NCBI RefSeq assembly: GCF_030440425.1
Contig: NZ_CP098023.1
Location: forward strand, 4,361,001-4,425,000
Length of the DNA: 64,000 bases
Direction: 5' to 3'
DNA from: Microbulbifer sp. MI-G
Lineage (GTDB): Bacteria > Pseudomonadota > Gammaproteobacteria > Pseudomonadales > Cellvibrionaceae
The translations under genes and the position numbers were made by a program. Shown here piece by piece: positions 1 to 64,000 of this stretch (positions within the stretch are counted from its first letter, which is position 1; each line of letters begins with the position of its first letter). The notes beneath the pieces were generated by a model. The model was given only the letters and a program-made list of their open reading frames with translations. It was not told where the DNA came from and ran no database searches.

Positions 1-1
1 G

Positions 2-583
2 CGGTTTTTACGCGGTCGAGGCAGTGGCTGGATCACGGCGGAGTACGGTATGCTGCCGCGCTCCACCGGTACACGTATGCCCAGGGAGGCAGCCAAGGGT
101 AAACAAAGTGGCCGCACAGTGGAGATTCAGCGCCTGATTGGTCGCTCCCTGCGGGCGGCTGTAGATCTGGAGAAACTCGGTGAAAACCAGATTACTCTTG
201 ATTGTGATGTCATTCAGGCCGATGGTGGTACGCGTACAGCGGCAATTACCGGCGCCTGTGTGGCGCTGGTGGATGCCCTGCGCCATATGCAGCGGGAGAA
301 GCTGCTCAGCGAAGACCCGCTGTTAAATCTGGTTGCGGCGGTATCCGTGGGTATCTATGCGGGGCAGCCGGTGCTGGACCTGGATTATCCCGAGGACAGT
401 GGCGCCGATACTGATATGAACCTGGTGATGGCGGCAGACGGCGGCATGATTGAGGTGCAGGGAACCGCCGAGGGCGCGCCCTTTTCTGAAAAGCAGTTTG
501 CCCAGATGCTGGGTTTGGGCAAGGCGGGAATTGACGAATTGATTGCCCTGCAGAAAGAGGCTTTGGAAGCGCGTGGCGACTGA
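2..583 (+). CDS. rph: Ribonuclease PH, C-terminal part (5' end outside window)
   Basis: Phosphorolytic 3'-5' exoribonuclease that trims tRNA 3' ends. The reading frame is open from base 2, so the N-terminus lies before the window. About 193 residues are visible of a family usually near 238. RNase PH hallmarks are present: [19 protein letters not shown] near the start of the visible part, then [18 protein letters not shown] and [18 protein letters not shown]. The gene lies beside crc and pyrE as in Pseudomonas. The identification is secure; only the start is missing. Confidence 0.96.
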
Positions 584-673
584 AATTCAGCAGACTTCCG
601 GCTGCCTGGCCTGGCAGTCTCTGCCGGGGCGCGCATTCTCCCGGAGTGCGATACCGCCTCGGCCCGCCGCTAG

Positions 674-1441
674 TTACACCTCGAGGTCATAATCCATAGT
701 TACCGGCAGGTGGCTGGAGAAATTGACATTCTTGTTGATGGCGCCGTATTCGATGCGATTTTTCAGTCCGTGTGAAACGATCTGCATATCGGTGCGCCAG
801 CCATCGCCCTCGCCGAGAGTGCCACTGGGCCACCAGGTGAACTCATCCGTGTCTTTAACCACCCGGCGGAAAGCATCGGCATAGCCGATTTCATTGAACA
901 ACTGGTCCAGCCAGCGCTGTTCATGGCGCATAAACCCCGGGGTATCCTGATGGTCCTGCCAGTTTTGCACATCGGCGCGGCGATGTGCCATGCCCCAGTT
1001 GCCACAGAAGATAAAGTCGCGGCGTTTGCGGCTGACCTTGTGCAGGTGCGCCTGCATATCGTCGAAGAACTGTACCTTTTTCTCCAGGGTTGCCTCGCCG
1101 GTGGCTGTGGGGGCGAGCAGCGAGCCGACACTCAGGCGCTCGAAGTCCGCCTGTAAATAGCGTCCGTACATGTCCTCGCCACTGGCAAAGCCCATACCGA
1201 AGATAATGGCTTTGGGCTGGCTGCGGGTGTAGATGGCCACCCCATTTTCGTGGGGTGTTCCCGAGTCGAAGAAGTAGCTGTAATAGCCATCGGGATGAAA
1301 GACAGGATGGTCCAGTTGGGGCTCGAGGGCGCGCAGGTCCTGTAGGCAGATAATGTCTGCGTCCTGCTCCGCCAGCCACTCGTAGAGGCCGCGTTGTGCG
1401 GCCTGGTGCACGCCGTCTACCGACAAGCTTACTATTCGCAT
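674..1441 (-). CDS. crc: Crc-like catabolite repression control protein (ExoIII/AP-endonuclease fold)
   Basis: A 255-residue protein of the exonuclease III fold, converging on rph and divergent from pyrE. The rph-crc-pyrE neighbourhood and its length match Pseudomonas Crc, which lost nuclease activity and works with Hfq in translational repression. Residue evidence agrees: the ExoIII LQET glutamate is replaced (LQDL), the GDxN loop reads CGNWGMAH, and the C-terminal SDH reads SSH. Conserved Crc-like stretches include YGRYLQADFE and FTWWPSG. A true ExoIII is unlikely given these substitutions. That it acts in carbon catabolite repression here is inference. Confidence 0.85.
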   Translation of the reverse strand: MRIVSLSVDGVHQAAQRGLYEWLAEQDADIICLQDLRALEPQLDHPVFHPDGYYSYFFDSGTPHENGVAIYTRSQPKAIIFGMGFASGEDMYGRYLQADFERLSVGSLLAPTATGEATLEKKVQFFDDMQAHLHKVSRKRRDFIFCGNWGMAHRRADVQNWQDHQDTPGFMRHEQRWLDQLFNEIGYADAFRRVVKDTDEFTWWPSGTLGEGDGWRTDMQIVSHGLKNRIEYGAINKNVNFSSHLPVTMDYDLEV

Positions 1442-1555
1442 TATTAGCCCCTTACCAGCGGACTGTGTATCATTAGAAACATTATGTGTGTGCCTGTCCC
1501 CGGGATTGCCACGGGGCAGTCTCCCTTCACCTTAGCCAATAGTTAACAATTTTCC

Positions 1556-2209
1556 ATGCAGCAGTATCAGCGCGATTTTATCCAACTGGCCCTCGATCAC
1601 CGGGTGTTGCGTTTCGGTGACTTCACCCTGAAATCAGGCCGTCAGAGCCCCTATTTCTTCAATGCCGGGCACTTTCATACCGGTGCAGCGCTGGCGGCAC
1701 TCGGACACGCCTACGCCGAGGCGGTTATCGCTTCGGAAGTAGATTTTGATGTCATTTTCGGGCCAGCTTACAAGGGTATCCCGCTGGGTGCGGTGACCGC
1801 CGTGGCGCTGGCGCAGAGGGGCATCGACAAGCCCTTCTGCTTCAACCGCAAGGAAGCCAAGGATCACGGCGAGGGTGGAACCATAGTGGGTGCGCCGCTG
1901 GTTGGCAAGGTTTTGATTGTCGATGATGTGATTACCGCAGGTACTGCAGTGCGTGAAGTAGTGCAAATCATCGCAGCCCACGGAGCCAGGGCCGCCGGTG
2001 TGGTGATCGGACTGAACCGCCAGGAAAGAGCGAGTGAGGAATGTGAATTCTCCGCTATTCAGCAAGTGGAGAGACAGTACAATATCCCGGTGATCAGCAT
2101 CGTGCAGCTGGACAATGTGATCAGTTATCTAGAGCAGGAATCGCAAGACAGCGAGACCCTGCAAAAAATTGTGGACTATCGGCAGCGTTACGGCGTTTCA
2201 GATCAATAA
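1556..2209 (+). CDS. pyrE: Orotate phosphoribosyltransferase
   Basis: Joins orotate and PRPP to form OMP in pyrimidine synthesis. The 217-residue length is typical. The PRPP-binding signature [17 protein letters not shown] lies near residues 121-137, and the N-terminal [16 protein letters not shown] and the loop [13 protein letters not shown] are present. It starts at ATG 1556, divergent from crc across 114 bp that must hold both promoters. Confidence 0.97.
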
Positions 2210-2253
2210 GACAGAATCTCTGTGGCGGGCCGAACTATTCAGTGAGAAGTGCG

Positions 2254-2856
2254 ATGCGAGTCGCTCCCGCGGTATATTTACCAGTTGCCGCTCTGTTGTT
2301 GTCCGCCCTGACAAATGCCGCGAGCGGTGCCAGTGACCGGGTGCTCTATCGCTATACCGATGCACGGGGCATTGTGGTGCTCAATGAGGTGGTCCCACCC
2401 GAGTATGTTGCCAAAGGGTATGAGATCCTCACCCCCACTGGCCGTGTGCTCGAGGTGGTGCCCCCGCAGTTGAGCCCTGAGGAATACGCGGCGAAGCGCC
2501 AGCAGGAGGCTCAGCAGGCAGCGGACCGCAAGCTATTAAAACGCTACAACAGCATTGCCGATATTGAGAGTGCGCGGACGCGTAAGCTGGCCATTGTGGA
2601 GCAGGATATGGCCATCATGCGCTCGAATATTGCCAGCCTCGTCCGCCAGATCGCCGAAGAGGAAGCGGCAGCGGCGCGCACCCAGCGCGGTGGCCGTGAA
2701 GTGGCACCCGAGCTTCTGCGGCGAATCGCCGATTTACAGAAGGAGGTATCCGTCTTGCGCGAGCGCATCAGCCAACGTACGGAGGAAGCCCGCTCTATCG
2801 GTGCGGAATTCGACAAGGCGGTTGCCCGTTACACCGAACTCACAACCCGATCCTAA
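2254..2856 (+). CDS. DUF4124-type secreted coiled-coil protein
   Basis: About 200 residues. It begins with a hydrophobic signal sequence (PVAALLLSALTNAASG), followed by a DUF4124-like module (RVLYRYTDARGIVVLNEVVPPEY) and then a long charged helical stretch (roughly residues 75-195) rich in E, R, A and Q that should form a coiled coil. It probably lies in the periplasm or envelope; no enzymatic motif is seen. It follows pyrE by 44 bp and may be cotranscribed. ATG 2254 was chosen; a GTG at 2242 in frame is an alternative, and neither has a strong ribosome binding site. Confidence 0.75.
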   Translation: MRVAPAVYLPVAALLLSALTNAASGASDRVLYRYTDARGIVVLNEVVPPEYVAKGYEILTPTGRVLEVVPPQLSPEEYAAKRQQEAQQAADRKLLKRYNSIADIESARTRKLAIVEQDMAIMRSNIASLVRQIAEEEAAAARTQRGGREVAPELLRRIADLQKEVSVLRERISQRTEEARSIGAEFDKAVARYTELTTRS

Positions 2857-2947
2857 CCGGGCAATCCTTCCGCTGCGTGTTCCTGGGGTTTTTGCCCGCG
2901 GCCTGTTTGGTTGCAGAGTGACTCATCGAGAGTTTGCCTGTGCCCCG

Positions 2948-3556
2948 CTACCTGACCGGGACCACGGCTTCACGAAAGAATCCCGAGGTCAGAACCGGCC
3001 ACTGTTCCTCCCAATACTCGGTGGGTTTGCGTTTAAAGCCGCTGCGCACATACTGCACGATACGTCCCTCGGCACTGGCCAGCAGCAGGTTCGCCGCGCC
3101 GCCCAGGGGCAGCACTGGGCGCAGGTACTCGCGCAGTTCCGCCTCTCGCAGGATCTGCCGAATCTGTGTTTCCAGGCGGTCGAATAACTGTAGAATACGC
3201 CCGTGCAGCCGCTCGGTCTCACCCGTTAGGGCATCGCCAGTGAGCAGTCGGGTAATGCCCGGATTGCGTTCACAGAAGGCCAGAAGAAGGTGCAGAATTT
3301 TCTGGCAGCGGTTCAGGGCCGAGGGCTCCTCCCGCAGAATCAGCGCGACGCGACTAAAAATCGCCTCTTCGATGAATTCAATAAGGCCCTCAAACATTTT
3401 CGATTTGCTAGGGAAGTGGCGATAGAGTGCCGCTTCGGAGAAACCGACCTCCCTGGCCAGGGCTGCAGTTGTGATACGTGCACCGGGACTGGCTTCCAGC
3501 ATATGAGCCAGGGCTTCCAGAATTTGTTGCCGCCGAGTAATTTTTTCACTGCTCAT
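2948..3556 (-). CDS. slmA: Nucleoid occlusion factor, TetR family
   Basis: A 202-residue TetR-type protein. The N-terminal helix-turn-helix reads [20 protein letters not shown], followed by [17 protein letters not shown], very close to SlmA. SlmA binds chromosomal sites and blocks FtsZ assembly over the nucleoid. It sits next to argB and close to coaBC as in many gammaproteobacteria. ATG 3556 gives the normal family length; the longer in-frame extension would overlap argB and is rejected. Confidence 0.93.
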
Positions 3557-3666
3557 TGATTGCCTTTTGTCCGCTTGAGGGTGGACGGTGATCTTGTTTT
3601 TATCGCTGTAGCGTTGCGGTGGCGGAATCCTACCGATTCGTTGGGCTGTGTTCAATTGCCAAGGCG

Positions 3667-4692
<1,026 letters not shown>

Positions 4693-4744
4693 TCAGCAGC
4701 GCATCTGCATCTGCCGCAATGAATGTGCAATCAAGCCGAACGCG

Positions 4745-7132
4745 CTAATCCACAAGCTGCCAGTTGGGCACTGTGATCGCAGGCGCGATCCTCCTCAGCT
4801 GGTCCATCACTTCCGTGCGAATACGCTCCAGGGCTTGGGCATTTTCCGCTTCAAAACGCAGTGTCAGCGCACTGGTGGTGTTGGAGGCGCGCACCAATCC
4901 CCAACCATCGGGAAACTCGATACGCAGACCGTCAATGGTATTGATATCTGCCTTGGCAAAGTCTCCCCGTTCGCGCAGTTGATCGATAAGGGAGAACTTC
5001 TCCCGCTCCTCTACTGGCAGCAAAATTTCCGGGGTGCTCTCCATTCTTGGCAGTGAATCCAAAAGCTCATCAAGTGTCTGTTCGCGCAGGGCCATAATCT
5101 CCAGTATGCGCGCGGCCGCATACATACCGTCGTCAAATCCAAACCAGCGATCCCTGATGAAAATATGTCCCGACAGTTCGCCGCCCAGAATGGCTTTGGT
5201 TTCCAGCATTTTGGTTTTCATTGGTGCGTGGCCGGTTTTCCACATCACCGGGCGGCCGCCATACTGGCTGACCAGTTGCGCAAGGCTGCGGCTGCTTTTT
5301 ACATCGAAAACGATAGGCTCCCCGGGGTGGCGACCGAGAATATCCCGCGCCAACAGCATTACCAACTGATCTGCCCAGGCGATGCGCCCACTGCGTGAGA
5401 CCAGGGTAACCCTATCGCCATCACCATCGAGCGCGACACCGAGATCAGCACCGCACTCTGCCACCCTGTCGATCAGGGCCTGCAGATTTTCCGGCCGGGA
5501 AGGGTCCGGCGGATGATTGGGAAAATTTCCATCCACTTCACAAAAAATAGGGGTCACGGCACAGCCCAGTTGCTCAAACAGTCGCGGCGCCAGAACGGAA
5601 GCAGCACCGTTACCGGCATCCACAACCAGATGTGGCTGCCCTGCAAGGGCGACATTATTCAGAATCTCGTCAATGTATTTGTCTTTGATTTCCTGTGCAC
5701 GATTACTGCCCTCACCCTGCTTGAAAGGACCTTTCTGTATCAGTTGATACAGCCCCTGTAGTTTTTCCTCGGCCAGTGGGCGCCCTTTCAGGACGATTTT
5801 AAATCCATTGTCCTCTGCGGGATTGTGACTCGCAGTTACTATAACGCCACTGTTGGTATTTTTTCCCTTTGCGCAGGCGTAATAAAGTAGGGGCGAGGGT
5901 ATTAGCCCCAGGTTAATACTGTTGCAACCACTGTCGAGAATACCTTCCATCAGGCAGTTGCCCAGCAGTTCACTGCTATTGCGGCCGTCGCGTCCGACCA
6001 GCAGAATAGATTCGCCAGCGTGTTGTGCCAGGGTTCCCAGAGCGCGCCCCAGTTGGTAGGCGAAAGGCTCATTGATTTCCTCGCCGGCAATACCGCGAAT
6101 ATCGTAGGCACGAAACACATGTTGTGGACAGTTGATGCCCGGGTTCAGCCCGGAACGGTCCATCGCCACTGCAGGTTGTTTGCCAGCTGTGTTGTTTTCC
6201 CCATCTTGCCGGGAGACATCTGCAACAATACTCGGTGCTGAAGCGAGGCCCTGGGGCATCGCACTCTCCTCCTGTAAGACATCCTCAGCCGACACGGAAG
6301 TTCCCGATCCACCTTTTGTACCATTGTCCCTGCGCTCCCAGGGCGCTTTGGTCCCCTTGGGGAGGAACGCCACCAGTAATACCAGAGAAATCAGTGTGCC
6401 TGCGCCGGCACCGAGATAAATCCAGAGTGCCGGCAGACTGTGCCGATGTGTGAAGCTGTCTGAGGGGCTAAACTGAACACGCAGATAGCTGTCCTGAAGA
6501 TTGACCCTAGTGGCATGCCCCACTCCCTGACCACTGCGCCACAGTATCTGTGCCGGTGCATCGGGAAATTTCTGAATCAGCTGGATTTGCCCCTGGCTCC
6601 TGTCGAGTTTGTTCAGGGCATTTTCCAGGATGGCGAAAGGCTGGGAGATCAGTAGCTGCGCTCCCTGCAGATTCAGCACATTGTGCAGCTGCCAGCTGTT
6701 ATCCTTGCCGGTGCGCAGTATTTCCAAGGGTGGCAGCGATTCGGTTTGGCCGCGTTTGAGCAGGTCCACCAGGGCGAAATTAAGGGTTGGATTTGCACCT
6801 GCACCCACTTGAATCTGTTGCTCAGTAAAAACCTGTACAGAAGACCCCTCGGGTAGTTGCGCAGTTTTCAGCTGTGTGAAAGCCGGTATTTCTGCAGCGC
6901 GGACTGCTTGCAGGCGTCGAGAGCGCTCGCTCAATTGTTGCTGAACTATCTGGGCAAACGTTTCTCCCTGTTGTTGTGCCTCCTGCCTTACCTGGTTCTG
7001 GTTGTAGGGATCCACAACGTATTCCATCAGTAAATAGGCACCGCCAAGCCAGGTGGCAGCGGCCAGTAGTGATGGCAAGAGCAGTCCCTTGTGCAGGCGC
7101 ACACGTCGATGGTCTTTGTTGTTGGAAACCAC
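4745..7132 (-). CDS. algC: Phosphomannomutase/phosphoglucomutase with N-terminal membrane domain
   Basis: A 795-residue protein. The C-terminal ~455 residues form an alpha-D-phosphohexomutase: phosphoserine loop GVIVTASHNPAEDNG, metal loop ALDGDGDRVTLV, sugar loop LGGELSGHIF and C-terminal phosphate loop VRASNTTSALTLRFEAE. AlgC interconverts mannose- and glucose-6-phosphate with their 1-phosphates for LPS and exopolysaccharide. The N-terminal ~330 residues hold one membrane helix near residues 20-37, a periplasmic-type region, a second helix (ALWIYLGAGAGTLISLVLLV), then a low-complexity linker. This resembles the long membrane-anchored AlgC form rather than the short P. aeruginosa form. It ends 20 bp after coaBC on the same strand. 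Confidence 0.93.
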   Translation of the reverse strand: MVSNNKDHRRVRLHKGLLLPSLLAAATWLGGAYLLMEYVVDPYNQNQVRQEAQQQGETFAQIVQQQLSERSRRLQAVRAAEIPAFTQLKTAQLPEGSSVQVFTEQQIQVGAGANPTLNFALVDLLKRGQTESLPPLEILRTGKDNSWQLHNVLNLQGAQLLISQPFAILENALNKLDRSQGQIQLIQKFPDAPAQILWRSGQGVGHATRVNLQDSYLRVQFSPSDSFTHRHSLPALWIYLGAGAGTLISLVLLVAFLPKGTKAPWERRDNGTKGGSGTSVSAEDVLQEESAMPQGLASAPSIVADVSRQDGENNTAGKQPAVAMDRSGLNPGINCPQHVFRAYDIRGIAGEEINEPFAYQLGRALGTLAQHAGESILLVGRDGRNSSELLGNCLMEGILDSGCNSINLGLIPSPLLYYACAKGKNTNSGVIVTASHNPAEDNGFKIVLKGRPLAEEKLQGLYQLIQKGPFKQGEGSNRAQEIKDKYIDEILNNVALAGQPHLVVDAGNGAASVLAPRLFEQLGCAVTPIFCEVDGNFPNHPPDPSRPENLQALIDRVAECGADLGVALDGDGDRVTLVSRSGRIAWADQLVMLLARDILGRHPGEPIVFDVKSSRSLAQLVSQYGGRPVMWKTGHAPMKTKMLETKAILGGELSGHIFIRDRWFGFDDGMYAAARILEIMALREQTLDELLDSLPRMESTPEILLPVEEREKFSLIDQLRERGDFAKADINTIDGLRIEFPDGWGLVRASNTTSALTLRFEAENAQALERIRTEVMDQLRRIAPAITVPNWQLVD

Positions 7133-7152
7133 GAATTTTCCTGTTGTAACGG

Positions 7153-8364
7153 TTACTGATGTTGTGCTTTGGCCGCGATGATTTCTATTAATTGTTTGGC
7201 CAAACTGGTCTTTAACGTCAGAGGCAAACTTTGACAGCCATCGCGGTCTATGACTGTGACCGCGTTTTGATCGCTGTCAAAACCGCCGTCTGCACGGCTA
7301 ACATCATTGGCAATAATCATATCGAGGTTTTTGCGCTGCAGCTTGCTTTGCGCATACTGTGTCACCCGCTGGGTTTCCGCAGCGAAACCCACGGTGAAGG
7401 GGCGCCGTGTGGTGCGCGCTGCGATGCCCGCGATGATATCGGGATTTTTTACCAGGGCTATCGAGCTCTCGTCGTGACAGTCCTGCTTTTTAAGTTTTTG
7501 CCCGGCTGCGGTTGCCGGGCGAAAATCCGCTACTGCAGCAGCGCCGATAAAAATATCGCAGAGATCGGCCGCGCGCTCGGCGGCATCGCGCATTTCCCGG
7601 GCATCGACAACATCGATGCGCTTTACCTGTGCCGGGGTACTGAGACTCACAGGTCCCGAGATCAGTGTCACCTGTGCGCCGGCCCGCCGGGCCGCCGCGG
7701 CGAGGGCAAAACCCATTTTACCGGAACTGTGATTGCTGAGGTAGCGGACCGGGTCCAGAGCTTCACGGGTGGGACCTGAGGTGACCACCACTTTTTTTCC
7801 GTTCAGGCAGTCGCTGCTGGTGTACAGGCACTCTGCCTGTTGTGCCAGTTCCTCCGGCTCCAGCATACGCCCGGGTCCCACATCGCCGCAGGCCTGGCTG
7901 CCGCCCGCCGGGCCCCAGAACAGCACACCACGCTTGCGCAGGGTTTGCGCATTGGCCACAGTGGCGGGGTGGCGCCACATGGCCTGGTTCATGGCGGGCG
8001 CCAGCGCAAGCGGCGACTCGCTGGCCAGACACAGGGTGGTGAGCAAGTCATCCGCCATGCCACAGGCAAGCTTGGCCATGACCTGGGCGCTGGCGGGGGC
8101 GATGAGGGTCAGTTCGGCCCATCTGGCCAATTCTATATGCCCCATGGCCGCCTCCGCTGCCGGATCCAGCAGATCGGTGTGCACCGGATTGCCGGACAGG
8201 GCCTGATAGGTCAGCGGTTGCACAAATTCACGGGCTCCGGCACTCATGACCACCCTCACCGCAGCACCGCGCTCCCTGAGGCGGCGCACCAGGTCGGCAC
8301 TCTTGTAGGCGGCGATACCGCCGCTGATACCCAGGACTATGTGTTTGTCGGCCAGGGAGGACAT
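7153..8364 (-). CDS. coaBC: Bifunctional phosphopantothenoylcysteine synthetase/decarboxylase
   Basis: Makes 4'-phosphopantetheine for CoA. The N-terminal flavoprotein domain (CoaC, to about residue 185) shows GISGGIAAYKSADLVR, the active-site region GHIELARWAELTLIAPASA, APAMNQAMW and the cysteine loop ACGDVGPGRM. The C-terminal CoaB domain shows KKVVVTSGPTREALDPVR, SNHSSGKMG and the KKQD motif. ATG 8364 gives 403 residues, the usual size. It is divergent from radC, and algC follows. The dut gene that normally sits between coaBC and algC in Pseudomonas is absent. Confidence 0.97.
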   Translation of the reverse strand: MSSLADKHIVLGISGGIAAYKSADLVRRLRERGAAVRVVMSAGAREFVQPLTYQALSGNPVHTDLLDPAAEAAMGHIELARWAELTLIAPASAQVMAKLACGMADDLLTTLCLASESPLALAPAMNQAMWRHPATVANAQTLRKRGVLFWGPAGGSQACGDVGPGRMLEPEELAQQAECLYTSSDCLNGKKVVVTSGPTREALDPVRYLSNHSSGKMGFALAAAARRAGAQVTLISGPVSLSTPAQVKRIDVVDAREMRDAAERAADLCDIFIGAAAVADFRPATAAGQKLKKQDCHDESSIALVKNPDIIAGIAARTTRRPFTVGFAAETQRVTQYAQSKLQRKNLDMIIANDVSRADGGFDSDQNAVTVIDRDGCQSLPLTLKTSLAKQLIEIIAAKAQHQ

Positions 8365-8504
8365 AGGTGCAGTTCCCGAATTGCTACAAGGAGGTAAGAT
8401 TAGCATTGATGCCTCTGTTCATATAAGACAGGATTCAGGCATTCACTGAAATGCGGCTAGTGGCGGGGAATGAGGCGCTGTGGTGGAAAGGTCGGGGGGC
8501 AAAG

Positions 8505-9179
8505 GTGAAAATCAAGGATTGGCCCAAGGCTGAGAGGCCGAGGGAAAAGCTGTTGGCGCGAGGTGCCGGGGCACTATCGGATGCGGAGCTACTGGCCATT
8601 TTTCTGCGCGTGGGATTGCCGGGGGTTTCAGCGGTGGATATGGCACGCAGGCTGCTGGGTGAATTTGGCGGCTTGCGTGCGCTGCTGGAGGTGGACCGGG
8701 ACCGGTTCTGCCGCGCACGGGGACTGGGCAATGCCAAGTTTGCCCAGTTGCAGGCGGCGCTGGAAATGGCGCGGCGGCACCTGGCAGAGACCGTCCAGCT
8801 GGGCAGTGCCCTGGGTAGCCCTGCGGCATTGCGGGATTATCTGGCCATGCAGCTGCGCCATCGCCGCCGCGAGGTTTTCTGCTGTCTCTATCTGAATAAC
8901 CGACGCCGGGTCATTGCCTTCGAAGAGCTGTTTGAAGGGACGCTCAACGCCGCGAATGTGTATCCCCGCGAGGTGGTACAGGCCGCACTCTACCGGGATG
9001 CTGCAGCGGTAATTTTGGCGCACAATCATCCGTCCGGTTCCTGTGAGCCCAGCCAGGCGGATATCTGGATTACCGAGCGCCTGGTTCAGGCACTGCAGCT
9101 GTTCGATATCCCGGTGCTCGACCATATGATTATCGGCGAGGGCGAGGCGCTGTCCTTTGCCGAACAGGGGCTGCTGTAG
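8505..9179 (+). CDS. radC: RadC family JAMM/MPN protein
   Basis: About 224 residues. It has an N-terminal UPF0758/helix-hairpin-helix region ([15 protein letters not shown], then GARALS-like and [12 protein letters not shown]) and a C-terminal JAB/JAMM metalloprotease-like domain with HNHPSG near residue 173 and the downstream aspartate. The biological role of RadC is unsettled; involvement in DNA repair was an early assignment. GTG 8505 is chosen because it has a GGGGGG ribosome binding site and gives the usual length; an in-frame ATG lies at 8451. It precedes rpmB-rpmG, a common order. Confidence 0.93.
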
Positions 9180-9218
9180 AGCGTGGCTGCCAAGCGGTAT
9201 TGACAGGCTGTACAAAAC

Positions 9219-9247
9219 TTGCCCCCTCCGGGCTCTTTTGGTATAAA
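9219..9247 (+). promoter_or_regulatory. Probable sigma-70 promoter of rpmB-rpmG
   Basis: TTGCCC (9219-9224) and TATAAA (9242-9247) are separated by 17 bp, about 145 bp before rpmB. They lie in the only sizeable gap between radC and rpmB. Assigned by eye from the consensus. Confidence 0.5.
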
Positions 9248-9392
9248 ACGCCGCTCTTTGCGGCCGGGCCGGATTCTGAATAGGTTCCGCCGCCATCCAG
9301 GAACCGGATTAGAATCCCGATTTGTAGATTCCCTCAGCGCCTTCCTCTTCAGGGGGGATCTGTGGGTACAAGCGTATTGAAGAGGCCAACAG

Positions 9393-9629
9393 ATGTCTAA
9401 GGTATGTCAGGTAACCGGTAAACGACCGGTCACCGGAAACAATGTATCCCACGCCAAGAATCGCACCAAGCGCCGCTTTGTGCCAAACCTGCACAGCCAT
9501 CGTTTCTGGGTGGAATCCGAGAAGCGCTTCGTGAAACTGCGTGTATCTGCAAAGGGCATGCGTGTTATCGACAAGAAAGGGATCGACGCTGTTCTGACGG
9601 AGCTGCGTACCCGCGGCGAGAAAGTGTAA
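9393..9629 (+). CDS. rpmB: 50S ribosomal protein L28
   Basis: A 78-residue basic protein with the L28 start [20 protein letters not shown], then [17 protein letters not shown]. It is a large ribosomal subunit component. rpmG follows after 36 bp, so the two form one operon. Confidence 0.98.
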
Positions 9630-9665
9630 CGGCTGTAGCCCAACAAACCGATTGGAGAGAGAGCA

Positions 9666-9821
9666 ATGCGCGAGAAGATCCGCCTGAATTCCAGCGCCGG
9701 TACCGGCCACTTTTATACGACTACCAAGAACAAACGCAACATGCCTGAGAAAATGGAGATCAAAAAGTACGATCCCGTTGTACGCAAGCATGTTATGTAC
9801 AAGGAAGGCAAAATCAAGTGA
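9666..9821 (+). CDS. rpmG: 50S ribosomal protein L33
   Basis: A 51-residue protein translated directly from the sequence: [20 protein letters not shown], then [20 protein letters not shown]. This is the zinc-independent (no CXXC) bacterial L33 type. A GAGAGAG ribosome binding site precedes ATG 9666. It is the second gene of the rpmB-rpmG operon and is followed by a terminator. Confidence 0.98.
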
Positions 9822-9841
9822 CTGCCACTTGCTTAGCCTGT

Positions 9842-9871
9842 AAAAAGCCCGGCGAGCCACCGGGTTTTTTT
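9842..9871 (+). terminator. Rho-independent terminator after rpmG
   Basis: A CCCGG/CCGGG stem flanked by an A-run and a run of seven T residues, 21 bp after the rpmG stop. Confidence 0.88.
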
Positions 9872-9920
9872 GTATCTGCGGATTCGATGCGGCGGCCCTG
9901 AGGGTCCGCAAAATCAGACA

Positions 9921-10736
9921 ATGCCAGAACTGCCGGAAGTAGAAACCACGCGTTTGGGTCTGCAGTCCCACCTGGAGGGCCGCCGGATACGCTCTGCCAA
10001 GGTGCGCCAGCCCCACCTGCGCTGGCCGGTGGAGCCAGATTTAGTACGCCATATCCGCGGTGCCCGGATACATCGCCTGACACGTCGCGCCAAGTATCTC
10101 CTGGTGTACACCGATACGGGCTGTGCCATCTGGCACCTGGGGATGTCCGGCAGCCTGCGTATGGTGGAGGCCGGCACTGAGCCTGAAAAACACGACCATA
10201 TCGACTGGGGGCTCGACAGTGGCTGGTTACTGCGCTACCGGGACCCGCGCCGCTTTGGTGCGCTGCTGTGGACTTCCGGCGACCCCCTCACCCACAAACT
10301 GCTCAGAAACCTGGGTCCGGAGCCCCTCTCTGGCAAATTTAACGAGGACTATCTGTTCTCGGTCTCCCGCAAGCGCCGGCAGCCGGTGAAAACACTCATT
10401 ATGGATGGGCATATTGTTGTGGGTGTCGGCAATATCTACGCCAGTGAATCCCTGTTTCTTGCCGGTATCCGCCCGGACCGGGAGGCGGGTTCTATCTCCA
10501 AGGCCCGCTATGGGCGCCTCGTGGAGGCGATCAAGCAGGTGTTGCAGCGGGCAATCACCCGGGGAGGAACTACCCTGAGGGACTTCATCGGGGGGGATGG
10601 AAAACCGGGTTACTTCGCCCAGGAACTCAATGTCTATGGCCGTGCGGGGGCGCCCTGCCCAACCTGCACCCGCCCCCTGAGCGACAGGGTTTTGGGGCAG
10701 CGCAACACTTTTTTCTGCACCCGTTGCCAGCGCTGA
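9921..10736 (+). CDS. mutM: Formamidopyrimidine-DNA glycosylase (Fpg)
   Basis: Base-excision repair enzyme that removes 8-oxoguanine and formamidopyrimidines. It starts [11 protein letters not shown], where Pro2 and Glu3 are the catalytic residues after Met removal. The lysine-containing [16 protein letters not shown] region follows. The C-terminal zinc finger has CPTC ... CTRC (near residues 247-270). Length is 271 residues, as expected. ATG 9921 is dictated by the conserved N-terminus. Confidence 0.98.
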
Positions 10737-10811
10737 CTGGCCAGCCCCTGCGCAGACAGCCGGGATCGGCAATACTACTATCAACAGGAGTGCCGGCTGC
10801 GGAGATAGCCC

Positions 10812-10970
10812 GTGGTAATGATGTTGCCTTTCCTCACGGTTCTGATAGCCATCTGGTTTCTATGGAAAGGCCGCCGGTGTGCGGTGATCGGCTGGTGGCT
10901 GGCGACCTTGCTGATTTATATCGCCTGGTGTGCTTATCACATGACCGAGGTATTGGGCCTCTCCTTCTAG
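10812..10970 (+). CDS. DUF5993-like small membrane protein
   Basis: About 52 residues, with two short hydrophobic helices (MMLPFLTVLIAIWFLWKGRR, then WWLATLLIYIAWCAYH) and a tail ending LGLSF. Size, topology and position directly before a DsbB-like gene match the DUF5993 family. GTG 10812 lies 7 nt after GGAG; ATG 10818 is an alternative. It ends 13 bp before the DsbB-like gene, so the two are probably cotranscribed and may act together. The family has no established function. Confidence 0.72.
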   Translation: MVMMLPFLTVLIAIWFLWKGRRCAVIGWWLATLLIYIAWCAYHMTEVLGLSF

Positions 10971-10983
10971 GAGCGGTGGTGGT

Positions 10984-11535
10984 ATGGCGTGTACAGTGCG
11001 AAGACTCGATACCCTGACCCTGCTGGCCGTCACCATCGCGTTGTGGTTTGCCATTGCCGTGGAGGTATTCCTGCACCAACTGCCCTGCCCCCTGTGCCTG
11101 CTGCAGCGTGTCGCATTTACTATGGTGGGTATCGGCCTGTTATTAAACTTGCGCTTCGGTGTGTGCCCCATGCACTACGGAGTGGTCATACTATCGAGCC
11201 TCGCCGGACTGGCTGTGGCTGCGCGTCAAGTACTGCTGCATATCCTGCCGGGTAATCCTGGCTTTGGCAGTCCTTTTCTCGGCCTGCACTTGTATACCTG
11301 GGCTGCTATTGCTTTCTTTGCCCTGTTGGCCTACAGCGGGACTGCTCTGATGCTGGCCTTTGCCCGGCAAAACGGTACCCCGCGCCGGTTCAGTTTCCCA
11401 GAGAAATGTGTCGCGACGGCGTTTTTCGCCATTGCTCTGATCAACCTGATCAGTACTGTTCTTGAGTGTGGCCCGGGCCCCTGCACCAGTCACTCCTTTG
11501 GTTATCACTGGTTCAGGCCCTGGCTCGGTGAATGA
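10984..11535 (+). CDS. dsbB: DsbB-like disulfide bond formation membrane protein
   Basis: A 183-residue inner-membrane protein with four predicted helices. The first periplasmic loop carries LPCPLCLLQR, the DsbB CXXC with its trailing arginine. A second cysteine pair (LECGPGPC) occurs in the last periplasmic loop. DsbB-type proteins reoxidise DsbA with quinone. The second pair is spaced more tightly than in classical DsbB, so it belongs to the divergent group often paired with DUF5993 proteins; symbol used in that broad sense. Confidence 0.8.
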   Translation: MACTVRRLDTLTLLAVTIALWFAIAVEVFLHQLPCPLCLLQRVAFTMVGIGLLLNLRFGVCPMHYGVVILSSLAGLAVAARQVLLHILPGNPGFGSPFLGLHLYTWAAIAFFALLAYSGTALMLAFARQNGTPRRFSFPEKCVATAFFAIALINLISTVLECGPGPCTSHSFGYHWFRPWLGE

Positions 11536-11765
11536 GCCCGGTAATCTAATCGGCTGTCGGGTTAACCGCCAGGTGCTTTCCCTTCCTATAATTTTTCTGT
11601 TGATGGTTGAAGTGTAAGTGGTGGGAAAATTGCTGTTTAACTATCAATGAGTGAGTTGATTTTTTATATCGAAAAAATCTGTACAGAATGTATTGCTGTG
11701 CTATCGATAGAAATCTCAAGTTCATACCGGTAAAGATTCTTCTCACCTGGGAAAGGGGAGATAAC

Positions 11766-13424
11766 ATGATACGTCTGGCCTGGGTTTTAGCGGGTTTTCT
11801 TTTGCTCTCCTGTGAGCGGGCAGACTCAGTGGGGGTATCAATATCTGCCCCAGCCGACCTGGTGATCAAAAATGCGCATATTTACACTGTGGACAGGGAG
11901 CGTTCCATCGCTTCGGCGATGGCTGTCCGGGGTGGACGCATTATCTACATTGGCAGTGGCCGGAAAGTAGAAAACCATATCGGACCACAAACGAAAATCG
12001 AAGACCTGCATGGAGGGTTTATTTTACCGGGATTCATACAGGGTATAACTATTCGGGGAGCAATCTCCGGTATCAATCTTTTCTCTGGAAACTCTATAGA
12101 GGATTATCGTCGTTCCGTGGAAAGATTCATCGCGGAAAATCCGAATCAACAGGTGATTGTTGGCATGGGTTGGCGTCCGCAGGTTTTTTCCTCACGCAGG
12201 CCCCATAAAGAGATGCTGGACCAGATCAACGACCTGATTCCGATCATCCTGTTTTCTGCCGATAGTGCCAGCATTTGGACAAATTCTGAGGGGCTGGCGG
12301 CTGCAGGTATCGATAACGATACAGAGAATCCCGAAGGTGGTTTGATTGTGAAGGATGAAGATGGCATGGCTGTCGGCTTACTGCAAGGGCGTGGTGCAAC
12401 TGCACTTTTGCAGAAGTTGATACCGGAAGGCCACACCACAGACTATCGAGAAGCTATTTTGCGGGTCCAGAAACTGGTGCCAAGTCAGGGAGTGACAACG
12501 GTTTATGAAGTCGGGATACCCCCAAGGAGCGATAGGGAACAATTAGCGGATATGGACACCTTATCCGGGCTCAGTCCTTTGGATCTGCGACTAAGGACCG
12601 CATTTACCGTTTCTTCGGAAATTACCGAGGCACAGCTAAAGGAGTTGCAAGGGCTTGCAAAACACTATGCCAGTGAAGATTTCCAGATAGGCTCGGTGCG
12701 TGTTTCTGCACTGGAGCATCAGACAACTTCCACCGGCATGCACGCGGCTGTAAAGCCGGTAGAGATTGATAACATGACCCGATTGCTTCAGCGGGCAAAC
12801 AGGCAAAGTTTCCCGGTACAACTGTATGCGGGAGATCGGGCCAGCACCGAGCGGGCCCTGTCGGTCCTGCTGCAGTTAGGGGCGATCGCGGAGTACCGAA
12901 ATCAGCGCAACAGCATTCTGGGTGCCTCAATCACCAGTGTCGGGGAATTACAGCGGTTTGCACAGGACAACATTGTGGCGGTATTGCACCCTGGGCAGAT
13001 TCCGTCAAAGCCTGTTCGCCCCGACAGGTCCGGGGCCGGGCGTTTTTTCCCCGAGGGGGTGACCCTGGTATCCGGCTATGCCTGGTTACCGGGCGGGCCG
13101 GACACGCCACTGGCCGGTATACAATCCGGCGTTCGGCGCAGAATTCCACTAGCAGCGATGATAGAAACCTTTACCATTAACGGCGCCTTTGCCAACGGCT
13201 TAGAAGCAGAAACCGGCAGCCTGGAGAAGGGCAAATGGGCGGACTTTATTGTGTTGGACCGCAATCTCTTCCGTATTCCTGTGCAGGAAATCCACAGGGC
13301 CCGTGTCCTGCGCACCTATTACAAGGGAAAGCTGGTCCACGACAGTGGCAGCGCCCACCACCCGCTTTTCCCGGCAGATAAAAATTGCCAGGAGGGCTCT
13401 CAAAGGACAACCAGAGGGTGTTAG
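11766..13424 (+). CDS. YtcJ-like amidohydrolase lipoprotein, apparently lacking the HxH metal site
   Basis: About 552 residues. The N-terminus MIRLAWVLAGFLLLSC is a lipobox-type signal, so this is probably an envelope lipoprotein. The composite-domain start (LVIKNAHIYTVDRERSIASA) and the C-terminal LEKGKWADFIVLDRNLF identify an amidohydrolase_3/YtcJ-like protein. The usual PGFIDxHxH strand reads LPGFIQGITIRG, so the first two metal ligands are missing. Catalytic activity is doubtful. ATG 11766 has a GGGGAG ribosome binding site. Its 3' end overlaps the convergent ggt by 4 bp. Confidence 0.82.
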   Translation: MIRLAWVLAGFLLLSCERADSVGVSISAPADLVIKNAHIYTVDRERSIASAMAVRGGRIIYIGSGRKVENHIGPQTKIEDLHGGFILPGFIQGITIRGAISGINLFSGNSIEDYRRSVERFIAENPNQQVIVGMGWRPQVFSSRRPHKEMLDQINDLIPIILFSADSASIWTNSEGLAAAGIDNDTENPEGGLIVKDEDGMAVGLLQGRGATALLQKLIPEGHTTDYREAILRVQKLVPSQGVTTVYEVGIPPRSDREQLADMDTLSGLSPLDLRLRTAFTVSSEITEAQLKELQGLAKHYASEDFQIGSVRVSALEHQTTSTGMHAAVKPVEIDNMTRLLQRANRQSFPVQLYAGDRASTERALSVLLQLGAIAEYRNQRNSILGASITSVGELQRFAQDNIVAVLHPGQIPSKPVRPDRSGAGRFFPEGVTLVSGYAWLPGGPDTPLAGIQSGVRRRIPLAAMIETFTINGAFANGLEAETGSLEKGKWADFIVLDRNLFRIPVQEIHRARVLRTYYKGKLVHDSGSAHHPLFPADKNCQEGSQRTTRGC

Positions 13425-15172
13425 TGCCCTTGGGCGCTGCCCTCCCGGCGGGGGTCAGCACCGCCATAGAGCTTGTTGTCTTTTAGCGCGATCGCGTGAA
13501 GGCCGCTGTTGAGGTTGCGCTCCACAACCCGGTGTCCACGCGCCTGCAGTTTCTCGACGGTATCCTCGCTGAAGAACCCCGGCTCCAGTTCCACACGCCG
13601 GCCGATAGCCGCGATGTTACCGGCGGCAATAGCGTCAGCGATGGGCATGTTCAGTCCCAGGTGATAGAGAATAGTGCGCGCAGTGTAGTCGATAATGCGG
13701 GAACCACCGGGCGAACCCACTAACAGGCGCATGCTGCCATCGGGGTTGAATACGATCGTAGGGGACATGGAAGAACGCGGCCGCTTGCGCGCCTGGATGC
13801 GGTTGGCCACCGACAGCCCGTCTGTATTTTTTGGGGTGAAGGAGAAGTCGGTCAACTGGTTATTCAGCAGGAACCCCTTCACAAACAGACGCGATCCAAA
13901 CCCGGTTTCGATACTGGTGGTCATACTGACCCCGTCGCCGTAACGGTCGACAATAACCAGATGGCTGGTATTGGGCAGTTCCGGCGATTGCGACCTACCG
14001 CGCTTTGAGGGTTGGCCGGTGGGATTGCCGGGCTTGGCCACGGTGGCACTGTCCGGATCGATCAGCGCTGCGCGCCTTTTCAGGTAGTGGGTGGAGACCA
14101 ACAGTGTACTGGGTACACTGACAAAATCGGGATCGGCGGCATAGGTGTTGCGGTCGGCAAATGCCAGCTCCGATGCCTCGACAAACAGGTGGGTAAGCTG
14201 ATCGCCGCCGGCTTCCAGGTCTTGCAGTGGAAACGCCTGCAATACACCCAGGATACCGCCCATGGTGGCGCCGCCCGAGGAGGGTGCATCGGCACTGCAG
14301 ACGCGGTACTGGAGAAATGGGAAGCACAGTGGCTGTCGTTCTTTTGCATGATATTTTGCCATATCCTCCAGGCTGAGCAGGCCCGGATTGATGGGGTCGT
14401 CCTGTACCGCCTGTACAATTGCCTCGGCGATCTCGCCCCGGTAAAAGGCATCGGCACCGCCCTTGGCGATGGTCCGCAGTGTTTGCGCGTACTCCGGATT
14501 TTTCAGCCGGTACCCTACCGGCAGTGGCTCGCCGTCACTATTGAAGAAGTAGTGGGTGATGGCGGGCCTGGCGGCCACCCTGGGTAATTTCAATAATAAT
14601 TGGTGCAATCGCGGGGAAACCTCAAATCCGGATTCGGCCAACTGGATCGCCGGCTGGAACAGGGACGCCCAGGGCAATTTGCCGTCGTGCCGATGTGCCA
14701 GAGCCAGCATGCTGATCACGCCGGGCACACCCACGGAATAACCGCCGATCACTGCCTGCATAAAAGAGCGCGGTTTGCCATCGTGCATGAAATAGTGTTC
14801 GTTGACTGCTGCCGGTGCTGTCTCCCGCCCGTCGTAGTAGCGGAGTTTTTTCTGTTCGGCGTTGTAGCTGAGCATAAAGGCGCCGCCGCCGATGCCCGAT
14901 GACTGCGGTTCCACCAGTCCCAATACCATCTGTGCGGCGATGGCTGCATCTACGGCGGTACCACCGCGCGCAAGGATCTGTTCAGCGGCGCGACTGGCGT
15001 AGGGGTTGGCGGTAACGGCCATATAGGTTCCGGCAGTAGCGGATTTGATGGCGCTGCGACCGGTATCAATTTCCGGTTGCGGCTCGTCGGCAATGGCCGA
15101 ATTCAGAACAACGGCGAAGGCGAAGAGAAGGTGGCGCACGAGACACTCCGCGGACTGTGGAAAAACCCGCAT
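13421..15172 (-). CDS. ggt: Gamma-glutamyltransferase precursor
   Basis: A 583-residue Ntn-hydrolase that breaks down glutathione in the periplasm. It has a signal peptide (LLFAFAVVLNSAIA), the large-subunit glycine-rich SSGIGGGAFMLSYN, and the autoprocessing site NTSHLVIVDRYGDGVS with the catalytic Thr. The later PRSSMSPTIVF and GSPGGSRI oxyanion and binding motifs are present. The length matches the family. It converges with the amidohydrolase gene and lies just upstream of coaD on the same strand only in position; no operon is implied. Confidence 0.96.
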   Translation of the reverse strand: MRVFPQSAECLVRHLLFAFAVVLNSAIADEPQPEIDTGRSAIKSATAGTYMAVTANPYASRAAEQILARGGTAVDAAIAAQMVLGLVEPQSSGIGGGAFMLSYNAEQKKLRYYDGRETAPAAVNEHYFMHDGKPRSFMQAVIGGYSVGVPGVISMLALAHRHDGKLPWASLFQPAIQLAESGFEVSPRLHQLLLKLPRVAARPAITHYFFNSDGEPLPVGYRLKNPEYAQTLRTIAKGGADAFYRGEIAEAIVQAVQDDPINPGLLSLEDMAKYHAKERQPLCFPFLQYRVCSADAPSSGGATMGGILGVLQAFPLQDLEAGGDQLTHLFVEASELAFADRNTYAADPDFVSVPSTLLVSTHYLKRRAALIDPDSATVAKPGNPTGQPSKRGRSQSPELPNTSHLVIVDRYGDGVSMTTSIETGFGSRLFVKGFLLNNQLTDFSFTPKNTDGLSVANRIQARKRPRSSMSPTIVFNPDGSMRLLVGSPGGSRIIDYTARTILYHLGLNMPIADAIAAGNIAAIGRRVELEPGFFSEDTVEKLQARGHRVVERNLNSGLHAIALKDNKLYGGADPRREGSAQGH

Positions 15173-15202
15173 GAGTGTATCAGAAATTCCCCTGAGTCCG
15201 GG

Positions 15203-15739
<537 letters not shown>

Positions 15740-15777
15740 TCAAAAAGGAATACGCCTGGCGGGTGCGCCCCGCCCCT

Positions 15778-16383
15778 CTAGGGACCGGCAGAACAGGATG
15801 GCGCGCAGTGATATAGGCGCATACACACTTGCCCGGTGGCTTTCTCCCTGCCCAGTTGCCAGTGTGGTGGAATCGGGAGCGCGGTATTGCGTGGTGTCTC
15901 CACATAGACCAGCGCTTCTTGCGCGAGGTGGTTTTCCAGCGCATTGAAACTCTCCTGCCAGAGATTCCCGGCAAATGGTGGGTCGACAAAGACGATATCG
16001 TACTTTTTACTGGTGCCTGCCAGGAAATCGTGCGCACTGCAGTTATACACCTGGGCACCGAAAGCCCCTACTAATTGCAGTTGTTCTTTCAGGGTGCGCA
16101 CTGCTTGTGTGTTCAACTCGACAAAGTCCACCGAGGTGGCGCCGCGGGACAGTGCCTCCAGCCCCAGGGCACCCGAGCCCGCGAACAGGTCCAGGCAGTG
16201 CGTGCCGGGCAGGTAACATTGCAACCAATTAAACAGGGTTTCGCGCAGCCGGTCGCCGGTGGGCCTCAGCCCCGCCACCGCAGCGAACTGCAACTTGCGC
16301 CCGCGCCACCGTCCACCGATGATGCGCAGCTGCGAGCGGGGTGGCGGGGCTGAACGGTGCGATGAATTTCTGGCCAAGGTCAC
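15778..16383 (-). CDS. rsmD: 16S rRNA m2G966 methyltransferase
   Basis: SAM-dependent methyltransferase. It contains LRIIGGRWRGRKLQF near the start, the SAM loop CLDLFAGSGALGLEALSRGA, and the catalytic FVDPPFAG in place of NPPY. The open frame extends much further upstream, antisense to ftsY. The family length supports GTG 16383 (about 201 residues), leaving 67 bp to the divergent ftsY. The exact start is uncertain. Confidence 0.92.
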   Translation of the reverse strand: MTLARNSSHRSAPPPRSQLRIIGGRWRGRKLQFAAVAGLRPTGDRLRETLFNWLQCYLPGTHCLDLFAGSGALGLEALSRGATSVDFVELNTQAVRTLKEQLQLVGAFGAQVYNCSAHDFLAGTSKKYDIVFVDPPFAGNLWQESFNALENHLAQEALVYVETPRNTALPIPPHWQLGREKATGQVCMRLYHCAPSCSAGP

Positions 16384-16450
16384 TCTCTGCTGGGGGCTTA
16401 GCGATGCTAAGATTAGCGTCTTTCTGCAAGCGGTACATCCGGGTATAAGA

Positions 16451-17737
16451 ATGATCTTTGATTTCCTGCGCAAAAAGAAAAAGGGCACACCCGAACAAGG
16501 CGAGCCCCGGGAGGGACATGCAGAGGCCATCGCTGTGCCCGAAGAGACATTGCCCGAGAAGCAACCGTCGGCAATAAAAGCCTCCCCTGCGTCCGGGAAA
16601 GCGCGCACCACAACCGGGCAGGAGGCCTGCGAGGAGGAGCGGAACAGGGCAACGGAGGAACCGGTTCCGGCGGAACCCCCGCCGTCTGTTGCCGTGGAGC
16701 CGGAAAGCGCCGCTTCCGCAGCCGCCACAGATACCTGCCCGTCTCCCGCACCGGAGCCCCGATCCAGTCCCACAGCCTCCCTGCAGGAAAAACCGGCTCC
16801 AATAGAAAAAGAGGGATTTTTTGCGCGTATTCGCCGGGGCCTCAGCCGCACCAGCAGCCAGTTTGCCGAAGGTATGGGCAACCTGTTTCTCGGCGCCAAG
16901 GAAATCGATGAAGATCTGCTGGAGGAGCTGGAAACCCAATTGCTGATGGCAGATGTGGGCGTCGAGGCCACCAGTGAGATTGTCGCGCGTCTTACCGAGC
17001 GGGTCTCCCGCCGCGAACTGGCCAATGGCGATGCACTCTACAAAGCACTGCAGCAGGAACTGTCCGAATTACTCGACAGCGTTGAAGCCCCCCTTGTGAT
17101 AGATACCGGCAAAAAGCCCTATGTGATTCTGGTGGTCGGCGTCAACGGTGTTGGCAAAACCACCACGATAGGCAAGCTGGCACATCGCTTTCTCAACGAG
17201 GGCAGATCCGTCATGCTCGCCGCCGGCGACACCTTTCGCGCCGCTGCGGTGGAGCAGCTGCAAGCCTGGGGGCAGCGCCACCATGTGCCAGTGATTGCCC
17301 AGCACACCGGTGCAGACAGCGCCTCTGTTATATTCGATGCTGTGCAATCGGCTCAGGCCCGCGGTGTCGATGTGGTGATTGCAGATACCGCGGGGCGTCT
17401 GCACACTAAATCCAATCTTATGGAGGAACTGGCCAAGGTGCGTCGGGTGATGGGCAAGCTGGACCCCAGTGCTCCCCACGAGGTCCTGCTGGTGCTGGAT
17501 GCCGGCACCGGCCAGAACGCCATCAACCAGGCCACCCAGTTCCGCCAGGCAGCGGGCGTTACCGGCCTGGTACTGACAAAACTGGACGGCACCGCCAAGG
17601 GCGGGGTGATCTTTGCCCTGGCGCGGCACTTCGGCATTCCCGTGCGCTTTATTGGGGTGGGCGAGCAGGCGGAAGACCTGCAGCCCTTCCGTGCCCGTGA
17701 ATTTGTCTCGGCACTTTTTAGTGGCGATGCGGCTTGA
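16451..17737 (+). CDS. ftsY: Signal recognition particle receptor FtsY
   Basis: SRP receptor GTPase that docks ribosome-nascent chain complexes at the membrane. The acidic, low-complexity A domain (to about residue 120) is rich in P, E and A. The NG domain follows, with GVNGVGKTTTIGKLA, AGDTFRAAAVEQLQ, the DTAGR motif and TKLDGTAKGG. The start at ATG 16451 (MIFDFLRKKKKG) matches the family; an upstream in-frame extension would run into the rsmD start region. 428 residues. ftsE and ftsX follow, forming the common ftsYEX operon. Confidence 0.97.
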   Translation: MIFDFLRKKKKGTPEQGEPREGHAEAIAVPEETLPEKQPSAIKASPASGKARTTTGQEACEEERNRATEEPVPAEPPPSVAVEPESAASAAATDTCPSPAPEPRSSPTASLQEKPAPIEKEGFFARIRRGLSRTSSQFAEGMGNLFLGAKEIDEDLLEELETQLLMADVGVEATSEIVARLTERVSRRELANGDALYKALQQELSELLDSVEAPLVIDTGKKPYVILVVGVNGVGKTTTIGKLAHRFLNEGRSVMLAAGDTFRAAAVEQLQAWGQRHHVPVIAQHTGADSASVIFDAVQSAQARGVDVVIADTAGRLHTKSNLMEELAKVRRVMGKLDPSAPHEVLLVLDAGTGQNAINQATQFRQAAGVTGLVLTKLDGTAKGGVIFALARHFGIPVRFIGVGEQAEDLQPFRAREFVSALFSGDAA

Positions 17738-17767
17738 TTACCCGCCCCTGCAGGGAGTAGCAAAACC

Positions 17768-18454
17768 GTGATCACCTTTGACCATGTGAACAAGCGCTAT
17801 GCATCGGGGCAGGATGCCCTGGCGCGGGTGAGCCTGGAAATCCCCCGCGGCGATATGGTATTTCTCACCGGGCATTCCGGTGCCGGTAAAAGTACCCTGC
17901 TCAGACTGCTCACCGCCATTGAGCGCCCCACCAAGGGTACAATTCTGGTGGCCGGGCAAAACCTCAACCGCCTGCGCAATCACCAAATCCCCTATTATCG
18001 ACGAAATCTGGGGATTGTGTTCCAGAACCACCAATTGCTGTCCGATCGCAGCGTCTTCGACAATATCGCCCTGCCCCTGGCCGTCACCGGTTGTAACAGG
18101 CGCGAGGTGGGCCGCCGGGTGCGCGCCGCACTGGATAAAGTGGGGCTGCTGCACAAGGAAAAGCAGAACCCCATGGTACTCTCCGGGGGAGAGCAGCAGC
18201 GCGTGGGTATTGCCCGTGCTGTGGTAAATAAGCCGGCAATCCTGGTGGCGGACGAGCCCACCGGTAATCTGGACTCACAGCTCTCGCGGGAAATCATGCA
18301 GTTGTTTGCTGATTTCAATGCTGTGGGCGTCACTGTGCTGGTGGCCAGCCATGATCTGGAACTGGTCGCACAGATGTGCCAGCGGGTGCTGACTCTGCAG
18401 GAGGGCCAGTTGATTTACGACGGGGTTCCAAACCGTGAAGTACTCCCAACCTAG
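17768..18454 (+). CDS. ftsE: Cell division ATP-binding protein FtsE
   Basis: ABC ATPase that with FtsX activates septal peptidoglycan hydrolases. 228 residues from a GTG start: Walker A GHSGAGKSTLL, signature LSGGEQQRVGIARA, Walker B ILVADEPTGNLD and the H-loop SHDLELV. It starts 30 bp after ftsY and overlaps ftsX by 20 bp, implying translational coupling. Confidence 0.98.
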   Translation: MITFDHVNKRYASGQDALARVSLEIPRGDMVFLTGHSGAGKSTLLRLLTAIERPTKGTILVAGQNLNRLRNHQIPYYRRNLGIVFQNHQLLSDRSVFDNIALPLAVTGCNRREVGRRVRAALDKVGLLHKEKQNPMVLSGGEQQRVGIARAVVNKPAILVADEPTGNLDSQLSREIMQLFADFNAVGVTVLVASHDLELVAQMCQRVLTLQEGQLIYDGVPNREVLPT

Positions 18455-19460
18455 GGCGGCGCAGATACAGCGCCGCAACAAAGCCGCCACTGAAAAGCGC
18501 ACACGCGGCTCTGGAGCCGTGGTTGCGCGCACCGGATTTGGCGACCTGTGGCGCAGCTGGCTCTGCCACCACCGCGAGATGGCGGTGGAATCCCTGCGCC
18601 GCTTCTTTGCCACACCCATGGCCAGCACTTTGACAGCTCTGGTGATTGCTATCGCCCTGGCACTGCCCGCTGCCTTGCAGCTGGGCTTGCTGAACTTTCA
18701 GCGTGCAGTGGCCGGCTGGGATGGACAGCCGCAAATCTCGGTGTTTCTGCACAAAGGGGCAAAAGAGGAGGCAGTGCGGTCTTATGCCGAAAAACTGCGC
18801 GAAAGCCCGGCCGTTGCCGAGGTAACTTATATCTCCCCGGAGGCGGCTTTAGCCGAGTTCGAGCGGGGCTCGGGGTTTGGTGAGGTGCTGGCAGGTCTCG
18901 ACGCCAACCCGCTGCCGGCGGTGCTGCTGCTGCGTCCGCGAGATATACAGAATAGCGATAAGCTGCGGGCGCTGGTGGAAACCCTGAGCGCGCAGGCACT
19001 GACCGATTCCGTGGTGCTGGACCTGGCCTGGGTGCAACGCCTCACCCAACTGACCCAACTGGGGCAGCGTCTCTCTGCGGGGCTCGCAGTACTGTTGTCA
19101 CTGGGGGTGATGCTGATCGTGATCAATACCATTCGCCTGCATATCGAGAACCGCCGCGAGGAGATACGGGTGGTGAAGCTGGTGGGCGGTACCAACGCCT
19201 TCGTGCGTCGCCCTTTCCTTTACAGCGGTCTCTGCTATGGTCTGGCCGGTGGCCTGCTGGCCTGGCTGTTGCTCCTCACCGGCGTGCTGCTGCTGTCGGG
19301 GCCGGTTGCCGGGCTGGCCTCCAGTTACGACAGCATCTACACCCTGGCCGGCCCCGGTCTCAGTTACCTCCTGGGGCTGACTGCCGGTGCCGCCCTGTTG
19401 GGATTGCTGGGTGCCTGGCTGGCAGCCAGCCGGCATATCCGAGCGATAGAACCGTGCTGA
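18435..19460 (+). CDS. ftsX: Cell division protein FtsX
   Basis: Membrane partner of FtsE. 341 residues with GTG start. It has a basic cytoplasmic N-terminus, a first membrane helix (ALVIAIALALPAALQLGLL), a periplasmic domain (about residues 90-200), then three C-terminal helices ending in ASRHIRAIEPC. This is the standard FtsX topology. Confidence 0.96.
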   Translation: MKYSQPRAAQIQRRNKAATEKRTRGSGAVVARTGFGDLWRSWLCHHREMAVESLRRFFATPMASTLTALVIAIALALPAALQLGLLNFQRAVAGWDGQPQISVFLHKGAKEEAVRSYAEKLRESPAVAEVTYISPEAALAEFERGSGFGEVLAGLDANPLPAVLLLRPRDIQNSDKLRALVETLSAQALTDSVVLDLAWVQRLTQLTQLGQRLSAGLAVLLSLGVMLIVINTIRLHIENRREEIRVVKLVGGTNAFVRRPFLYSGLCYGLAGGLLAWLLLLTGVLLLSGPVAGLASSYDSIYTLAGPGLSYLLGLTAGAALLGLLGAWLAASRHIRAIEPC

Positions 19461-19683
19461 CTTTTTGGTCAGATCAAGAAGCGTAAAGCCGCTCCGGCGC
19501 AGGGAACCTGTGGCGCCAGCCGCTTCTCTAATGATCCACAATACATCCGCATACGACGTGTGGCGGCGGGCTTTCTCATCCACCGGTGCAAATGCTACAC
19601 TGGGCCCTGCTTGCCAGCGGATACCGTATCCGGCGGCAGCGGCCGGTAGGACCGGCCGACGAATAATGAGAGGAGAAATCTGA

Positions 19684-20538
19684 ATGGCAACCAGCCTACA
19701 GCCAGTGCATACGCTGTCTCCGGGCGCCAACCTGGGGGCTTATATCCAGACGGTCAGTGGCTTTGACGTCCTGTCCGCAGAAGAGGAAAAGCGCCTGGCA
19801 GAAGACCTTTACTATCGGGAAAATCTCGATGCAGCGCGCCAGCTGGTGATGTCACACCTGCGTTTTGTCGTGCATATCGCCAAATCCTATTCCGGCTATG
19901 GCCTCAACCAGGCCGACCTGGTGCAGGAGGGCAATGTCGGACTGATGAAGGCCGTGAAGCGCTTTAACCCGGAAAAAGGGGTGCGCCTGGTGTCCTTTGC
20001 AGTCCACTGGATCAAGGCCGAAATCCATGAATTTATCCTGCGCAACTGGCGCATCGTAAAGATCGCTACCACCAAAGCGCAGCGCAAATTATTCTTCAAC
20101 CTGCGCGGTCAGAAGAAGCGACTGGCCTGGCTCAGCAATGACGAAGCCAAAGCCGTGGCCAAGGACTTGAATGTGGACGTTGCCCAGGTGCATGAAATGG
20201 AAGGGCGCCTGGCCGCACACGATGCCGCCTTTGACGCCGGTGTCGATGACGACGATGACACTGCCTGGCAGGCGCCGGCGCACTATCTGGAGGACCGCAG
20301 TTTCGATCCGGCGGCCCAACTGGAGCGCGACAACTGGCAGGCCACCAACCTCACCAGCCTGAACAGTGCCATGGCGCGGCTGGATGAGCGCAGCCGCGAT
20401 ATTCTCCAGGCGCGCTGGCTGAGCGAGGAAAAGTCCACTCTGCACGATTTGGCAGAGAAGTACGGTGTTTCCGCCGAGCGTATCCGCCAACTGGAAAAGA
20501 ACGCTATGAAAAAAGTGCGCACAGCAATGGAGGCCTGA
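19684..20538 (+). CDS. rpoH: RNA polymerase sigma-32 factor (heat shock)
   Basis: 284 residues. Region 2 shows [37 protein letters not shown] and [20 protein letters not shown]. The RpoH-box-like stretch [17 protein letters not shown] follows. Region 4 ends with [20 protein letters not shown]. The order ftsYEX-rpoH is conserved in gammaproteobacteria. A possible -10 TACACT lies near 19596. Ribosome binding site GAGGAG before ATG 19684. Confidence 0.98.
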
Positions 20539-20562
20539 CCCCACGCATTGACTGTTGGATGG

Positions 20563-20589
20563 AAAACCGCGCTGTAGCGCGGTTTTTTT
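20563..20589 (+). terminator. Rho-independent terminator after rpoH
   Basis: A perfect CCGCGC/GCGCGG hairpin, preceded by AAAA and followed by seven T residues, 24 bp after the rpoH stop. Confidence 0.92.
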
Positions 20590-20649
20590 GTTCGCGCAAT
20601 TATCCCTCTCCCCAGCCTTTGGGGGAGGGCAATCGTGAGGAGACAGGTG

Positions 20650-21027
20650 ATGGCCAAACTGTACCTTTTGCTCGCTGCCCTGTTTGGTGCCAGTGGCGTT
20701 GCACTTGGCGCATTTGCGGCGCACGGGCTGCGCGACAAGGTAGCGGAAAGCCTACTGGAGGCCTTTAAGACCGGGGTGCAGTACCAGATGGTCCACACCC
20801 TGGCCCTGTTCGGCGTTGCACTGCTGATACAGAGCCGGGGCGAGCGCTTGTCGCTGTCACTGAGTGGCGCGCTTTTTGTCGCTGGCATGGTGTTTTTTTC
20901 CGGCAGTCTGTATGCGCTCACCCTTGGCGGACCGCGCTGGCTGGGGCCGGTAACCCCGCTTGGGGGCGTGCTGATGATTGCCGGCTGGATAGCACTTTTT
21001 GTCGCTGCCGTTAACTTTTCCAGATAG
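20650..21027 (+). CDS. DUF423 family membrane protein
   Basis: A 125-residue protein with four hydrophobic helices and the DUF423 start (MAKLYLLLAALFGASGVALG, then AFAAHGLRDKV), including YQMVHTLALFG. AGGAGA precedes ATG 20650 at good spacing; a GTG at 20635 is in frame but less likely. Family function is unknown. Confidence 0.88.
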   Translation: MAKLYLLLAALFGASGVALGAFAAHGLRDKVAESLLEAFKTGVQYQMVHTLALFGVALLIQSRGERLSLSLSGALFVAGMVFFSGSLYALTLGGPRWLGPVTPLGGVLMIAGWIALFVAAVNFSR

Positions 21028-21109
21028 TTCCCGGCGGCTGCCCGCACTGTAAGCTGCCGATGGCCCGCCCCGGTCAGTGAATATCGTTTTGCATCAGAGG
21101 TTGTGAATC

Positions 21110-21868
21110 ATGCAAGAGGCATTCGCGGAAGTGTTTCCTTACCGCACTGAGTACAAAAAAAAGTCCATTCGCAGCTATGTGATGCGTGCAGGGCGTATTA
21201 CAGAGGGGCAGCGCCGGGCTTTTGATACTTACTGGAGTCAGTATGGGCTGTCCCTGTTCGATGGACCACTCAATGTCCGTGCGGTTTTTGGCCGCGAGGC
21301 CCCGCTGGTTCTGGAGATCGGCTTTGGTATGGGAGATTCCCTGCTGGCGATGGCGCAGGCGGAGCCGGAAAAGGATTTTATCGGCATTGAAGTACACCCG
21401 CCCGGCGTTGGAAGGTTGATCAACAACGCCGGCAAGACCGGGGTAAAGAATCTGCGCGTGTATATGGCCGATGCCCTGGACGTTTTAAACGATTGTATCC
21501 GCAATGGCAGCCTGGACCGGTTCCAATTGTATTTTCCCGACCCCTGGCACAAGAAAAAGCACCACAAGCGCCGTATTGTGCAGCCCGAATTTGTGCAGCT
21601 GATCTGCAGCAAACTCAAGACCGGTGGCCAACTGCATATGGCCACAGACTGGCAGAGTTACGCCGAGCATATGCAGGCGGTACTGCAGGCGGCGCACCCG
21701 TTAACAAACACCGCCGCCGGTGGGGGCCCTGTGGAGCGCCCTGCGTGGCGCCCGCAAACCAAGTTTGAGCGCCGCGGCCAGCGCCTTGGGCACGGGGTCT
21801 GGGACCTGCTCTACCGGCGCCTGCCCGATGCCACTCCTGCCCAGAGAAAGCCCTCCGAGCATGACTGA
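21110..21868 (+). CDS. trmB: tRNA (guanine-N7-)-methyltransferase
   Basis: Forms m7G46 in tRNA. 252 residues. It has the SAM loop [30 protein letters not shown], and the family signature [15 protein letters not shown]. The C-terminal [19 protein letters not shown] is typical. It marks the right edge of the GC-rich core block. Confidence 0.97.
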
Positions 21869-21942
21869 GTCACTTTTTTATTTTATCAATCAAGGAACAA
21901 CTGCCGAATAAAAAATGTATGCAACTGATGGATCTGGCTGAT

Positions 21943-22086
21943 TTAAAGCCGGCCAAGCAATTGATGCGCCTTTGGAACAAGATAAAAGTACATTAGCGGA
22001 ACCAAAATTGCGGTCATAATCAGTGATTTTACCCCAATCGATAATTGTAAATTCAATACCTGTATAGCCAACGATAATGGTGTCAT
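21943..22086 (-). pseudogene. Membrane-tail remnant, possibly of an antibiotic-biosynthesis-monooxygenase-type protein
   Basis: A 47-codon open frame between trmB and the DUF5329 gene. It encodes a hydrophobic segment (SLIMTAILVPLMYFYLVPK) followed by a short tail. This resembles the C-terminal membrane end of some monooxygenase-domain proteins; no upstream domain is left, and neighbouring frames carry stops. Seen: AT-rich DNA with a short hydrophobic frame. The family assignment is a guess. Confidence 0.3.
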
Positions 22087-22191
22087 CTTTTAATACGCGA
22101 GCTACTGTCGCTGGTTGTTATTAGTATAAATCCCGCAATGCCAATTCCACTGGAAACTTATAATAGCTTAAATTAGAATTTTCTTCTATTA

Positions 22192-22599
22192 CTAATCAGT
22201 TTCATCGCTACGATATTTCTGAAGTGCGATCAGAAGCCAGTCAGACGAAAGCTGCTTATTTTTTTGACTATCGCAGTATGTATAATAGGGCCTCCCAGAT
22301 AAAGCGCTTTTTGATGCAGCCAGCTCAATAAATTGTTCTGCACTATTTATGTCATCTCTGAAGTAATTGTATTTCCTCTGTATATGTTTCACAGCCTCAT
22401 CTGCTGTATGTGGCTTGCCATTTCGAATAAATGTACAATTCGAATTTAAAACGAAACCTATTAAGTATTCTATTTCTTTTTTTGCCGTCTCAGTAGACAA
22501 ACAAACAGGTACCATTGAGAGAAAACCCAATAAGACAAGAAATTTCTTATGGTTGATCCGCGATTTTGAGCCCCTGTTAACAAACCAATCCAACTTCAT
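22192..22599 (-). CDS. DUF5329 family exported protein
   Basis: About 135 residues. It has a basic start, a hydrophobic signal (FLVLLGFLSMVPVCLS), then a DUF5329-like domain with EIEYLIGFVLNSNCTFIRNG, EAVKHIQRKYNYFRDDI and AEQFIELAASKSALSGRPY. The protein is probably periplasmic; function unknown. ATG 22599 has GGGAG 8 nt upstream; an ATG at 22620 is the alternative. Confidence 0.8.
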   Translation of the reverse strand: MKLDWFVNRGSKSRINHKKFLVLLGFLSMVPVCLSTETAKKEIEYLIGFVLNSNCTFIRNGKPHTADEAVKHIQRKYNYFRDDINSAEQFIELAASKSALSGRPYYTYCDSQKNKQLSSDWLLIALQKYRSDETD

Positions 22600-22745
22600 T
22601 ACACCACTCCCAGCAAACACAGTCTATTAAAACCCCTGTTCAAGAAAGGTGCACTAGATAGCGGATGTCTATTGGATTAATGCTTTCAGCAAGGATGCAA
22701 TCAACCAACAAACTATCCTTTAATACAAGCTATTTTTCCGGTGGA

Positions 22746-23708
22746 TCAAGTTGTTGGCAATCCGACCATTTTGCCACTTTCCTGCCAAAGCTTGTCCCGG
22801 GCTTTATCATCGCTTGCCAGTTCAGAGGGATCGGGATAAGTGAGATCACCACGTACCAGTGATGCGTAGACCTGCCCTTCTGGTGGTGTCACATATCCCA
22901 GTGTCAGATCAGCAAGTGCTTCCCCCGCGCGCTCCGGTGAGCCCGGATACATCATCGGAATAAAATTGCTTCCCAGACGGAGAAATGCATGCAGGAGAGC
23001 GCTGTTCATCAGGAGGCGTTGCCATTTTGCGGAATGGCGTGATAATGAAGTTCCAACGGTTAAGCCCGGATTGTAAGCAATAATCTGGCATTCTTTTTCT
23101 TTGACAAGATCCTGGATAACCAGTGAACGTGCTGTCAACAGATTACAGAGCTTTGACGCGGCGTAGGCTCTCATCCCGGAGCCATCCGCCCTGGAGCTTG
23201 ACCACAAGCCAATATCCAGGGGTTTTGGTGCCTGGGCGTGAACATCGCTGGTTGTGATAATTAACCTTCCCCGGTGCGACATTTTTGGCAAGAGCAGTCG
23301 GGCCAACAAATAGTGCGCCAAATGATTAACGGCAAAGGTTACTTCAAATCCATCCTTGGTTGCCTGCGTCGTGTTGCTGAAGGCCGTACCCGCATTCAGT
23401 ACAAGCGCATCGATGGATTCACTTTCGAGGGTTTCCCGAACCATGCCAGCAAATGCCCACACACTTTCCAGAGAAGAAAGATCGAGTGGCAGCGATTCAC
23501 CGAATTCAGGCGAAGCCCCTCTGGTGCCCACAATTATCCGGCAGTTTGACGAGGCGATCCTCCTCAAAGCATTGGCGCCAATTCCGGCTGTTGCTCCGGT
23601 CATCACCACTACACGCAGGCGACCTTTATTTTCGCTATCTTTCTGTGACATATCTCTGTCTCCCAGGTTAGTTGCAGGTATGCCGTGTTTGCTGCTGTTG
23701 ATGCTCAT
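22746..23708 (-). CDS. Short-chain dehydrogenase/reductase (retinol dehydrogenase-like)
   Basis: About 320 residues, Rossmann fold: cofactor loop VVVMTGATAGIGANALR near residue 35, LVLNAGTAF, a serine in ITTSDVHAQ and catalytic YAASK. The order of motifs resembles retinol-dehydrogenase/WW-oxidoreductase-like SDRs. ATG 23708 has AGGAGA 8 nt upstream. It is the last gene of the minus-strand operon starting at 28034. Substrate unknown. Confidence 0.85.
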   Translation of the reverse strand: MSINSSKHGIPATNLGDRDMSQKDSENKGRLRVVVMTGATAGIGANALRRIASSNCRIIVGTRGASPEFGESLPLDLSSLESVWAFAGMVRETLESESIDALVLNAGTAFSNTTQATKDGFEVTFAVNHLAHYLLARLLLPKMSHRGRLIITTSDVHAQAPKPLDIGLWSSSRADGSGMRAYAASKLCNLLTARSLVIQDLVKEKECQIIAYNPGLTVGTSLSRHSAKWQRLLMNSALLHAFLRLGSNFIPMMYPGSPERAGEALADLTLGYVTPPEGQVYASLVRGDLTYPDPSELASDDKARDKLWQESGKMVGLPTT

Positions 23709-23724
23709 GTCCGGCTCTCTCCTG

Positions 23725-24798
23725 TTATTCCAGCCCTGTCTTCCTGACAAATGACTCAGACGTTAATTCAAAAGGCTGCCCAACCTCTAGAGTAATAAAT
23801 TCTGATGGTTTGATATTCGCTTTCTTTTTGGCCTCTTCGAGAAACTTGATCGGCTCGTTGATAGCTTCGGCGGTGAGCTGGAATGTTCCGTAGTGCATGC
23901 CAATAGATATGCCGGCCTGGAGATCAAGATGAGCTTGCACAGCATCAGAAGGATCCATATGGACCTCCTGGAAGAATTCCCTGGGGGCATAGGCACCAAT
24001 CGGTAAAAAAGCAATATCGACGGGGCCAAAGCGTTCAAATGTGCGTTTATAGTGATCGGCGTAACCACTGTCGCCACCAAAATAAATTTTTTGCCCATCG
24101 ATTTCCAGCAGGAATCCGCCCCACAATGTTGAATTTCGATCTGTTAACCAACGGCCGGAGAAGTGTTGTACATCGAGAAACCAGAGCTGGAAATTGTCTG
24201 CAACTCTGGATGATTCCCACCAGTCAAGCTCAATGATTTGCTCTGATCCTGACAGCCGTGCACCCACCCCAAGCCCCATGTATAATTTGGGATTATCTCG
24301 CTCAGCCAGCGCTTGAATGGAATTGAGATCCAAATGATCATAATGATCATGGCTGATGACGATAACATCGATTGGTGGCAAGTTTTCGATCGCTATACCC
24401 GGGCGATGGACGCGTTTCGGACCTACGAATGAGAATGGACTCGTACGTTCTGAAAACACCGGGTCTGTAAGAATATTAAACTCCCCAGTTTGAATTAAAA
24501 ACGTCGCATGGTTGATAAAGGTGATGCGGGTATTGGAATCAGAAACCCTCTTGATTGGTGACGTGTCAGTATGGATATCAATCCACTCCGGCCAAACTGC
24601 AGGTTCCACATCAGACTCAAGTGCGGCCTTGAACATTTCCCAGAATGAAAGAAAGTTGACGGGATTCGTGTTCTTAAAAACCTCATTTTCGAAGTTGGGG
24701 GAGATATGCCTTTTGTCCATATAAGAACTGGCACAAGCTGCGAGAATGACGACAATAAAAATGGCAGTTAAATATTTCAAATCATTAGCACCTAACAA
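23725..24798 (-). CDS. MBL-fold metallohydrolase lipoprotein (NAPE-PLD/RomA-like)
   Basis: A 357-residue protein. The signal ends in a lipobox (VVILAACASS). The beta-lactamase fold has NHATFLIQTGEFNILTDPVF, the metal motif ISHDHYDHLD, YFGGDSGYADHY, and a late HYGTFQLTAE. Order and spacing resemble the NAPE-phospholipase-D-like and RomA/UlaG-like branch, which acts on phosphodiester or lipid-like substrates. The role here is inferred only from its neighbours (two SDRs and an efflux pump). It lies 16 bp upstream of the terminal SDR gene. Confidence 0.84.
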   Translation of the reverse strand: MLGANDLKYLTAIFIVVILAACASSYMDKRHISPNFENEVFKNTNPVNFLSFWEMFKAALESDVEPAVWPEWIDIHTDTSPIKRVSDSNTRITFINHATFLIQTGEFNILTDPVFSERTSPFSFVGPKRVHRPGIAIENLPPIDVIVISHDHYDHLDLNSIQALAERDNPKLYMGLGVGARLSGSEQIIELDWWESSRVADNFQLWFLDVQHFSGRWLTDRNSTLWGGFLLEIDGQKIYFGGDSGYADHYKRTFERFGPVDIAFLPIGAYAPREFFQEVHMDPSDAVQAHLDLQAGISIGMHYGTFQLTAEAINEPIKFLEEAKKKANIKPSEFITLEVGQPFELTSESFVRKTGLE

Positions 24799-24819
24799 GT
24801 ATCGGAAGTTAAAACAGGA

Positions 24820-25734
24820 TCATTTTGCCAAAAATGGCTTAATCAGCATCTCTAATTGTCGCCATAGCGTTTCAGCTTTTTGTGTATCAAGTGCTGCATC
24901 CTCTTCAGGCAGAGACATGATCCCACAGGTATTATGCCAATAAGTGCCGTTTGGAATATCCTGACTTGCGGCAATCAATGCCGCCTGCGCCCCCTGTTTT
25001 TCTGAAATAAGAATTTTACTGGCCAACCAATGTCTGAACCCCTTGGGAATGCCACCGCCAAAGCCGCTTAAAATTACGCCCGGATGCACTGCAAAGGCTT
25101 GCAGGCTGGGATAGCGCCTTACCAACTCCAGTACCTGCCAGAGATTACCCAATTTGCTGCCCCCGTAAACATGATCCATTCTGTATTGGGAGGGATTCAC
25201 TTCACATTTTTTACTCACAAAATAAGCCTCGCCGGTTGTCATCACGATGCGGGGTTTTTCTGTGAACAGATTGCGTTCTTGCAACATCCGGTATAGCAAA
25301 TGATGGCCTAGTACGTTCACTGCAAAGGTCATCTCAATTTCATCGCTGGCCTGTTTCCGTTCGCGCATCGCCACACCGGAATTACAAATCAGGATATCAA
25401 TCTTCTGATTGCCCAACTGATCCACCGCGTTTGTAACCGAAGTCAGATTGGATAGGTCACAGTTAATGGAATCCACTTCAGGCAGAGTGCCTTTACCTCG
25501 AGACACACCCCGTGACAATGACACAACCTTTGCACCGCGCGCTAGCATCCCACGCGAGACAAACTCACCTACCCCTGCAGTACCCCCGGTGATCAAAACT
25601 GTCTTACCCTCCAGGAGAGGAAGATCGGGACATATCCTCGTTCGGGATCTCTGCCGAAACATGCAGGTGAACAGGCGTTTCGCCTTACGCTTCGATGCCG
25701 GATAAGGAATCATATTAATTGGCACATCAACCAC
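24820..25734 (-). CDS. Short-chain dehydrogenase/reductase
   Basis: 304 residues. NAD(P) loop VLITGGTAGVGEFVSRGM near residue 49, ILICNSGVAMRE, FAVNVLGHHLLYRML, MTTGEAYF and active-site YGGSKLGNLW. It is a second SDR of the same general type as the one at 22746 but clearly distinct in sequence. It overlaps the MFS gene by 8 bp, so it is translationally coupled to the efflux gene. Confidence 0.84.
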   Translation of the reverse strand: MVDVPINMIPYPASKRKAKRLFTCMFRQRSRTRICPDLPLLEGKTVLITGGTAGVGEFVSRGMLARGAKVVSLSRGVSRGKGTLPEVDSINCDLSNLTSVTNAVDQLGNQKIDILICNSGVAMRERKQASDEIEMTFAVNVLGHHLLYRMLQERNLFTEKPRIVMTTGEAYFVSKKCEVNPSQYRMDHVYGGSKLGNLWQVLELVRRYPSLQAFAVHPGVILSGFGGGIPKGFRHWLASKILISEKQGAQAALIAASQDIPNGTYWHNTCGIMSLPEEDAALDTQKAETLWRQLEMLIKPFLAK

Positions 25735-26965
25735 CTGTGTTTATCATTTGTGGCGAAGGGCTTTCACCAATATTTACCTGAGATCTGCTACCCCACATCA
25801 CGGCAATCACAGATAGCAGACCTGCAATCAACGCGCCCAACATCAGAGACTGCACGCTTGTGGTATAGATTCCACTGATCAACCAACCAAAAGCTAAAGC
25901 AATACAGCCGGAGAGAAAACTAATAGTTGAGTTTGCCAACCCTGCAACATGGCCCAGAGGCTGTAAGGCAATGGTGTTCATATTTCCTATTAATAGACCA
26001 AAGCAGAAAAAGATAGATGATACCGCTGCCAGGAAACCATAGAGCGGCAACGCTGCGAACAAGCCAAGGATGTATATCGAACCGCTGATTGCTATCACAC
26101 CGAGCAGTGCAAACCTGCAGATATCCTCCAAGCCGAAGTGTTTAACCAATTTAGCATTCAGGATACTGGCAATACCAATCGAGATAGCCGCCAGTGCAAA
26201 GAAAAATGCAAACAGGTTGTCAACGCCGAAAATACCGCGATAAATTTGTTCAGCAGACATGATATACCCCATGAAAACTCCCTGAATCAGTCCCAGTGCG
26301 ATCAGGTAGCTGCCAGTTATGCGGTTGGACAGGGTGGCACTGAGCCCTTCGAGAATCGCTGCAATACCTCCCGACCGCCGTTTGTCATGGGGCAGGGTTT
26401 CCGGCTGACGCACCCAGCTCCAAACAGCCGTAATGCAGCTGAGGGTGAACAATAGCCAGAATATGGCTCGCCAGCCTGCCAGGGACAAAATGCCCTGGCC
26501 AAGCATTGGCGCTATACAGGGCACCAGTATGAAAATCGACATGGCCCAGGACATGATCCTCGCCATCAAGGCTCCCTCGAAACGATCACGCACGATGGCA
26601 AGAGGGACAATCCTCAATGCTGCAGCGCCTGCGCCCTGCAGAAAGCGGCCGGCAATAAAAAGCATCGAGTTTTCAGCCAGGGCAGACACCAGACTCCCCA
26701 GCATAAATACTACCACTCCGACCAGCAGCGTTGGTCTGCGCCCGATACAGTCAGAAACCGGGCCATAAATCAGCTGTCCGATTGTCATCCCAAGAAACAG
26801 GACACCAACAATCAGCTGTGCTGCATTGCCTTCCGGCATGCCTAAGCTTGCAGCCATTTGTGGCATAGCAGGCAGAACCGCATCGATAGAAAGGGCACCC
26901 AGTGCGCTCATAATCGCGATCAGAGATACAAATTCGATCTCATTCTGCCTTCTCATAGTGGACAT
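25727..26965 (-). CDS. Bcr/CflA-type multidrug efflux MFS transporter
   Basis: A 412-residue, 12-helix transporter. It shows SIDAVLPAMPQMAASLG in the first helix region, the MFS A-motif GPVSDCIGRRPTLLVG, and RFLQGAGAAALRIVPLAIVR in helices 4-5, all Bcr/CflA hallmarks. ATG 26965 has GGGAG 8 nt upstream. It lies 4 bp after the upstream hydrolase gene and overlaps the downstream SDR, so it is a member of the MarR-associated operon. Confidence 0.88.
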   Translation of the reverse strand: MSTMRRQNEIEFVSLIAIMSALGALSIDAVLPAMPQMAASLGMPEGNAAQLIVGVLFLGMTIGQLIYGPVSDCIGRRPTLLVGVVVFMLGSLVSALAENSMLFIAGRFLQGAGAAALRIVPLAIVRDRFEGALMARIMSWAMSIFILVPCIAPMLGQGILSLAGWRAIFWLLFTLSCITAVWSWVRQPETLPHDKRRSGGIAAILEGLSATLSNRITGSYLIALGLIQGVFMGYIMSAEQIYRGIFGVDNLFAFFFALAAISIGIASILNAKLVKHFGLEDICRFALLGVIAISGSIYILGLFAALPLYGFLAAVSSIFFCFGLLIGNMNTIALQPLGHVAGLANSTISFLSGCIALAFGWLISGIYTTSVQSLMLGALIAGLLSVIAVMWGSRSQVNIGESPSPQMINTGG

Positions 26966-26969
26966 AGTA

Positions 26970-28034
26970 TTACTCCCAAATCTTCGTCCAAATCGAATTG
27001 ATCTCATCCGAAAATTCAAGCTTTTCTACATCCCCGCTATACATTTGAGCTGCACTGACATTAAGTTTCTCATCAAATTCAAACAATCCGCCAAAAAATG
27101 ATGCAGCAGGGTCAAAGGCAAAACCGAAACGCATATCTGTTAATAGCACTTGCGGGCTTCCATCTTTCTCTGCTTCTCTCACCTGGGCCCTTAACATATC
27201 TGTTGAGAACCACTTAAGAATTTTTCCCTGCTCACTGCTTAAAGCCTTATCAACCAACTCACCGGATTCACTTTCATAGTAATGCAGCTTAACGGAATTC
27301 CGTGCCACTGAGCTGAAAAAGCCCACTGCATAACGGCCATTACTGTCTTTGGCAACCACGCGCCATAGCAAAATATTAAACATCGTTGGTGATGCACGCA
27401 CATCAATTGGCGTAAAAGCTTCGCCTGATAATTGCTCGATTACATGTTTCCTTGCGTCCCAGGAATTGTGTATTCCCAGGCACAAATACAAGCTGGAAAA
27501 AACCAGGGCACCGGCTGCCCATACGCGATATTTCTTTTGCTGTTGAGATTTGACCAAGCCATAAATTATTGCCGCAACCATGGGCAAAGTGTATACAGGG
27601 TCAACAATGGCCACTCCATCCAGTGTAAAACGCTCATTACTTAGCGGTGTTAGAATTTGCGTGCCATAGGTTGTAAACAGGTCGAGCAATGGATGGGTGA
27701 TTAGCGCCCAAAAACACAGGTGATACCATGTCCAGAACTGCCCAACAGAAGCGCTTGCCGGATTCAAAGAAGCCCTGCCCTGCCGCCACGTGGCCCATTT
27801 CATAGCCAGCCATGCGATGGGGAGTGCGAACAAAGGTAGCAACAAAACTGAATGACTCAATCCACGATGGGTTGCCATATAGGCGAAGTCGTCGCTACCA
27901 ATGCTGAATAGAAAGTCCATATCCGGCAACAATCCACAGACTGCGCCCACAATAATCGCCTTGCGGCCCAGCTTGTTGCTGAACGCTGCCTGCCCTATAC
28001 AGGCACCAAGAGCTACTTGAGTGAGAGTGTCCAT
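26970..28034 (-). CDS. YdjM/DUF457-like membrane-bound metal-dependent hydrolase
   Basis: A 354-residue protein. The N-terminal ~200 residues form a multi-helix membrane domain with the family pattern MDTLTQVALGACIGQA, GLLPDMDFLF, THRGLSHSVLLLPLFA and ITHPLLDLFTTYGTQ, where conserved Asp/His residues are the presumed metal ligands. The C-terminal ~150 residues are soluble. It is the first gene of the five-gene minus-strand operon and divergent from marR. The substrate is unknown; family members are linked to phospholipid or stress functions. Confidence 0.82.
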   Translation of the reverse strand: MDTLTQVALGACIGQAAFSNKLGRKAIIVGAVCGLLPDMDFLFSIGSDDFAYMATHRGLSHSVLLLPLFALPIAWLAMKWATWRQGRASLNPASASVGQFWTWYHLCFWALITHPLLDLFTTYGTQILTPLSNERFTLDGVAIVDPVYTLPMVAAIIYGLVKSQQQKKYRVWAAGALVFSSLYLCLGIHNSWDARKHVIEQLSGEAFTPIDVRASPTMFNILLWRVVAKDSNGRYAVGFFSSVARNSVKLHYYESESGELVDKALSSEQGKILKWFSTDMLRAQVREAEKDGSPQVLLTDMRFGFAFDPAASFFGGLFEFDEKLNVSAAQMYSGDVEKLEFSDEINSIWTKIWE

Positions 28035-28207
28035 GACTCAGCAGTCTCCCCTATAAAGCCCTGTAACGCCTGCCTTGCTGTGCCCATTTACTTGGAAATA
28101 CACAGTTAAATCCCCACACAAAGCCGTTTGTGTCGGGGTTGCGGCTGCTGGATCTATAGCCATAAGCGCTCCTGAAGCCCAAACCTGTTGAAACACCATA
28201 TATTAAT

Positions 28208-28237
28208 CCAGAATACTAATCTAGAATAATATTCTGG
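28208..28237. promoter_or_regulatory. Candidate MarR operator between marR and the divergent operon
   Basis: A perfect inverted repeat CCAGAATA (28208-28215) / TATTCTGG (28230-28237). The repeated element TAGAATA lies inside, giving a second overlapping palindrome. It lies in the 335-bp divergent intergenic region, the expected place for a MarR site controlling both directions. Confidence 0.6.
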
Positions 28238-28369
28238 TCAAGTGCATTCTCTGGAATCCACAGGAAAATGTATTTACATTTCAAAAATAAGTGCTAGTTT
28301 ATGAAGTTGGCCGGTTGCACTGATTCCACTTGAAAGGTCACAGCTCTGCTATCTGTTCAATGAGTATGT

Positions 28370-28834
28370 ATGAAGAACATAAAACCCCCATCATCTGATA
28401 AACTCACACAAATTGAGGCAGCTCATCAAATTTTGTTGCAAGGTATTCAGCTTCGACAAAAACTCAATACGGCTTTACTGGAAAAGTGCGATATCACTCT
28501 TTCTGAGAAAGAGCTTTTGGCTAAAGTTTACATGTCAGGCGAACAGATACGCATGAGTGATGTTTCCAAAACACTCATGTTTACCGAGGGTGGCGCTACC
28601 AAGATAATAAAGAGACTCGCTGATCGTGGATTTGTGACACGGCAGCAATCTGAACATGATGGACGCGTATTTCTTATCGATATTACCAATTCTGGTGCTG
28701 AAAAGCTGGCTGATGCCCTGCAGACCATGGAATCAGTAGCCTACCCATTGATGAAAGAGACATTGACCACCAAGGAATGTGAAACCCTTACAAAGCTACT
28801 CAAGAAGCTCAACGCAAACGCTTTGGGTGCTTGA
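28370..28834 (+). CDS. MarR family transcriptional regulator
   Basis: 154 residues with a winged helix-turn-helix: SEKELLAKVYMSGEQIRMSD, MFTEGGATKIIKRLADRGFV, then the wing TRQQSEHDGRVFLIDITNSG. Typical MarR size. Divergent from the hydrolase/MFS/SDR/MBL operon, so it probably represses that operon and itself; ligand unknown. Confidence 0.88.
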   Translation: MKNIKPPSSDKLTQIEAAHQILLQGIQLRQKLNTALLEKCDITLSEKELLAKVYMSGEQIRMSDVSKTLMFTEGGATKIIKRLADRGFVTRQQSEHDGRVFLIDITNSGAEKLADALQTMESVAYPLMKETLTTKECETLTKLLKKLNANALGA

Positions 28835-28900
28835 CAGCCCAACTTTATAGCACACACCATACCCTATGGCCTGTCTACTTATACAGAGCGTAGAGGCAAT

Positions 28901-29533
28901 ATGAATTTCATCCACATTGAGAGTCGACAGATTCCAGTAAAAATTGCCAGCTTTATTATTTTTATTCGATCAGAGCGTGTAAATATTCAAACGGGAGATT
29001 GGTGTGACAACCCGATGGTGAGTGTTAGATACGACTTCGAAATCATAGTAGACAACAATTCTGGAGATGATGGCGCACTTGCACCAGCCTGTAGTATATC
29101 ATTCTTATATGAAGAATATAAAGATTGCGATGTAACACATCTACCACTTGAAAAAAATACAGCGCATTATCCATTTGAGATCCAAAATAATATTGCTGAT
29201 TCATGGGAAGCTGTTTTAGGAAATGATTCCTGGGAATTGGAAAATAACCGAATGACAGTGAGAAGCTTCGAGGGGAACTGTGCTCAAGTTCTCTGGGAAG
29301 CCGAATATGGTGATGTGGATAATCGACGTATTTTTCTCTTTGAGGGCTCGGTTACCTTTGATGGAATACTCGTTTGGGCAAATACTGAGACGGATATCGA
29401 AGCAGCAATTTCTCAAACCTGGAACCCAGAACTTCTGCGCAATCGACTATTTCAGGTCAGCAAGAAGGTTGACCTTGAACAATCTCCCGCGCATTGGGAG
29501 GTACAGTACCAACTTCGAAAAGTTATACCTTGA
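28901..29533 (+). CDS. Hypothetical protein
   Basis: About 210 residues, acidic, with no signal peptide or membrane helix. I do not recognise a family. The segment SWEAVLGNDSWELENNRMTV, then RIFLFEGSVTFDGILVW suggests a beta-rich soluble domain. AGAGG precedes ATG 28901. The DNA is AT-rich and the gene lies between marR and an IS110 remnant, so it is accessory. Confidence 0.55.
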   Translation: MNFIHIESRQIPVKIASFIIFIRSERVNIQTGDWCDNPMVSVRYDFEIIVDNNSGDDGALAPACSISFLYEEYKDCDVTHLPLEKNTAHYPFEIQNNIADSWEAVLGNDSWELENNRMTVRSFEGNCAQVLWEAEYGDVDNRRIFLFEGSVTFDGILVWANTETDIEAAISQTWNPELLRNRLFQVSKKVDLEQSPAHWEVQYQLRKVIP

Positions 29534-29630
29534 TTTTTAGCCCTGGTGTTTCAAACTCTGTGTTAACCAAATAGTCCCACTGGTTGACCTATCTCTCGAC
29601 TTTATTCCGCTTGCTGTAGATCTCTCAGTC

Positions 29631-29969
29631 ATGTTCTCTGATACCCAATCGGCGCTGAATCGTGCCAAATTCCTTCCCAAGTCTTTTCAGGTGGACTATC
29701 GCCAGCCTATTAAATTTCTGGATAGGACAATTGAACCTATGGATCAGAAGCTTGGTAAGATAATCGTGAGTGAGCAGCTGAAAACAGTTCCTGGCGTTAG
29801 TAAATTACTGACCACTACATTGATTGCAGAGCTTCCCGAACTTGGAAATCTCAACCCTAAGGAGATAGCTGTCTTGGTGGGGATCACACCCTTTAACCGT
29901 GGCAATGAAGAAGATGATTTTAGTGCTGAATACGATGGTAAGAGGAGGTGCTTTCAGGGAAGGGCATGA
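29631..29969 (+). pseudogene. IS110-family transposase remnant
   Basis: 112 codons matching the C-terminal transposase_20 part of IS110/IS1111 elements: LKTVPGVSKLLTTTLIAELP, ELGNLNPKEIAVLVGITPFN, then a broken GKRRCFQGRA. The N-terminal DEDD catalytic domain is missing, and the frame stops where the family normally continues. It is a dead remnant. It sits 33 bp from an attC-like R' box; the IS1111 branch is known for insertion into attC sites. Confidence 0.75.
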
Positions 29970-30002
29970 TGTCAAACTGGCTGCTTGAGATCACAGTCGC
30001 TT

Positions 30003-30009
30003 GTTATAT
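30003..30009 (-). other. attC-like R' box (orphan, next to IS110 remnant)
   Basis: GTTATAT, identical to the R' box at 37623-37629 of the main array. It overlaps the stop codon of the small gene to its right, the same arrangement as in the array. The other half of the site is not recognisable and seems replaced by the IS110 remnant. Confidence 0.4.
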
Positions 30010-30318
30010 GCTGCCATAGCTGAGCTCCACCCCCAGCTTTTCATTAGCAATTCGCCATTTCAATATTTTTGAGGTGACCCAGGTGTCCTCACTTGAACTT
30101 AATTTACTTGGCGCTTCGCTTGTATCTACAGACCAATAAAAATTACCCGATTCAACTCCAAGGCACGCCTCATCGTTTATCTGATCGTAATTTTCAAGAC
30201 TTGGGACAATATTTATGCGAGTAACCTTTTCAAACAACAACTCAATACACGAGGGATCTTCAAATTGTCTCTGAATAACGAACACTATAGAAGTATCTAG
30301 CTCACCACTACATGTCAT
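30004..30318 (-). CDS. Hypothetical protein (possible isolated gene cassette)
   Basis: 104 residues, acidic; no family recognised. No signal or membrane segment. Its TAA stop lies inside a GTTATAT box, as in several cassettes of the 36.6-45.7 kb array. This suggests an isolated cassette left downstream of glmS. The start at 30318 is the first ATG of the frame and unsupported by a strong ribosome binding site. Confidence 0.45.
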   Translation of the reverse strand: MTCSGELDTSIVFVIQRQFEDPSCIELLFEKVTRINIVPSLENYDQINDEACLGVESGNFYWSVDTSEAPSKLSSSEDTWVTSKILKWRIANEKLGVELSYGSI

Positions 30319-30446
30319 TGAGTGGTTTTCACGTACTCTGTGTTTGGTTCACATGTGAGCTTCTTTTTAACACTAATCCAGGCCATGAAAGACACTCCCC
30401 AAGTCACATAATGCCGTGCACACTGGTCGGAAATATGAACGCGGGA

Positions 30447-30474
30447 TTACCAGCCCGCTGGGCCAGGCTGGTAA
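30447..30474 (-). terminator. Stem-loop downstream of glmS
   Basis: A perfect TTACCAGCC / GGCTGGTAA inverted repeat with a 10-nt loop, 17 bp after the glmS stop. There is no T-run on the glmS strand, so termination is plausible but not typical. Confidence 0.45.
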
Positions 30475-30490
30475 ACAGGCAGTGCCTGCT

Positions 30491-32320
30491 TCATTCCACC
30501 GTAACCGATTTGGCCAGATTCCTCGGCTGGTCCACATCGGTCCCTTTCAGTAACGCCACATGATAGCTGAGCAATTGCAAGGGCACCGTGTAAAGAATGG
30601 GTGCCAGGCTCTCGGGGGCATCCGGCACCTCGATCAGGGTAAGCCCCTCCTCACTGGCAAATCCGGCCTTGGGGCTGGCGAAGACAAACAGCTGCCCACC
30701 CCGGGCGCGCACTTCCTGCAGATTGGACTTGAGCTTTTCCAACAACTCATTATTCGGTGCCACAACAATTACCGGCATATCCGCATCCACCAGGGCCAGG
30801 GGACCGTGCTTGAGTTCACCGGCCGGGTAGGCCTCGGCGTGGATATAGGAAATCTCCTTGAGCTTCAATGCCCCCTCCAGCGCGATGGGGAACTCTACCC
30901 CGCGCCCGAGGAAGAGCGCGTGGTTTTTCTCTGCAAAAGCCTCACTGGTATGCCGCACAATTTTGTCCAGGGCAGTGAATGCTGCCATCAGCTGCGGCAG
31001 CTGGTGCAAGGCGCGCACCAGTTCGGCCTCGCGCTCGCTGGAGAGCCCATTGGCCCTGGCCAGCGCGATACAGAACAGCTGCAGGGCCACCAGTTGGGTA
31101 GTGAAGGCCTTGGTGGAAGCCACTCCAATTTCCGGGCCGGCCTCAGTCATCAGGGATAATTCTGATTCACGCACCAGGGAACTATTGGGTACATTGCAAA
31201 TGGTCATGGAAGCCAGATAGCCCAGTGCCCTGGCCTGGCGCAGGGCCGCCAGGGTGTCCGCTGTTTCCCCCGACTGGGAAATGGTGACAAACAGGGTTCC
31301 GGGGCGCACCACGGTTTTGCGATAGCGCAGTTCGCTGGCCACTTCCACCGCACAGGGCACCCCGGCCCAATCCTCCAGCCAGTAGCGGGCCACCATACCC
31401 GCATGGTAGCTGGTACCACAGGCGACAATCTGCACCTGCTCCACTTGCGGCAGAATCTCCCGGGCGCGGGTTCCCAGCGCCTGGGACAACACCGAGTGTT
31501 CGCCAATACGCCCTGCCAGGGTCGCTGCCACCACTTGCGGCTGCTCGAAAATTTCCTTCTGCATATAGTGGCGGTAACGGCCCTTGTCGGCTACGTCATG
31601 GCCACCATCCAGTTTATGTACCGGGCGGCTGACCACGTCGCCCCGCTTGTCGCGCACAGAGATACCGCTGCGACGCACCTCCGCGACATCGCCCTCTTCG
31701 AGAAAGAGAAAGCGATCAGTTACCTGGCGCAGGGCCATGGGGTCTGAGGCAATAAAGTTTTCCTCTATGCCGGCACCCAAAACCAGGGGGCTGCCGTAGC
31801 GGGCGCAGGCCAGGACATCCGGCTCCTCACTGCTGATAACGGCAAGGGCATAAGCGCCCTCCAGCAGCTGCGTGGCCTTGCCTACGGCATCCACCAGGCT
31901 GAGTCCCTCTTTGCTCAGTGAGTGAATCAGGTGCGCCACTACTTCCGTGTCGGTATCTGAGGCAAATTGATATCCCTTCCCCTGGAGCTCGCAACGCAAT
32001 GCCTGATGGTTTTCAATAATACCGTTGTGCACCAGGGCGATAGGCCCGGACATATGCGGATGGGCATTTTCATTGGAGGGAACCCCGTGGGTGGCCCAGC
32101 GGGTGTGCGCAATGCCCTGGTGGCCCTCGGCAGGCCTCTCCTGCAGTTTGGCCTCCAGATCGGCAACCTTGCCCAGGCTCTTGCGCAACTGCAGCCGACC
32201 ATCCCCATTGCGCAGGCAAACGCCCGCCGAGTCGTAGCCCCGGTATTCCAGTCTCCTCAATCCCTCCAGCAGAATTTCAGTGACATTGCGTTGTGCAAGG
32301 GCGCCAACAATTCCACACAT
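30491..32320 (-). CDS. glmS: Glutamine-fructose-6-phosphate aminotransferase
   Basis: First step of UDP-GlcNAc synthesis. 609 residues. The N-terminal glutaminase domain starts [10 protein letters not shown], with Cys2 as nucleophile. Two SIS sugar-isomerase domains follow ([31 protein letters not shown], and [19 protein letters not shown]). The C-terminus ends [12 protein letters not shown], the usual glmS tail. It follows the DeoR regulator by 53 bp and is probably cotranscribed. Confidence 0.98.
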
Positions 32321-32373
32321 GTTGATCTCCTCAATAAGTCATTTCTCATGTTCAGTTCTTTGGCAAATCCTGG

Positions 32374-33144
32374 CTAGGTTGCGCCGCTCGTCTCTGCCCG
32401 AAGGACCTGCACCCCCAGCAGCTCGAGTTGTTGCTGGGCACTGTCATCCAAGCCCGCATCGGTGACCAGGGTATCCACCCGTTCCCAGGGCAGTTCCAAA
32501 TTTGGAATGCGCCTGCCCACCTTGCTGGATTCCGCCAATACCACCACTTCCCGGGCAACGTCGGCCATCACCCGCGACAGTCCTATCTGCTCATTGAATG
32601 TGCAGGTACCACGCTCCAGATCAATTCCATCTGCACCAATAAAGGCGCGGTCAAAGTCGTAATCCCGCAGCACCTGTTCCGCCACCCTGCCCTGGAACGC
32701 CTCGAAGTGGGGGTCCCAGGTGCCCCCGGTCATCAGCAGGGTGGGTTCGTTTTCCAGTTCACGCAACGCATTGGCCACATGCAGGGAGTTGGTCATCACC
32801 ACCAGACCGCGCTTGCATTCCAGCTCGGGAATCATTGCCGCGGTGGTGCGGCCGTAATCGATCACTATGCGGTGGTGGTCGGGAATGAGTGCTGCTGCTG
32901 CGCGGCCAATGGCGCGTTTCACCTCAGAGGGGCTCTCCTCCACCACCAGTTCCCGAGGCAGCGGGATTGCACCGCCACGGCGGCGCAGGAGCAATCCGTG
33001 GTTCTCCATCGCGGTCAGATCCTTTCGGATCGTAACTTCAGAGGTTTCGAAACGCCGCGCCAACAGCTCAACACTGGCCTCCCCCAGCTCGTTGAGAAGG
33101 CTCAAAATGCCGTGGCGACGCTGCTGTGTGTTACGTTTGGACAT
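32374..33144 (-). CDS. DeoR family transcriptional regulator upstream of glmS
   Basis: 256 residues. N-terminal DeoR helix-turn-helix (ELLARRFETSEVTIRKDLTA) and wing GLLLRRRGGAIPLP; C-terminal sugar-phosphate-sensing domain with TGGTWDPHFEAFQG and ADGIDLERGTCTFNE. A DeoR gene just before glmS is common in Pseudomonas-like genomes and suggests control of amino-sugar synthesis. A perfect inverted repeat lies 9 bp upstream of the ATG, consistent with autoregulation. Confidence 0.9.
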   Translation of the reverse strand: MSKRNTQQRRHGILSLLNELGEASVELLARRFETSEVTIRKDLTAMENHGLLLRRRGGAIPLPRELVVEESPSEVKRAIGRAAAALIPDHHRIVIDYGRTTAAMIPELECKRGLVVMTNSLHVANALRELENEPTLLMTGGTWDPHFEAFQGRVAEQVLRDYDFDRAFIGADGIDLERGTCTFNEQIGLSRVMADVAREVVVLAESSKVGRRIPNLELPWERVDTLVTDAGLDDSAQQQLELLGVQVLRAETSGAT

Positions 33145-33152
33145 GGAGAGAT

Positions 33153-33171
33153 AAGTTTCGTTTCGAAACTT
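33153..33171. promoter_or_regulatory. Inverted repeat, likely DeoR operator
   Basis: AAGTTTCG TTT CGAAACTT is a perfect 8-bp inverted repeat with a 3-bp centre. A further half-like element AAAACGAAAG begins at 33181. The TTTCG core matches DeoR-family operator style. Binding here would cover the ribosome binding region of the regulator's own gene. Confidence 0.65.
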
Positions 33172-33263
33172 AAAGATAGCAAAACGAAAGATATGTTCCC
33201 ACCTTTTTTTCCAAGGCCCGGTTCAAAGTGGGGACAAGCGGATAAGGCCGCTGATCCCGTAAT

Positions 33264-34460
33264 TCAGCTGGAGAGTGCCTGCAACATGGCCTGGAGAAAA
33301 CGCGCCAGCTCCCCCCCGGTCACGGCGCGGTGATCGGCACTGACAGAAAGTGGAAGCAGTGGGCGCATGGCGGGCCAGCGGTCTACCACCACCACACCCT
33401 GGCACACCCGCCCGGCCCCGACAATTGCGACGGTCGGGGGCAACACCAGCGGGGTCGCGTAGCGCCCGGCGATAGCGCCGAAGTTGGACAACAGTATGGA
33501 GCCTCCCTGTAAATCGCTCTGCGCGATACCGGTTTCCCTGGCCTGCTGCTTGAAGTCTGCCACCTCTTGCAACAGTGCTTCATCGGAGCGCGCGGCGACA
33601 TCCCTGAGCACAGGGACAAACAGTCCTCTTGGTGAATCCACCGCCAAGCCGATATTGATAGTCGCCTGGGGAATCAGCTGATCGTCCCGGTAAAGGGCAT
33701 TGAGGTTCGGCTCGGCGATACAGGCCGCCTGCAGGGCGCGAATCAGGCGCAACAGGGCAGGGGCGCTCCCCCACCAATTGGAGATATCCGCGTCGTCGCA
33801 GAGGGTTATCTGCGCCACCTGATCCCGTGCGCGACTCATGGACAATCCCATGGCGCGCCGCGCCGGGGACATGGCCGCCGCCGCCTCGCTGGCAGCGACG
33901 GGTTTCACGGCGGTTTCTGCCGGTGTCTGGGGCCGGGAACCAGCCGCAGTCCACACCTGTGCCGCAGTCACCCTGGCACCATCTTTGGAAAGCCGCTGTA
34001 AATCCACCCCCAAACGCCGGGCCAGGGCACGTACCGAGGGCGTGGCAAACCGCCGGGGACCCTGCTCTTGCTGCGGCTCGGCCTCGAGCACCGCCTCACC
34101 CTGTTCCAGGCTGCCAACCACCGTTCCACTGTCTTCCTGGGCATGCTCCTCCGCGGTGGCTTGCACAGGCTCCGGCACCGCTTCATTGGCGCCGGGACCC
34201 GGCTGCGCTTCCACTTCCCCTTCACCGGTGCCGGTAAAGCCCACCAGTGGATCGCCGACATTGACGGTTTCATCCACTTCAGCAAACAGTTTTTCCACCC
34301 TGCCGCCCCAGGGCGCGGGCACTTCTACCAGTGCCTTGGCGGTCTCTACCGTCACCAGACTCTCGTGTGCGGCAACACTGCTTCCCTCGCTTACGTGCCA
34401 TTCCCGCACCACGGCATCGGGCAGCCCTTCGCCCAAATCGGGCAGGGTGAATATCTTCAT
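33264..34460 (-). CDS. 2-oxoacid dehydrogenase complex dihydrolipoyl acyltransferase (E2)
   Basis: 398 residues. One N-terminal lipoyl domain (LPDLGEGLPDAVVREWHVSE; attachment lysine in VETAKALVEVPAP), an acidic linker, a peripheral subunit-binding domain (RFATPSVRALARRLGVDL), and the acyltransferase core ending SADHRAVTGGELARFLQAM with the catalytic His/Asp region. Overlaps E1beta by the ATGA junction. No E3 gene follows. Pyruvate versus branched-chain specificity cannot be settled. Confidence 0.9.
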   Translation of the reverse strand: MKIFTLPDLGEGLPDAVVREWHVSEGSSVAAHESLVTVETAKALVEVPAPWGGRVEKLFAEVDETVNVGDPLVGFTGTGEGEVEAQPGPGANEAVPEPVQATAEEHAQEDSGTVVGSLEQGEAVLEAEPQQEQGPRRFATPSVRALARRLGVDLQRLSKDGARVTAAQVWTAAGSRPQTPAETAVKPVAASEAAAAMSPARRAMGLSMSRARDQVAQITLCDDADISNWWGSAPALLRLIRALQAACIAEPNLNALYRDDQLIPQATINIGLAVDSPRGLFVPVLRDVAARSDEALLQEVADFKQQARETGIAQSDLQGGSILLSNFGAIAGRYATPLVLPPTVAIVGAGRVCQGVVVVDRWPAMRPLLPLSVSADHRAVTGGELARFLQAMLQALSS

Positions 34461-35452
34461 AATCCCCTTCCTTTGGCGTAATCCCGCACTTCCTTCACAG
34501 CCGCAACAATACGCGCCACGCCCGGCAGGTACTCAGCCTCCAACTGGTAGTAGGGCATCACTGTGTCGTAGCCGGTGACCCGCTGTACCGGTGCCTCCAG
34601 CAGATCGAAGGCATATTCGTTGATCTGCGCAACCACTTCGGCACCCAGGCCGCAAAAGCGCGCCGCTTCGTGTATCACAACGCAGCAGTGTGTCTTTTCC
34701 AGAGAATCGATAATGGTGTGTATATCCAGGGGCTTGAGGGTAGCCGGGTCTATTACTTCAGCCTGTATGCCATCCGCTGCCAACAGCTCCGCCGCCTCCA
34801 GGGTTTCCTTGAGGGCGGCACCCCAGGCAATCAGGGTGATATCGCTGCCCTCGCGCAGCACAAAAGCGCAATCCAGCGGCAGTGCCTGGCCGGAATCCGG
34901 CACTTCCTGGCGCACCGCCCGGTAAATGCGTTTGGGCTCCAGAAAAATCACCGGGTCCGGGTCCCGGATCGCCGCCAGCAACAGCCCATAGGCGCGGGCA
35001 GGGGAGGAGGGCACCACCAGGCGCAGGCCGGGAATATGGGCAAACAGGGCTTCGGTACTCTCCGAATGGTGCTCCGGTGCGTGAATACCGCCACCGTAGG
35101 GCGCCCGGTAAACAATAGGGCAGGACAGCCGCCCGCGGGTGCGGTTGCGAAAGCGGCCCGCATGGCTGAGGATATGGTCCAGTGCAGGGTAGATAAACCC
35201 CATAAACTGGAACTCCGCCACCGGGCGCAGCCCCTGCACAGCCATGCCCACGGCAATCCCGGCAATCATGGTCTCCGCCAGCGGTGTGTCCAACACGCGG
35301 GCGCTGCCAAACCGCTCCTGCAACCCCTCAGTAGCGCGAAACACACCACCGTTAATCCCGACATCCTCCCCGTAGACAATCACTCTTGGATCGGCCTGCA
35401 TCTCGTGGGCAAGGGCCTGGGTCACCGCCTGTACCAGGGTAATCTCCGCCAT
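34457..35452 (-). CDS. 2-oxoacid dehydrogenase E1 component, beta subunit
   Basis: 331 residues. Transketolase-like pyrimidine domain: VIVYGEDVGINGGVFRATEG, DTPLAETMIAGIAVGMAVQG, EFQFMGFIYPALDHI and YRAPYGGGIHAPEHHSES. C-terminal domain with CCVVIHEAARFCGLGAEVV. It pairs with the alpha subunit encoded 2 bp upstream. Confidence 0.95.
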   Translation of the reverse strand: MAEITLVQAVTQALAHEMQADPRVIVYGEDVGINGGVFRATEGLQERFGSARVLDTPLAETMIAGIAVGMAVQGLRPVAEFQFMGFIYPALDHILSHAGRFRNRTRGRLSCPIVYRAPYGGGIHAPEHHSESTEALFAHIPGLRLVVPSSPARAYGLLLAAIRDPDPVIFLEPKRIYRAVRQEVPDSGQALPLDCAFVLREGSDITLIAWGAALKETLEAAELLAADGIQAEVIDPATLKPLDIHTIIDSLEKTHCCVVIHEAARFCGLGAEVVAQINEYAFDLLEAPVQRVTGYDTVMPYYQLEAEYLPGVARIVAAVKEVRDYAKGRGL

Positions 35453-35454
35453 GA

Positions 35455-36546
35455 TCAGTCGCCTCCCTGCAATTGCTGGTACTGCTCCAGAAAGGCCTCG
35501 GGCAAGGTCGCGTAAAGATGGTCGAACATGGCCGTTGCGGCATCTCGTGGGGTTTCCCGGTAGTTGCGCACCCCTTGTTCCAGTATCTGGGTCAGTTCCC
35601 GCTGCAGTTCCTCCTCCTGGTTATCCCCCCAGAGGCCCGCACCGTCCAAATAGGTGCGCAGGCGTACCAGCGGCTCCCGCGACCAGGCCGCGCGCAAAGT
35701 CTCCTCAGACTGGTAACGGCTGGCATCATCGGCGGTCGTGTGATCGCACAGCCGGTAGCTGACCGCCTCAATCAACGAGGGGCCGCCACCATTGCGTGCC
35801 AGCACGACGGCATCTGATACGGCCTGGCGCACTGCAATCACATCGTTGCCATCCACCTGCAGCCCGGGGATACCGGCCGCAATAGCCTTTTGTGCGAGTG
35901 TTTTACAGGCGGTCTGCTCGGAGCGGGGCAGGGATATGGCCCACTGGTTGTTGTTGATCACAACTACCAGCGGCAGCTTCCAGTCGCCGGCCAGGTTGAT
36001 TGCCTCGTAAAAGTCCCCCCGGGAGGTAGCGCCGTCACCACCACTGGCGACGGCTACGCGTGCGGGTTCGTTCAGGTGTGCATTTTTATACTTAAGGGCA
36101 AAAGCAACGCCGGCACCATGCAGGATCTGTGTGGCGATGGGGACACTCAGGGGGAGGTCCTCGCGGGCATGGCGAAAATTCTGACCGCGTTCATCCCCGC
36201 CCCATATGGCATAAATTTCTTCAATAGCGACACCGCGCTCAAGGAGGGCGCCCGTTTCCCGGTAATTGGGACAATAGACATCCTCCTCCCCCATGGCGGC
36301 GCCCACACCAACGCCTATCGCTTCCTGTCCGAGGCTCGAAGGGTAGGTACCGAGCTGCCCGGTGCGCTGCATTTTCACCGCGCGGCCATCCACCATGCGG
36401 GCCAGGCTCATCTGCCGGTAGTGGGCAATCAGGGAATCCGGTGTGGCAAAGTCCGGCAGTGTCTGGGTTGTCTGCCCTCGCTCATCCAGATACTGCAGCG
36501 AGGCGATATCGAAACTGGCAAGTGGCTGCATTCTGGGCTTGTGCAT
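35455..36546 (-). CDS. pdhA: Pyruvate/2-oxoacid dehydrogenase E1 component, alpha subunit
   Basis: 363 residues. Thiamine diphosphate motif GGDGATSRGDFYEAINLAGD ending VVINNNQW, and the substrate-side CPNYRETGALLERGVAIEEI resembling the PDH E1-alpha subtype found outside Bacillus. RYQSEETLRAAWSREPLVRL lies near the C-terminus. First gene of the E1alpha-E1beta-E2 operon. The symbol reflects subtype resemblance; branched-chain activity is possible. Confidence 0.88.
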   Translation of the reverse strand: MHKPRMQPLASFDIASLQYLDERGQTTQTLPDFATPDSLIAHYRQMSLARMVDGRAVKMQRTGQLGTYPSSLGQEAIGVGVGAAMGEEDVYCPNYRETGALLERGVAIEEIYAIWGGDERGQNFRHAREDLPLSVPIATQILHGAGVAFALKYKNAHLNEPARVAVASGGDGATSRGDFYEAINLAGDWKLPLVVVINNNQWAISLPRSEQTACKTLAQKAIAAGIPGLQVDGNDVIAVRQAVSDAVVLARNGGGPSLIEAVSYRLCDHTTADDASRYQSEETLRAAWSREPLVRLRTYLDGAGLWGDNQEEELQRELTQILEQGVRNYRETPRDAATAMFDHLYATLPEAFLEQYQQLQGGD

Positions 36547-36673
36547 CGGGCTATTCCTTTTTGTTCCCGAAGCGCAAGTTTAACGGACACGAGGACGAAC
36601 TGAACCGGTGCGAAGTGAGAATACCCGCCGGAATTTAAAACGCCACCGGACTATTTCTGATAATGCAGTCACT

Positions 36674-36830
36674 GCCAGTGCGGTGTTGGAGCCAATAAAG
36701 CGCCATCGTCAGTTTCACTGAAGGACCTGTCTGCAATATCGCAGTTGCACATGACGGTGTCGGCGCCAACATTCGCCGTCCCCACGGTTCTATCGTCCAT
36801 ATAGGAGAGGTGATTGACTTTGCTGCCAGC
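36674..36830 (-). pseudogene. Decayed fragment of glmU (fragment A)
   Basis: Aligns along its length with glmU 47990-48149, same orientation, roughly 80% identical by eye with a one-base deletion. It translates as GSKVNHLSYMDDRTVGTANV, then GADTVMCNC, against GSKVNHLSYVGDAAVGEAVN in GlmU. It is joined upstream to an unrelated hydrophobic peptide (ALVFLAGMAFGYFLRDGLEP, about 36850-36919). It cannot encode a working left-handed beta-helix. Confidence 0.8.
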
Positions 36831-36975
36831 CCTTGGGAACCGACCATATCTGGCTCGAGACCATCTCTTAAGAAGTAACCAAACGCCATGCCAGCCAAAA
36901 AAACCAGAGCAGAGAGCAAGCAGGTAACTTTTCTTGCACATTGTATTGCGATTGTCTCTTTCAGCCTTTAAAGCT

Positions 36976-37031
36976 GTGTAACGCCGCAAGCAGCAGCGCT
37001 GTCAGTATTCAATGCTTTTGCCTGTTAAAGG
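36976..37031 (-). other. Putative attC site
   Basis: R'' GTGTAAC (36976-36982) and R' GTTAAAG (37024-37030). Inner arms GCAAGCA and TGCTTTTGC pair imperfectly. It lies 36 bp beyond the stop of the NTF2-like gene. Confidence 0.6.
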
Positions 37032-37065
37032 GCAAGCTCATTCTAGCTTTCCAACAATAGTAGTT

Positions 37066-37473
37066 TTAAAGTTTATGACTCCTCCAAATTTCTTTCCCTT
37101 CTGGCGTTTTTCCGGGTGAAGTTTTATATCTAATTAATTTCCACTTAGTTTCTTTTTTCTCTACAATAAATTGAACTGATTGCCATTGGTATTCTCCTGT
37201 AAAAGTCACTTCATAGCGCGACTTATTTTTTTTAATGGCATGGATAGAAACAGCGGAGTTTAGGTTGTTGTACCGAGAGGGTTGGCCAAAGTTTAGCCCT
37301 GACAGGGTTCGGTTATTATCTCCATGAGCATATTGTTCAAATAAAGCATTAAAGTCTGATTCAAAGCCATTTTCTCTATAAGAAGTATCTTCAAAGCCCC
37401 TGGCTTCTAATTCATCTGCCTGTCTGGCAAACTCTTTACATAAAGCAATAATTTCTTGTTCTTCCAAATTCAT
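37066..37473 (-). CDS. Cassette gene, NTF2-like fold protein (immunity-like)
   Basis: 135 residues; helical N-terminal half (LEEQEIIALCKEFARQADEL), then alternating beta strands (YEVTFTGEYQWQSVQFIVEK, ETKWKLIRYKTSPG). This layout and the C-terminal WRSHKL resemble NTF2-fold immunity proteins of polymorphic toxin systems; the match is by pattern only. AGAGG lies 8 nt before ATG 37473. It forms a cassette with the attC at 36976. Confidence 0.55.
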   Translation of the reverse strand: MNLEEQEIIALCKEFARQADELEARGFEDTSYRENGFESDFNALFEQYAHGDNNRTLSGLNFGQPSRYNNLNSAVSIHAIKKNKSRYEVTFTGEYQWQSVQFIVEKKETKWKLIRYKTSPGKTPEGKEIWRSHKL

Positions 37474-37570
37474 AAGTTCTACCTCTTGTATCATAAAAGC
37501 CACTCAAACAATGAAAAATAGGTAAGCGACCGTATTAAGTGGTTTTTCACCAAATGTCCTCAGCACAGCC

Positions 37571-37629
37571 AAGCAACTTTTTGCGAGTTCAGCGCACAAA
37601 GTGCGCGGTTTTTCGCGCAATTGTTATAT
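37571..37629 (-). other. Putative attC site
   Basis: AAGCAAC (37571-37577) and GTTATAT (37623-37629). TTGCG and CGCAA arms pair exactly, with a second inner hairpin GCGCAC/GTGCGC. It directly abuts the stop of the gene to its right. Confidence 0.7.
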
Positions 37630-37630
37630 G

Positions 37631-37861
37631 TCACAGGCACTTCTTGATTTCAACATCCCTCGCATATGATTCCCATGCGGCCCTACACTCTGGAAGCACT
37701 TGATAATAATGATATGTTGAAACTGAAGCTGTGCAGGCCTGATATGGGGCGCAAGCAGCTTTCACAAACCCGGTTTTCTCTTTTTGATACTGCTCGGTTA
37801 ATTCATATGTAAGCGAGAAATCAGACAACAAAACCATCAGTGCAACCAACAAATATTTCAT
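37631..37861 (-). CDS. Cassette gene, small exported cysteine-containing protein
   Basis: 76 residues: a signal peptide (MKYLLVALMVLLSDFSLTYE) and a mature part with four cysteines (AACAPYQACTASVS, LPECRAAWE, and a terminal KKCL), suited to two disulfides in the periplasm. No family recognised. ATG 37861 is chosen because the signal starts there. Confidence 0.6.
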   Translation of the reverse strand: MKYLLVALMVLLSDFSLTYELTEQYQKEKTGFVKAACAPYQACTASVSTYHYYQVLPECRAAWESYARDVEIKKCL

Positions 37862-37867
37862 AAAAAC

Positions 37868-37941
37868 ATATAACACCGTAATAATCGGTAACCACCGCTA
37901 TGCATCGCCTGACCGGTGGGGGCTCAGGCTCAGACTTTGAT
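37868..37941 (-). other. Degenerate attC-like site
   Basis: ATATAAC at 37868-37874 fits R''. The other end is only CTTTGAT (37935-37941), one base off the consensus. An inner CACCG ... CGGTG hairpin is present. It sits at the expected cassette boundary. Confidence 0.4.
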
Positions 37942-38478
37942 TCATCGCCTTGTTTTGGGAATTTTGCTCAGTACCTTTGCTTTTTTGAACCTTCGTACTT
38001 TCGTACGGATATTTTTCATTGGGGATGAAGTATTAAACTGAATCATTCTTCCCAACGTGTAGCTTTTATACCAACTTTGGGCATAAAGTTCATTATTACT
38101 CAGAGAATCGATAAGCTGCAAAATTTGATCGATGGTTAATTGAAACTCTGATAGTAGCTGTTCATAACCCCAGTTTTGATACTGAACGTGGAAATGTTCG
38201 GCTAACTGGCCCAGCTCATTCCAGTTATACCCTGTTTCAGGGAAATCGACTTCAAGTTTGTTTGATTTAAACTTGTACCATTTTAGAACAAGTTTCCCCC
38301 AACCAATCAAGTATGCAAGTGTATCGCAAACACTGATTTCGGTGCCTTTAATGTTTCCTTCAACGCCAATTTCCCGTGAATATTCTTTTGGAATATCTAA
38401 ATAATCCGCAAGAAGTTTGTCAAAAGCAGTTTGGATCGCTTGAACTAACTCTTCTTTATTCTTGGGTATTGATGACAT
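37942..38478 (-). CDS. ClbS/DfsB (DUF1706) family four-helix protein
   Basis: 178 residues. It starts MSSIPKNKEELVQAIQTAFD and contains the family pattern (TEISVCDTLAYLIGWGKLVL, WYKFKSNK). It ends in the typical YTLGRMIQFNTSSPMKNIRT segment followed by a basic tail. ClbS of E. coli protects DNA against colibactin by hydrolysing its cyclopropane warhead. The family is often carried on accessory DNA. Whether this member detoxifies anything is unknown. ATG 38478 gives the standard start; a longer in-frame extension crosses an attC-like palindrome and is rejected. Confidence 0.82.
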   Translation of the reverse strand: MSSIPKNKEELVQAIQTAFDKLLADYLDIPKEYSREIGVEGNIKGTEISVCDTLAYLIGWGKLVLKWYKFKSNKLEVDFPETGYNWNELGQLAEHFHVQYQNWGYEQLLSEFQLTIDQILQLIDSLSNNELYAQSWYKSYTLGRMIQFNTSSPMKNIRTKVRRFKKAKVLSKIPKTRR

Positions 38479-38506
38479 AGCTGATTGTTCCCATAATACC
38501 TGCAGT

Positions 38507-38580
38507 ACAGGCCCCGCTGTGGCAAAGCTACGCTTTGATCGGTCCAGCACGGAGAATGATTGTGCCTGCGCGAGTTAAAA
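38507..38580 (-). other. Degenerate attC-like site
   Basis: R' GTTAAAA at 38574-38580 and a central hairpin CAAAGC tac GCTTTG. A convincing R'' is missing. It separates the ClbS/DfsB gene from a decayed frame. Confidence 0.35.
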
Positions 38581-38760
38581 TTTTTACCCTTCTCAATCAA
38601 ATCACTTGTAAAGTAGCAATAAGTTTCATCGAGGCTGTTAAGATAGAAAAGCACTTTCTATCATACATCTCATAAACTGTACAAATAATTCCCGGGTCGG
38701 GTGGCCAGTCTATTGCCTTATCAATGAATCCGTCTTCAAGTGGAACTTGAGCCAGTTTTA
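38574..38760 (-). pseudogene. Decayed cassette gene
   Basis: Two overlapping frames read as one protein after a frameshift near 38650: VPLEDGFIDKAIDWPPDPGI, then YLNSLDETYCYFTSDLIEKG. No start codon with a ribosome binding site remains. No family recognised. Confidence 0.4.
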
Positions 38761-38847
38761 CTTACCAGGTGGGCTCAGAATTGTCTTCTTTACATGTATC
38801 GGTTTGTATGATTGGGATAATGAACTCCAACTCTTCCGCGTCCGGTA

Positions 38848-38921
38848 CGTGGGTGAACTTGGTGTCGGCAGGCGGCCCTTACCGCTTTCACCGGTGCACC
38901 ACTGCGGTATTGGAATCGATA
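38848..38921 (-). pseudogene. Decayed fragment of glmU (fragment B)
   Basis: Matches glmU 47930-48012 in the same orientation, about 80% identical by eye with one single-base and one short gap. It translates as IDSNTAVV before a frameshift, against IGSNTALVAPVKVG in GlmU. It covers the part of glmU immediately C-terminal to fragment A, overlapping it at SNTAL. Confidence 0.65.
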
Positions 38922-38983
38922 GTCGTGCGAAGCATGGAGCGACCGGCTGAGGCCCGTAAAGACGGAACGTATAGTATCAACTT

Positions 38984-38990
38984 GTTATGT
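38984..38990 (-). other. attC-like R' box
   Basis: GTTATGT, containing the TAA stop of the small membrane protein gene on its right, as in the other cassettes. The partner R'' is not clear; GGTGAAC near 38852 is a candidate. Confidence 0.4.
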
Positions 38991-39167
38991 ACAAACAACC
39001 TCATTATCGTTTTCGTCGTTGCGTGAAAGCATGCCTGCCCATCTCCTAAGTCCATGCTCCACGATAAAAACCAGAAAAACGATCGTTACAGCCAATAGGC
39101 ACTTGGGCAGAGAGAAGGCTATAACAATTCCTCCCGCTAAAAGAGCAGGTAAAATTATGAAAAAAAG
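38985..39167 (-). CDS. Small cassette membrane protein, start unclear
   Basis: A 60-codon frame with two hydrophobic stretches (IILPALLAGGIVIAFSLP, LLAVTIVFLVFIVEHGL) and a charged tail ending NDENDNEVVCT. There is no ATG or clear alternative start after the upstream stop; a T7 run there suggests a frameshift has separated the start. Possibly a broken gene. Confidence 0.4.
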   Translation of the reverse strand, partial: LFFIILPALLAGGIVIAFSLPKCLLAVTIVFLVFIVEHGLRRWAGMLSRNDENDNEVVCT

Positions 39168-39251
39168 TCAATATGACGCTGTAACGTACGTTCCATTCAT
39201 AGGTTAAGTTTTTAAACCCCATTCCACATAACTTGTCATGTTTGCTATGGG

Positions 39252-39352
39252 CACATAACACTGCCAGCAACAATTGGAGTGTATTGGCGGCTTTTTTGTA
39301 TTTTCAAAAAAGGGCCAGGTTTACCAGGACTGAATACTATGACTTGTTAAGA
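39252..39352 (-). other. Putative attC site
   Basis: ACATAAC (39252-39258) and GTTAAGA (39346-39352). The central long hairpin TGGCGGCTTTTTTG / CAAAAAAGGGCCA gives a VCR-like length of about 100 bp. The R' box overlaps the stop of the gene on its right. Confidence 0.5.
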
Positions 39353-39757
39353 CTGCTCACTGGTGACCAGCTCTAGTAGCTTTGCATTGTACGCTTGAGC
39401 ATAATACTTATTGTACTCATGACTGCCCATATCAAGTGCAAAGTTCTCAATATGTATCCCCGCGCCACAGATGAGAAAATTTCTTGGTGCAAACTCCTTT
39501 AGTTCCCCCTCCAGTGCTGATTTAGGAATACCTGGCACTGTGTACCCCTCGTCGGGAATAAAGACCTCCACAAACTTCTTGTGATCCTGGCGGTAGTCAG
39601 TGAGCGCTTCCGAGAAACCGCGATTGGCTGACGTGACTGGGTCATTTGCTATCGCAATTAGCTCATTGCTCCGGGTAATTTCAACCCAAACCCAAGCGAT
39701 TACACCTGCCAAAAGAGCCACACCTAAGAAAAAGGTGTTTTTAACGGTTGTAACCAT
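39347..39757 (-). CDS. Cassette gene, membrane-anchored hypothetical protein
   Basis: 136 residues. One N-terminal membrane helix (TFFLGVALLAGVIAWVWVEI), then a soluble domain of about 105 residues outside the membrane. The single cysteine in FLICGAGIHIENF and the motif EYNKYYAQAYNAKLLELV are the only notable features. No family recognised. TAA stop lies in the R' box of the attC on its left. Confidence 0.55.
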   Translation of the reverse strand: MVTTVKNTFFLGVALLAGVIAWVWVEITRSNELIAIANDPVTSANRGFSEALTDYRQDHKKFVEVFIPDEGYTVPGIPKSALEGELKEFAPRNFLICGAGIHIENFALDMGSHEYNKYYAQAYNAKLLELVTSEQS

Positions 39758-39763
39758 ATTGAC

Positions 39764-39845
39764 CCTTAACCCTTACCGCACAGGCGAGCAACTCTGTTGC
39801 AAGCCAAGCCACGAAGTGGCTGATTGTATCTGAGCTTGCTAAATG
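39764..39845 (-). other. Putative attC site
   Basis: CCTTAAC (39764-39770) and GCTAAAT (39839-39845, one mismatch to consensus). It shares GGCGAGCAAC...GTTGCAAG with the attC at 44836-44898, so the two are related. Central hairpin AAGCCACGAAGTGGCT. Confidence 0.55.
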
Positions 39846-40306
39846 TATGGACCATTGTCGATGACCCATGACCTTAGCTCCATGGCACTGCGAACGTTTG
39901 CAGGGAACTTCCATCTATTTAAAGCAAGCTCAGGCAGGTTTTTCTGAGGGTAAGCTACGTGATCCGTTCCGATTCTCAGGACAGTATTGGAGATAGCTAG
40001 AATCCTGTATAAGAATTCAGCAACATTCTGCGTGAACTCTCCATGTTCTATCGCGAATGCTGAGTTTCTATTTTGGGGATTGAGCCCAAAGTCCTGGATA
40101 TTGATGAAACTCCCATCCTTCGTTGGAACGTATCGATACCCGTCCTGTCCTACATGTGTACCACCCAGGAATACTAAATAAGCCCTAAGGTCTTCGGCTT
40201 CCTTCTCAGTCAGTGGAAAGTCAACATGTGAGTAAACGACCTCGCCAGTGAACGGATGAGTTCCTTTTCTCGTTCTTGTCGTGAGATTTAGCGTATGTAT
40301 TTCCAT
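39839..40306 (-). CDS. Cassette gene, hypothetical protein
   Basis: 155 residues, soluble. It starts MEIHTLNLTTRTRKGTHPFT. Contains LTEKEAEDLRAYLVFLGGTH and RYVPTKDGSFINIQDFG. No signal, membrane helix or recognised family. The following 230 bp to the right contain a terminator-like hairpin and no clear gene. Confidence 0.55.
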   Translation of the reverse strand: MEIHTLNLTTRTRKGTHPFTGEVVYSHVDFPLTEKEAEDLRAYLVFLGGTHVGQDGYRYVPTKDGSFINIQDFGLNPQNRNSAFAIEHGEFTQNVAEFLYRILAISNTVLRIGTDHVAYPQKNLPELALNRWKFPANVRSAMELRSWVIDNGPYI

Positions 40307-40464
40307 GCAGATAAGTACATTTAAATACCGGTCACTATGGCCACCATTATCCTGATTACTGACCCGGAATCAATTCTGCGCAACTTACCCACAATCTGCA
40401 TTAGAAACAGTTAGTTATATAGATATGGCACAATCGTACAAAATATGATCACCCTCTCCGGCGT

Positions 40465-40490
40465 AAAAAACCCGGCTCAGTGCCCGGTTT
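40465..40490 (-). terminator. Terminator-like hairpin inside the array
   Basis: On the minus strand, AAACCGGGC actga GCCGGGTTT with one mismatch, followed by a T-run. It may end transcription of the small frame at 40539-40703. Confidence 0.6.
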
Positions 40491-40538
40491 GGGTGGCTGG
40501 ATAAAAGCAGCTAGCGCCGCCCTGCGAAGGGCCCCAGC

Positions 40539-40703
40539 TTATTGCTTGCGCTTATTATTTCCCTGAATGCTGGTAAACAACCCATTATACCTTTTAACCT
40601 GTTTTGGCAGAGTGAGTAATGTATGTAATGCTGACAAAGTAAATACTCCAAACACTATACACCAGCCCAAACCACGACTGATTATATTGCCAAGATAGGC
40701 CAC
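40539..40703 (-). CDS. Small cassette membrane peptide
   Basis: A 54-codon frame from GTG 40703. It has one hydrophobic segment (GWCIVFGVFTLSALHTLLTL) followed by a basic tail (PKQVKRYNGLFTSIQGNNKR). No ribosome binding site is obvious, and it overlaps the end of the HAD-like fragment. It may be a real small gene or part of a rearranged cassette. Confidence 0.35.
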   Translation of the reverse strand: MAYLGNIISRGLGWCIVFGVFTLSALHTLLTLPKQVKRYNGLFTSIQGNNKRKQ

Positions 40704-40771
40704 ACCAACTCAGATTCGTCTGCATGAATCAAAGTTTCGTCTAATTTGAGTATCAGTAACTTTCTTTTCAT
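40682..40771 (-). pseudogene. N-terminal fragment of a HAD-type phosphatase
   Basis: A 29-codon frame beginning MKRKLLILKLDETLIHADE. This is the opening motif I (normally DLDETL) of NIF/CTD-type HAD phosphatases. Motif I itself is altered (first Asp to Lys), and the rest of the domain is gone. Truncated cassette gene. Confidence 0.5.
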
Positions 40772-40784
40772 GTCTGCTCAAAAA

Positions 40785-40853
40785 ATGTAACGTCCCAACC
40801 AGCGAAAATAGGAGCGTAGCGAGTATTTTTCCGTTGTGTTGGTTTGTTAGGGC
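40785..40853 (-). other. attC site (best example)
   Basis: R'' ATGTAAC (40785-40791), L'' CCAAC, central arms AAAATA/TATTTT, L' GTTGG, R' GTTAGGG (40846-40852). All four boxes pair in order with the correct spacing, and the central loop GGAGCGTAGCGAG is typical. It lies 10 bp beyond the trypsin-like gene stop. Confidence 0.85.
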
Positions 40854-40862
40854 AACTTACTG

Positions 40863-41708
40863 TCACTGTACTTCTATAGAAGCACATAGTTCATCCATGT
40901 TTTTAGATTTCATATTGTCCTGGAGAAAAGGATTCTGAGTGGTAATATTTTCTCTCGCCAAATCGTCTTTAGCCGAGATCACTTGTTGTATCCAATCTCT
41001 ATAAGATGAAACCCTGGTGTATAGTTCAGTGACTCCATATTCGCCAACATCATAAAACCATGAATCGGTACGTGAACTGACACCGAGTAATACATATTTA
41101 TCTCCCTCCCTAATATAGGCCGGCCCACCACTGTCACCATTTCCAGAAACCCCTTCCAGCACTTCTCCTTTTGAGCCTTTTTCAAAATTAAAAACGATAT
41201 CGGTATCAGTTACTCTAATTATTTTGTTTTGGGCTTTTCTCAATCTACCGTTATTTTCCTTGTAGCTGATTGTCTGTCCATTTTGACCAGTTCCTGTCCC
41301 ACCTACACCTATGAACCAAGCTACTTTTCCCTTTTCAAAATTATCATCATATAATTCAGCCGGCTTAATATGTGTGACAGGTGAGCTAAGCTTGATTAAG
41401 GCTATGTCGTTCTCTCTTCCCAACTCATATTTAGGGTGAGCATATCGATTTGAAATAGATACTATTTCATTTCCGACATTAATTTTCTGTCCAGGATTCA
41501 TGCAAAACACAGCATGAGCTGCAGTAACAACCCATTCAGGATCAATAAGGGTTCCGTGAACGCCAATGCTGTACAAGGTTGCTAACGGAGGGAAGTCAGA
41601 AGGGACTGCGTAATAACTTTCGTCAGAAACATCATGCCGAATGACAATTGCATCAGCTGCAGATGTAATAAGACTCACTGTTAAAATCAAGAATTGAGAA
41701 ATTTTCAA
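40863..41708 (-). CDS. Trypsin-like S1 serine protease, secreted (cassette gene)
   Basis: 281 residues from TTG 41708. AAGGAG lies 7 nt upstream and the signal peptide (KISQFLILTVSLITSAADA) starts there, so TTG is preferred over the longer ATG frame that reads through an attC site. The catalytic triad is complete: WVVTAAHAVF (His), ENDIALIKLSSPV (Asp), GNGDSGGPAYI (Ser). A C-terminal extension follows the protease fold. S1 proteases are unusual cargo for cassettes. Substrate unknown. Confidence 0.85.
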   Translation of the reverse strand: MKISQFLILTVSLITSAADAIVIRHDVSDESYYAVPSDFPPLATLYSIGVHGTLIDPEWVVTAAHAVFCMNPGQKINVGNEIVSISNRYAHPKYELGRENDIALIKLSSPVTHIKPAELYDDNFEKGKVAWFIGVGGTGTGQNGQTISYKENNGRLRKAQNKIIRVTDTDIVFNFEKGSKGEVLEGVSGNGDSGGPAYIREGDKYVLLGVSSRTDSWFYDVGEYGVTELYTRVSSYRDWIQQVISAKDDLARENITTQNPFLQDNMKSKNMDELCASIEVQ

Positions 41709-41729
41709 ATGAAACTCCTTCTCTAGGTG

Positions 41730-41848
41730 CTCTAACTCCCACAACAGGGGGGCGGATAATGCCATGCATTTTTTGTACAAAATGGGAGCATATCGACCGC
41801 ACAAAACATGCACAGCGTTGACCGTCCCTTTGCTTGTGTTTGTTATGA
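41730..41848 (-). other. Putative attC site
   Basis: CTCTAAC (41730-41736) and GTTATGA (41842-41848), with L'' CACAA and L' TTGTG pairing exactly at 3-bp spacing from each R box. About 119 bp, VCR-like. The R' box contains the stop codon of the gene to its right. Confidence 0.7.
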
Positions 41849-42271
41849 ACATACCTGCTCATCGGTAATCATATGCGACGCATACCCCGTACTCCTAATT
41901 GATATACTTCCACGAAGAACGCAATCTGGGTAACCATAATCGAACCTTGCAGTAAAAATTACATCAGTGACGGTAAACCCTTCATCAATATGACTAGTTG
42001 ACAGTGAAAAACTGGAGGGATTAATGCCTTTGAAATTCTCTAAAACGCTGGATGGTATCTGAATTTTCTTACCATTAAGAACGAACACCATCTCTTTAAT
42101 ATTGTCGTCTCTCTTCGAAAATTCAGACTTTAGGTGAAGATCAAGCTCTAGCATACCAAGATTCATCGGGAGTAATTTTTCATAACTCATTTTATCCCAC
42201 CACCAATACTCATCTTGCGACGCAAATACTGATATCGAGATAAACAGGAAAATTAAAGCGAGTGTTTTCAT
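41843..42271 (-). CDS. Cassette gene, secreted hypothetical protein
   Basis: 142 residues: signal peptide MKTLALIFLFISISVFASQ, then a mature domain with DEYWWWDKMSYEKLLPM and two cysteines (PDCVLRGS, EQVCS). No family recognised. ATG 42271 is preferred; the longer frame upstream is translation through the neighbouring attC. Confidence 0.6.
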   Translation of the reverse strand: MKTLALIFLFISISVFASQDEYWWWDKMSYEKLLPMNLGMLELDLHLKSEFSKRDDNIKEMVFVLNGKKIQIPSSVLENFKGINPSSFSLSTSHIDEGFTVTDVIFTARFDYGYPDCVLRGSISIRSTGYASHMITDEQVCS

Positions 42272-42295
42272 TGGTGCTTTCAGCTCAAAACATCT

Positions 42296-42377
42296 CAATA
42301 ACCCGCAGCTGACACGTAGCGAATCGGAGTATAAGCTGTTGAGCGCCGAAGGCGCGAAGTTGATTGATTTGTTAGGC
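42296..42377 (-). other. Putative attC site
   Basis: CAATAAC (42296-42302) and GTTAGGC (42371-42377), with imperfect inner arms (CAGCT / AGTTG) and a central GAGCGCCGAAGGCGCG hairpin. R' contains the stop codon of the decayed gene to its right. Confidence 0.65.
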
Positions 42378-42730
42378 TTCTTCATCGCAAGGAATTAAAA
42401 ATTTAGGACTTACACCAGGAAAATTCTCAGAGCCTCCTTCAAACCAATATGGCTTGTGGTGCACATAACTAAACAATGGCAACTCTACCTAAAAATCTTG
42501 CCCATTGATTGAGATTACTCCTCGAACAACCCAGAATCTTCCAACAGTACCCCAACCATGGTGTACAAGTTTTGTGAAGTAGAATTCTGTCTCCACTTCT
42601 ACTGGAAATAGCATCGTACGTTGTTTTCAAAAGCCAGCCGGTCAAACTTTAGTTTATCAAAGGTTCTCTTATTTTGAAGATAACTTGCCCAGTCATTAGG
42701 AAAGCCACCTAACCCCTGTGCTTGGATGTT
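42372..42730 (-). pseudogene. Decayed cassette gene cut off by the IS3 element
   Basis: Three successive frames read as one protein after two shifts: QGLGGFPNDWASYLQNKRTF, then VEVETEFYFTKLVHHGWGTV, then FEGGSENFPGVSPKFLIPC. It ends in a TAA within the attC R' box. The 5' end is missing at the IS left end. No family recognised. Confidence 0.55.
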
Positions 42731-42757
42731 TGATCTGCTACCACTTTCGTGGACACT

Positions 42758-43564
42758 TTATGCCGCCATTTTTTCATACTCTAACGGCGATTGGTAGCCG
42801 AGACTGGAGTGAATCCGCTCTCGATTATAGAACTCGATATACTCGATGATATGGGCCACCGCGTCGATTTCATTTTCAAATAAACGCTGGTGAACGAGCT
42901 CTGTCTTCATACTATGGAAAAAAGATTCCACAATAGCATTATCCAGTGGATTCCCCTTTCGATTCATGCTTCTTCTCATACCCGCTGACTCAACAAGCTC
43001 TCGGTACTCATGTGCCGCGTACTCGATCCCCTGATCGGAATGGAATATACATCCTGCTTGTGGACGCTGACGCGCCAGAGCCATCTTAAGTGCGCTTTTC
43101 GTCAGCTCGCTATTCCGTTTTCGGCTGAATGACCAGCCGACGACTGATCTTGTGTATAGATCGATTACCACCGCGTGATATAGCCATCCAGCCACAGTCT
43201 TTATATAGGTAAAGTCACCAGCCCACTGAGTACCAACAGAAACAGCTGGATCCTCACCACCAAGCTGATTTCCCGTGGCAGAGTAAAATTTATGCTTACC
43301 AGGGTTCCAGGTATAAAGCCCTCTGCTAGAAGCCTTTATCCCAACCGTCTTCATAAGTCGGGATACACGCCTGACGCTACAGGATAAGCCGCTACGCTTT
43401 GGCTGCTGGTGCACTCGACGTGCTCCGTAAGCCTTTCTGAATCCTTGGTGTAGCTCCACAATAGCGTCCGTAAGGAGGCGATCGTGCTTACGCCGTTCAC
43501 TCTCTTCACGATTGCGCCAAGCGTAGAAACCGCTCTTAGACACACTCAGCAGACTACACAACAT
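42758..43564 (-). CDS. IS3-family transposase OrfB (DDE integrase core)
   Basis: 268 residues from the first ATG, with the rve core: WAGDFTYIKTVAGWLYHAVV (first Asp), IFHSDQGIEYAAHEYR (second Asp) and NAIVESFFHSMKTELVHQ (Glu). In intact elements OrfB is made by a -1 frameshift from OrfA at an A-rich slip (GGAAAAAGTAA near 43615). The OrfB frame itself is intact and opens upstream to that point. Confidence 0.92.
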   Translation of the reverse strand: MLCSLLSVSKSGFYAWRNREESERRKHDRLLTDAIVELHQGFRKAYGARRVHQQPKRSGLSCSVRRVSRLMKTVGIKASSRGLYTWNPGKHKFYSATGNQLGGEDPAVSVGTQWAGDFTYIKTVAGWLYHAVVIDLYTRSVVGWSFSRKRNSELTKSALKMALARQRPQAGCIFHSDQGIEYAAHEYRELVESAGMRRSMNRKGNPLDNAIVESFFHSMKTELVHQRLFENEIDAVAHIIEYIEFYNRERIHSSLGYQSPLEYEKMAA

Positions 43565-43611
43565 TCTAACGTCACGTCCCTTGTGGTTCTTCTCAACCAG
43601 CTCGAAGAGCT

Positions 43612-43980
43612 TTACTTTTTCCGTTGGAAGAACCGCTCGGCCTTTTTTAGCAAATCAATCTCATCGTTCCGATTGGCCAGCTCTCGTTCAAGCTTCTTGA
43701 TCTTCTTTTCCGCAACAGCGAGCTTGTCTTCGGCTTCGCGAACAGGATCTGTTCTACCAGGTCGGCGCTTAAGCGATAGTTTAGATGGCTTCATATATTT
43801 ATTTTCCTTCAGCTCTCCTCGGCGGTGCTCCATCTACCATCGATATAGCATCACAGAATGTATGCCGAGGGATTCTGCCACATCCTTTGACCTAACGTCA
43901 GGATGATTGGCCAACTTAACGGCTTGAAGCTTGTAAGCCAAAGTGTAACGGTCGTAGTTTCTCTTTTTTGTTTGCCCCAT
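43612..43980 (-). pseudogene. IS3-family OrfA with an in-frame amber stop
   Basis: Starts at ATG 43980 (MGQTKKRNYDRYTLAYKLQA) with the helix-turn-helix KDVAESLGIHSVMLYRW. A TAG stop (43834-43836) follows, directly before MEHRRGELKENKYMK, where a lysine or similar codon is expected. The distal part carries the leucine-zipper-like helix (EDKLAVAEKKIKKLERELAN). The element is therefore probably unable to make full OrfAB without suppression. Confidence 0.85.
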
Positions 43981-44034
43981 TCTGATCCTCCTTCATGAAC
44001 AGTAAATACCGTCCACGAAAGTGGTTACAGATCA

Positions 44035-44086
44035 CCGAGCGAAGCGAAGGTCCAGCCGAAGGCGAACATGCTTAACCTTGTTAGGG
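44035..44086 (-). other. attC site truncated by the IS3 element
   Basis: R' GTTAGGG (44080-44086) and part of the inner hairpin remain. The R'' half and the start of the next cassette gene are missing at the IS right end. R' lies 4 bp from the SUKH gene stop. Confidence 0.6.
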
Positions 44087-44089
44087 CTT

Positions 44090-44815
44090 TCACCACTCAA
44101 CCTCTGTTAGTTTGGCCATAAAGTCATTAAAGGAATTTGCCACTGGAACAAATCTATTTCTCAACAGTTCGAATTCGCAATCTTCAGGCAAACTTTCTAA
44201 ACTGTTTATGACTTGATAGGGTTCAAATTCAGACAATTCATTTGTTTTCTTTATTTGGCTTCGATCAAAGCCATATTTTTCTAGGGTATTTAACAGTTTC
44301 TGTTCGTAGTAACAGTGACCAAACTTTTCCAGCATAAATTTACGACCGAATATCGAATACATATAGCCGTCATAATAGTAATAGACCTGACCAAAATCTC
44401 TTTGGTCTGTGGATATTGCAAAGAGACTACCAGATGATTCTTCCTCGTATGCGAAAGACATCATATTGTCAGGAAGAATATCAAAATTTTCTTTAGAGTT
44501 TTCATTAGAGGCAAACAGCTCTGGCCAGTTTGTATTTGAAGGTTCATTACCGTCAAAACGGTCATACCAAACGCCAAAAATGCCTGCCACATCTGCCTTT
44601 TCTATGAATGGCAAATCAATTTTAAGCTGTATTCCGATTTCCAATTCGTCATCATTAGGCGAAAATATACAGCCGTTTGTTTCTTGCAGAAAATCGCCAT
44701 ATTCACTTGGAAATTTATTGTATCCAAATCTTTCTTTAAGGCGATTACTAACGTCCAAAATATCATCTGGAGTTAACGAAGGAAATTGAGGTATAACCTC
44801 TATATTCTTGAACAT
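44090..44815 (-). CDS. SMI1/KNR4 (SUKH) domain protein
   Basis: 241 residues. The N-terminal SUKH pattern is clear: DVSNRLKERFGYNKFPSEYG, DFLQETNGCIF, ELEIGIQLKIDLPFI and a later PDNMMSFAYEEESSGSLFAI. SUKH proteins are the largest family of immunity proteins against polymorphic toxins, though many members stand alone. No toxin gene is adjacent. Cassette gene with the attC at 44035 on its left. Confidence 0.82.
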   Translation of the reverse strand: MFKNIEVIPQFPSLTPDDILDVSNRLKERFGYNKFPSEYGDFLQETNGCIFSPNDDELEIGIQLKIDLPFIEKADVAGIFGVWYDRFDGNEPSNTNWPELFASNENSKENFDILPDNMMSFAYEEESSGSLFAISTDQRDFGQVYYYYDGYMYSIFGRKFMLEKFGHCYYEQKLLNTLEKYGFDRSQIKKTNELSEFEPYQVINSLESLPEDCEFELLRNRFVPVANSFNDFMAKLTEVEW

Positions 44816-44835
44816 GTTTAGATTTCTTTAAAGTG

Positions 44836-44898
44836 TCCTAACGCCCGCAGCAAAGGCGAGCAACTTGTTGCAAGTACTGTTGCTTGCGCTTGTTAGCC
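44836..44898 (-). other. attC site
   Basis: TCCTAAC (44836-44842) and GTTAGCC (44892-44898), 63 bp. Inner arms GCAGCAA and TTGCTTGC pair with one bulge, and a central CAACTTGTTG hairpin is present. The R' box contains the stop of the DUF2262 gene. Confidence 0.78.
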
Positions 44899-45735
44899 TG
44901 AGATACCTGCTTCACTAAGGCCATCAGTTAGTGAACCAGAAATTACAATCGAATGCCCCAAGAACATGTCACCATCATCATGACAAAACTCGAATTTTCC
45001 ATCAGGATAAACAGTAATAAATAGCAACTCCATCGAATTAATAAAATCTGACGCAGTAAATTCCTTTTGCCCTTCAAGCCAATTCTCATTCATTACTTCA
45101 AGGAGTTCAGAAACTGCATAGTCCGCAATTTTCTTAGACCAATCACCAGATTGGCTATACAGAGCCTCTATAGTTTTTAGACTACTACTGATAGAACCAT
45201 CTTCTTCATCTACAGAGACCGAAAGTTCTACTGGCTCTCCCTGCCAATTTATTCTGCCTTCAAAACAATCTAACGACCTATCAAGCACTAAGACACCAAA
45301 CTCCGGGTGGGTAACTTCTACTGGCTCTTTATATTTTTCTAGTGCTGCTTTAAGTTCAATGTCATCCGGGGTATCTAAAATGGATAATAGTTGTGCTCTA
45401 GCATCACCGAACGGACTCTCTTTTGAGAGCTTAACTTTAAATTGCACCAAGGATTCTCGCTCAACGTGATCTTGAATAAGTTTTAACTCGTTGTAAGTAA
45501 GTTCATTCGAAAAAATGAGAGGTGAATTGTTTATTTTTTTTCCAAGCTCTTTCCAGGCTATTAGAGATAGTTTCAATGACCAGTATTCATCTCCCGGAAC
45601 TTTGCCTGCTCCTCGCTTATTACCTACTGCACCACGAGCTCCAACAACACCTGTTATTATTGTTTCTGGCAGCTCAGCGAATTCTCTATGAAGTTTTTCC
45701 TTTTTAATAGAGGTATCTTCAAACATATCTTCCAT
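44893..45735 (-). CDS. DUF2262 domain protein (cassette gene)
   Basis: 280 residues, acidic. The C-terminal half fits DUF2262: PEFGVLVLDRSLDCFEGRIN, WQGEPVELSVSVDEEDG, and near the end SMELLFITVYPDGKFEFCHD, DGDMFLGHSIVISG. The N-terminal ~120 residues form a separate region. DUF2262 proteins occur near immunity-type genes, but their function is not established. Its start lies 5 bp from the stop of a truncated frame, so the two once formed a pair. Confidence 0.72.
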   Translation of the reverse strand: MEDMFEDTSIKKEKLHREFAELPETIITGVVGARGAVGNKRGAGKVPGDEYWSLKLSLIAWKELGKKINNSPLIFSNELTYNELKLIQDHVERESLVQFKVKLSKESPFGDARAQLLSILDTPDDIELKAALEKYKEPVEVTHPEFGVLVLDRSLDCFEGRINWQGEPVELSVSVDEEDGSISSSLKTIEALYSQSGDWSKKIADYAVSELLEVMNENWLEGQKEFTASDFINSMELLFITVYPDGKFEFCHDDGDMFLGHSIVISGSLTDGLSEAGISG

Positions 45736-45740
45736 CTACC

Positions 45741-45968
45741 TCATTCCCCAATAAGGCTAACCTTTATATACCGATCGCCATAACCAGTACTTCCTTGATC
45801 AGTATTTCTGGATTCTTTTTGTGCCAAAATTTCAAAACCCCAATTGTAATCAATTAGATAAAATAATTTCGCACTATCAAACCACCTGAAATCATAATCA
45901 CTGCAACCATTATCCCAAAAATCACCAATAAATGTAACCCTCCGGATTTCTTCAATTTTCAGGAGAAG
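45741..45968 (-). pseudogene. 5'-truncated gene upstream of the DUF2262 gene
   Basis: About 72 codons from EEIRRVTFIGDFWDNGCSDY to STGYGDRYIKVSLIGE, ending 5 bp before the DUF2262 ATG. No start codon remains and an in-frame stop precedes it. The protein is aromatic-rich; no family recognised. It marks the right-hand edge of the cassette array. Confidence 0.5.
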
Positions 45969-46108
45969 TTACCACTCTCTCAAAAATACCGCTCGGGTTG
46001 ATCAAATTGTCCTTTCGCACTCGGTTAAAGCATCGGTAGAGTCAAAGCTATTAATTACAGGTTTCTCTCAATGGATGCTAATCCCAATCCTGTTCCTCTG
46101 TATTCTTT

Positions 46109-46477
46109 TCACTTTATGGATCTTTTGCAGACCTGAAAACTTTCCGTGTCACTAAAGTACGGATTGGACAGAACACAAGGCTCCAGCCTGGTGTCCTTAT
46201 CCACTGTAACAAATTTCGCTGTGCGCGATTTATCGGATAAACATATCGCCAACCCCCGCGCTAATAATAAGTTAAGTGGGTGAATGGCCCCTCTCAGATC
46301 CTCTACAAACCCGCGGCTCAGTGCAAAGCCAGTGTCACGTTTTTTGTGTTCCAGTGCTGGAAGCCATAGCCCGCAGCAAGAGAAATAACCTTCACAGTGA
46401 AGCAAGCGGATTCGCTGCGGGCCTGGTGCCAGGCTGCCAGTCAATGCCGGTAAACGCCAGAGGGAGAGCGCTGGCAT
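46109..46477 (-). CDS. Unrecognised open frame, doubtful
   Basis: 122 codons. The C-terminal ~75 residues look protein-like (GFALSRGFVEDLRGAIHPLN, KSRTAKFVTVDKDTRL), while the N-terminal part is low-quality and overlaps a palindrome. It may be the remnant of a longer gene. The flanks (45969-46108 and 46478-46621) show no other gene. Confidence 0.25.
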   Translation of the reverse strand: MPALSLWRLPALTGSLAPGPQRIRLLHCEGYFSCCGLWLPALEHKKRDTGFALSRGFVEDLRGAIHPLNLLLARGLAICLSDKSRTAKFVTVDKDTRLEPCVLSNPYFSDTESFQVCKRSIK

Positions 46478-46483
46478 TACCGG
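46447..46483. repeat. Long imperfect palindrome
   Basis: CCGGTAAACGCCAG and CTGGCATTACCGG around a 10-nt centre. It has no T-run, so it is not a classic terminator. It lies about 140 bp downstream of csrA. Confidence 0.5.
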
Positions 46484-46621
46484 TATATTTCACACATCGG
46501 AATTTTGGAAAACAAATCACTGAAAGACGGTATGGGGTATGCGTATTGGGCATTCTCAAGCAATACGCAGCGGCGGCTACACAGTATTGTTGACAGGCTC
46601 CCCCACTGGGCGGCCGGTTTC

Positions 46622-46810
46622 TCAACGGCTTCCATTGTTTAGTTCCTCTTCCTTTTGGATACGCAGATACACTTCTTCACGGTGCACGGGCAGGGATTTG
46701 GGGGCCGCAATACCCACCCTGACCTGATTGCCTGAAATACCCAATACGGTGACGGAAACATTTTTTCCAATTCTGAGGTTCTCGCCTGGCCGGCGTTTTA
46801 CAACCAACAT
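46622..46810 (-). CDS. csrA: Carbon storage regulator CsrA/RsmA
   Basis: 62 residues: [20 protein letters not shown], then [34 protein letters not shown]-binding dimer that blocks or alters translation at GGA motifs. The N-terminal [10 protein letters not shown] differs from the common MLILTRRVGE, marking it as a divergent paralogue. ATG 46810 is dictated by the conserved start. It is a single gene, not in the usual place after alaS/lysC. Confidence 0.92.
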
Positions 46811-47840
46811 AAGCCTTTCCTTCCGGATCGCAAATCCTGGAGTGATTTTTTGTGATGGGAATAGCTGGAAAATAACGACGGGAGGCAAGGCAGGGTGGGG
46901 CGCGGGAACGGTAGGCGGTAAAGCAAAACAGGCGCGTGCAACGCTTCCAGAGCCTGGGCAACCACCCCAGGCGTCTGGTAATGTCCCACTTTATTGAAGA
47001 CGAGCGGGCTTCTAGCGTATTATCCATAGAGCCATTTTGATATCACGTTATCAATTTGGTTAGCTGGCCCTTTGGTGTTAGTGCACCTTGGGTCAGCGCC
47101 TTTTACTTACGCTTAGGTCACGTACCGTTCTCCTGTGGAAGGGAAGGGGTTTGGGAAAATGCCTGGGTATTTCGATGCTATTGGGCCATTGGCGCAGAGC
47201 GGCTGGCCCAATTACAACCCATCACGCAGATAAATATTTATCGATTTTACGCCGCTCTTGCAGGAAAGAAAACGAAATACCATCCAATAAGATAATTTTG
47301 GTGCCACTATTTCTATTGATATGCGCACGAAAAAACGCAATGGACCCACCCGTTGACTGGGTCCGCTTTATTGCCATTCACCAGAGAAGATCCCGGTGTG
47401 AATTTACATCGACAATCGCCCCAGCCCGACCAAACTCGGCTCGTTCAAGCAGTCGCACCGGGGCAAACAAGACCCCAATCATGCTCAATGCCAGCATGCT
47501 GCCCGCAGACTTTGGCTTTGCGTTTGAACGCACGCTGGCCGATATCACGCAGATTACCTGCAAACCGATTATCGATACGGTGAATACCGACATAGCCTGG
47601 CGTGTCTGCCGGGGCTCACTCTGCGAAAATCCGTCAGGGTCTGCGCCCACTGACCTCGTTTATCCTGGCAACGAAGCAATACCGAAACGGGCCAGTGGCT
47701 CACTCTGGAGTTTTGTAAGGTAGGGCGCCCCTTTGGATTGCAGAGGCGCATGTGTTGCGGCAAGAGGCGGGGGGAATGCGCACACCGTGGGCCTGCCCGC
47801 TGGCATTCACCCCATCACCGGGGCGGGCTGAGGCAGATGA
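46811..47840. other. Intergenic region between csrA and glmU
   Basis: About 1 kb without a gene I can support. Open frames of 60-210 codons on both strands match nothing recognisable. A perfect GGACCCA/TGGGTCC hairpin (47342-47364) is present, followed on the minus strand by a T-rich stretch; it could be a terminator. The region should contain the csrA promoter. Confidence 0.4.
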
Positions 47841-49208
47841 TCACTGGCGTTTTTTTTTGGCCGGGTGCTGCCAGCCGGTGATATTGCGCTGTCTGCCCCG
47901 CGCCACGGCCAGCTCGTCCGCGCCCACTGCGTGGGTGATTGTGGAGCCGGCACCCACGGTGGCGCCCCTGCCCACTTTTACCGGTGCCACCAGTGCGGTG
48001 TTGGAGCCGATAAAAGCGCCGTCCTCAATTTCGGTGAGGGATTTGTTCACACCATCGTAGTTGCAGGTGATGGTGCCGGCACCGACATTCACCGCTTCCC
48101 CCACGGCGGCATCGCCCACATAGGAGAGGTGATTGACCTTGCTGCCAGCACCGATGGTTGCTTTCTTGATCTCGACAAAGTTGCCCACCCTGGCGCCTGT
48201 GGCCAGCCGGGTTCCGGGGCGCAGGCGGGCAAAGGGGCCGATGCTGCAGGCTTCGCCAACCTCGGCCTGCTCAATCACGGAATTGGCCTCCACACGGGTG
48301 CCATCCGCCAGGCGGCAGTTCCTCAACAGGCAGTTGGGACCGATCTGTACGCCCTTGCCCAGGGAGACGGTGCCCTCAAAAATACAGTTGATGTCGATGG
48401 CTACATCGGTGTCGCATTCCAGGCTGCCGCGGATATCAATCCGCGCCGGGTCCAACAGGGTGACCCCCGCATCCATGAGTGCCACAGCGCGGGTGTGTTG
48501 CAGGGCGCGCTCCATCTGCGCCTGCTGTGCGCGACTGTTCACCCCCGCCACTTCCAAGGCATCGCTGGCGCGCACCCCGGTGACGGCGATCTCCTCACTC
48601 ACCGCGCGGGCGATCACATCCGTGAGGTAGTATTCACCCTGGGCATTGTCGCAGGACAATTCAGGCAACCAGCGCGCCAGCAGTTCCGCCGGCGCCGCCA
48701 GTATGCCGGTATTCACCTCGCGGATGCCGAGGGTGGCCGCATCGGCATCCTTCTCTTCAACAATCGCCTGTACGCGGCCCGCATCATCGCGCACTATGCG
48801 TCCGTAGCCGGCGGGGTTGGCCATCTCTACCGAGAGCAGCGCCGGGCCTTTATCCGCCGCTGACAACAGCGACTGCAGGGTGCCCGCCTTGACCAGCGGC
48901 ACATCGCCGTAGAGTACCAGCACCGAGGCCCCTTGGCGGAAATGGGGAATTGCCTGTGCCACAGCATGGCCGGTACCCAGTTGCTCCGCCTGCTGCACAA
49001 ACTGCACGCCGCTGTCGGCAAAGCGGGCCTGCACCTGCTCGGCACCGTGCCCCACAACCACGGTGATACGCACTTCTTCAAGCTGTCTGGCCGTTTCAAT
49101 CACGCGTCCCAGCATGGGGATTCCACCGATCGGGTGCAGTACCTTGGGCAACCCGGAACGCATGCGCGAGCCCTTGCCCGCTGCCAAAACCACAACATCA
49201 ATAGTCAT
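47841..49208 (-). CDS. glmU: Bifunctional GlmU (GlcNAc-1-P uridyltransferase / GlcN-1-P acetyltransferase)
   Basis: Makes UDP-GlcNAc. 455 residues from ATG 49208. The N-terminal pyrophosphorylase has VVLAAGKGSRMRSGLPKVLH, YGDVPLV and the GYGRIVRD region. The C-terminal left-handed beta-helix has hexapeptide repeats, GSKVNHLSYVGDAAVGEAVN and TITCNYDGVNKSLTEIEDGA. In many relatives glmU is followed by deoR-glmS; here about 14 kb intervene. Confidence 0.98.
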   Translation of the reverse strand: MTIDVVVLAAGKGSRMRSGLPKVLHPIGGIPMLGRVIETARQLEEVRITVVVGHGAEQVQARFADSGVQFVQQAEQLGTGHAVAQAIPHFRQGASVLVLYGDVPLVKAGTLQSLLSAADKGPALLSVEMANPAGYGRIVRDDAGRVQAIVEEKDADAATLGIREVNTGILAAPAELLARWLPELSCDNAQGEYYLTDVIARAVSEEIAVTGVRASDALEVAGVNSRAQQAQMERALQHTRAVALMDAGVTLLDPARIDIRGSLECDTDVAIDINCIFEGTVSLGKGVQIGPNCLLRNCRLADGTRVEANSVIEQAEVGEACSIGPFARLRPGTRLATGARVGNFVEIKKATIGAGSKVNHLSYVGDAAVGEAVNVGAGTITCNYDGVNKSLTEIEDGAFIGSNTALVAPVKVGRGATVGAGSTITHAVGADELAVARGRQRNITGWQHPAKKKRQ

Positions 49209-49438
49209 CTTGAATCCAAATCCCGCTAGATCAGTCAACCGGGGCGCATTGTGGCCAGTCTGCCCCGCGAACTCAAGAGCGCCTCACTCCAGCGCAGCAG
49301 GTTGGCGCTCAACGCATTTGGATTGCCACGCGCCCCCTGGACCGGTAGCTTACCCTCTGTAAAATCAACAAGTTGCCTACTCAATACGCACACACAGAGC
49401 CGTCGTGCCAATAACAACATGGCGGGGGGAAAGTTATC

Positions 49439-52400
49439 ATGATCACATTCAAGCACACCAAGCCGCGCTGGCGTTTGTTGGCGCCGGTTGCACTGGCGCT
49501 CACCCTGCCCGCGGCGGCGGTCGCTGAAGCCGCAAAACAGTCACAAGAGCCGGCTGCAGAGGCACAGGAAGCTCAGCAGGAACCCTCCTGGGATATCAAC
49601 AAACCGGCTTACGAATTCAAGCCAATCCAGCTGGATACCCGCGAGACCACCTGGAGCAACCTGGATATCAGCCCGGATGGCGACACCCTCCTGTTCGATA
49701 TGCTGGGCGATATCTACACCGTGCCGGTGAGCGGCGGCGAGGCGGTGGCCCTGACCAATGAGATCGCCTGGAATATGCAGCCGCGCTTCAGCCCGGATGG
49801 CAAAACCATTGTATTTATCAGCGACCGCGATGGTGCCGACAATATCTGGCTGATGGACCGCAATGGTGAAAATCTGCGCCAGCTCACTACGGAAAAAGAG
49901 AACCTGCTGCACTCGCCCAACTGGAGCCCCGACGGCCAGTATCTGGTGGCGCGCAAGGGCTTTATGTCCGGGCGCAGCATCCCCGCCGGGGAAATCTGGA
50001 TGTACCATTATGGCGGTGGCGAGGGTCGCCAGTTGAAGGCGCGTATCGGCGGCGAGATTGCACAGAAAAATATTGCCGACCCGGCCTTCTCCCCGGATGG
50101 CCGCTACGTGTATTACGCCATCGATACCACCCCCGGTACCGTGTGGGAGTACAATAAAAACTCCACCCGGGAGATTTTTGCCATCAACCGCTACGACCTG
50201 CAGGATGGGGAAGAGGAGACCTTTATCTCCGGCCCCGGTGGCGCCGTAGCGCCGGTTCCCTCCCCGGACGGCAGCAAGCTGGCCTTTATCCGCCGCCAGG
50301 ACAACCAGACTTCCCTGTTCCTGAAAGACCTGGACACCGGCCTGGAAACCCCGGTGTATGCGGGCCTGGAGCGGGACCTGCAGGAAATCTTCGGCCCCCA
50401 CGGCAACTATGTGCAATACGACTGGATGCCCGATGGCGAGTCACTGATTGTGTGGAGCGGCGGTAAGTTCCTGCGTATCTCGGTTCACGGCGACAGCGTT
50501 GCACCAATTGAAACCCACGTAAAAGTCGAAAAGCAGGTGGCCGATGCAGTGCGCTTCCCGGTGGAAGTGGCCCCGGAAACCTTCGATGTGAAAATGATTC
50601 GCTGGGCGCAGAAATCCCCCAACGGCAAGCAGGTGGCTTTCCAGGCCTTGGGCAGGATTTATATCCAGGATATCGACAGCGGTGAGCGCCGCCGCCTCAC
50701 CCGCCAGAATGACCACTTCGAGTTTTACCCCAGCTGGTCCCGGGATGGCCGCGAGATCACCTATGTCACCTGGGATGACGAAAAGCTCGGCCATGTGCGC
50801 GTGGTTTCCGCGCGCAATGGCCGCGGCAGGAACATCACCCGCCAGCCGGGCCTGTATGTGGAACCGACTTTCTCCCCCAGCGGTGACACCGTGGCTTACC
50901 GCCGCTTTACCGGCGGTTACCTGCTCAGCCCCGAGTACGCCCTGGAGCCGGGTATCTACCTGGCCGATGCCGGTGGCGACTGGCAACGGCGGGTGGTGAA
51001 GTCCGGTTATGAGCCCCACTTCGGTGCCAGCGATGAGCGTATTTATTTCTCTGAATATGTTGGCGCCAACGGCGGCAAGCGCGTGCTGAAAAGCACCAAT
51101 CTGGAAGGCAAGGACGAGCGCGAGCATCTGCACGGCGCCGAGATCACCTCCTTCCGCTTGTCTCCCGACGGGCAATGGGTTGCCTTTACCCAGGACTTCA
51201 AAGCCTTTGTCGCGCCCTTTATGCACACCGGCAAATCCGAGGTGATCGGCCCCGATAGCAAAGCGGTCAAAGTCACCCGGGTCTCCAAGCGCGCCGGTGA
51301 AAACCTGCACTGGTCCGCCGATAGCGGCACACTCGGTTGGTCCCATGGCCCCAAACTGTTCGAGCGCGCATTAAAAGACGCCTTCCTCTTTGTTGCCGGT
51401 GCCCCCGATGCGTTGCCGGAGCCGGTTTCGGAGGGTATCGACCTGGGCTTTGAGCAGCCCTTCGACAACCGCGCGGGTCTGGTCGCCCTGACCGGCGGTA
51501 CCGTGGTCACCATGCGCGATGCGGAGAACACCCGCGAAATTATCGAGAATGGGGTTGTGCTGTTGCGCGGTAACCGCATTGTGGCGGTGGGCCCCGCTGC
51601 CGAGGTGGCCATCCCTGAGCAAGCCAAGCGTATCGATGTCACCGGCAAAACCGTGCTGCCGGGCCTGATCGACGCCCATGCCCACGGCGCCCAGGGTCGC
51701 GAGGAGATTATTCCGCAGCAGAACTGGAACCTTTTCTCCAGCCTGGCATTCGGGGTAACCACCATTCACGACCCCTCCAACGACAGCAGCGAGATCTTCT
51801 CCGCCGCGGAAATGCAGAAGGCCGGCCTGATTACCGGGCCGCGCATCTTCTCCACCGGTACCATTCTCTATGGCGCCAAGGGTCCCGGCTACAAAGCCAA
51901 GATCCACTCACTGGAAGATGCCCGCTTCCATGTCAACCGTCTCAAGGAGATGGGTGCCATCTCGGTGAAGAGCTACAACCAGCCCCGCCGTGACCAGCGC
52001 CAGCAGGTCCTGCAGGCAGCCCGCGAGGCCGGTATCATGGTGGTGCCGGAGGGCGGCGGTAAGTACCAGCACAATATGAATATGATTGTGGACGGGCACA
52101 CCGGTATCGAGCACTCCCTGCCCATCGCCAATGTCTACGGCGATGTGGAGCAGCTGTGGGGCCAGACCCGGGTGGGTTACACACCGACCTTTGTGGTGGC
52201 CTACGGCGGCCTCTGGGGCGAGGAGTACTGGTATGACCGCACTGAGGTGTGGAAAAACCAGCGCCTGACCCGCTTTACCCCGGACTTTATCGTCAATCCG
52301 CGCTCCATCCGCCGCCCCACGGCGCCGGATGCCCACTACAACCACTTTAACGTGGCCCGCCAGGCCAAGCAGCTGCGCGACGAGGGTGTCACGGTGCACA

Positions 52401-52792
52401 TCGGTGCCCACGGCCAGCGCGAGGGCCTGGGCGCGCACTGGGAATTGTGGATGATGGAACAGGGTGGCTTCACCCCCTGGGAGGCCTTCCGCGCCGGTAC
52501 CATTGACGGTGCCCGCTACCTGGGTATGGACGGGGATATCGGCAGCATCGAGGCGGGCAAACTGGCGGACCTGATCGTGGTGGATGGCAACCCACTGGAC
52601 AACCTACGCCTGTCTGAAAATATCGCCTACACGGTGATCAACGGCCGGGTGTTCGAAGCGGAGACCATGAATGAGCTGGGCAGGGGAGAGCGCCTGGCGT
52701 TCTTCCACGAGCGCCTGCCTATCAGCGCCATGCCGGCACCCACCGCCGAAGCCATCCAGGCGAAGAGGGAGCGGCATCACTGGGTGCACTGA
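49439..52792 (+). CDS. Secreted TolB/WD40-like beta-propeller fused to an amidohydrolase
   Basis: 1117 residues. Signal peptide (ALALTLPAAAVAEA), then a propeller with recurring PDG repeats (SPDGDTLLFDMLGDIY-like, FSPDGKTIVFISDRDGADNI, WSPDGQYLVARKG) to about residue 690. The amidohydrolase domain follows: GGTVVTMRDAENTREIIENG, the metal strand LPGLIDAHAHG with intact HxH, later HIGAHGQREG and the C-terminal LADLIVVDGNPLDNL. Predicted exported metal-dependent hydrolase; substrate unknown, possibly peptide or imide. GGGGG precedes ATG 49439. Confidence 0.9.
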   Translation: MITFKHTKPRWRLLAPVALALTLPAAAVAEAAKQSQEPAAEAQEAQQEPSWDINKPAYEFKPIQLDTRETTWSNLDISPDGDTLLFDMLGDIYTVPVSGGEAVALTNEIAWNMQPRFSPDGKTIVFISDRDGADNIWLMDRNGENLRQLTTEKENLLHSPNWSPDGQYLVARKGFMSGRSIPAGEIWMYHYGGGEGRQLKARIGGEIAQKNIADPAFSPDGRYVYYAIDTTPGTVWEYNKNSTREIFAINRYDLQDGEEETFISGPGGAVAPVPSPDGSKLAFIRRQDNQTSLFLKDLDTGLETPVYAGLERDLQEIFGPHGNYVQYDWMPDGESLIVWSGGKFLRISVHGDSVAPIETHVKVEKQVADAVRFPVEVAPETFDVKMIRWAQKSPNGKQVAFQALGRIYIQDIDSGERRRLTRQNDHFEFYPSWSRDGREITYVTWDDEKLGHVRVVSARNGRGRNITRQPGLYVEPTFSPSGDTVAYRRFTGGYLLSPEYALEPGIYLADAGGDWQRRVVKSGYEPHFGASDERIYFSEYVGANGGKRVLKSTNLEGKDEREHLHGAEITSFRLSPDGQWVAFTQDFKAFVAPFMHTGKSEVIGPDSKAVKVTRVSKRAGENLHWSADSGTLGWSHGPKLFERALKDAFLFVAGAPDALPEPVSEGIDLGFEQPFDNRAGLVALTGGTVVTMRDAENTREIIENGVVLLRGNRIVAVGPAAEVAIPEQAKRIDVTGKTVLPGLIDAHAHGAQGREEIIPQQNWNLFSSLAFGVTTIHDPSNDSSEIFSAAEMQKAGLITGPRIFSTGTILYGAKGPGYKAKIHSLEDARFHVNRLKEMGAISVKSYNQPRRDQRQQVLQAAREAGIMVVPEGGGKYQHNMNMIVDGHTGIEHSLPIANVYGDVEQLWGQTRVGYTPTFVVAYGGLWGEEYWYDRTEVWKNQRLTRFTPDFIVNPRSIRRPTAPDAHYNHFNVARQAKQLRDEGVTVHIGAHGQREGLGAHWELWMMEQGGFTPWEAFRAGTIDGARYLGMDGDIGSIEAGKLADLIVVDGNPLDNLRLSENIAYTVINGRVFEAETMNELGRGERLAFFHERLPISAMPAPTAEAIQAKRERHHWVH

Positions 52793-52813
52793 TTGCGCAA
52801 CCTCCCAGGGCAC

Positions 52814-52848
52814 AAAAAAGGCCGGCAATGAAAATTGCCGGCCTTTTT
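52814..52848. terminator. Bidirectional terminator
   Basis: A long perfect hairpin GGCCGGCAAT gaaa ATTGCCGGCC flanked by an A-run and a T-run, between the convergent amidohydrolase and GST genes. Confidence 0.95.
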
Positions 52849-52868
52849 ATTGAACCAAGCCAGTACCA

Positions 52869-53501
52869 TCAGGTTTCACTGGCCTTCTCAACCAGGGCAT
52901 CATCCAGTTCTGCGGCCCGTTTCAACGCGGGGCGCTGCTGTAACCGCGCAAAGTAGTCCACAAACGCTTCCCGCTTTTCCAGCGTACCGAACTGCATACC
53001 CCAACCAATATGGGAGCCCACATAAACATCGGCTGCGGTAAAGCGCTCACCAGCGATAAACGGGTTGGCTTTTACCGCCATAGCCAGGGTGCTCAGGGTG
53101 TATTCATAGTTACCATACCCCAGCATCCTCTCCTTCTCCGCATCTGGCTCTTCTGCAAACACCCGTTTGTTGGTCAGCGCAGATTCCAGCGGCCCCGCAG
53201 CAAAAAAGAGCCAGCGGTAGTAGTTTGCCTTTTCTTTCATTGTCTGTGGCAGAAGTCCCGCTGCGGGGAACACCTCTGCCAGGTAGGCGCAAATAGCCGC
53301 CCCCTCGGTAACCACATTGCCGTTGTGCACGATCACCGGTACCTTGCCCATCGGGTTGATGGCCAGGTACTCCACAGATTTCATCCCGGCACCATAGTCC
53401 AGCACCACAGTCTTATAGGCAACGCCCACCTCTTCCAGCATCCAGCGCACGATGCGCCCGCGGGACTGGGGGTTGGTATAGAAAATCAGATCTTCACGCA
53501 T
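52869..53501 (-). CDS. Glutathione S-transferase family protein
   Basis: 210 residues. The N-terminal thioredoxin-like domain has FYTNPQSRGRIVRWMLEEVG, INPMGKVPVIVHNGNVVTEG and the Glu-Ser/Gly-binding turn. The C-terminal helical domain has GERFTAADVYVGSHIGWGM. Soluble detoxification-type GST; substrate unknown. Confidence 0.93.
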   Translation of the reverse strand: MREDLIFYTNPQSRGRIVRWMLEEVGVAYKTVVLDYGAGMKSVEYLAINPMGKVPVIVHNGNVVTEGAAICAYLAEVFPAAGLLPQTMKEKANYYRWLFFAAGPLESALTNKRVFAEEPDAEKERMLGYGNYEYTLSTLAMAVKANPFIAGERFTAADVYVGSHIGWGMQFGTLEKREAFVDYFARLQQRPALKRAAELDDALVEKASET

Positions 53502-53989
53502 TGCATTTTCCTAAAGTTCAACAATAAAGGGGAGTTTATACATCGATAAAAAATCGATGCGAGGGATTTCGACGACAAAGAATCAACAAATTTTAGTATG
53601 GAAAAGCGGGTTCATATCCTATTGCCCCGACAGATTCAGCAACAGATAAAAAAGCAGCCCAAGTCACCTTACCCTATCGGGCTGGGATACAAGCGAGCAG
53701 CCTTCCAGTGTTACATTGCCAAGGCAAGGACAAAGCGTTGCCTGTTGAATGCCTTGTATATTACCCGCTTCCGTTGACGTATGATTTAACTTCCTGGTTA
53801 TTAATCAAAGAACTGTATGTCACCGACAGTATCGAATATCACCATTGAGGTGTGGGAAAAGCATCGACGATGGCGCTTGCCCGGGAGGTACAGTAAACCG
53901 GAAGGAACAGTGCGTAGCCAGAAATTGACCTGACAGACAGCTACTGACGAACCGATACGTCGGATCAGGTCTGAATTGCTACCTCTGAT
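53502..53989. other. Intergenic region
   Basis: About 490 bp with no gene I can support. A GACCTGA ... TCAGGTC inverted repeat spans 53928-53972, close to the end of the next minus-strand gene; it may act as a terminator-like element. Confidence 0.4.
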
Positions 53990-54754
53990 TTAGCTACCAA
54001 ACTTAAGCTGAAAGCATTTAAGTTGATCACGCGTTGACATAAACTGGTTTTTGCAGCGTCCAAGCAATTGCTCCGGACTATGATCAAAAGCCTTGGCGCT
54101 TTCAATACATTGCTTACGTGTGCTGGTGCTCATAAAAGCACTTTGACAAGCTTTGACGATAGCAAAGGGCTCATAGGTAAAGGGCTTTAACTGCTCCAGA
54201 CAAGCGAAGCGACCCTGGGTAGATAAAGTGAACTCACTACAGGTTTTCAATGCGCCTTTTTCTGAGTGAGGGTAGTTGTTTATCAACTGCACACATCTTT
54301 CGCGACTACTTCTGGAATTAAAATGCTCAGCGCAGATTTCGATACGCGCTGAGTAGGCCAGGGCAAGTTCTTGCTGGCTCGGCACAGTGTCCTCTGGCTC
54401 AGTAACTTGATATTCATCTTCTTGTGCATACAGATTGCGCGCCAGTACAATCTTATCTTGGCTGTGAGTGCGATTGGAGAAAAGCTTGATGTGTTTTACG
54501 CCCTCCACCTCAGTTTCAAAACGGAATCGGCCATTTTTCTTTTTCTGCATCCTGTGTACTTCACCCTCAATTTCTACACGAGAGCAGGACTGCATATCGT
54601 CCACAGCAAAGAAGGTGCCGTTTGGCGTGGTATAGGCATAAGCAATGCCTTTGCAGTCTTGCAGGTATTTAGAGGGCCACTTGGAGCTGAGCTTGGCGGC
54701 CTGTGCACCACAGGCTATGGCACATAGAAGAATCAATAAAAAAGCCTTGTTCAA
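53990..54754 (-). CDS. Secreted protein with four exact CX12C repeats
   Basis: 254 residues: signal peptide (FLLILLCAIACGAQAA), an N-terminal beta-rich region (about 20-115) with two cysteines, then four repeats of period 31: ICAEHFNSRSSRERC, TCSEFTLSTQGRFAC, ACQSAFMSTSTRKQC, RCKNQFMSTRDQLKC. Every pair is C-x12-C, and each linker is exactly 17 residues. Such spacing suits stacked helical hairpins, each held by a disulfide, in the periplasm. No family recognised. Confidence 0.75.
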   Translation of the reverse strand: MNKAFLLILLCAIACGAQAAKLSSKWPSKYLQDCKGIAYAYTTPNGTFFAVDDMQSCSRVEIEGEVHRMQKKKNGRFRFETEVEGVKHIKLFSNRTHSQDKIVLARNLYAQEDEYQVTEPEDTVPSQQELALAYSARIEICAEHFNSRSSRERCVQLINNYPHSEKGALKTCSEFTLSTQGRFACLEQLKPFTYEPFAIVKACQSAFMSTSTRKQCIESAKAFDHSPEQLLGRCKNQFMSTRDQLKCFQLKFGS

Positions 54755-55294
54755 TTTGAACCCCTGAAGATATTTCTTTAATACATTGAGTATTATCCTG
54801 CTCGACTAATAATGAACCCGAGCTGAACCCAATCACAAAACGGCCAGCAAGCACAACCGCACTTATAACAGGATGTACACATAACACCTATCCTGAGCAT
54901 GACCAAAACCCTTAAAGCAGCGCAGGATAGTCTAGCTTGATCAAGACATTAATAGAAAAACACGGTAAAAAAGCGTGCGGGTGCTGGAATGACCGTCCTC
55001 AAGCTGTACAGCATAGAAAGATAATCGAGTTCGGTTGTGCCCTTGCCTCAAGGCCCTGTGGCAGCATCAGAGAGGCAATAGGCAACGCACAGGGCCTGGT
55101 GCCGCACTCGTATCTATTGGGCTGAAGTTTGAGGGCCACCAGCATCGCAGCGGGAACGACGCAAAAACATCGCCCGCCTGCTGCCTTGTCTGGGCCTTTT
55201 CGAAATCTGAGCCTCCCCCTCTGTGGGGTTGCTACCTTTCGCCTCTGTGATCGCCTTGAAATTGCGGTAAGAAAGGCGTAAACGGCTTTCTTAA
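54755..55294. other. Intergenic region
   Basis: About 540 bp. Only short open frames without ribosome binding sites or recognisable products; no tRNA cloverleaf seen. Should contain the promoter of the CX12C gene near its right side of the start (54755-54850). Confidence 0.4.
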
Positions 55295-55894
55295 TTAAAA
55301 GCTGCTTGAAATTAGCAGTCCAGTGGCATTCTCTATATCACCAGTGAGATATTGCTGGAAATACAGCCCGAGAGAAAAACTTTCAAAGTCTTTCTGCGCT
55401 GAGACCTTGGCGTATATGCCACCGTCAATCTCAATATCTTCATCGTAACAATTACTGCAATTATCTATGCCCCGCTCAGAGGCAAAAAGGTGGGTGTAGC
55501 CTGCCTGAGTGATGACGCTCATTCCCTGCTCTACAAACTGCCACTGATAGCCGGTAGCAACAAAAGCGGTAACCGCACTGGCACTAGAGTCATTTACAGA
55601 AATGTCACCGTCATTAAAAAGGCCAGTCCCTTCAACAACTTGTGAAAACTCCTGCTCATCGTCGTACCCCAAATAGCCCAATCCAAAACTGCTTATCCAG
55701 TTATTTTGTATGTAGTTGGCAGACACATCGATAGACCAGGCACTATCCCCAACACCTTCCAAGGCAGCTTGCTTACTGTCTAAGTTAACTTGAGATAGAT
55801 TGGCAGAGAAAGACCACTGACTTTGTACATCTTGCTGCTCGGCAATCGCAAAAGAGGACCCGAACACTAGGGCCAAACCAAGAATTGTTTTCAT
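55295..55894 (-). CDS. Predicted outer-membrane beta-barrel protein
   Basis: About 199 residues: signal peptide (MKTILGLALVFGSSFAIAEQ), then alternating amphipathic strands (QWSFSANLSQVNLD, AWSIDVSANYIQNNWISSFG, SVITQAGYTHLFAS, SFSLGLYFQQYLTG) and a terminal SSSF, the aromatic C-terminus recognised by the BAM complex. A CSNC pair lies in one loop. Small barrel of about eight strands; function unknown. ATG 55900 is the alternative start. Confidence 0.72.
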   Translation of the reverse strand: MKTILGLALVFGSSFAIAEQQDVQSQWSFSANLSQVNLDSKQAALEGVGDSAWSIDVSANYIQNNWISSFGLGYLGYDDEQEFSQVVEGTGLFNDGDISVNDSSASAVTAFVATGYQWQFVEQGMSVITQAGYTHLFASERGIDNCSNCYDEDIEIDGGIYAKVSAQKDFESFSLGLYFQQYLTGDIENATGLLISSSF

Positions 55895-56404
55895 ATTCAT
55901 CTCGCAAAAAAAGCGCGATTTTACAAGTTGGCAATAATTAATCAAGTACAGGGAAGTTCGCCTGGAATTTGAAATTAAACAAAAATAGCCGGTATTTGTA
56001 AGATTTAACTCTCTATACGGGCCGATTTCCTGGCTTATCCGAACTCATCAACCACTATCTGGGTGGGTGTCTGCTTGGTAGGGTTTCTTGGCGGGCTAAA
56101 GGGCTCTGAAATTGTTATACATCACCGCTATGACCAGACACTGTCACCACCAAATGATTATTCATTAAGTGTTCCGGTGCTACAAAGCCTGATATTTTCC
56201 CTAGCCAGGTATTTAGATCATAGAGCAAACCACAAACCGCTCCCTGAGTTTTCTTTTTTATTCTGCACTCTTTGGTCAATACTGTTACAACGGACTTATC
56301 GTATTCCTGTTCAAGCCCGGTTCCCGGGTGTGGTAGGAAGAGTGCGTGAAATAACCCTGCGCTAAAGGCTCTGAAGTGGTTGGACAATAGCCACTGATAC
56401 TTAC
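55895..56404. other. Intergenic region
   Basis: About 510 bp with no supportable gene; open frames of 90-110 codons on both strands look like chance. Confidence 0.4.
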
Positions 56405-56431
56405 AAAAAAAGCAGCCGAAGCCGCTTTTTT
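56405..56431 (-). terminator. Terminator of the atp operon
   Basis: On the minus strand AGCGGC ttcg GCTGCT flanked by an A-run and a T7 run, about 40 bp after atpC. A second small hairpin CACCTGaaaaCAGGTG lies between it and the gene. Confidence 0.9.
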
Positions 56432-56471
56432 AGTCACCTGAAAACAGGTGTTCGGAAAGGTAAGGCAGCGA

Positions 56472-56891
56472 CTACTTGCCGGCCGCCTTACGAATCGCCT
56501 GCAGGGTGCGCAGGCGCGCTTCGGCTTCGGCCAGCTGGGCCGAGATGCGCGCGTAGTCGACCTCGGAGGGCGCTTTGTGCAGGGCGTGTTCCGCTTCCTC
56601 GCGGGCCTTCTGCGCGGCCTCTTCATCGATTTCCCGTTCGGCCACGTCCGCGAGGATGGTCACCATATTCGGCTGCACCTCGGCGTAGCCACCGCTGACG
56701 AACAATACCTCTTCTTCACCATCGGCTTTGATGATGCGTACCGGTCCGGGCTTCAGGGCAGTGAGCAACTGCGCGTGACCATAGGAGAGCCCCAGCTCCC
56801 CTTCGATGCCACTCACAATCACCATCCGCACCAGTCCGGAGAAGAGAGACTGCTCGGCGCTGACAATGTCACAGTGTACTGTCATGGCCAT
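56472..56891 (-). CDS. atpC: ATP synthase epsilon subunit
   Basis: 139 residues. Beta-sandwich domain ([39 protein letters not shown]) and C-terminal helical hairpin. Regulatory stalk subunit of F1. Last gene of the operon. Confidence 0.97.
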
Positions 56892-56909
56892 AGTATATGC
56901 CTATCTCGA

Positions 56910-58361
<1,452 letters not shown>

Positions 58362-58372
58362 TCAGCGGGGGC

Positions 58373-59233
58373 TTAAACCGCTGCGGCGCCGCCGACAATT
58401 TCCGACAGCTCCTGGGTAATGGCCGCCTGGCGCGCCTTGTTGTAGACAAGCTGCAACTGGTCGATCAGTTCGCCGGCATTGTCGGTGGCGCTCTTCATGG
58501 CGATCATGCGCGCGGCCTGTTCACAGGCTTTGTTCTCTACGACCGCCTGGTACACCTGGGACTCGATATAGCGGGCCAGCAAGCCGTCCAGCAATTCCAC
58601 CGGGTCCGGCTCGTAGAGGTAGTCCCACGCGTGCATGAGCTGTTCGTCCTCGTCTTTTGGCAGCGGCAGCAGTTGCTCGACCCGCGGCTTTTGCGACATG
58701 GTGTTGACAAACTCATTGGAGACCAAAAACAGGCGATCAATATCACCTTCCGCATAACGGTCCAGCATGACCTTGACCGAGCCGATCAGCTTGCTGGCCT
58801 GGGGCGCATCGCCCAGGTCGCGTACCGCGGCGACAACCTTGCTGCCGATGGCATTGAAGAAACCGGCCGCTTTGTTGCCCACAGCACAGACTTCGACATC
58901 GACCCCTTTCTCGGACCAAGCCTGCATCTCGCGAATGGCTGCCTTGAACATATTGATGTTCAGGCCACCACAGAGTCCGCGGTCTGTGGATACCAGCACA
59001 AAACCAACCCGCCTGACCTCGCGCTCCTGCAGGTAAATATGTCGGTACTCCGCCGAGGCGTTGGCGACGTGACCGATCACTGCGCGTATACGCCGGGCAT
59101 AGGGGCGACCCAGTGCCATGCGATCCTGAGCCCTGCGCATCTTGCTGGCCGCCACCATTTCCATTGCGGCAGTGATTTTCTGCGTGCTCTTGATACTGGC
59201 AATTTTTGTGCGTACTTCTTTTCCGCCTGCCAT
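58373..59233 (-). CDS. atpG: ATP synthase gamma subunit
   Basis: 286 residues. N-terminal helix [20 protein letters not shown] with [14 protein letters not shown], and C-terminal [20 protein letters not shown]. Central rotating stalk of F1. Confidence 0.98.
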
Positions 59234-59314
59234 AGTGATTTACCTTGTTCGCTGGAACTGTCAATGTGGAGAAAGGCCGCTGTGGCCCTTCGCCCGCGCT
59301 TTCCAGGGCGTGCT

Positions 59315-60859
59315 TTACCAGCTGCTGGTGGCGACAAATTTCTCGATGGCCGCCTTGAAAGCGGTATCGATTTCGTCGTTGTAGTTGCCGGTACTATTCA
59401 CCTTCTCCATCAGTTCCGCGTGTTCACTGTTCATATAAGCGAGCAGGGCGGCCTCAAAATCGAGCACCTTGTCCACTTCCACTTCTTTCAGGTAACCCTT
59501 GTCGGCGGCGTAAACAGAAACCGCCATTTCCGCAATAGACAGCGGGGAATACTGTTTCTGCTTCATCAGCTCGGTGACGCGTTCGCCGTGATCCAGCTGG
59601 GCCTTGGTGGCCTCGTCCAGGTCGGAGGCAAACTGGGAGAAAGCCGCCAGTTCGCGGTACTGGGCCAGGGCGGTACGGATACCCCCGGACAGCTTCTTGA
59701 TTACCTTGGTCTGTGCGGCACCACCCACACGGGATACGGAGATACCCGGGTTGATCGCAGGACGAATACCGGCGTTGAACAGATCAGTTTCAAGGAAGAT
59801 CTGGCCATCGGTAATGGAAATCACATTGGTGGGTACAAACGCGGACACGTCACCGGCCTGGGTCTCGATGATCGGCAGGGCGGTCAGTGAGCCGGTCTTG
59901 CCTTTCACTTCGCCGTTGGTGAACTTCTCCACGTACTCGGCGTTGACCCGCGCGGCGCGCTCCAGCAGGCGGGAGTGCAGGTAGAAAACGTCACCGGGGT
60001 AGGCTTCGCGGCCGGGCGGGCGCTTCAGCAGCAGGGAGATCTGGCGGTAGGCCCAGGCCTGCTTGGTGAGGTCGTCATAGACGATCAGGGCATCCTCTCC
60101 GCGATCGCGGAAGTATTCCCCCATGGTACAACCCACGTAGGGGGCCAGGAACTGCATCGCGGCCGGGTCAGCGGCGCCGGCGGCCACCACGATGGTGTGC
60201 TCCATAGCCCCGTGTTCTTCGAGCTTGCGCACCACATTGGCAATGGAGGACTGCTTCTGGCCCACGGCAACATAGATACACTTAACGCCGGTGCCTCTCT
60301 GGTTGATGATGGCGTCGATAGCCACCGCAGTCTTACCGATCTGGCGGTCGCCGATAATCAGTTCGCGCTGGCCGCGGCCGATCGGGATCATGGTATCCAC
60401 CGCTTTCAGGCCGGTCTGCACCGGTTGGTCCACCGATTGACGGGCAATTACACCGGGCGCCACCTTCTCCACCGCATCGGTGAGCTTGTTGTTCAGCGGG
60501 CCCTTGCCGTCGATGGGGTTGCCCAGCGCATCTACAACGCGTCCGAGCAGCTCCGGGCCGACCGGGGTTTCCAGGATGCGGCCGGTGCAACGGCACTTCT
60601 GGCCTTCCGCCAAAGTCTTGTAATCACCCAGGATGACCGCACCCACGGAGTCGCGCTCCAGGTTCAGCGCCATACCGTATACGCCGCCCTCGAACTCGAT
60701 CATTTCCCCGTACATCACATCGGCCAGGCCGTGGATGCGGATAATGCCGTCGGAAACGGAAACAATGGTGCCCTCGTTCTGGGCTTCAGTGCGCACATCG
60801 AGTTTTTCGATGCGGCTTTTGATGATTTCACTGATCTCAGAGGGATTCAGTTGCTGCAT
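59315..60859 (-). CDS. atpA: ATP synthase alpha subunit
   Basis: 514 residues. Starts [21 protein letters not shown]-loop [32 protein letters not shown] near the C-terminal domain. Non-catalytic nucleotide-binding F1 subunit. Confidence 0.98.
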
Positions 60860-60908
60860 GCTCTGTTCCTCAAGTCCCCCGGCGACAGCGGCCAGCGGGG
60901 AAAGTAAT

Positions 60909-61445
60909 TTAGGAGTTCATCGCCTCGGCGAGCTTGGCCAGACGGCCGCGTACGGTGCCGTCGATGACTGTGTCACCGGCGCGGATGATCGCGCCGCCCA
61001 GCAGGTTCTCGTCCACCGAACAGTGCAGATGTATCTCGCGTTCAAACTTCCGGCTGAGTTTCTCGCTCAGCACCTGCGCCTGCGCGTCGTTCAGGGGCGT
61101 TGCTGAGACAACTTCCACCTCGAGAGTGGCTTCGGCCTGCGCTTTCAGCGCTTCGAACAGCTGGAAAATTTCCGGCAGCAGTTGCAGACGGTGGTTCTCC
61201 GCCAGCAACCGGATGAAGTTGCTTCCGTGGGCACCGAGTGCATCTGAACAGATCGACAGGAAAGTCTCTGCCCGCTCTTCGCTGGTGAGCTGGGGATTGT
61301 CCAGCAGCTCACGCACTTTTTCGCTCTGACTGACCAGCGCCGCGGTTTCCAGTGCAGCGCTCCAACCGCTGAGGTCGGAGGCCTGCTGCGCATAGCTGAA
61401 TGCCGCTTTGGCGTAGGGCCGGGCCAGGGTGCTGAGTTCCGCCAT
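60909..61445 (-). CDS. atpH: ATP synthase delta subunit
   Basis: 178 residues. N-terminal helical domain ([20 protein letters not shown]) and C-terminal [20 protein letters not shown]. Peripheral stalk/F1 connector. Confidence 0.97.
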
Positions 61446-61457
61446 GGGGTTCCTCGC

Positions 61458-61928
61458 TTACAGCTCAGCTGCCAGTTTGTCGATCAGGTCGTTTTGCGCC
61501 CTGGCATCGATATTGACCGCGAGAATCTTCTCCGCCCCCAGGACAGACAAGGCTGCCACGCGGCTGCGCAGTTGTTCTTTGGCGCGGTTCACTTCCTGCT
61601 CAATCTCCGCCTTGGCCGCCACCTTCAGGCGGTCACCCTCGGCCAGGGCGGCCTGCTTGGCCTCGTCGATAATCTGGCTGGCGCGCCTGTTGGCACCCTC
61701 AATAATCTCGCCGGCCTGATCCTTGGCTTCCTTCAGCTGCTCAGCCGCCTTGCGCTTGGCCAGTTTCAGGTCTTTCTGCGCGTGCTCGGCATCTGCGAGC
61801 CCATGGGCAATCTTCTGCTCGCGCTCTTTCATCACGCCCAAAAGCGGCGGCCAGACAAACTTCCAGCAGAACCAGATGAAAAACAGGAATGTGATCGACT
61901 GGCCGATTAGAGTTGCTGTGATATTCAC
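61458..61928 (-). CDS. atpF: ATP synthase b subunit
   Basis: 156 residues from GTG 61928, with GAGG 6 nt upstream. Membrane helix ([20 protein letters not shown]), then a long charged coiled coil ([20 protein letters not shown]). The upstream extension of the frame is not part of the protein. Confidence 0.96.
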
Positions 61929-61980
61929 ACCGACACCTCTTGCTCTTTGAAAGGGGTTAAGGGCAAATGGAACGGTGTAA

Positions 61981-62286
<306 letters not shown>

Positions 62287-62291
62287 TCAAT

Positions 62292-63224
<933 letters not shown>

Positions 63225-63263
63225 TCAACAATCGTAAAAGTAACAATTCTTTTTCTGTTCCGG

Positions 63264-63626
63264 CTAGCGCGTCATGCGCGCCGCCAACCACCACTGCACG
63301 ATCACACAGAGGCCGTAGCTGATAAACAGTGCCGCCGCATTCAACGGCTTGACGGTGGCAAACACCGCTGCAAACCCCGCCAGGGTCAATACAAATTTGC
63401 CGGCTTGCCCGCGGTAGAAGTTCCCTACCACCCGCTGGGCCGCACGCGCGCCCCTGTCGCGAAAGGCATACCAGCCAAAATAGGCGCCGGGCAGCGCGCA
63501 CAGGACACCGCCGATCAACACGGAGAGCGCTGTCACGGGTTTACCACTCAAGTGCAATACCCCACCGGCCAGCGATACCAGCAGGAGCTGCACCGCGGCG
63601 ATTCGCAATACCGGGGGTTTCGTCAT
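63264..63626 (-). CDS. atpI: ATP synthase accessory protein AtpI
   Basis: 120 residues, four hydrophobic helices, with ALSVLIGGVLCALPGAYFGW typical of AtpI. First gene of the operon, 45 bp before atpB. ATG 63626 gives the family length; a longer frame reaches into the promoter. Confidence 0.9.
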   Translation of the reverse strand: MTKPPVLRIAAVQLLLVSLAGGVLHLSGKPVTALSVLIGGVLCALPGAYFGWYAFRDRGARAAQRVVGNFYRGQAGKFVLTLAGFAAVFATVKPLNAAALFISYGLCVIVQWWLAARMTR

Positions 63627-63680
63627 AGACGGGATGAGCCGACTGTTTCTGCGCTGTCCGCCCAAAATTTGGGCGAGCGA

Positions 63681-63710
63681 ATTATAGGAGCAACCGCCGC
63701 CGCGATTCAA
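63681..63710 (-). promoter_or_regulatory. Probable sigma-70 promoter of the atp operon
   Basis: On the minus strand TTGAAT (63705-63710), 18 bp, TATAAT (63681-63686), about 55 bp upstream of the atpI start. Confidence 0.65.
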
Positions 63711-63828
63711 CCGGCAAATGTCGCCAACTTATTTGATTTTCTGGCGATTTTGCATGGAATTACACATAGAAGTGAGTAATTACATACAAATGGTCTGTAC
63801 GCCAGGTCGGCGCACATTTTCCCGGGCT

Positions 63829-64000
63829 TCAATCCTCGGCGTAGCCCAGGTGGGCGAGGATTCCATCCAGTTCCTCCAGGGTGGTGTATCTGAGCACGAG
63901 CCGGCCGCTGCCTTTGTCGTTGTGATTGATCGAGACCGGCACACCCACTTTCTCCGCCAGACGTTCGCTCAGACGGCGGATATTCGCATCGGGCGGGCTT
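63829..64000 (-). CDS. parB: Chromosome partitioning protein ParB, C-terminal part (continues outside window)
   Basis: 56 residues visible: ANIRRLSERLAEKVGVPVSI, then GSGRLVLRYTTLEELDGILA, HLGYAED. This is the ParB C-terminal dimerisation domain. parAB upstream of the atp operon is the standard arrangement. Confidence 0.92.
   Translation of the reverse strand, partial: SPPDANIRRLSERLAEKVGVPVSINHNDKGSGRLVLRYTTLEELDGILAHLGYAED

Follow-up and report, generated by a model that had tools for sequence, protein, structure and literature searches.

Clusters of two or more attC sites with no neighbouring intI gene are defined as CALINs by IntegronFinder (PMC9024848), and the part of that article available to us takes up an earlier suggestion, according to which CALINs derive from integrons by degradation. 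The same part presents the attI sites of integrons outside class 1 as poorly described and as not detected by IntegronFinder. CALINs are common, and two origins are considered for them, the degradation of an integron or the insertion of cassettes in trans.

The window considered here is a stretch of 64 kb from the genome of Microbulbifer sp. MI-G (G000); the genome of its sister species (G102) is a draft in which the array is split over contigs. We propose, with a probability of about 85%, that the cassette array of the window is a decayed chromosomal integron that has lost intI, that lies within a duplication of glmU and that carries a second promoter–attI module in its middle. The GC content of the array is 38–45%, and 49% over an insertion sequence, versus about 56–63% on both flanks. 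Its genes are nine cassette ORFs, one truncated ORF and the insertion sequence, all on the minus strand, which is slightly less than the "about a dozen AT-rich minus-strand genes" of the initial annotation, whose description of composition and strand is accurate. The features described below are on the minus strand unless stated otherwise.

The first cassette (44893..45735) encodes DUF2262 and DUF7021 domains (PF10020, E 5e-35, and PF22886, E 7e-14). Next comes a SUKH-like (SMI1/KNR4) cassette ORF (44090..44815), whose match to PF09346, with an E-value of 2e-5, is at the cut-off of that family. An IS3-family element (42730..44037, with ORFs at 43612–43833 and 42758–43564, rve domain E 6e-24) interrupts the attC site that belongs to the SUKH cassette; the likeness to the sister species ends at its edge, at 44035, and related copies of the element are present within the genus. 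The following cassettes encode a protein of 180 aa (41843..42385), a trypsin-like protease (40863..41852, PF00089, E 5e-19), proteins of 155 aa (39839..40306) and 136 aa (39347..39757), a DUF1706 protein (37942..38550, PF08020, E 7e-54), and proteins of 81 aa (37631..37876) and 145 aa (37066..37503). Those of 180, 136, 81 and 145 aa matched no known family. A truncated small cassette gene (36835..36940, within the ORF 36669–36989) ends the array and runs into a relic of glmU; its TM2-like appearance was an impression by eye, which we discarded as there was no Pfam match. We also discarded an anti-phage role for the trypsin-like protein, since its match to LmuA (E 1e-12) most likely reflects a shared protease fold.

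The window and the draft of the sister species have in common, at 92% identity, glmU, csrA, the attI/intI relic and the DUF2262 and SUKH cassettes, and a trypsin cassette with 76% DNA identity over 894 bp; other cassettes lie in between. Differential loss, instead of capture, could explain the cassette differences between the two species. The SUKH cassette (44081–44842) is 92.1% identical over 762 bp to its counterpart in another relative (G106), versus 76–77% for the glmU and pdhA regions, and the common sequence stops at the cassette ends; in the case of this one cassette, the alignment supports movement as a unit bounded by attC cores.

The initial annotation placed nine attC sites, described by the literal consensus RYYYAAC...GTTRRRY. 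This consensus is poorly respected: a strict scan of the window recovered 0 of the 9 positions, and a looser scan recovered two on the minus strand, together with two matches on the plus strand. These scans being too rigid, we used a covariance model (R1) instead, trained on 33 attC sites from intI-adjacent arrays of relatives, none of them from the window, and searched the 64 kb on both strands with filters off. The training sites show covariation (paired cells amount to 93.7%, versus a shuffled mean of 65%, 0/500 shuffles), a figure which is biased upward because the sites were preselected by their fold.

Four strong matches, all on the minus strand, lie within 4.2 kb (E 1.2e-6 to 6.1e-5), while the highest-scoring match outside the array reaches 14 bits (E 0.42). 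Three of the four have intact cores: 44836..44898 (36.5 bits, E 1.2e-6), 41730..41848 (32.6 bits, E 1e-5) and 40785..40852 (29.5 bits, E 6.1e-5). The fourth, 42285..42377 (30.4 bits, E 3.7e-5), which had been placed at 42296, has GTTT instead of GTTA as its R' core. The site at 41730..41848 is 77–83% identical to sites in many congeners, several of which are close to intI. Three other positions, 37571, 39252 and 39764, resemble attC-type repeats in the arrays of relatives (blastn, best E 1e-13, 4e-9 and 9e-10, respectively), and the places that they match best in these relatives are R1 matches themselves. They correspond to 37565..37630 (83% over 65 bp to an L079 attC, R' core destroyed), 39252..39352 (78% over 72 bp to an L081 attC, core intact by eye) and 39764..39835 (82% over 62 bp to an L079 attC, R'' core mutated from AAC to AGC). 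The last two of the nine positions are a half attC cut by the insertion sequence (44035..44086, 12.3 bits, E 1.1) and a weak site (36976..37030), whose score of 9 bits (E 7.2) is alone not beyond chance and whose TAAC/GTTA core is intact by eye. Inspection by eye thus gives four sites with damaged cores, at 37571, 39764, 42285 and 44035. Unlike what defines a sedentary chromosomal integron, the sites are not near-identical across the array; they resemble several different attC types of relatives. A search of the window with Rfam gave nothing above the gathering cut-offs, and three chance-level matches in the 46–48 kb region.

Searches of the whole genome for an integron integrase found none: nothing exceeded the cut-off of the family model, the IntI protein of a relative gave no better match, and the best match to the integrase model scores far higher as XerC/XerD. 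In the genus, 43 of 48 genomes have an intI match (E ≤ 1e-40). The covariance search and the genome-wide search for intI, of the kind that the initial annotation had proposed as a check, give four strong same-strand sites and no intI; with at least two attC on one strand and no intI found in the whole genome, the array is indeed a CALIN in the usual sense. It is a cassette cluster without integrase, as had been claimed, but it is not a cluster of orphan attC sites: since an attI and a stub of intI persist at its head, the array is a degraded integron. A second attI lies inside it.

Copy 1 of attI heads the array, as in a complete integron, and with its promoter region occupies 45757..46070 (222/369 identities to the attI region and intI start of G093, a relative whose intI is intact). 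In one integron type of the genus, the region from attI to the start of intI can be aligned end to end, over 377 bp, with the segment 45757–46134 (z 24.6, 200 shuffles). Of 20 attI regions compared, 4 match and 16 do not. The DNA likeness extends into intI up to ATG+62, and the 5' stub of intI (46071..46136, plus strand) consists of 21 codons followed by a stop; it matches residues 1–35 of IntI (tblastn, E 0.003), with a protein identity of 43% over this short stretch. These 21 codons are all that is left, and a functional intI is not present. A tblastn search of the locus with 13 IntI proteins missed the stub, which emerged only from the DNA alignment of attI regions; in 46138–46620, tblastn returned only a 9-residue echo (E 2.5), which we do not claim as further intI. 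Beside this attI type, the stages of intI loss range from an intact gene to an internally deleted and frameshifted one (L276), a 124-bp stub seen at the DNA level (L268, for which tblastn at 0.01 gave nothing), the 62-bp stub of the window, and none.

It could be argued that an integrase acting in trans inserted the cassettes at attG, a non-classical chromosomal site, and that an integron platform was never present. Such insertions are described, at least in the parts of PMC12901181 and PMC12444791 available to us, no intI was found, and there are other dispersed attC clusters in the genome (26 matches at E ≤ 10, grouped into about ten clusters, from 150 of 763 first-look candidates scored). 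We consider this highly improbable, and dropped it for this locus once the attI and the glmU duplication had emerged, since the head of the array carries attI and the intI stub and its edges are pieces of glmU, not a simple junction between cassette and target.

In the relatives examined, glmU directly precedes pdhA. In the window, the intact native glmU (47841..49238, named by eye), whose identity to relatives is even along its length except in the last ~50 nt, is found on one side of the array, and a glmU relic that corresponds to its 3' end (36675..36830, 160 aligned bp at 79% to the genome's own glmU) adjoins pdhA on the other. The array is thus embedded in a partial glmU duplication, and does not simply occupy the interval between pdhA and glmU, as initially described. 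On the glmU side, 46617..47342 is a dispersed repeat made of a long conserved leader and csrA (CsrA equivalog), found at nine genomic locations, of which this is one. We infer that the duplication arose by a single crossover.

The layout (full glmU, insert, 3' piece, next gene) is that of a single-crossover product, as would be expected if the array had arrived in a larger element (a prophage, a plasmid or an island) that integrated through sequence homology at the 3' end of glmU and then eroded. The second attI is also of a type found in the prophages of this species. On the contrary, the intI stub and the first attI are those of an integron type that is chromosomal, backbone genes of an element are not seen, and the 10 array proteins tested match no PHROG of known function (one matches a PHROG of unknown function). 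We think that this scenario is unlikely. The attI type of copy 1 is found beside an intact intI at the nqr–sthA–thioesterase locus in four relatives (G093, G108, G094 and G107). This locus contains no integron in the genome studied here or in its sister species, and tblastn found no remnant of intI there (best E 0.86); the array thus does not occupy the locus conserved in relatives, as a sedentary chromosomal integron would. The integron at glmU may either have moved from the nqr locus or have been acquired separately.

Copy 2 of attI is a ~130-bp promoter-like and attI module (40317..40444, core 40317–40381), better kept than copy 1, which in mid-array heads cassettes of its own: the ORF of 155 aa starts 10 bp past the attI core and is the first gene after it. 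A terminator-like hairpin with a T run (40455..40491) lies upstream; the pattern is shared with other copies, and was not picked by a simple scan. Copy 2 scores 71.3 bits with a second model (R2), of whose 19 training rows it is one, and aligns to the attI region of G093 up to position 170 of that region. It is preceded by a half attC-like sequence with no clear gene, a feature that is relevant to the comparison with delta-attI cassettes. We call the module "promoter-like" on the basis of likeness between copies; a promoter scan of the array remained at chance level (19 observed, 19.1 expected).

The module is present in multiple copies in this genome and in the sister species. It may be that these attI-like copies are only moron promoters, mobile promoter pieces whose resemblance to attI does not make them recombination sites. 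As a matter of fact, an ORF of at least 40 aa starts within 60 bp downstream of 26 of the 28 copies in the two genomes (46% for random positions), 19 of the 28, including copy 2, have the terminator-like pattern upstream, and likeness stops at one narrow border in 22 of 32 copies. We nevertheless find this doubtful: conservation is strong in the 70-bp core beside the crossover (mean column identity of 85% across 19 copies, which were picked by likeness), and in G093, 5 of 6 R2 matches, one of which is the attI beside intI, are 284–457 bp before the first same-strand attC of a cluster (0.37% for random positions).

Taking the copies as attI sites, we tentatively consider, as a possibility that is well short of even odds, a genus-wide distributed integron, in which one attI type and its promoter have been widely copied. 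Trimmed to the ~130-bp module and joined to the terminator, it would build repeated units (promoter–attI–gene–(attC–gene)–terminator), located in prophages between the genes for endolysin and HNH and serving as landing pads, and the same attI type would also head integrase-less chromosomal arrays. The integrase of whichever host has one would fill the units in trans, phages would sustain the cassette system in a species that has lost its integrase, and copy 2 of the window would be such a unit in a dead integron. Related decayed integrons and attI copies do occur elsewhere in the genus, some in prophages, and integrase-less arrays headed by copies of the same attI exist in relatives. Among the module copies of the genome studied here, 14 of 23 are in loci with phage lysis genes; the phage setting is established for other copies in this genome and not for the array of the window. 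The module had no match in IMG/VR (searched with one exact degenerate pattern) or in INPHARED phages, which argues against its wide spread in known phages.

Regarding the history of the array, an integron with this specific attI type would have settled inside the partial glmU duplication, and an integron integrase would have captured cassettes at its attI. Only the first 21 codons of intI would have survived the later loss of that gene. The array has decayed, with mutated attC cores, one attC split by the IS3-family element, and an end that, on the pdhA side, runs into the glmU relic. The second module heads cassettes in mid-array. We infer the order of these events, the promoter activity and the past activity of the lost IntI. 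As suggested initially, trans-mobilisation of the cassettes is possible; because no integrase was found in the genome, they would now move only with an integrase from outside.

The origin of a CALIN as a degraded integron is directly readable here, with intermediates of intI loss beside the same attI. Since usual software does not search for attI outside class 1, other CALINs may be misread. If the prophage modules are working attI sites, they would offer an integrase-free route to keep and spread integron cassettes.

The following comparisons rest on the available parts of the articles cited. Like CALINs, the array is a one-strand attC cluster with no intI, but it keeps attI and an intI stub (PMC9024848). 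Phages that carry attC or attI and cassettes are known (PMC9892861); we did not find described, there, repeated promoter–attI–gene–terminator units between endolysin and HNH genes, nor promoter–attI modules in prophages in the literature that we searched, where a description may still exist in print. Delta-attI-type cassettes likewise have attI sequence inside an array, with one gene before it and another after it; in those cassettes, attI pieces of 14–18 or 244 nt (once the whole attI1) replace attC in mobile integrons, whereas here a ~130-bp promoter–attI module with a terminator-like hairpin is found in chromosomes and prophages without intI (PMC12901181). In the inactivated chromosomal integrons of Xanthomonas, likewise, intI is truncated or deleted, cassettes are kept and extra CALINs occur elsewhere; a retained intI is there nearly always at ilvD, whereas the present array stands apart from the locus used by the four relatives, and attI itself has been copied (PMC12444791). 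A degraded integron, or CALIN, is thus a kind already known, and what is unusual in this one is the retention and multiplication of attI.

The assembly searched for an integrase gene (4.48 Mb, 2 contigs, 99.99% complete) gives nothing over the cut-off of the integron-integrase family model in the whole Microbulbifer sp. MI-G genome, only three weak matches, and the IntI protein of a relative used as query finds no better match, in line with the initial annotation of the cassette array as lacking intI. Two of the weak matches are pieces of one protein which scores far higher as XerC/XerD, and the third lies inside a phage-integrase-like protein. An intI above the cut-off is present in 113 of the 144 genomes of the family; in the genus, 43 of 48 have a match at E ≤ 1e-40, and the five that do not are MI-G, its sister species G102, G088, G097 and G105. 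The last of these, which has no intact intI, carries two truncated intI genes (contigs C13 and C14).

The segment 45757–46134, at the head of the array, aligns over its full length with the stretch between attI and the intI start in one integron type, which we call type B. The alignment scores are 97, 85, 84 and 77 (loci L083, L086, L080 and L085), the best of 200 shuffles reaching 35–42, while 16 other attI regions score 21–32, at shuffle level. The start of intI reads MDANPNPVPLYSFHFMDLLQT in the window, followed by a stop, compared with MDDIPIPIPKSSSRFMDRLRTF in two relatives; the same relic occurs in G102 without the stop. A true attI therefore stands at the head of the array, with the DUF2262 gene as the first cassette. 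The array is a degraded integron that has lost intI except for its first 21 codons. The original reading as a CALIN fits the attC cluster and the lack of any intI found in the genome, but misses the retained attI and integrase stub.

The array (about 37–46 kb) is AT-rich, as had been noticed: its GC content is 38–45% (49% over the insertion sequence, IS), compared with about 56–63% in the flanks. GC is also low (41–52%) at 22000–31000 and 53000–56000. All its genes are on the minus strand, but the "about a dozen" first counted are in fact nine cassette-like ORFs, one truncated ORF and an IS3-family element. The attC covariance model was trained outside the array, on the 20 kb that flank each of 20 intI genes of the family on the array side, which avoids circularity. 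A simple motif-plus-fold rule gathered 106 hairpin sites from 17 of these 20 flanking regions, all on the expected strand; removal of near-duplicates left 63, of which 33, chosen by hand, make up the model. Its base pairs covary strongly, with the caveat that the sites had been chosen by folding. A covariance search of the window, the kind of check proposed at the outset, gives four sites with E < 1e-4, all inside the array and on the minus strand, and outside the array no match exceeds 14 bits. These four are among the nine palindromes first listed as attC sites, and attC sites of relatives match three more by BLAST, but 44035 is a half site at the edge of the IS and 36976 is a weak candidate.

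The genomic location was compared among congeners: pdhA is present in 47, and its upstream side was fetched in 15, including G102. In the 14 others, glmU lies about 105–350 bp before pdhA. MI-G and G102 have a decayed remnant of the glmU 3' end before pdhA (to about nt 1033 of glmU in G102), and both also keep an intact, native glmU. In MI-G this gene is 11 kb from the relic, with the array between the two; in the G102 draft, the glmU and pdhA ends fall on different contigs. The adjoining genes are thus those first named (a pdhA-type operon and csrA/glmU), but the relic places the array inside a glmU duplication layout, of the kind that a partial duplication or one crossover event would leave; it is not an integrase signature. 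A type B integron, with an intI of 326–333 aa, adjoins nqr-sthA-thioesterase in G093, G108, G094 and G107, and this locus has no integron in MI-G and G102. The integron at glmU may have moved from the nqr locus or have been acquired separately.

G102 is the nearest sister species (pdhA 95% identical; its assembly is a draft in 260 contigs). Among GlmU proteins from named sources, the closest is that of Microbulbifer sp. HZ11, at 77%, although this search may omit records very close to the window. MI-G and G102 have in common the glmU side, DUF2262 and SUKH at 92% and a trypsin cassette at 76%. The cassettes between the common ones differ in G102, where a reverse-transcriptase fragment (PF00078; by eye, a group II intron) is also present there. 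Likeness of G102 to the window ends at the IS edge. The fragment (9374–9838 of locus L129) directly adjoins an attC of the same array, and in L275 an attI copy has a group II intron maturase nearby. The SUKH cassette also occurs in another species, G106, with 92.1% identity over 762 bp (44081–44842), a likeness that runs core to core by eye. The glmU and pdhA regions of the two genomes are 76–77% identical, which argues that the cassette did move between lineages, not necessarily recently at the array locus.

A 184-bp repeat at 40317–40500 contains a second attI and promoter-like sequence (together 40317–40444), followed on the upstream side by a terminator-like hairpin. At 40545–40557, a half attC-like sequence (TAAGCGCAAGCAATAAGC...) stands before this hairpin, and similar ones precede such hairpins in L177 and L180. 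The attI sequence model has 19 rows, of which 15 come from arrays of MI-G and G102, one is the window copy and three adjoin intI, a make-up that favours copies of the MI-G/G102 array type. It finds, at E ≤ 0.01, at least 40 matches in MI-G and 56 in G102 versus at least 2–11 in each of nine relatives, and at 45 bits or more, by our own count, at least 23 and 29 versus at least 1–7, all lower bounds with 150 of 1400–1850 first-look candidates scored per genome. In MI-G and G102 loci, an ORF begins within 60 bp downstream of 26 of 28 copies (random: 46%), and a hairpin pattern lies upstream of 19. Likeness to the true attI region ends at positions 167–185 in 22 of 32 copies examined, exactly at 170 in 15 of these, and is shorter in the other 10. 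This shared end marks a discrete module of about 130 bp.

Such copies also head arrays. In G093, at least 76 attC matches (E ≤ 0.1, from scoring 150 of 816 candidates) group into 14 clusters with two or more members. An intI accompanies three of these clusters, and a copy of this attI type heads four of the 11 others. Of the six attI-model matches in this genome, five, one being the attI beside intI, are followed on the same strand by a first attC 284–457 bp away (random: 0.37%); near the sixth there is no attC at E ≤ 0.1. Among 14 loci hand-picked from the matches in G093, G108, G084, G098, G092, MI-G and G102 (L268–L281), 10 are followed within 1.7 kb by an attC on the same strand and have none upstream; the misses are L273, L274, L275 and L281. 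Aligned to an intact integron, the copies show stages of intI loss: L276 (G092) keeps residues 1–52 and 119–326 in different frames, DNA likeness extends 124 bp into intI in L268 (no tblastn match) and 62 bp in the window, it ends 27–67 bp before the start codon in L269, L270, L274, L275, L277 and L279, and it is shorter still in the remaining copies.

A repeat of about 700 bp at 46617–47342 consists of a long, strongly conserved leader (with an ORF) and csrA. It occurs at nine places in MI-G, this one included (the others 72–85% identical, one partial), and several relatives carry at least six copies. In L272 and L278 an attC ends about 80 bp before the repeat, while in L277, L279 and L280 the repeat is found upstream of attI copies.

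The neighbours of 15 of the 23 copies in MI-G were compared with PHROGs: 14 of these copies lie in four loci with phage lysis genes (three in L179, four in L180, five in L153, two in L181), and the window copy does not. The second MI-G contig (C2, 43,523 bp, with L179, L282 and L283) is a phage whose genes include those for a DnaB-like helicase, portal, tape measure and endolysin, and three promoter-attI-gene-terminator units stand between its endolysin and an HNH gene. The order endolysin, units, HNH is seen in L179, on this contig, and in L176 and L180, the HNH of L176 being based on likeness and a sub-threshold Pfam match. The same slot after an endolysin holds an attI in G108 (L273), and in G093 (L271) a copy adjoins a head protease.

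In the open-licence PMC literature searched, we found no report of multiplication of a promoter-attI module, nor of repeated single-gene prophage units using it in a species without a found integrase; this combination seems to be unreported. The other elements have precedents in print: CALINs as degraded integrons (PMC9024848), inactivated chromosomal integrons (PMC12444791), attI pieces within arrays (PMC12901181) and integron parts carried by phages (PMC9892861).
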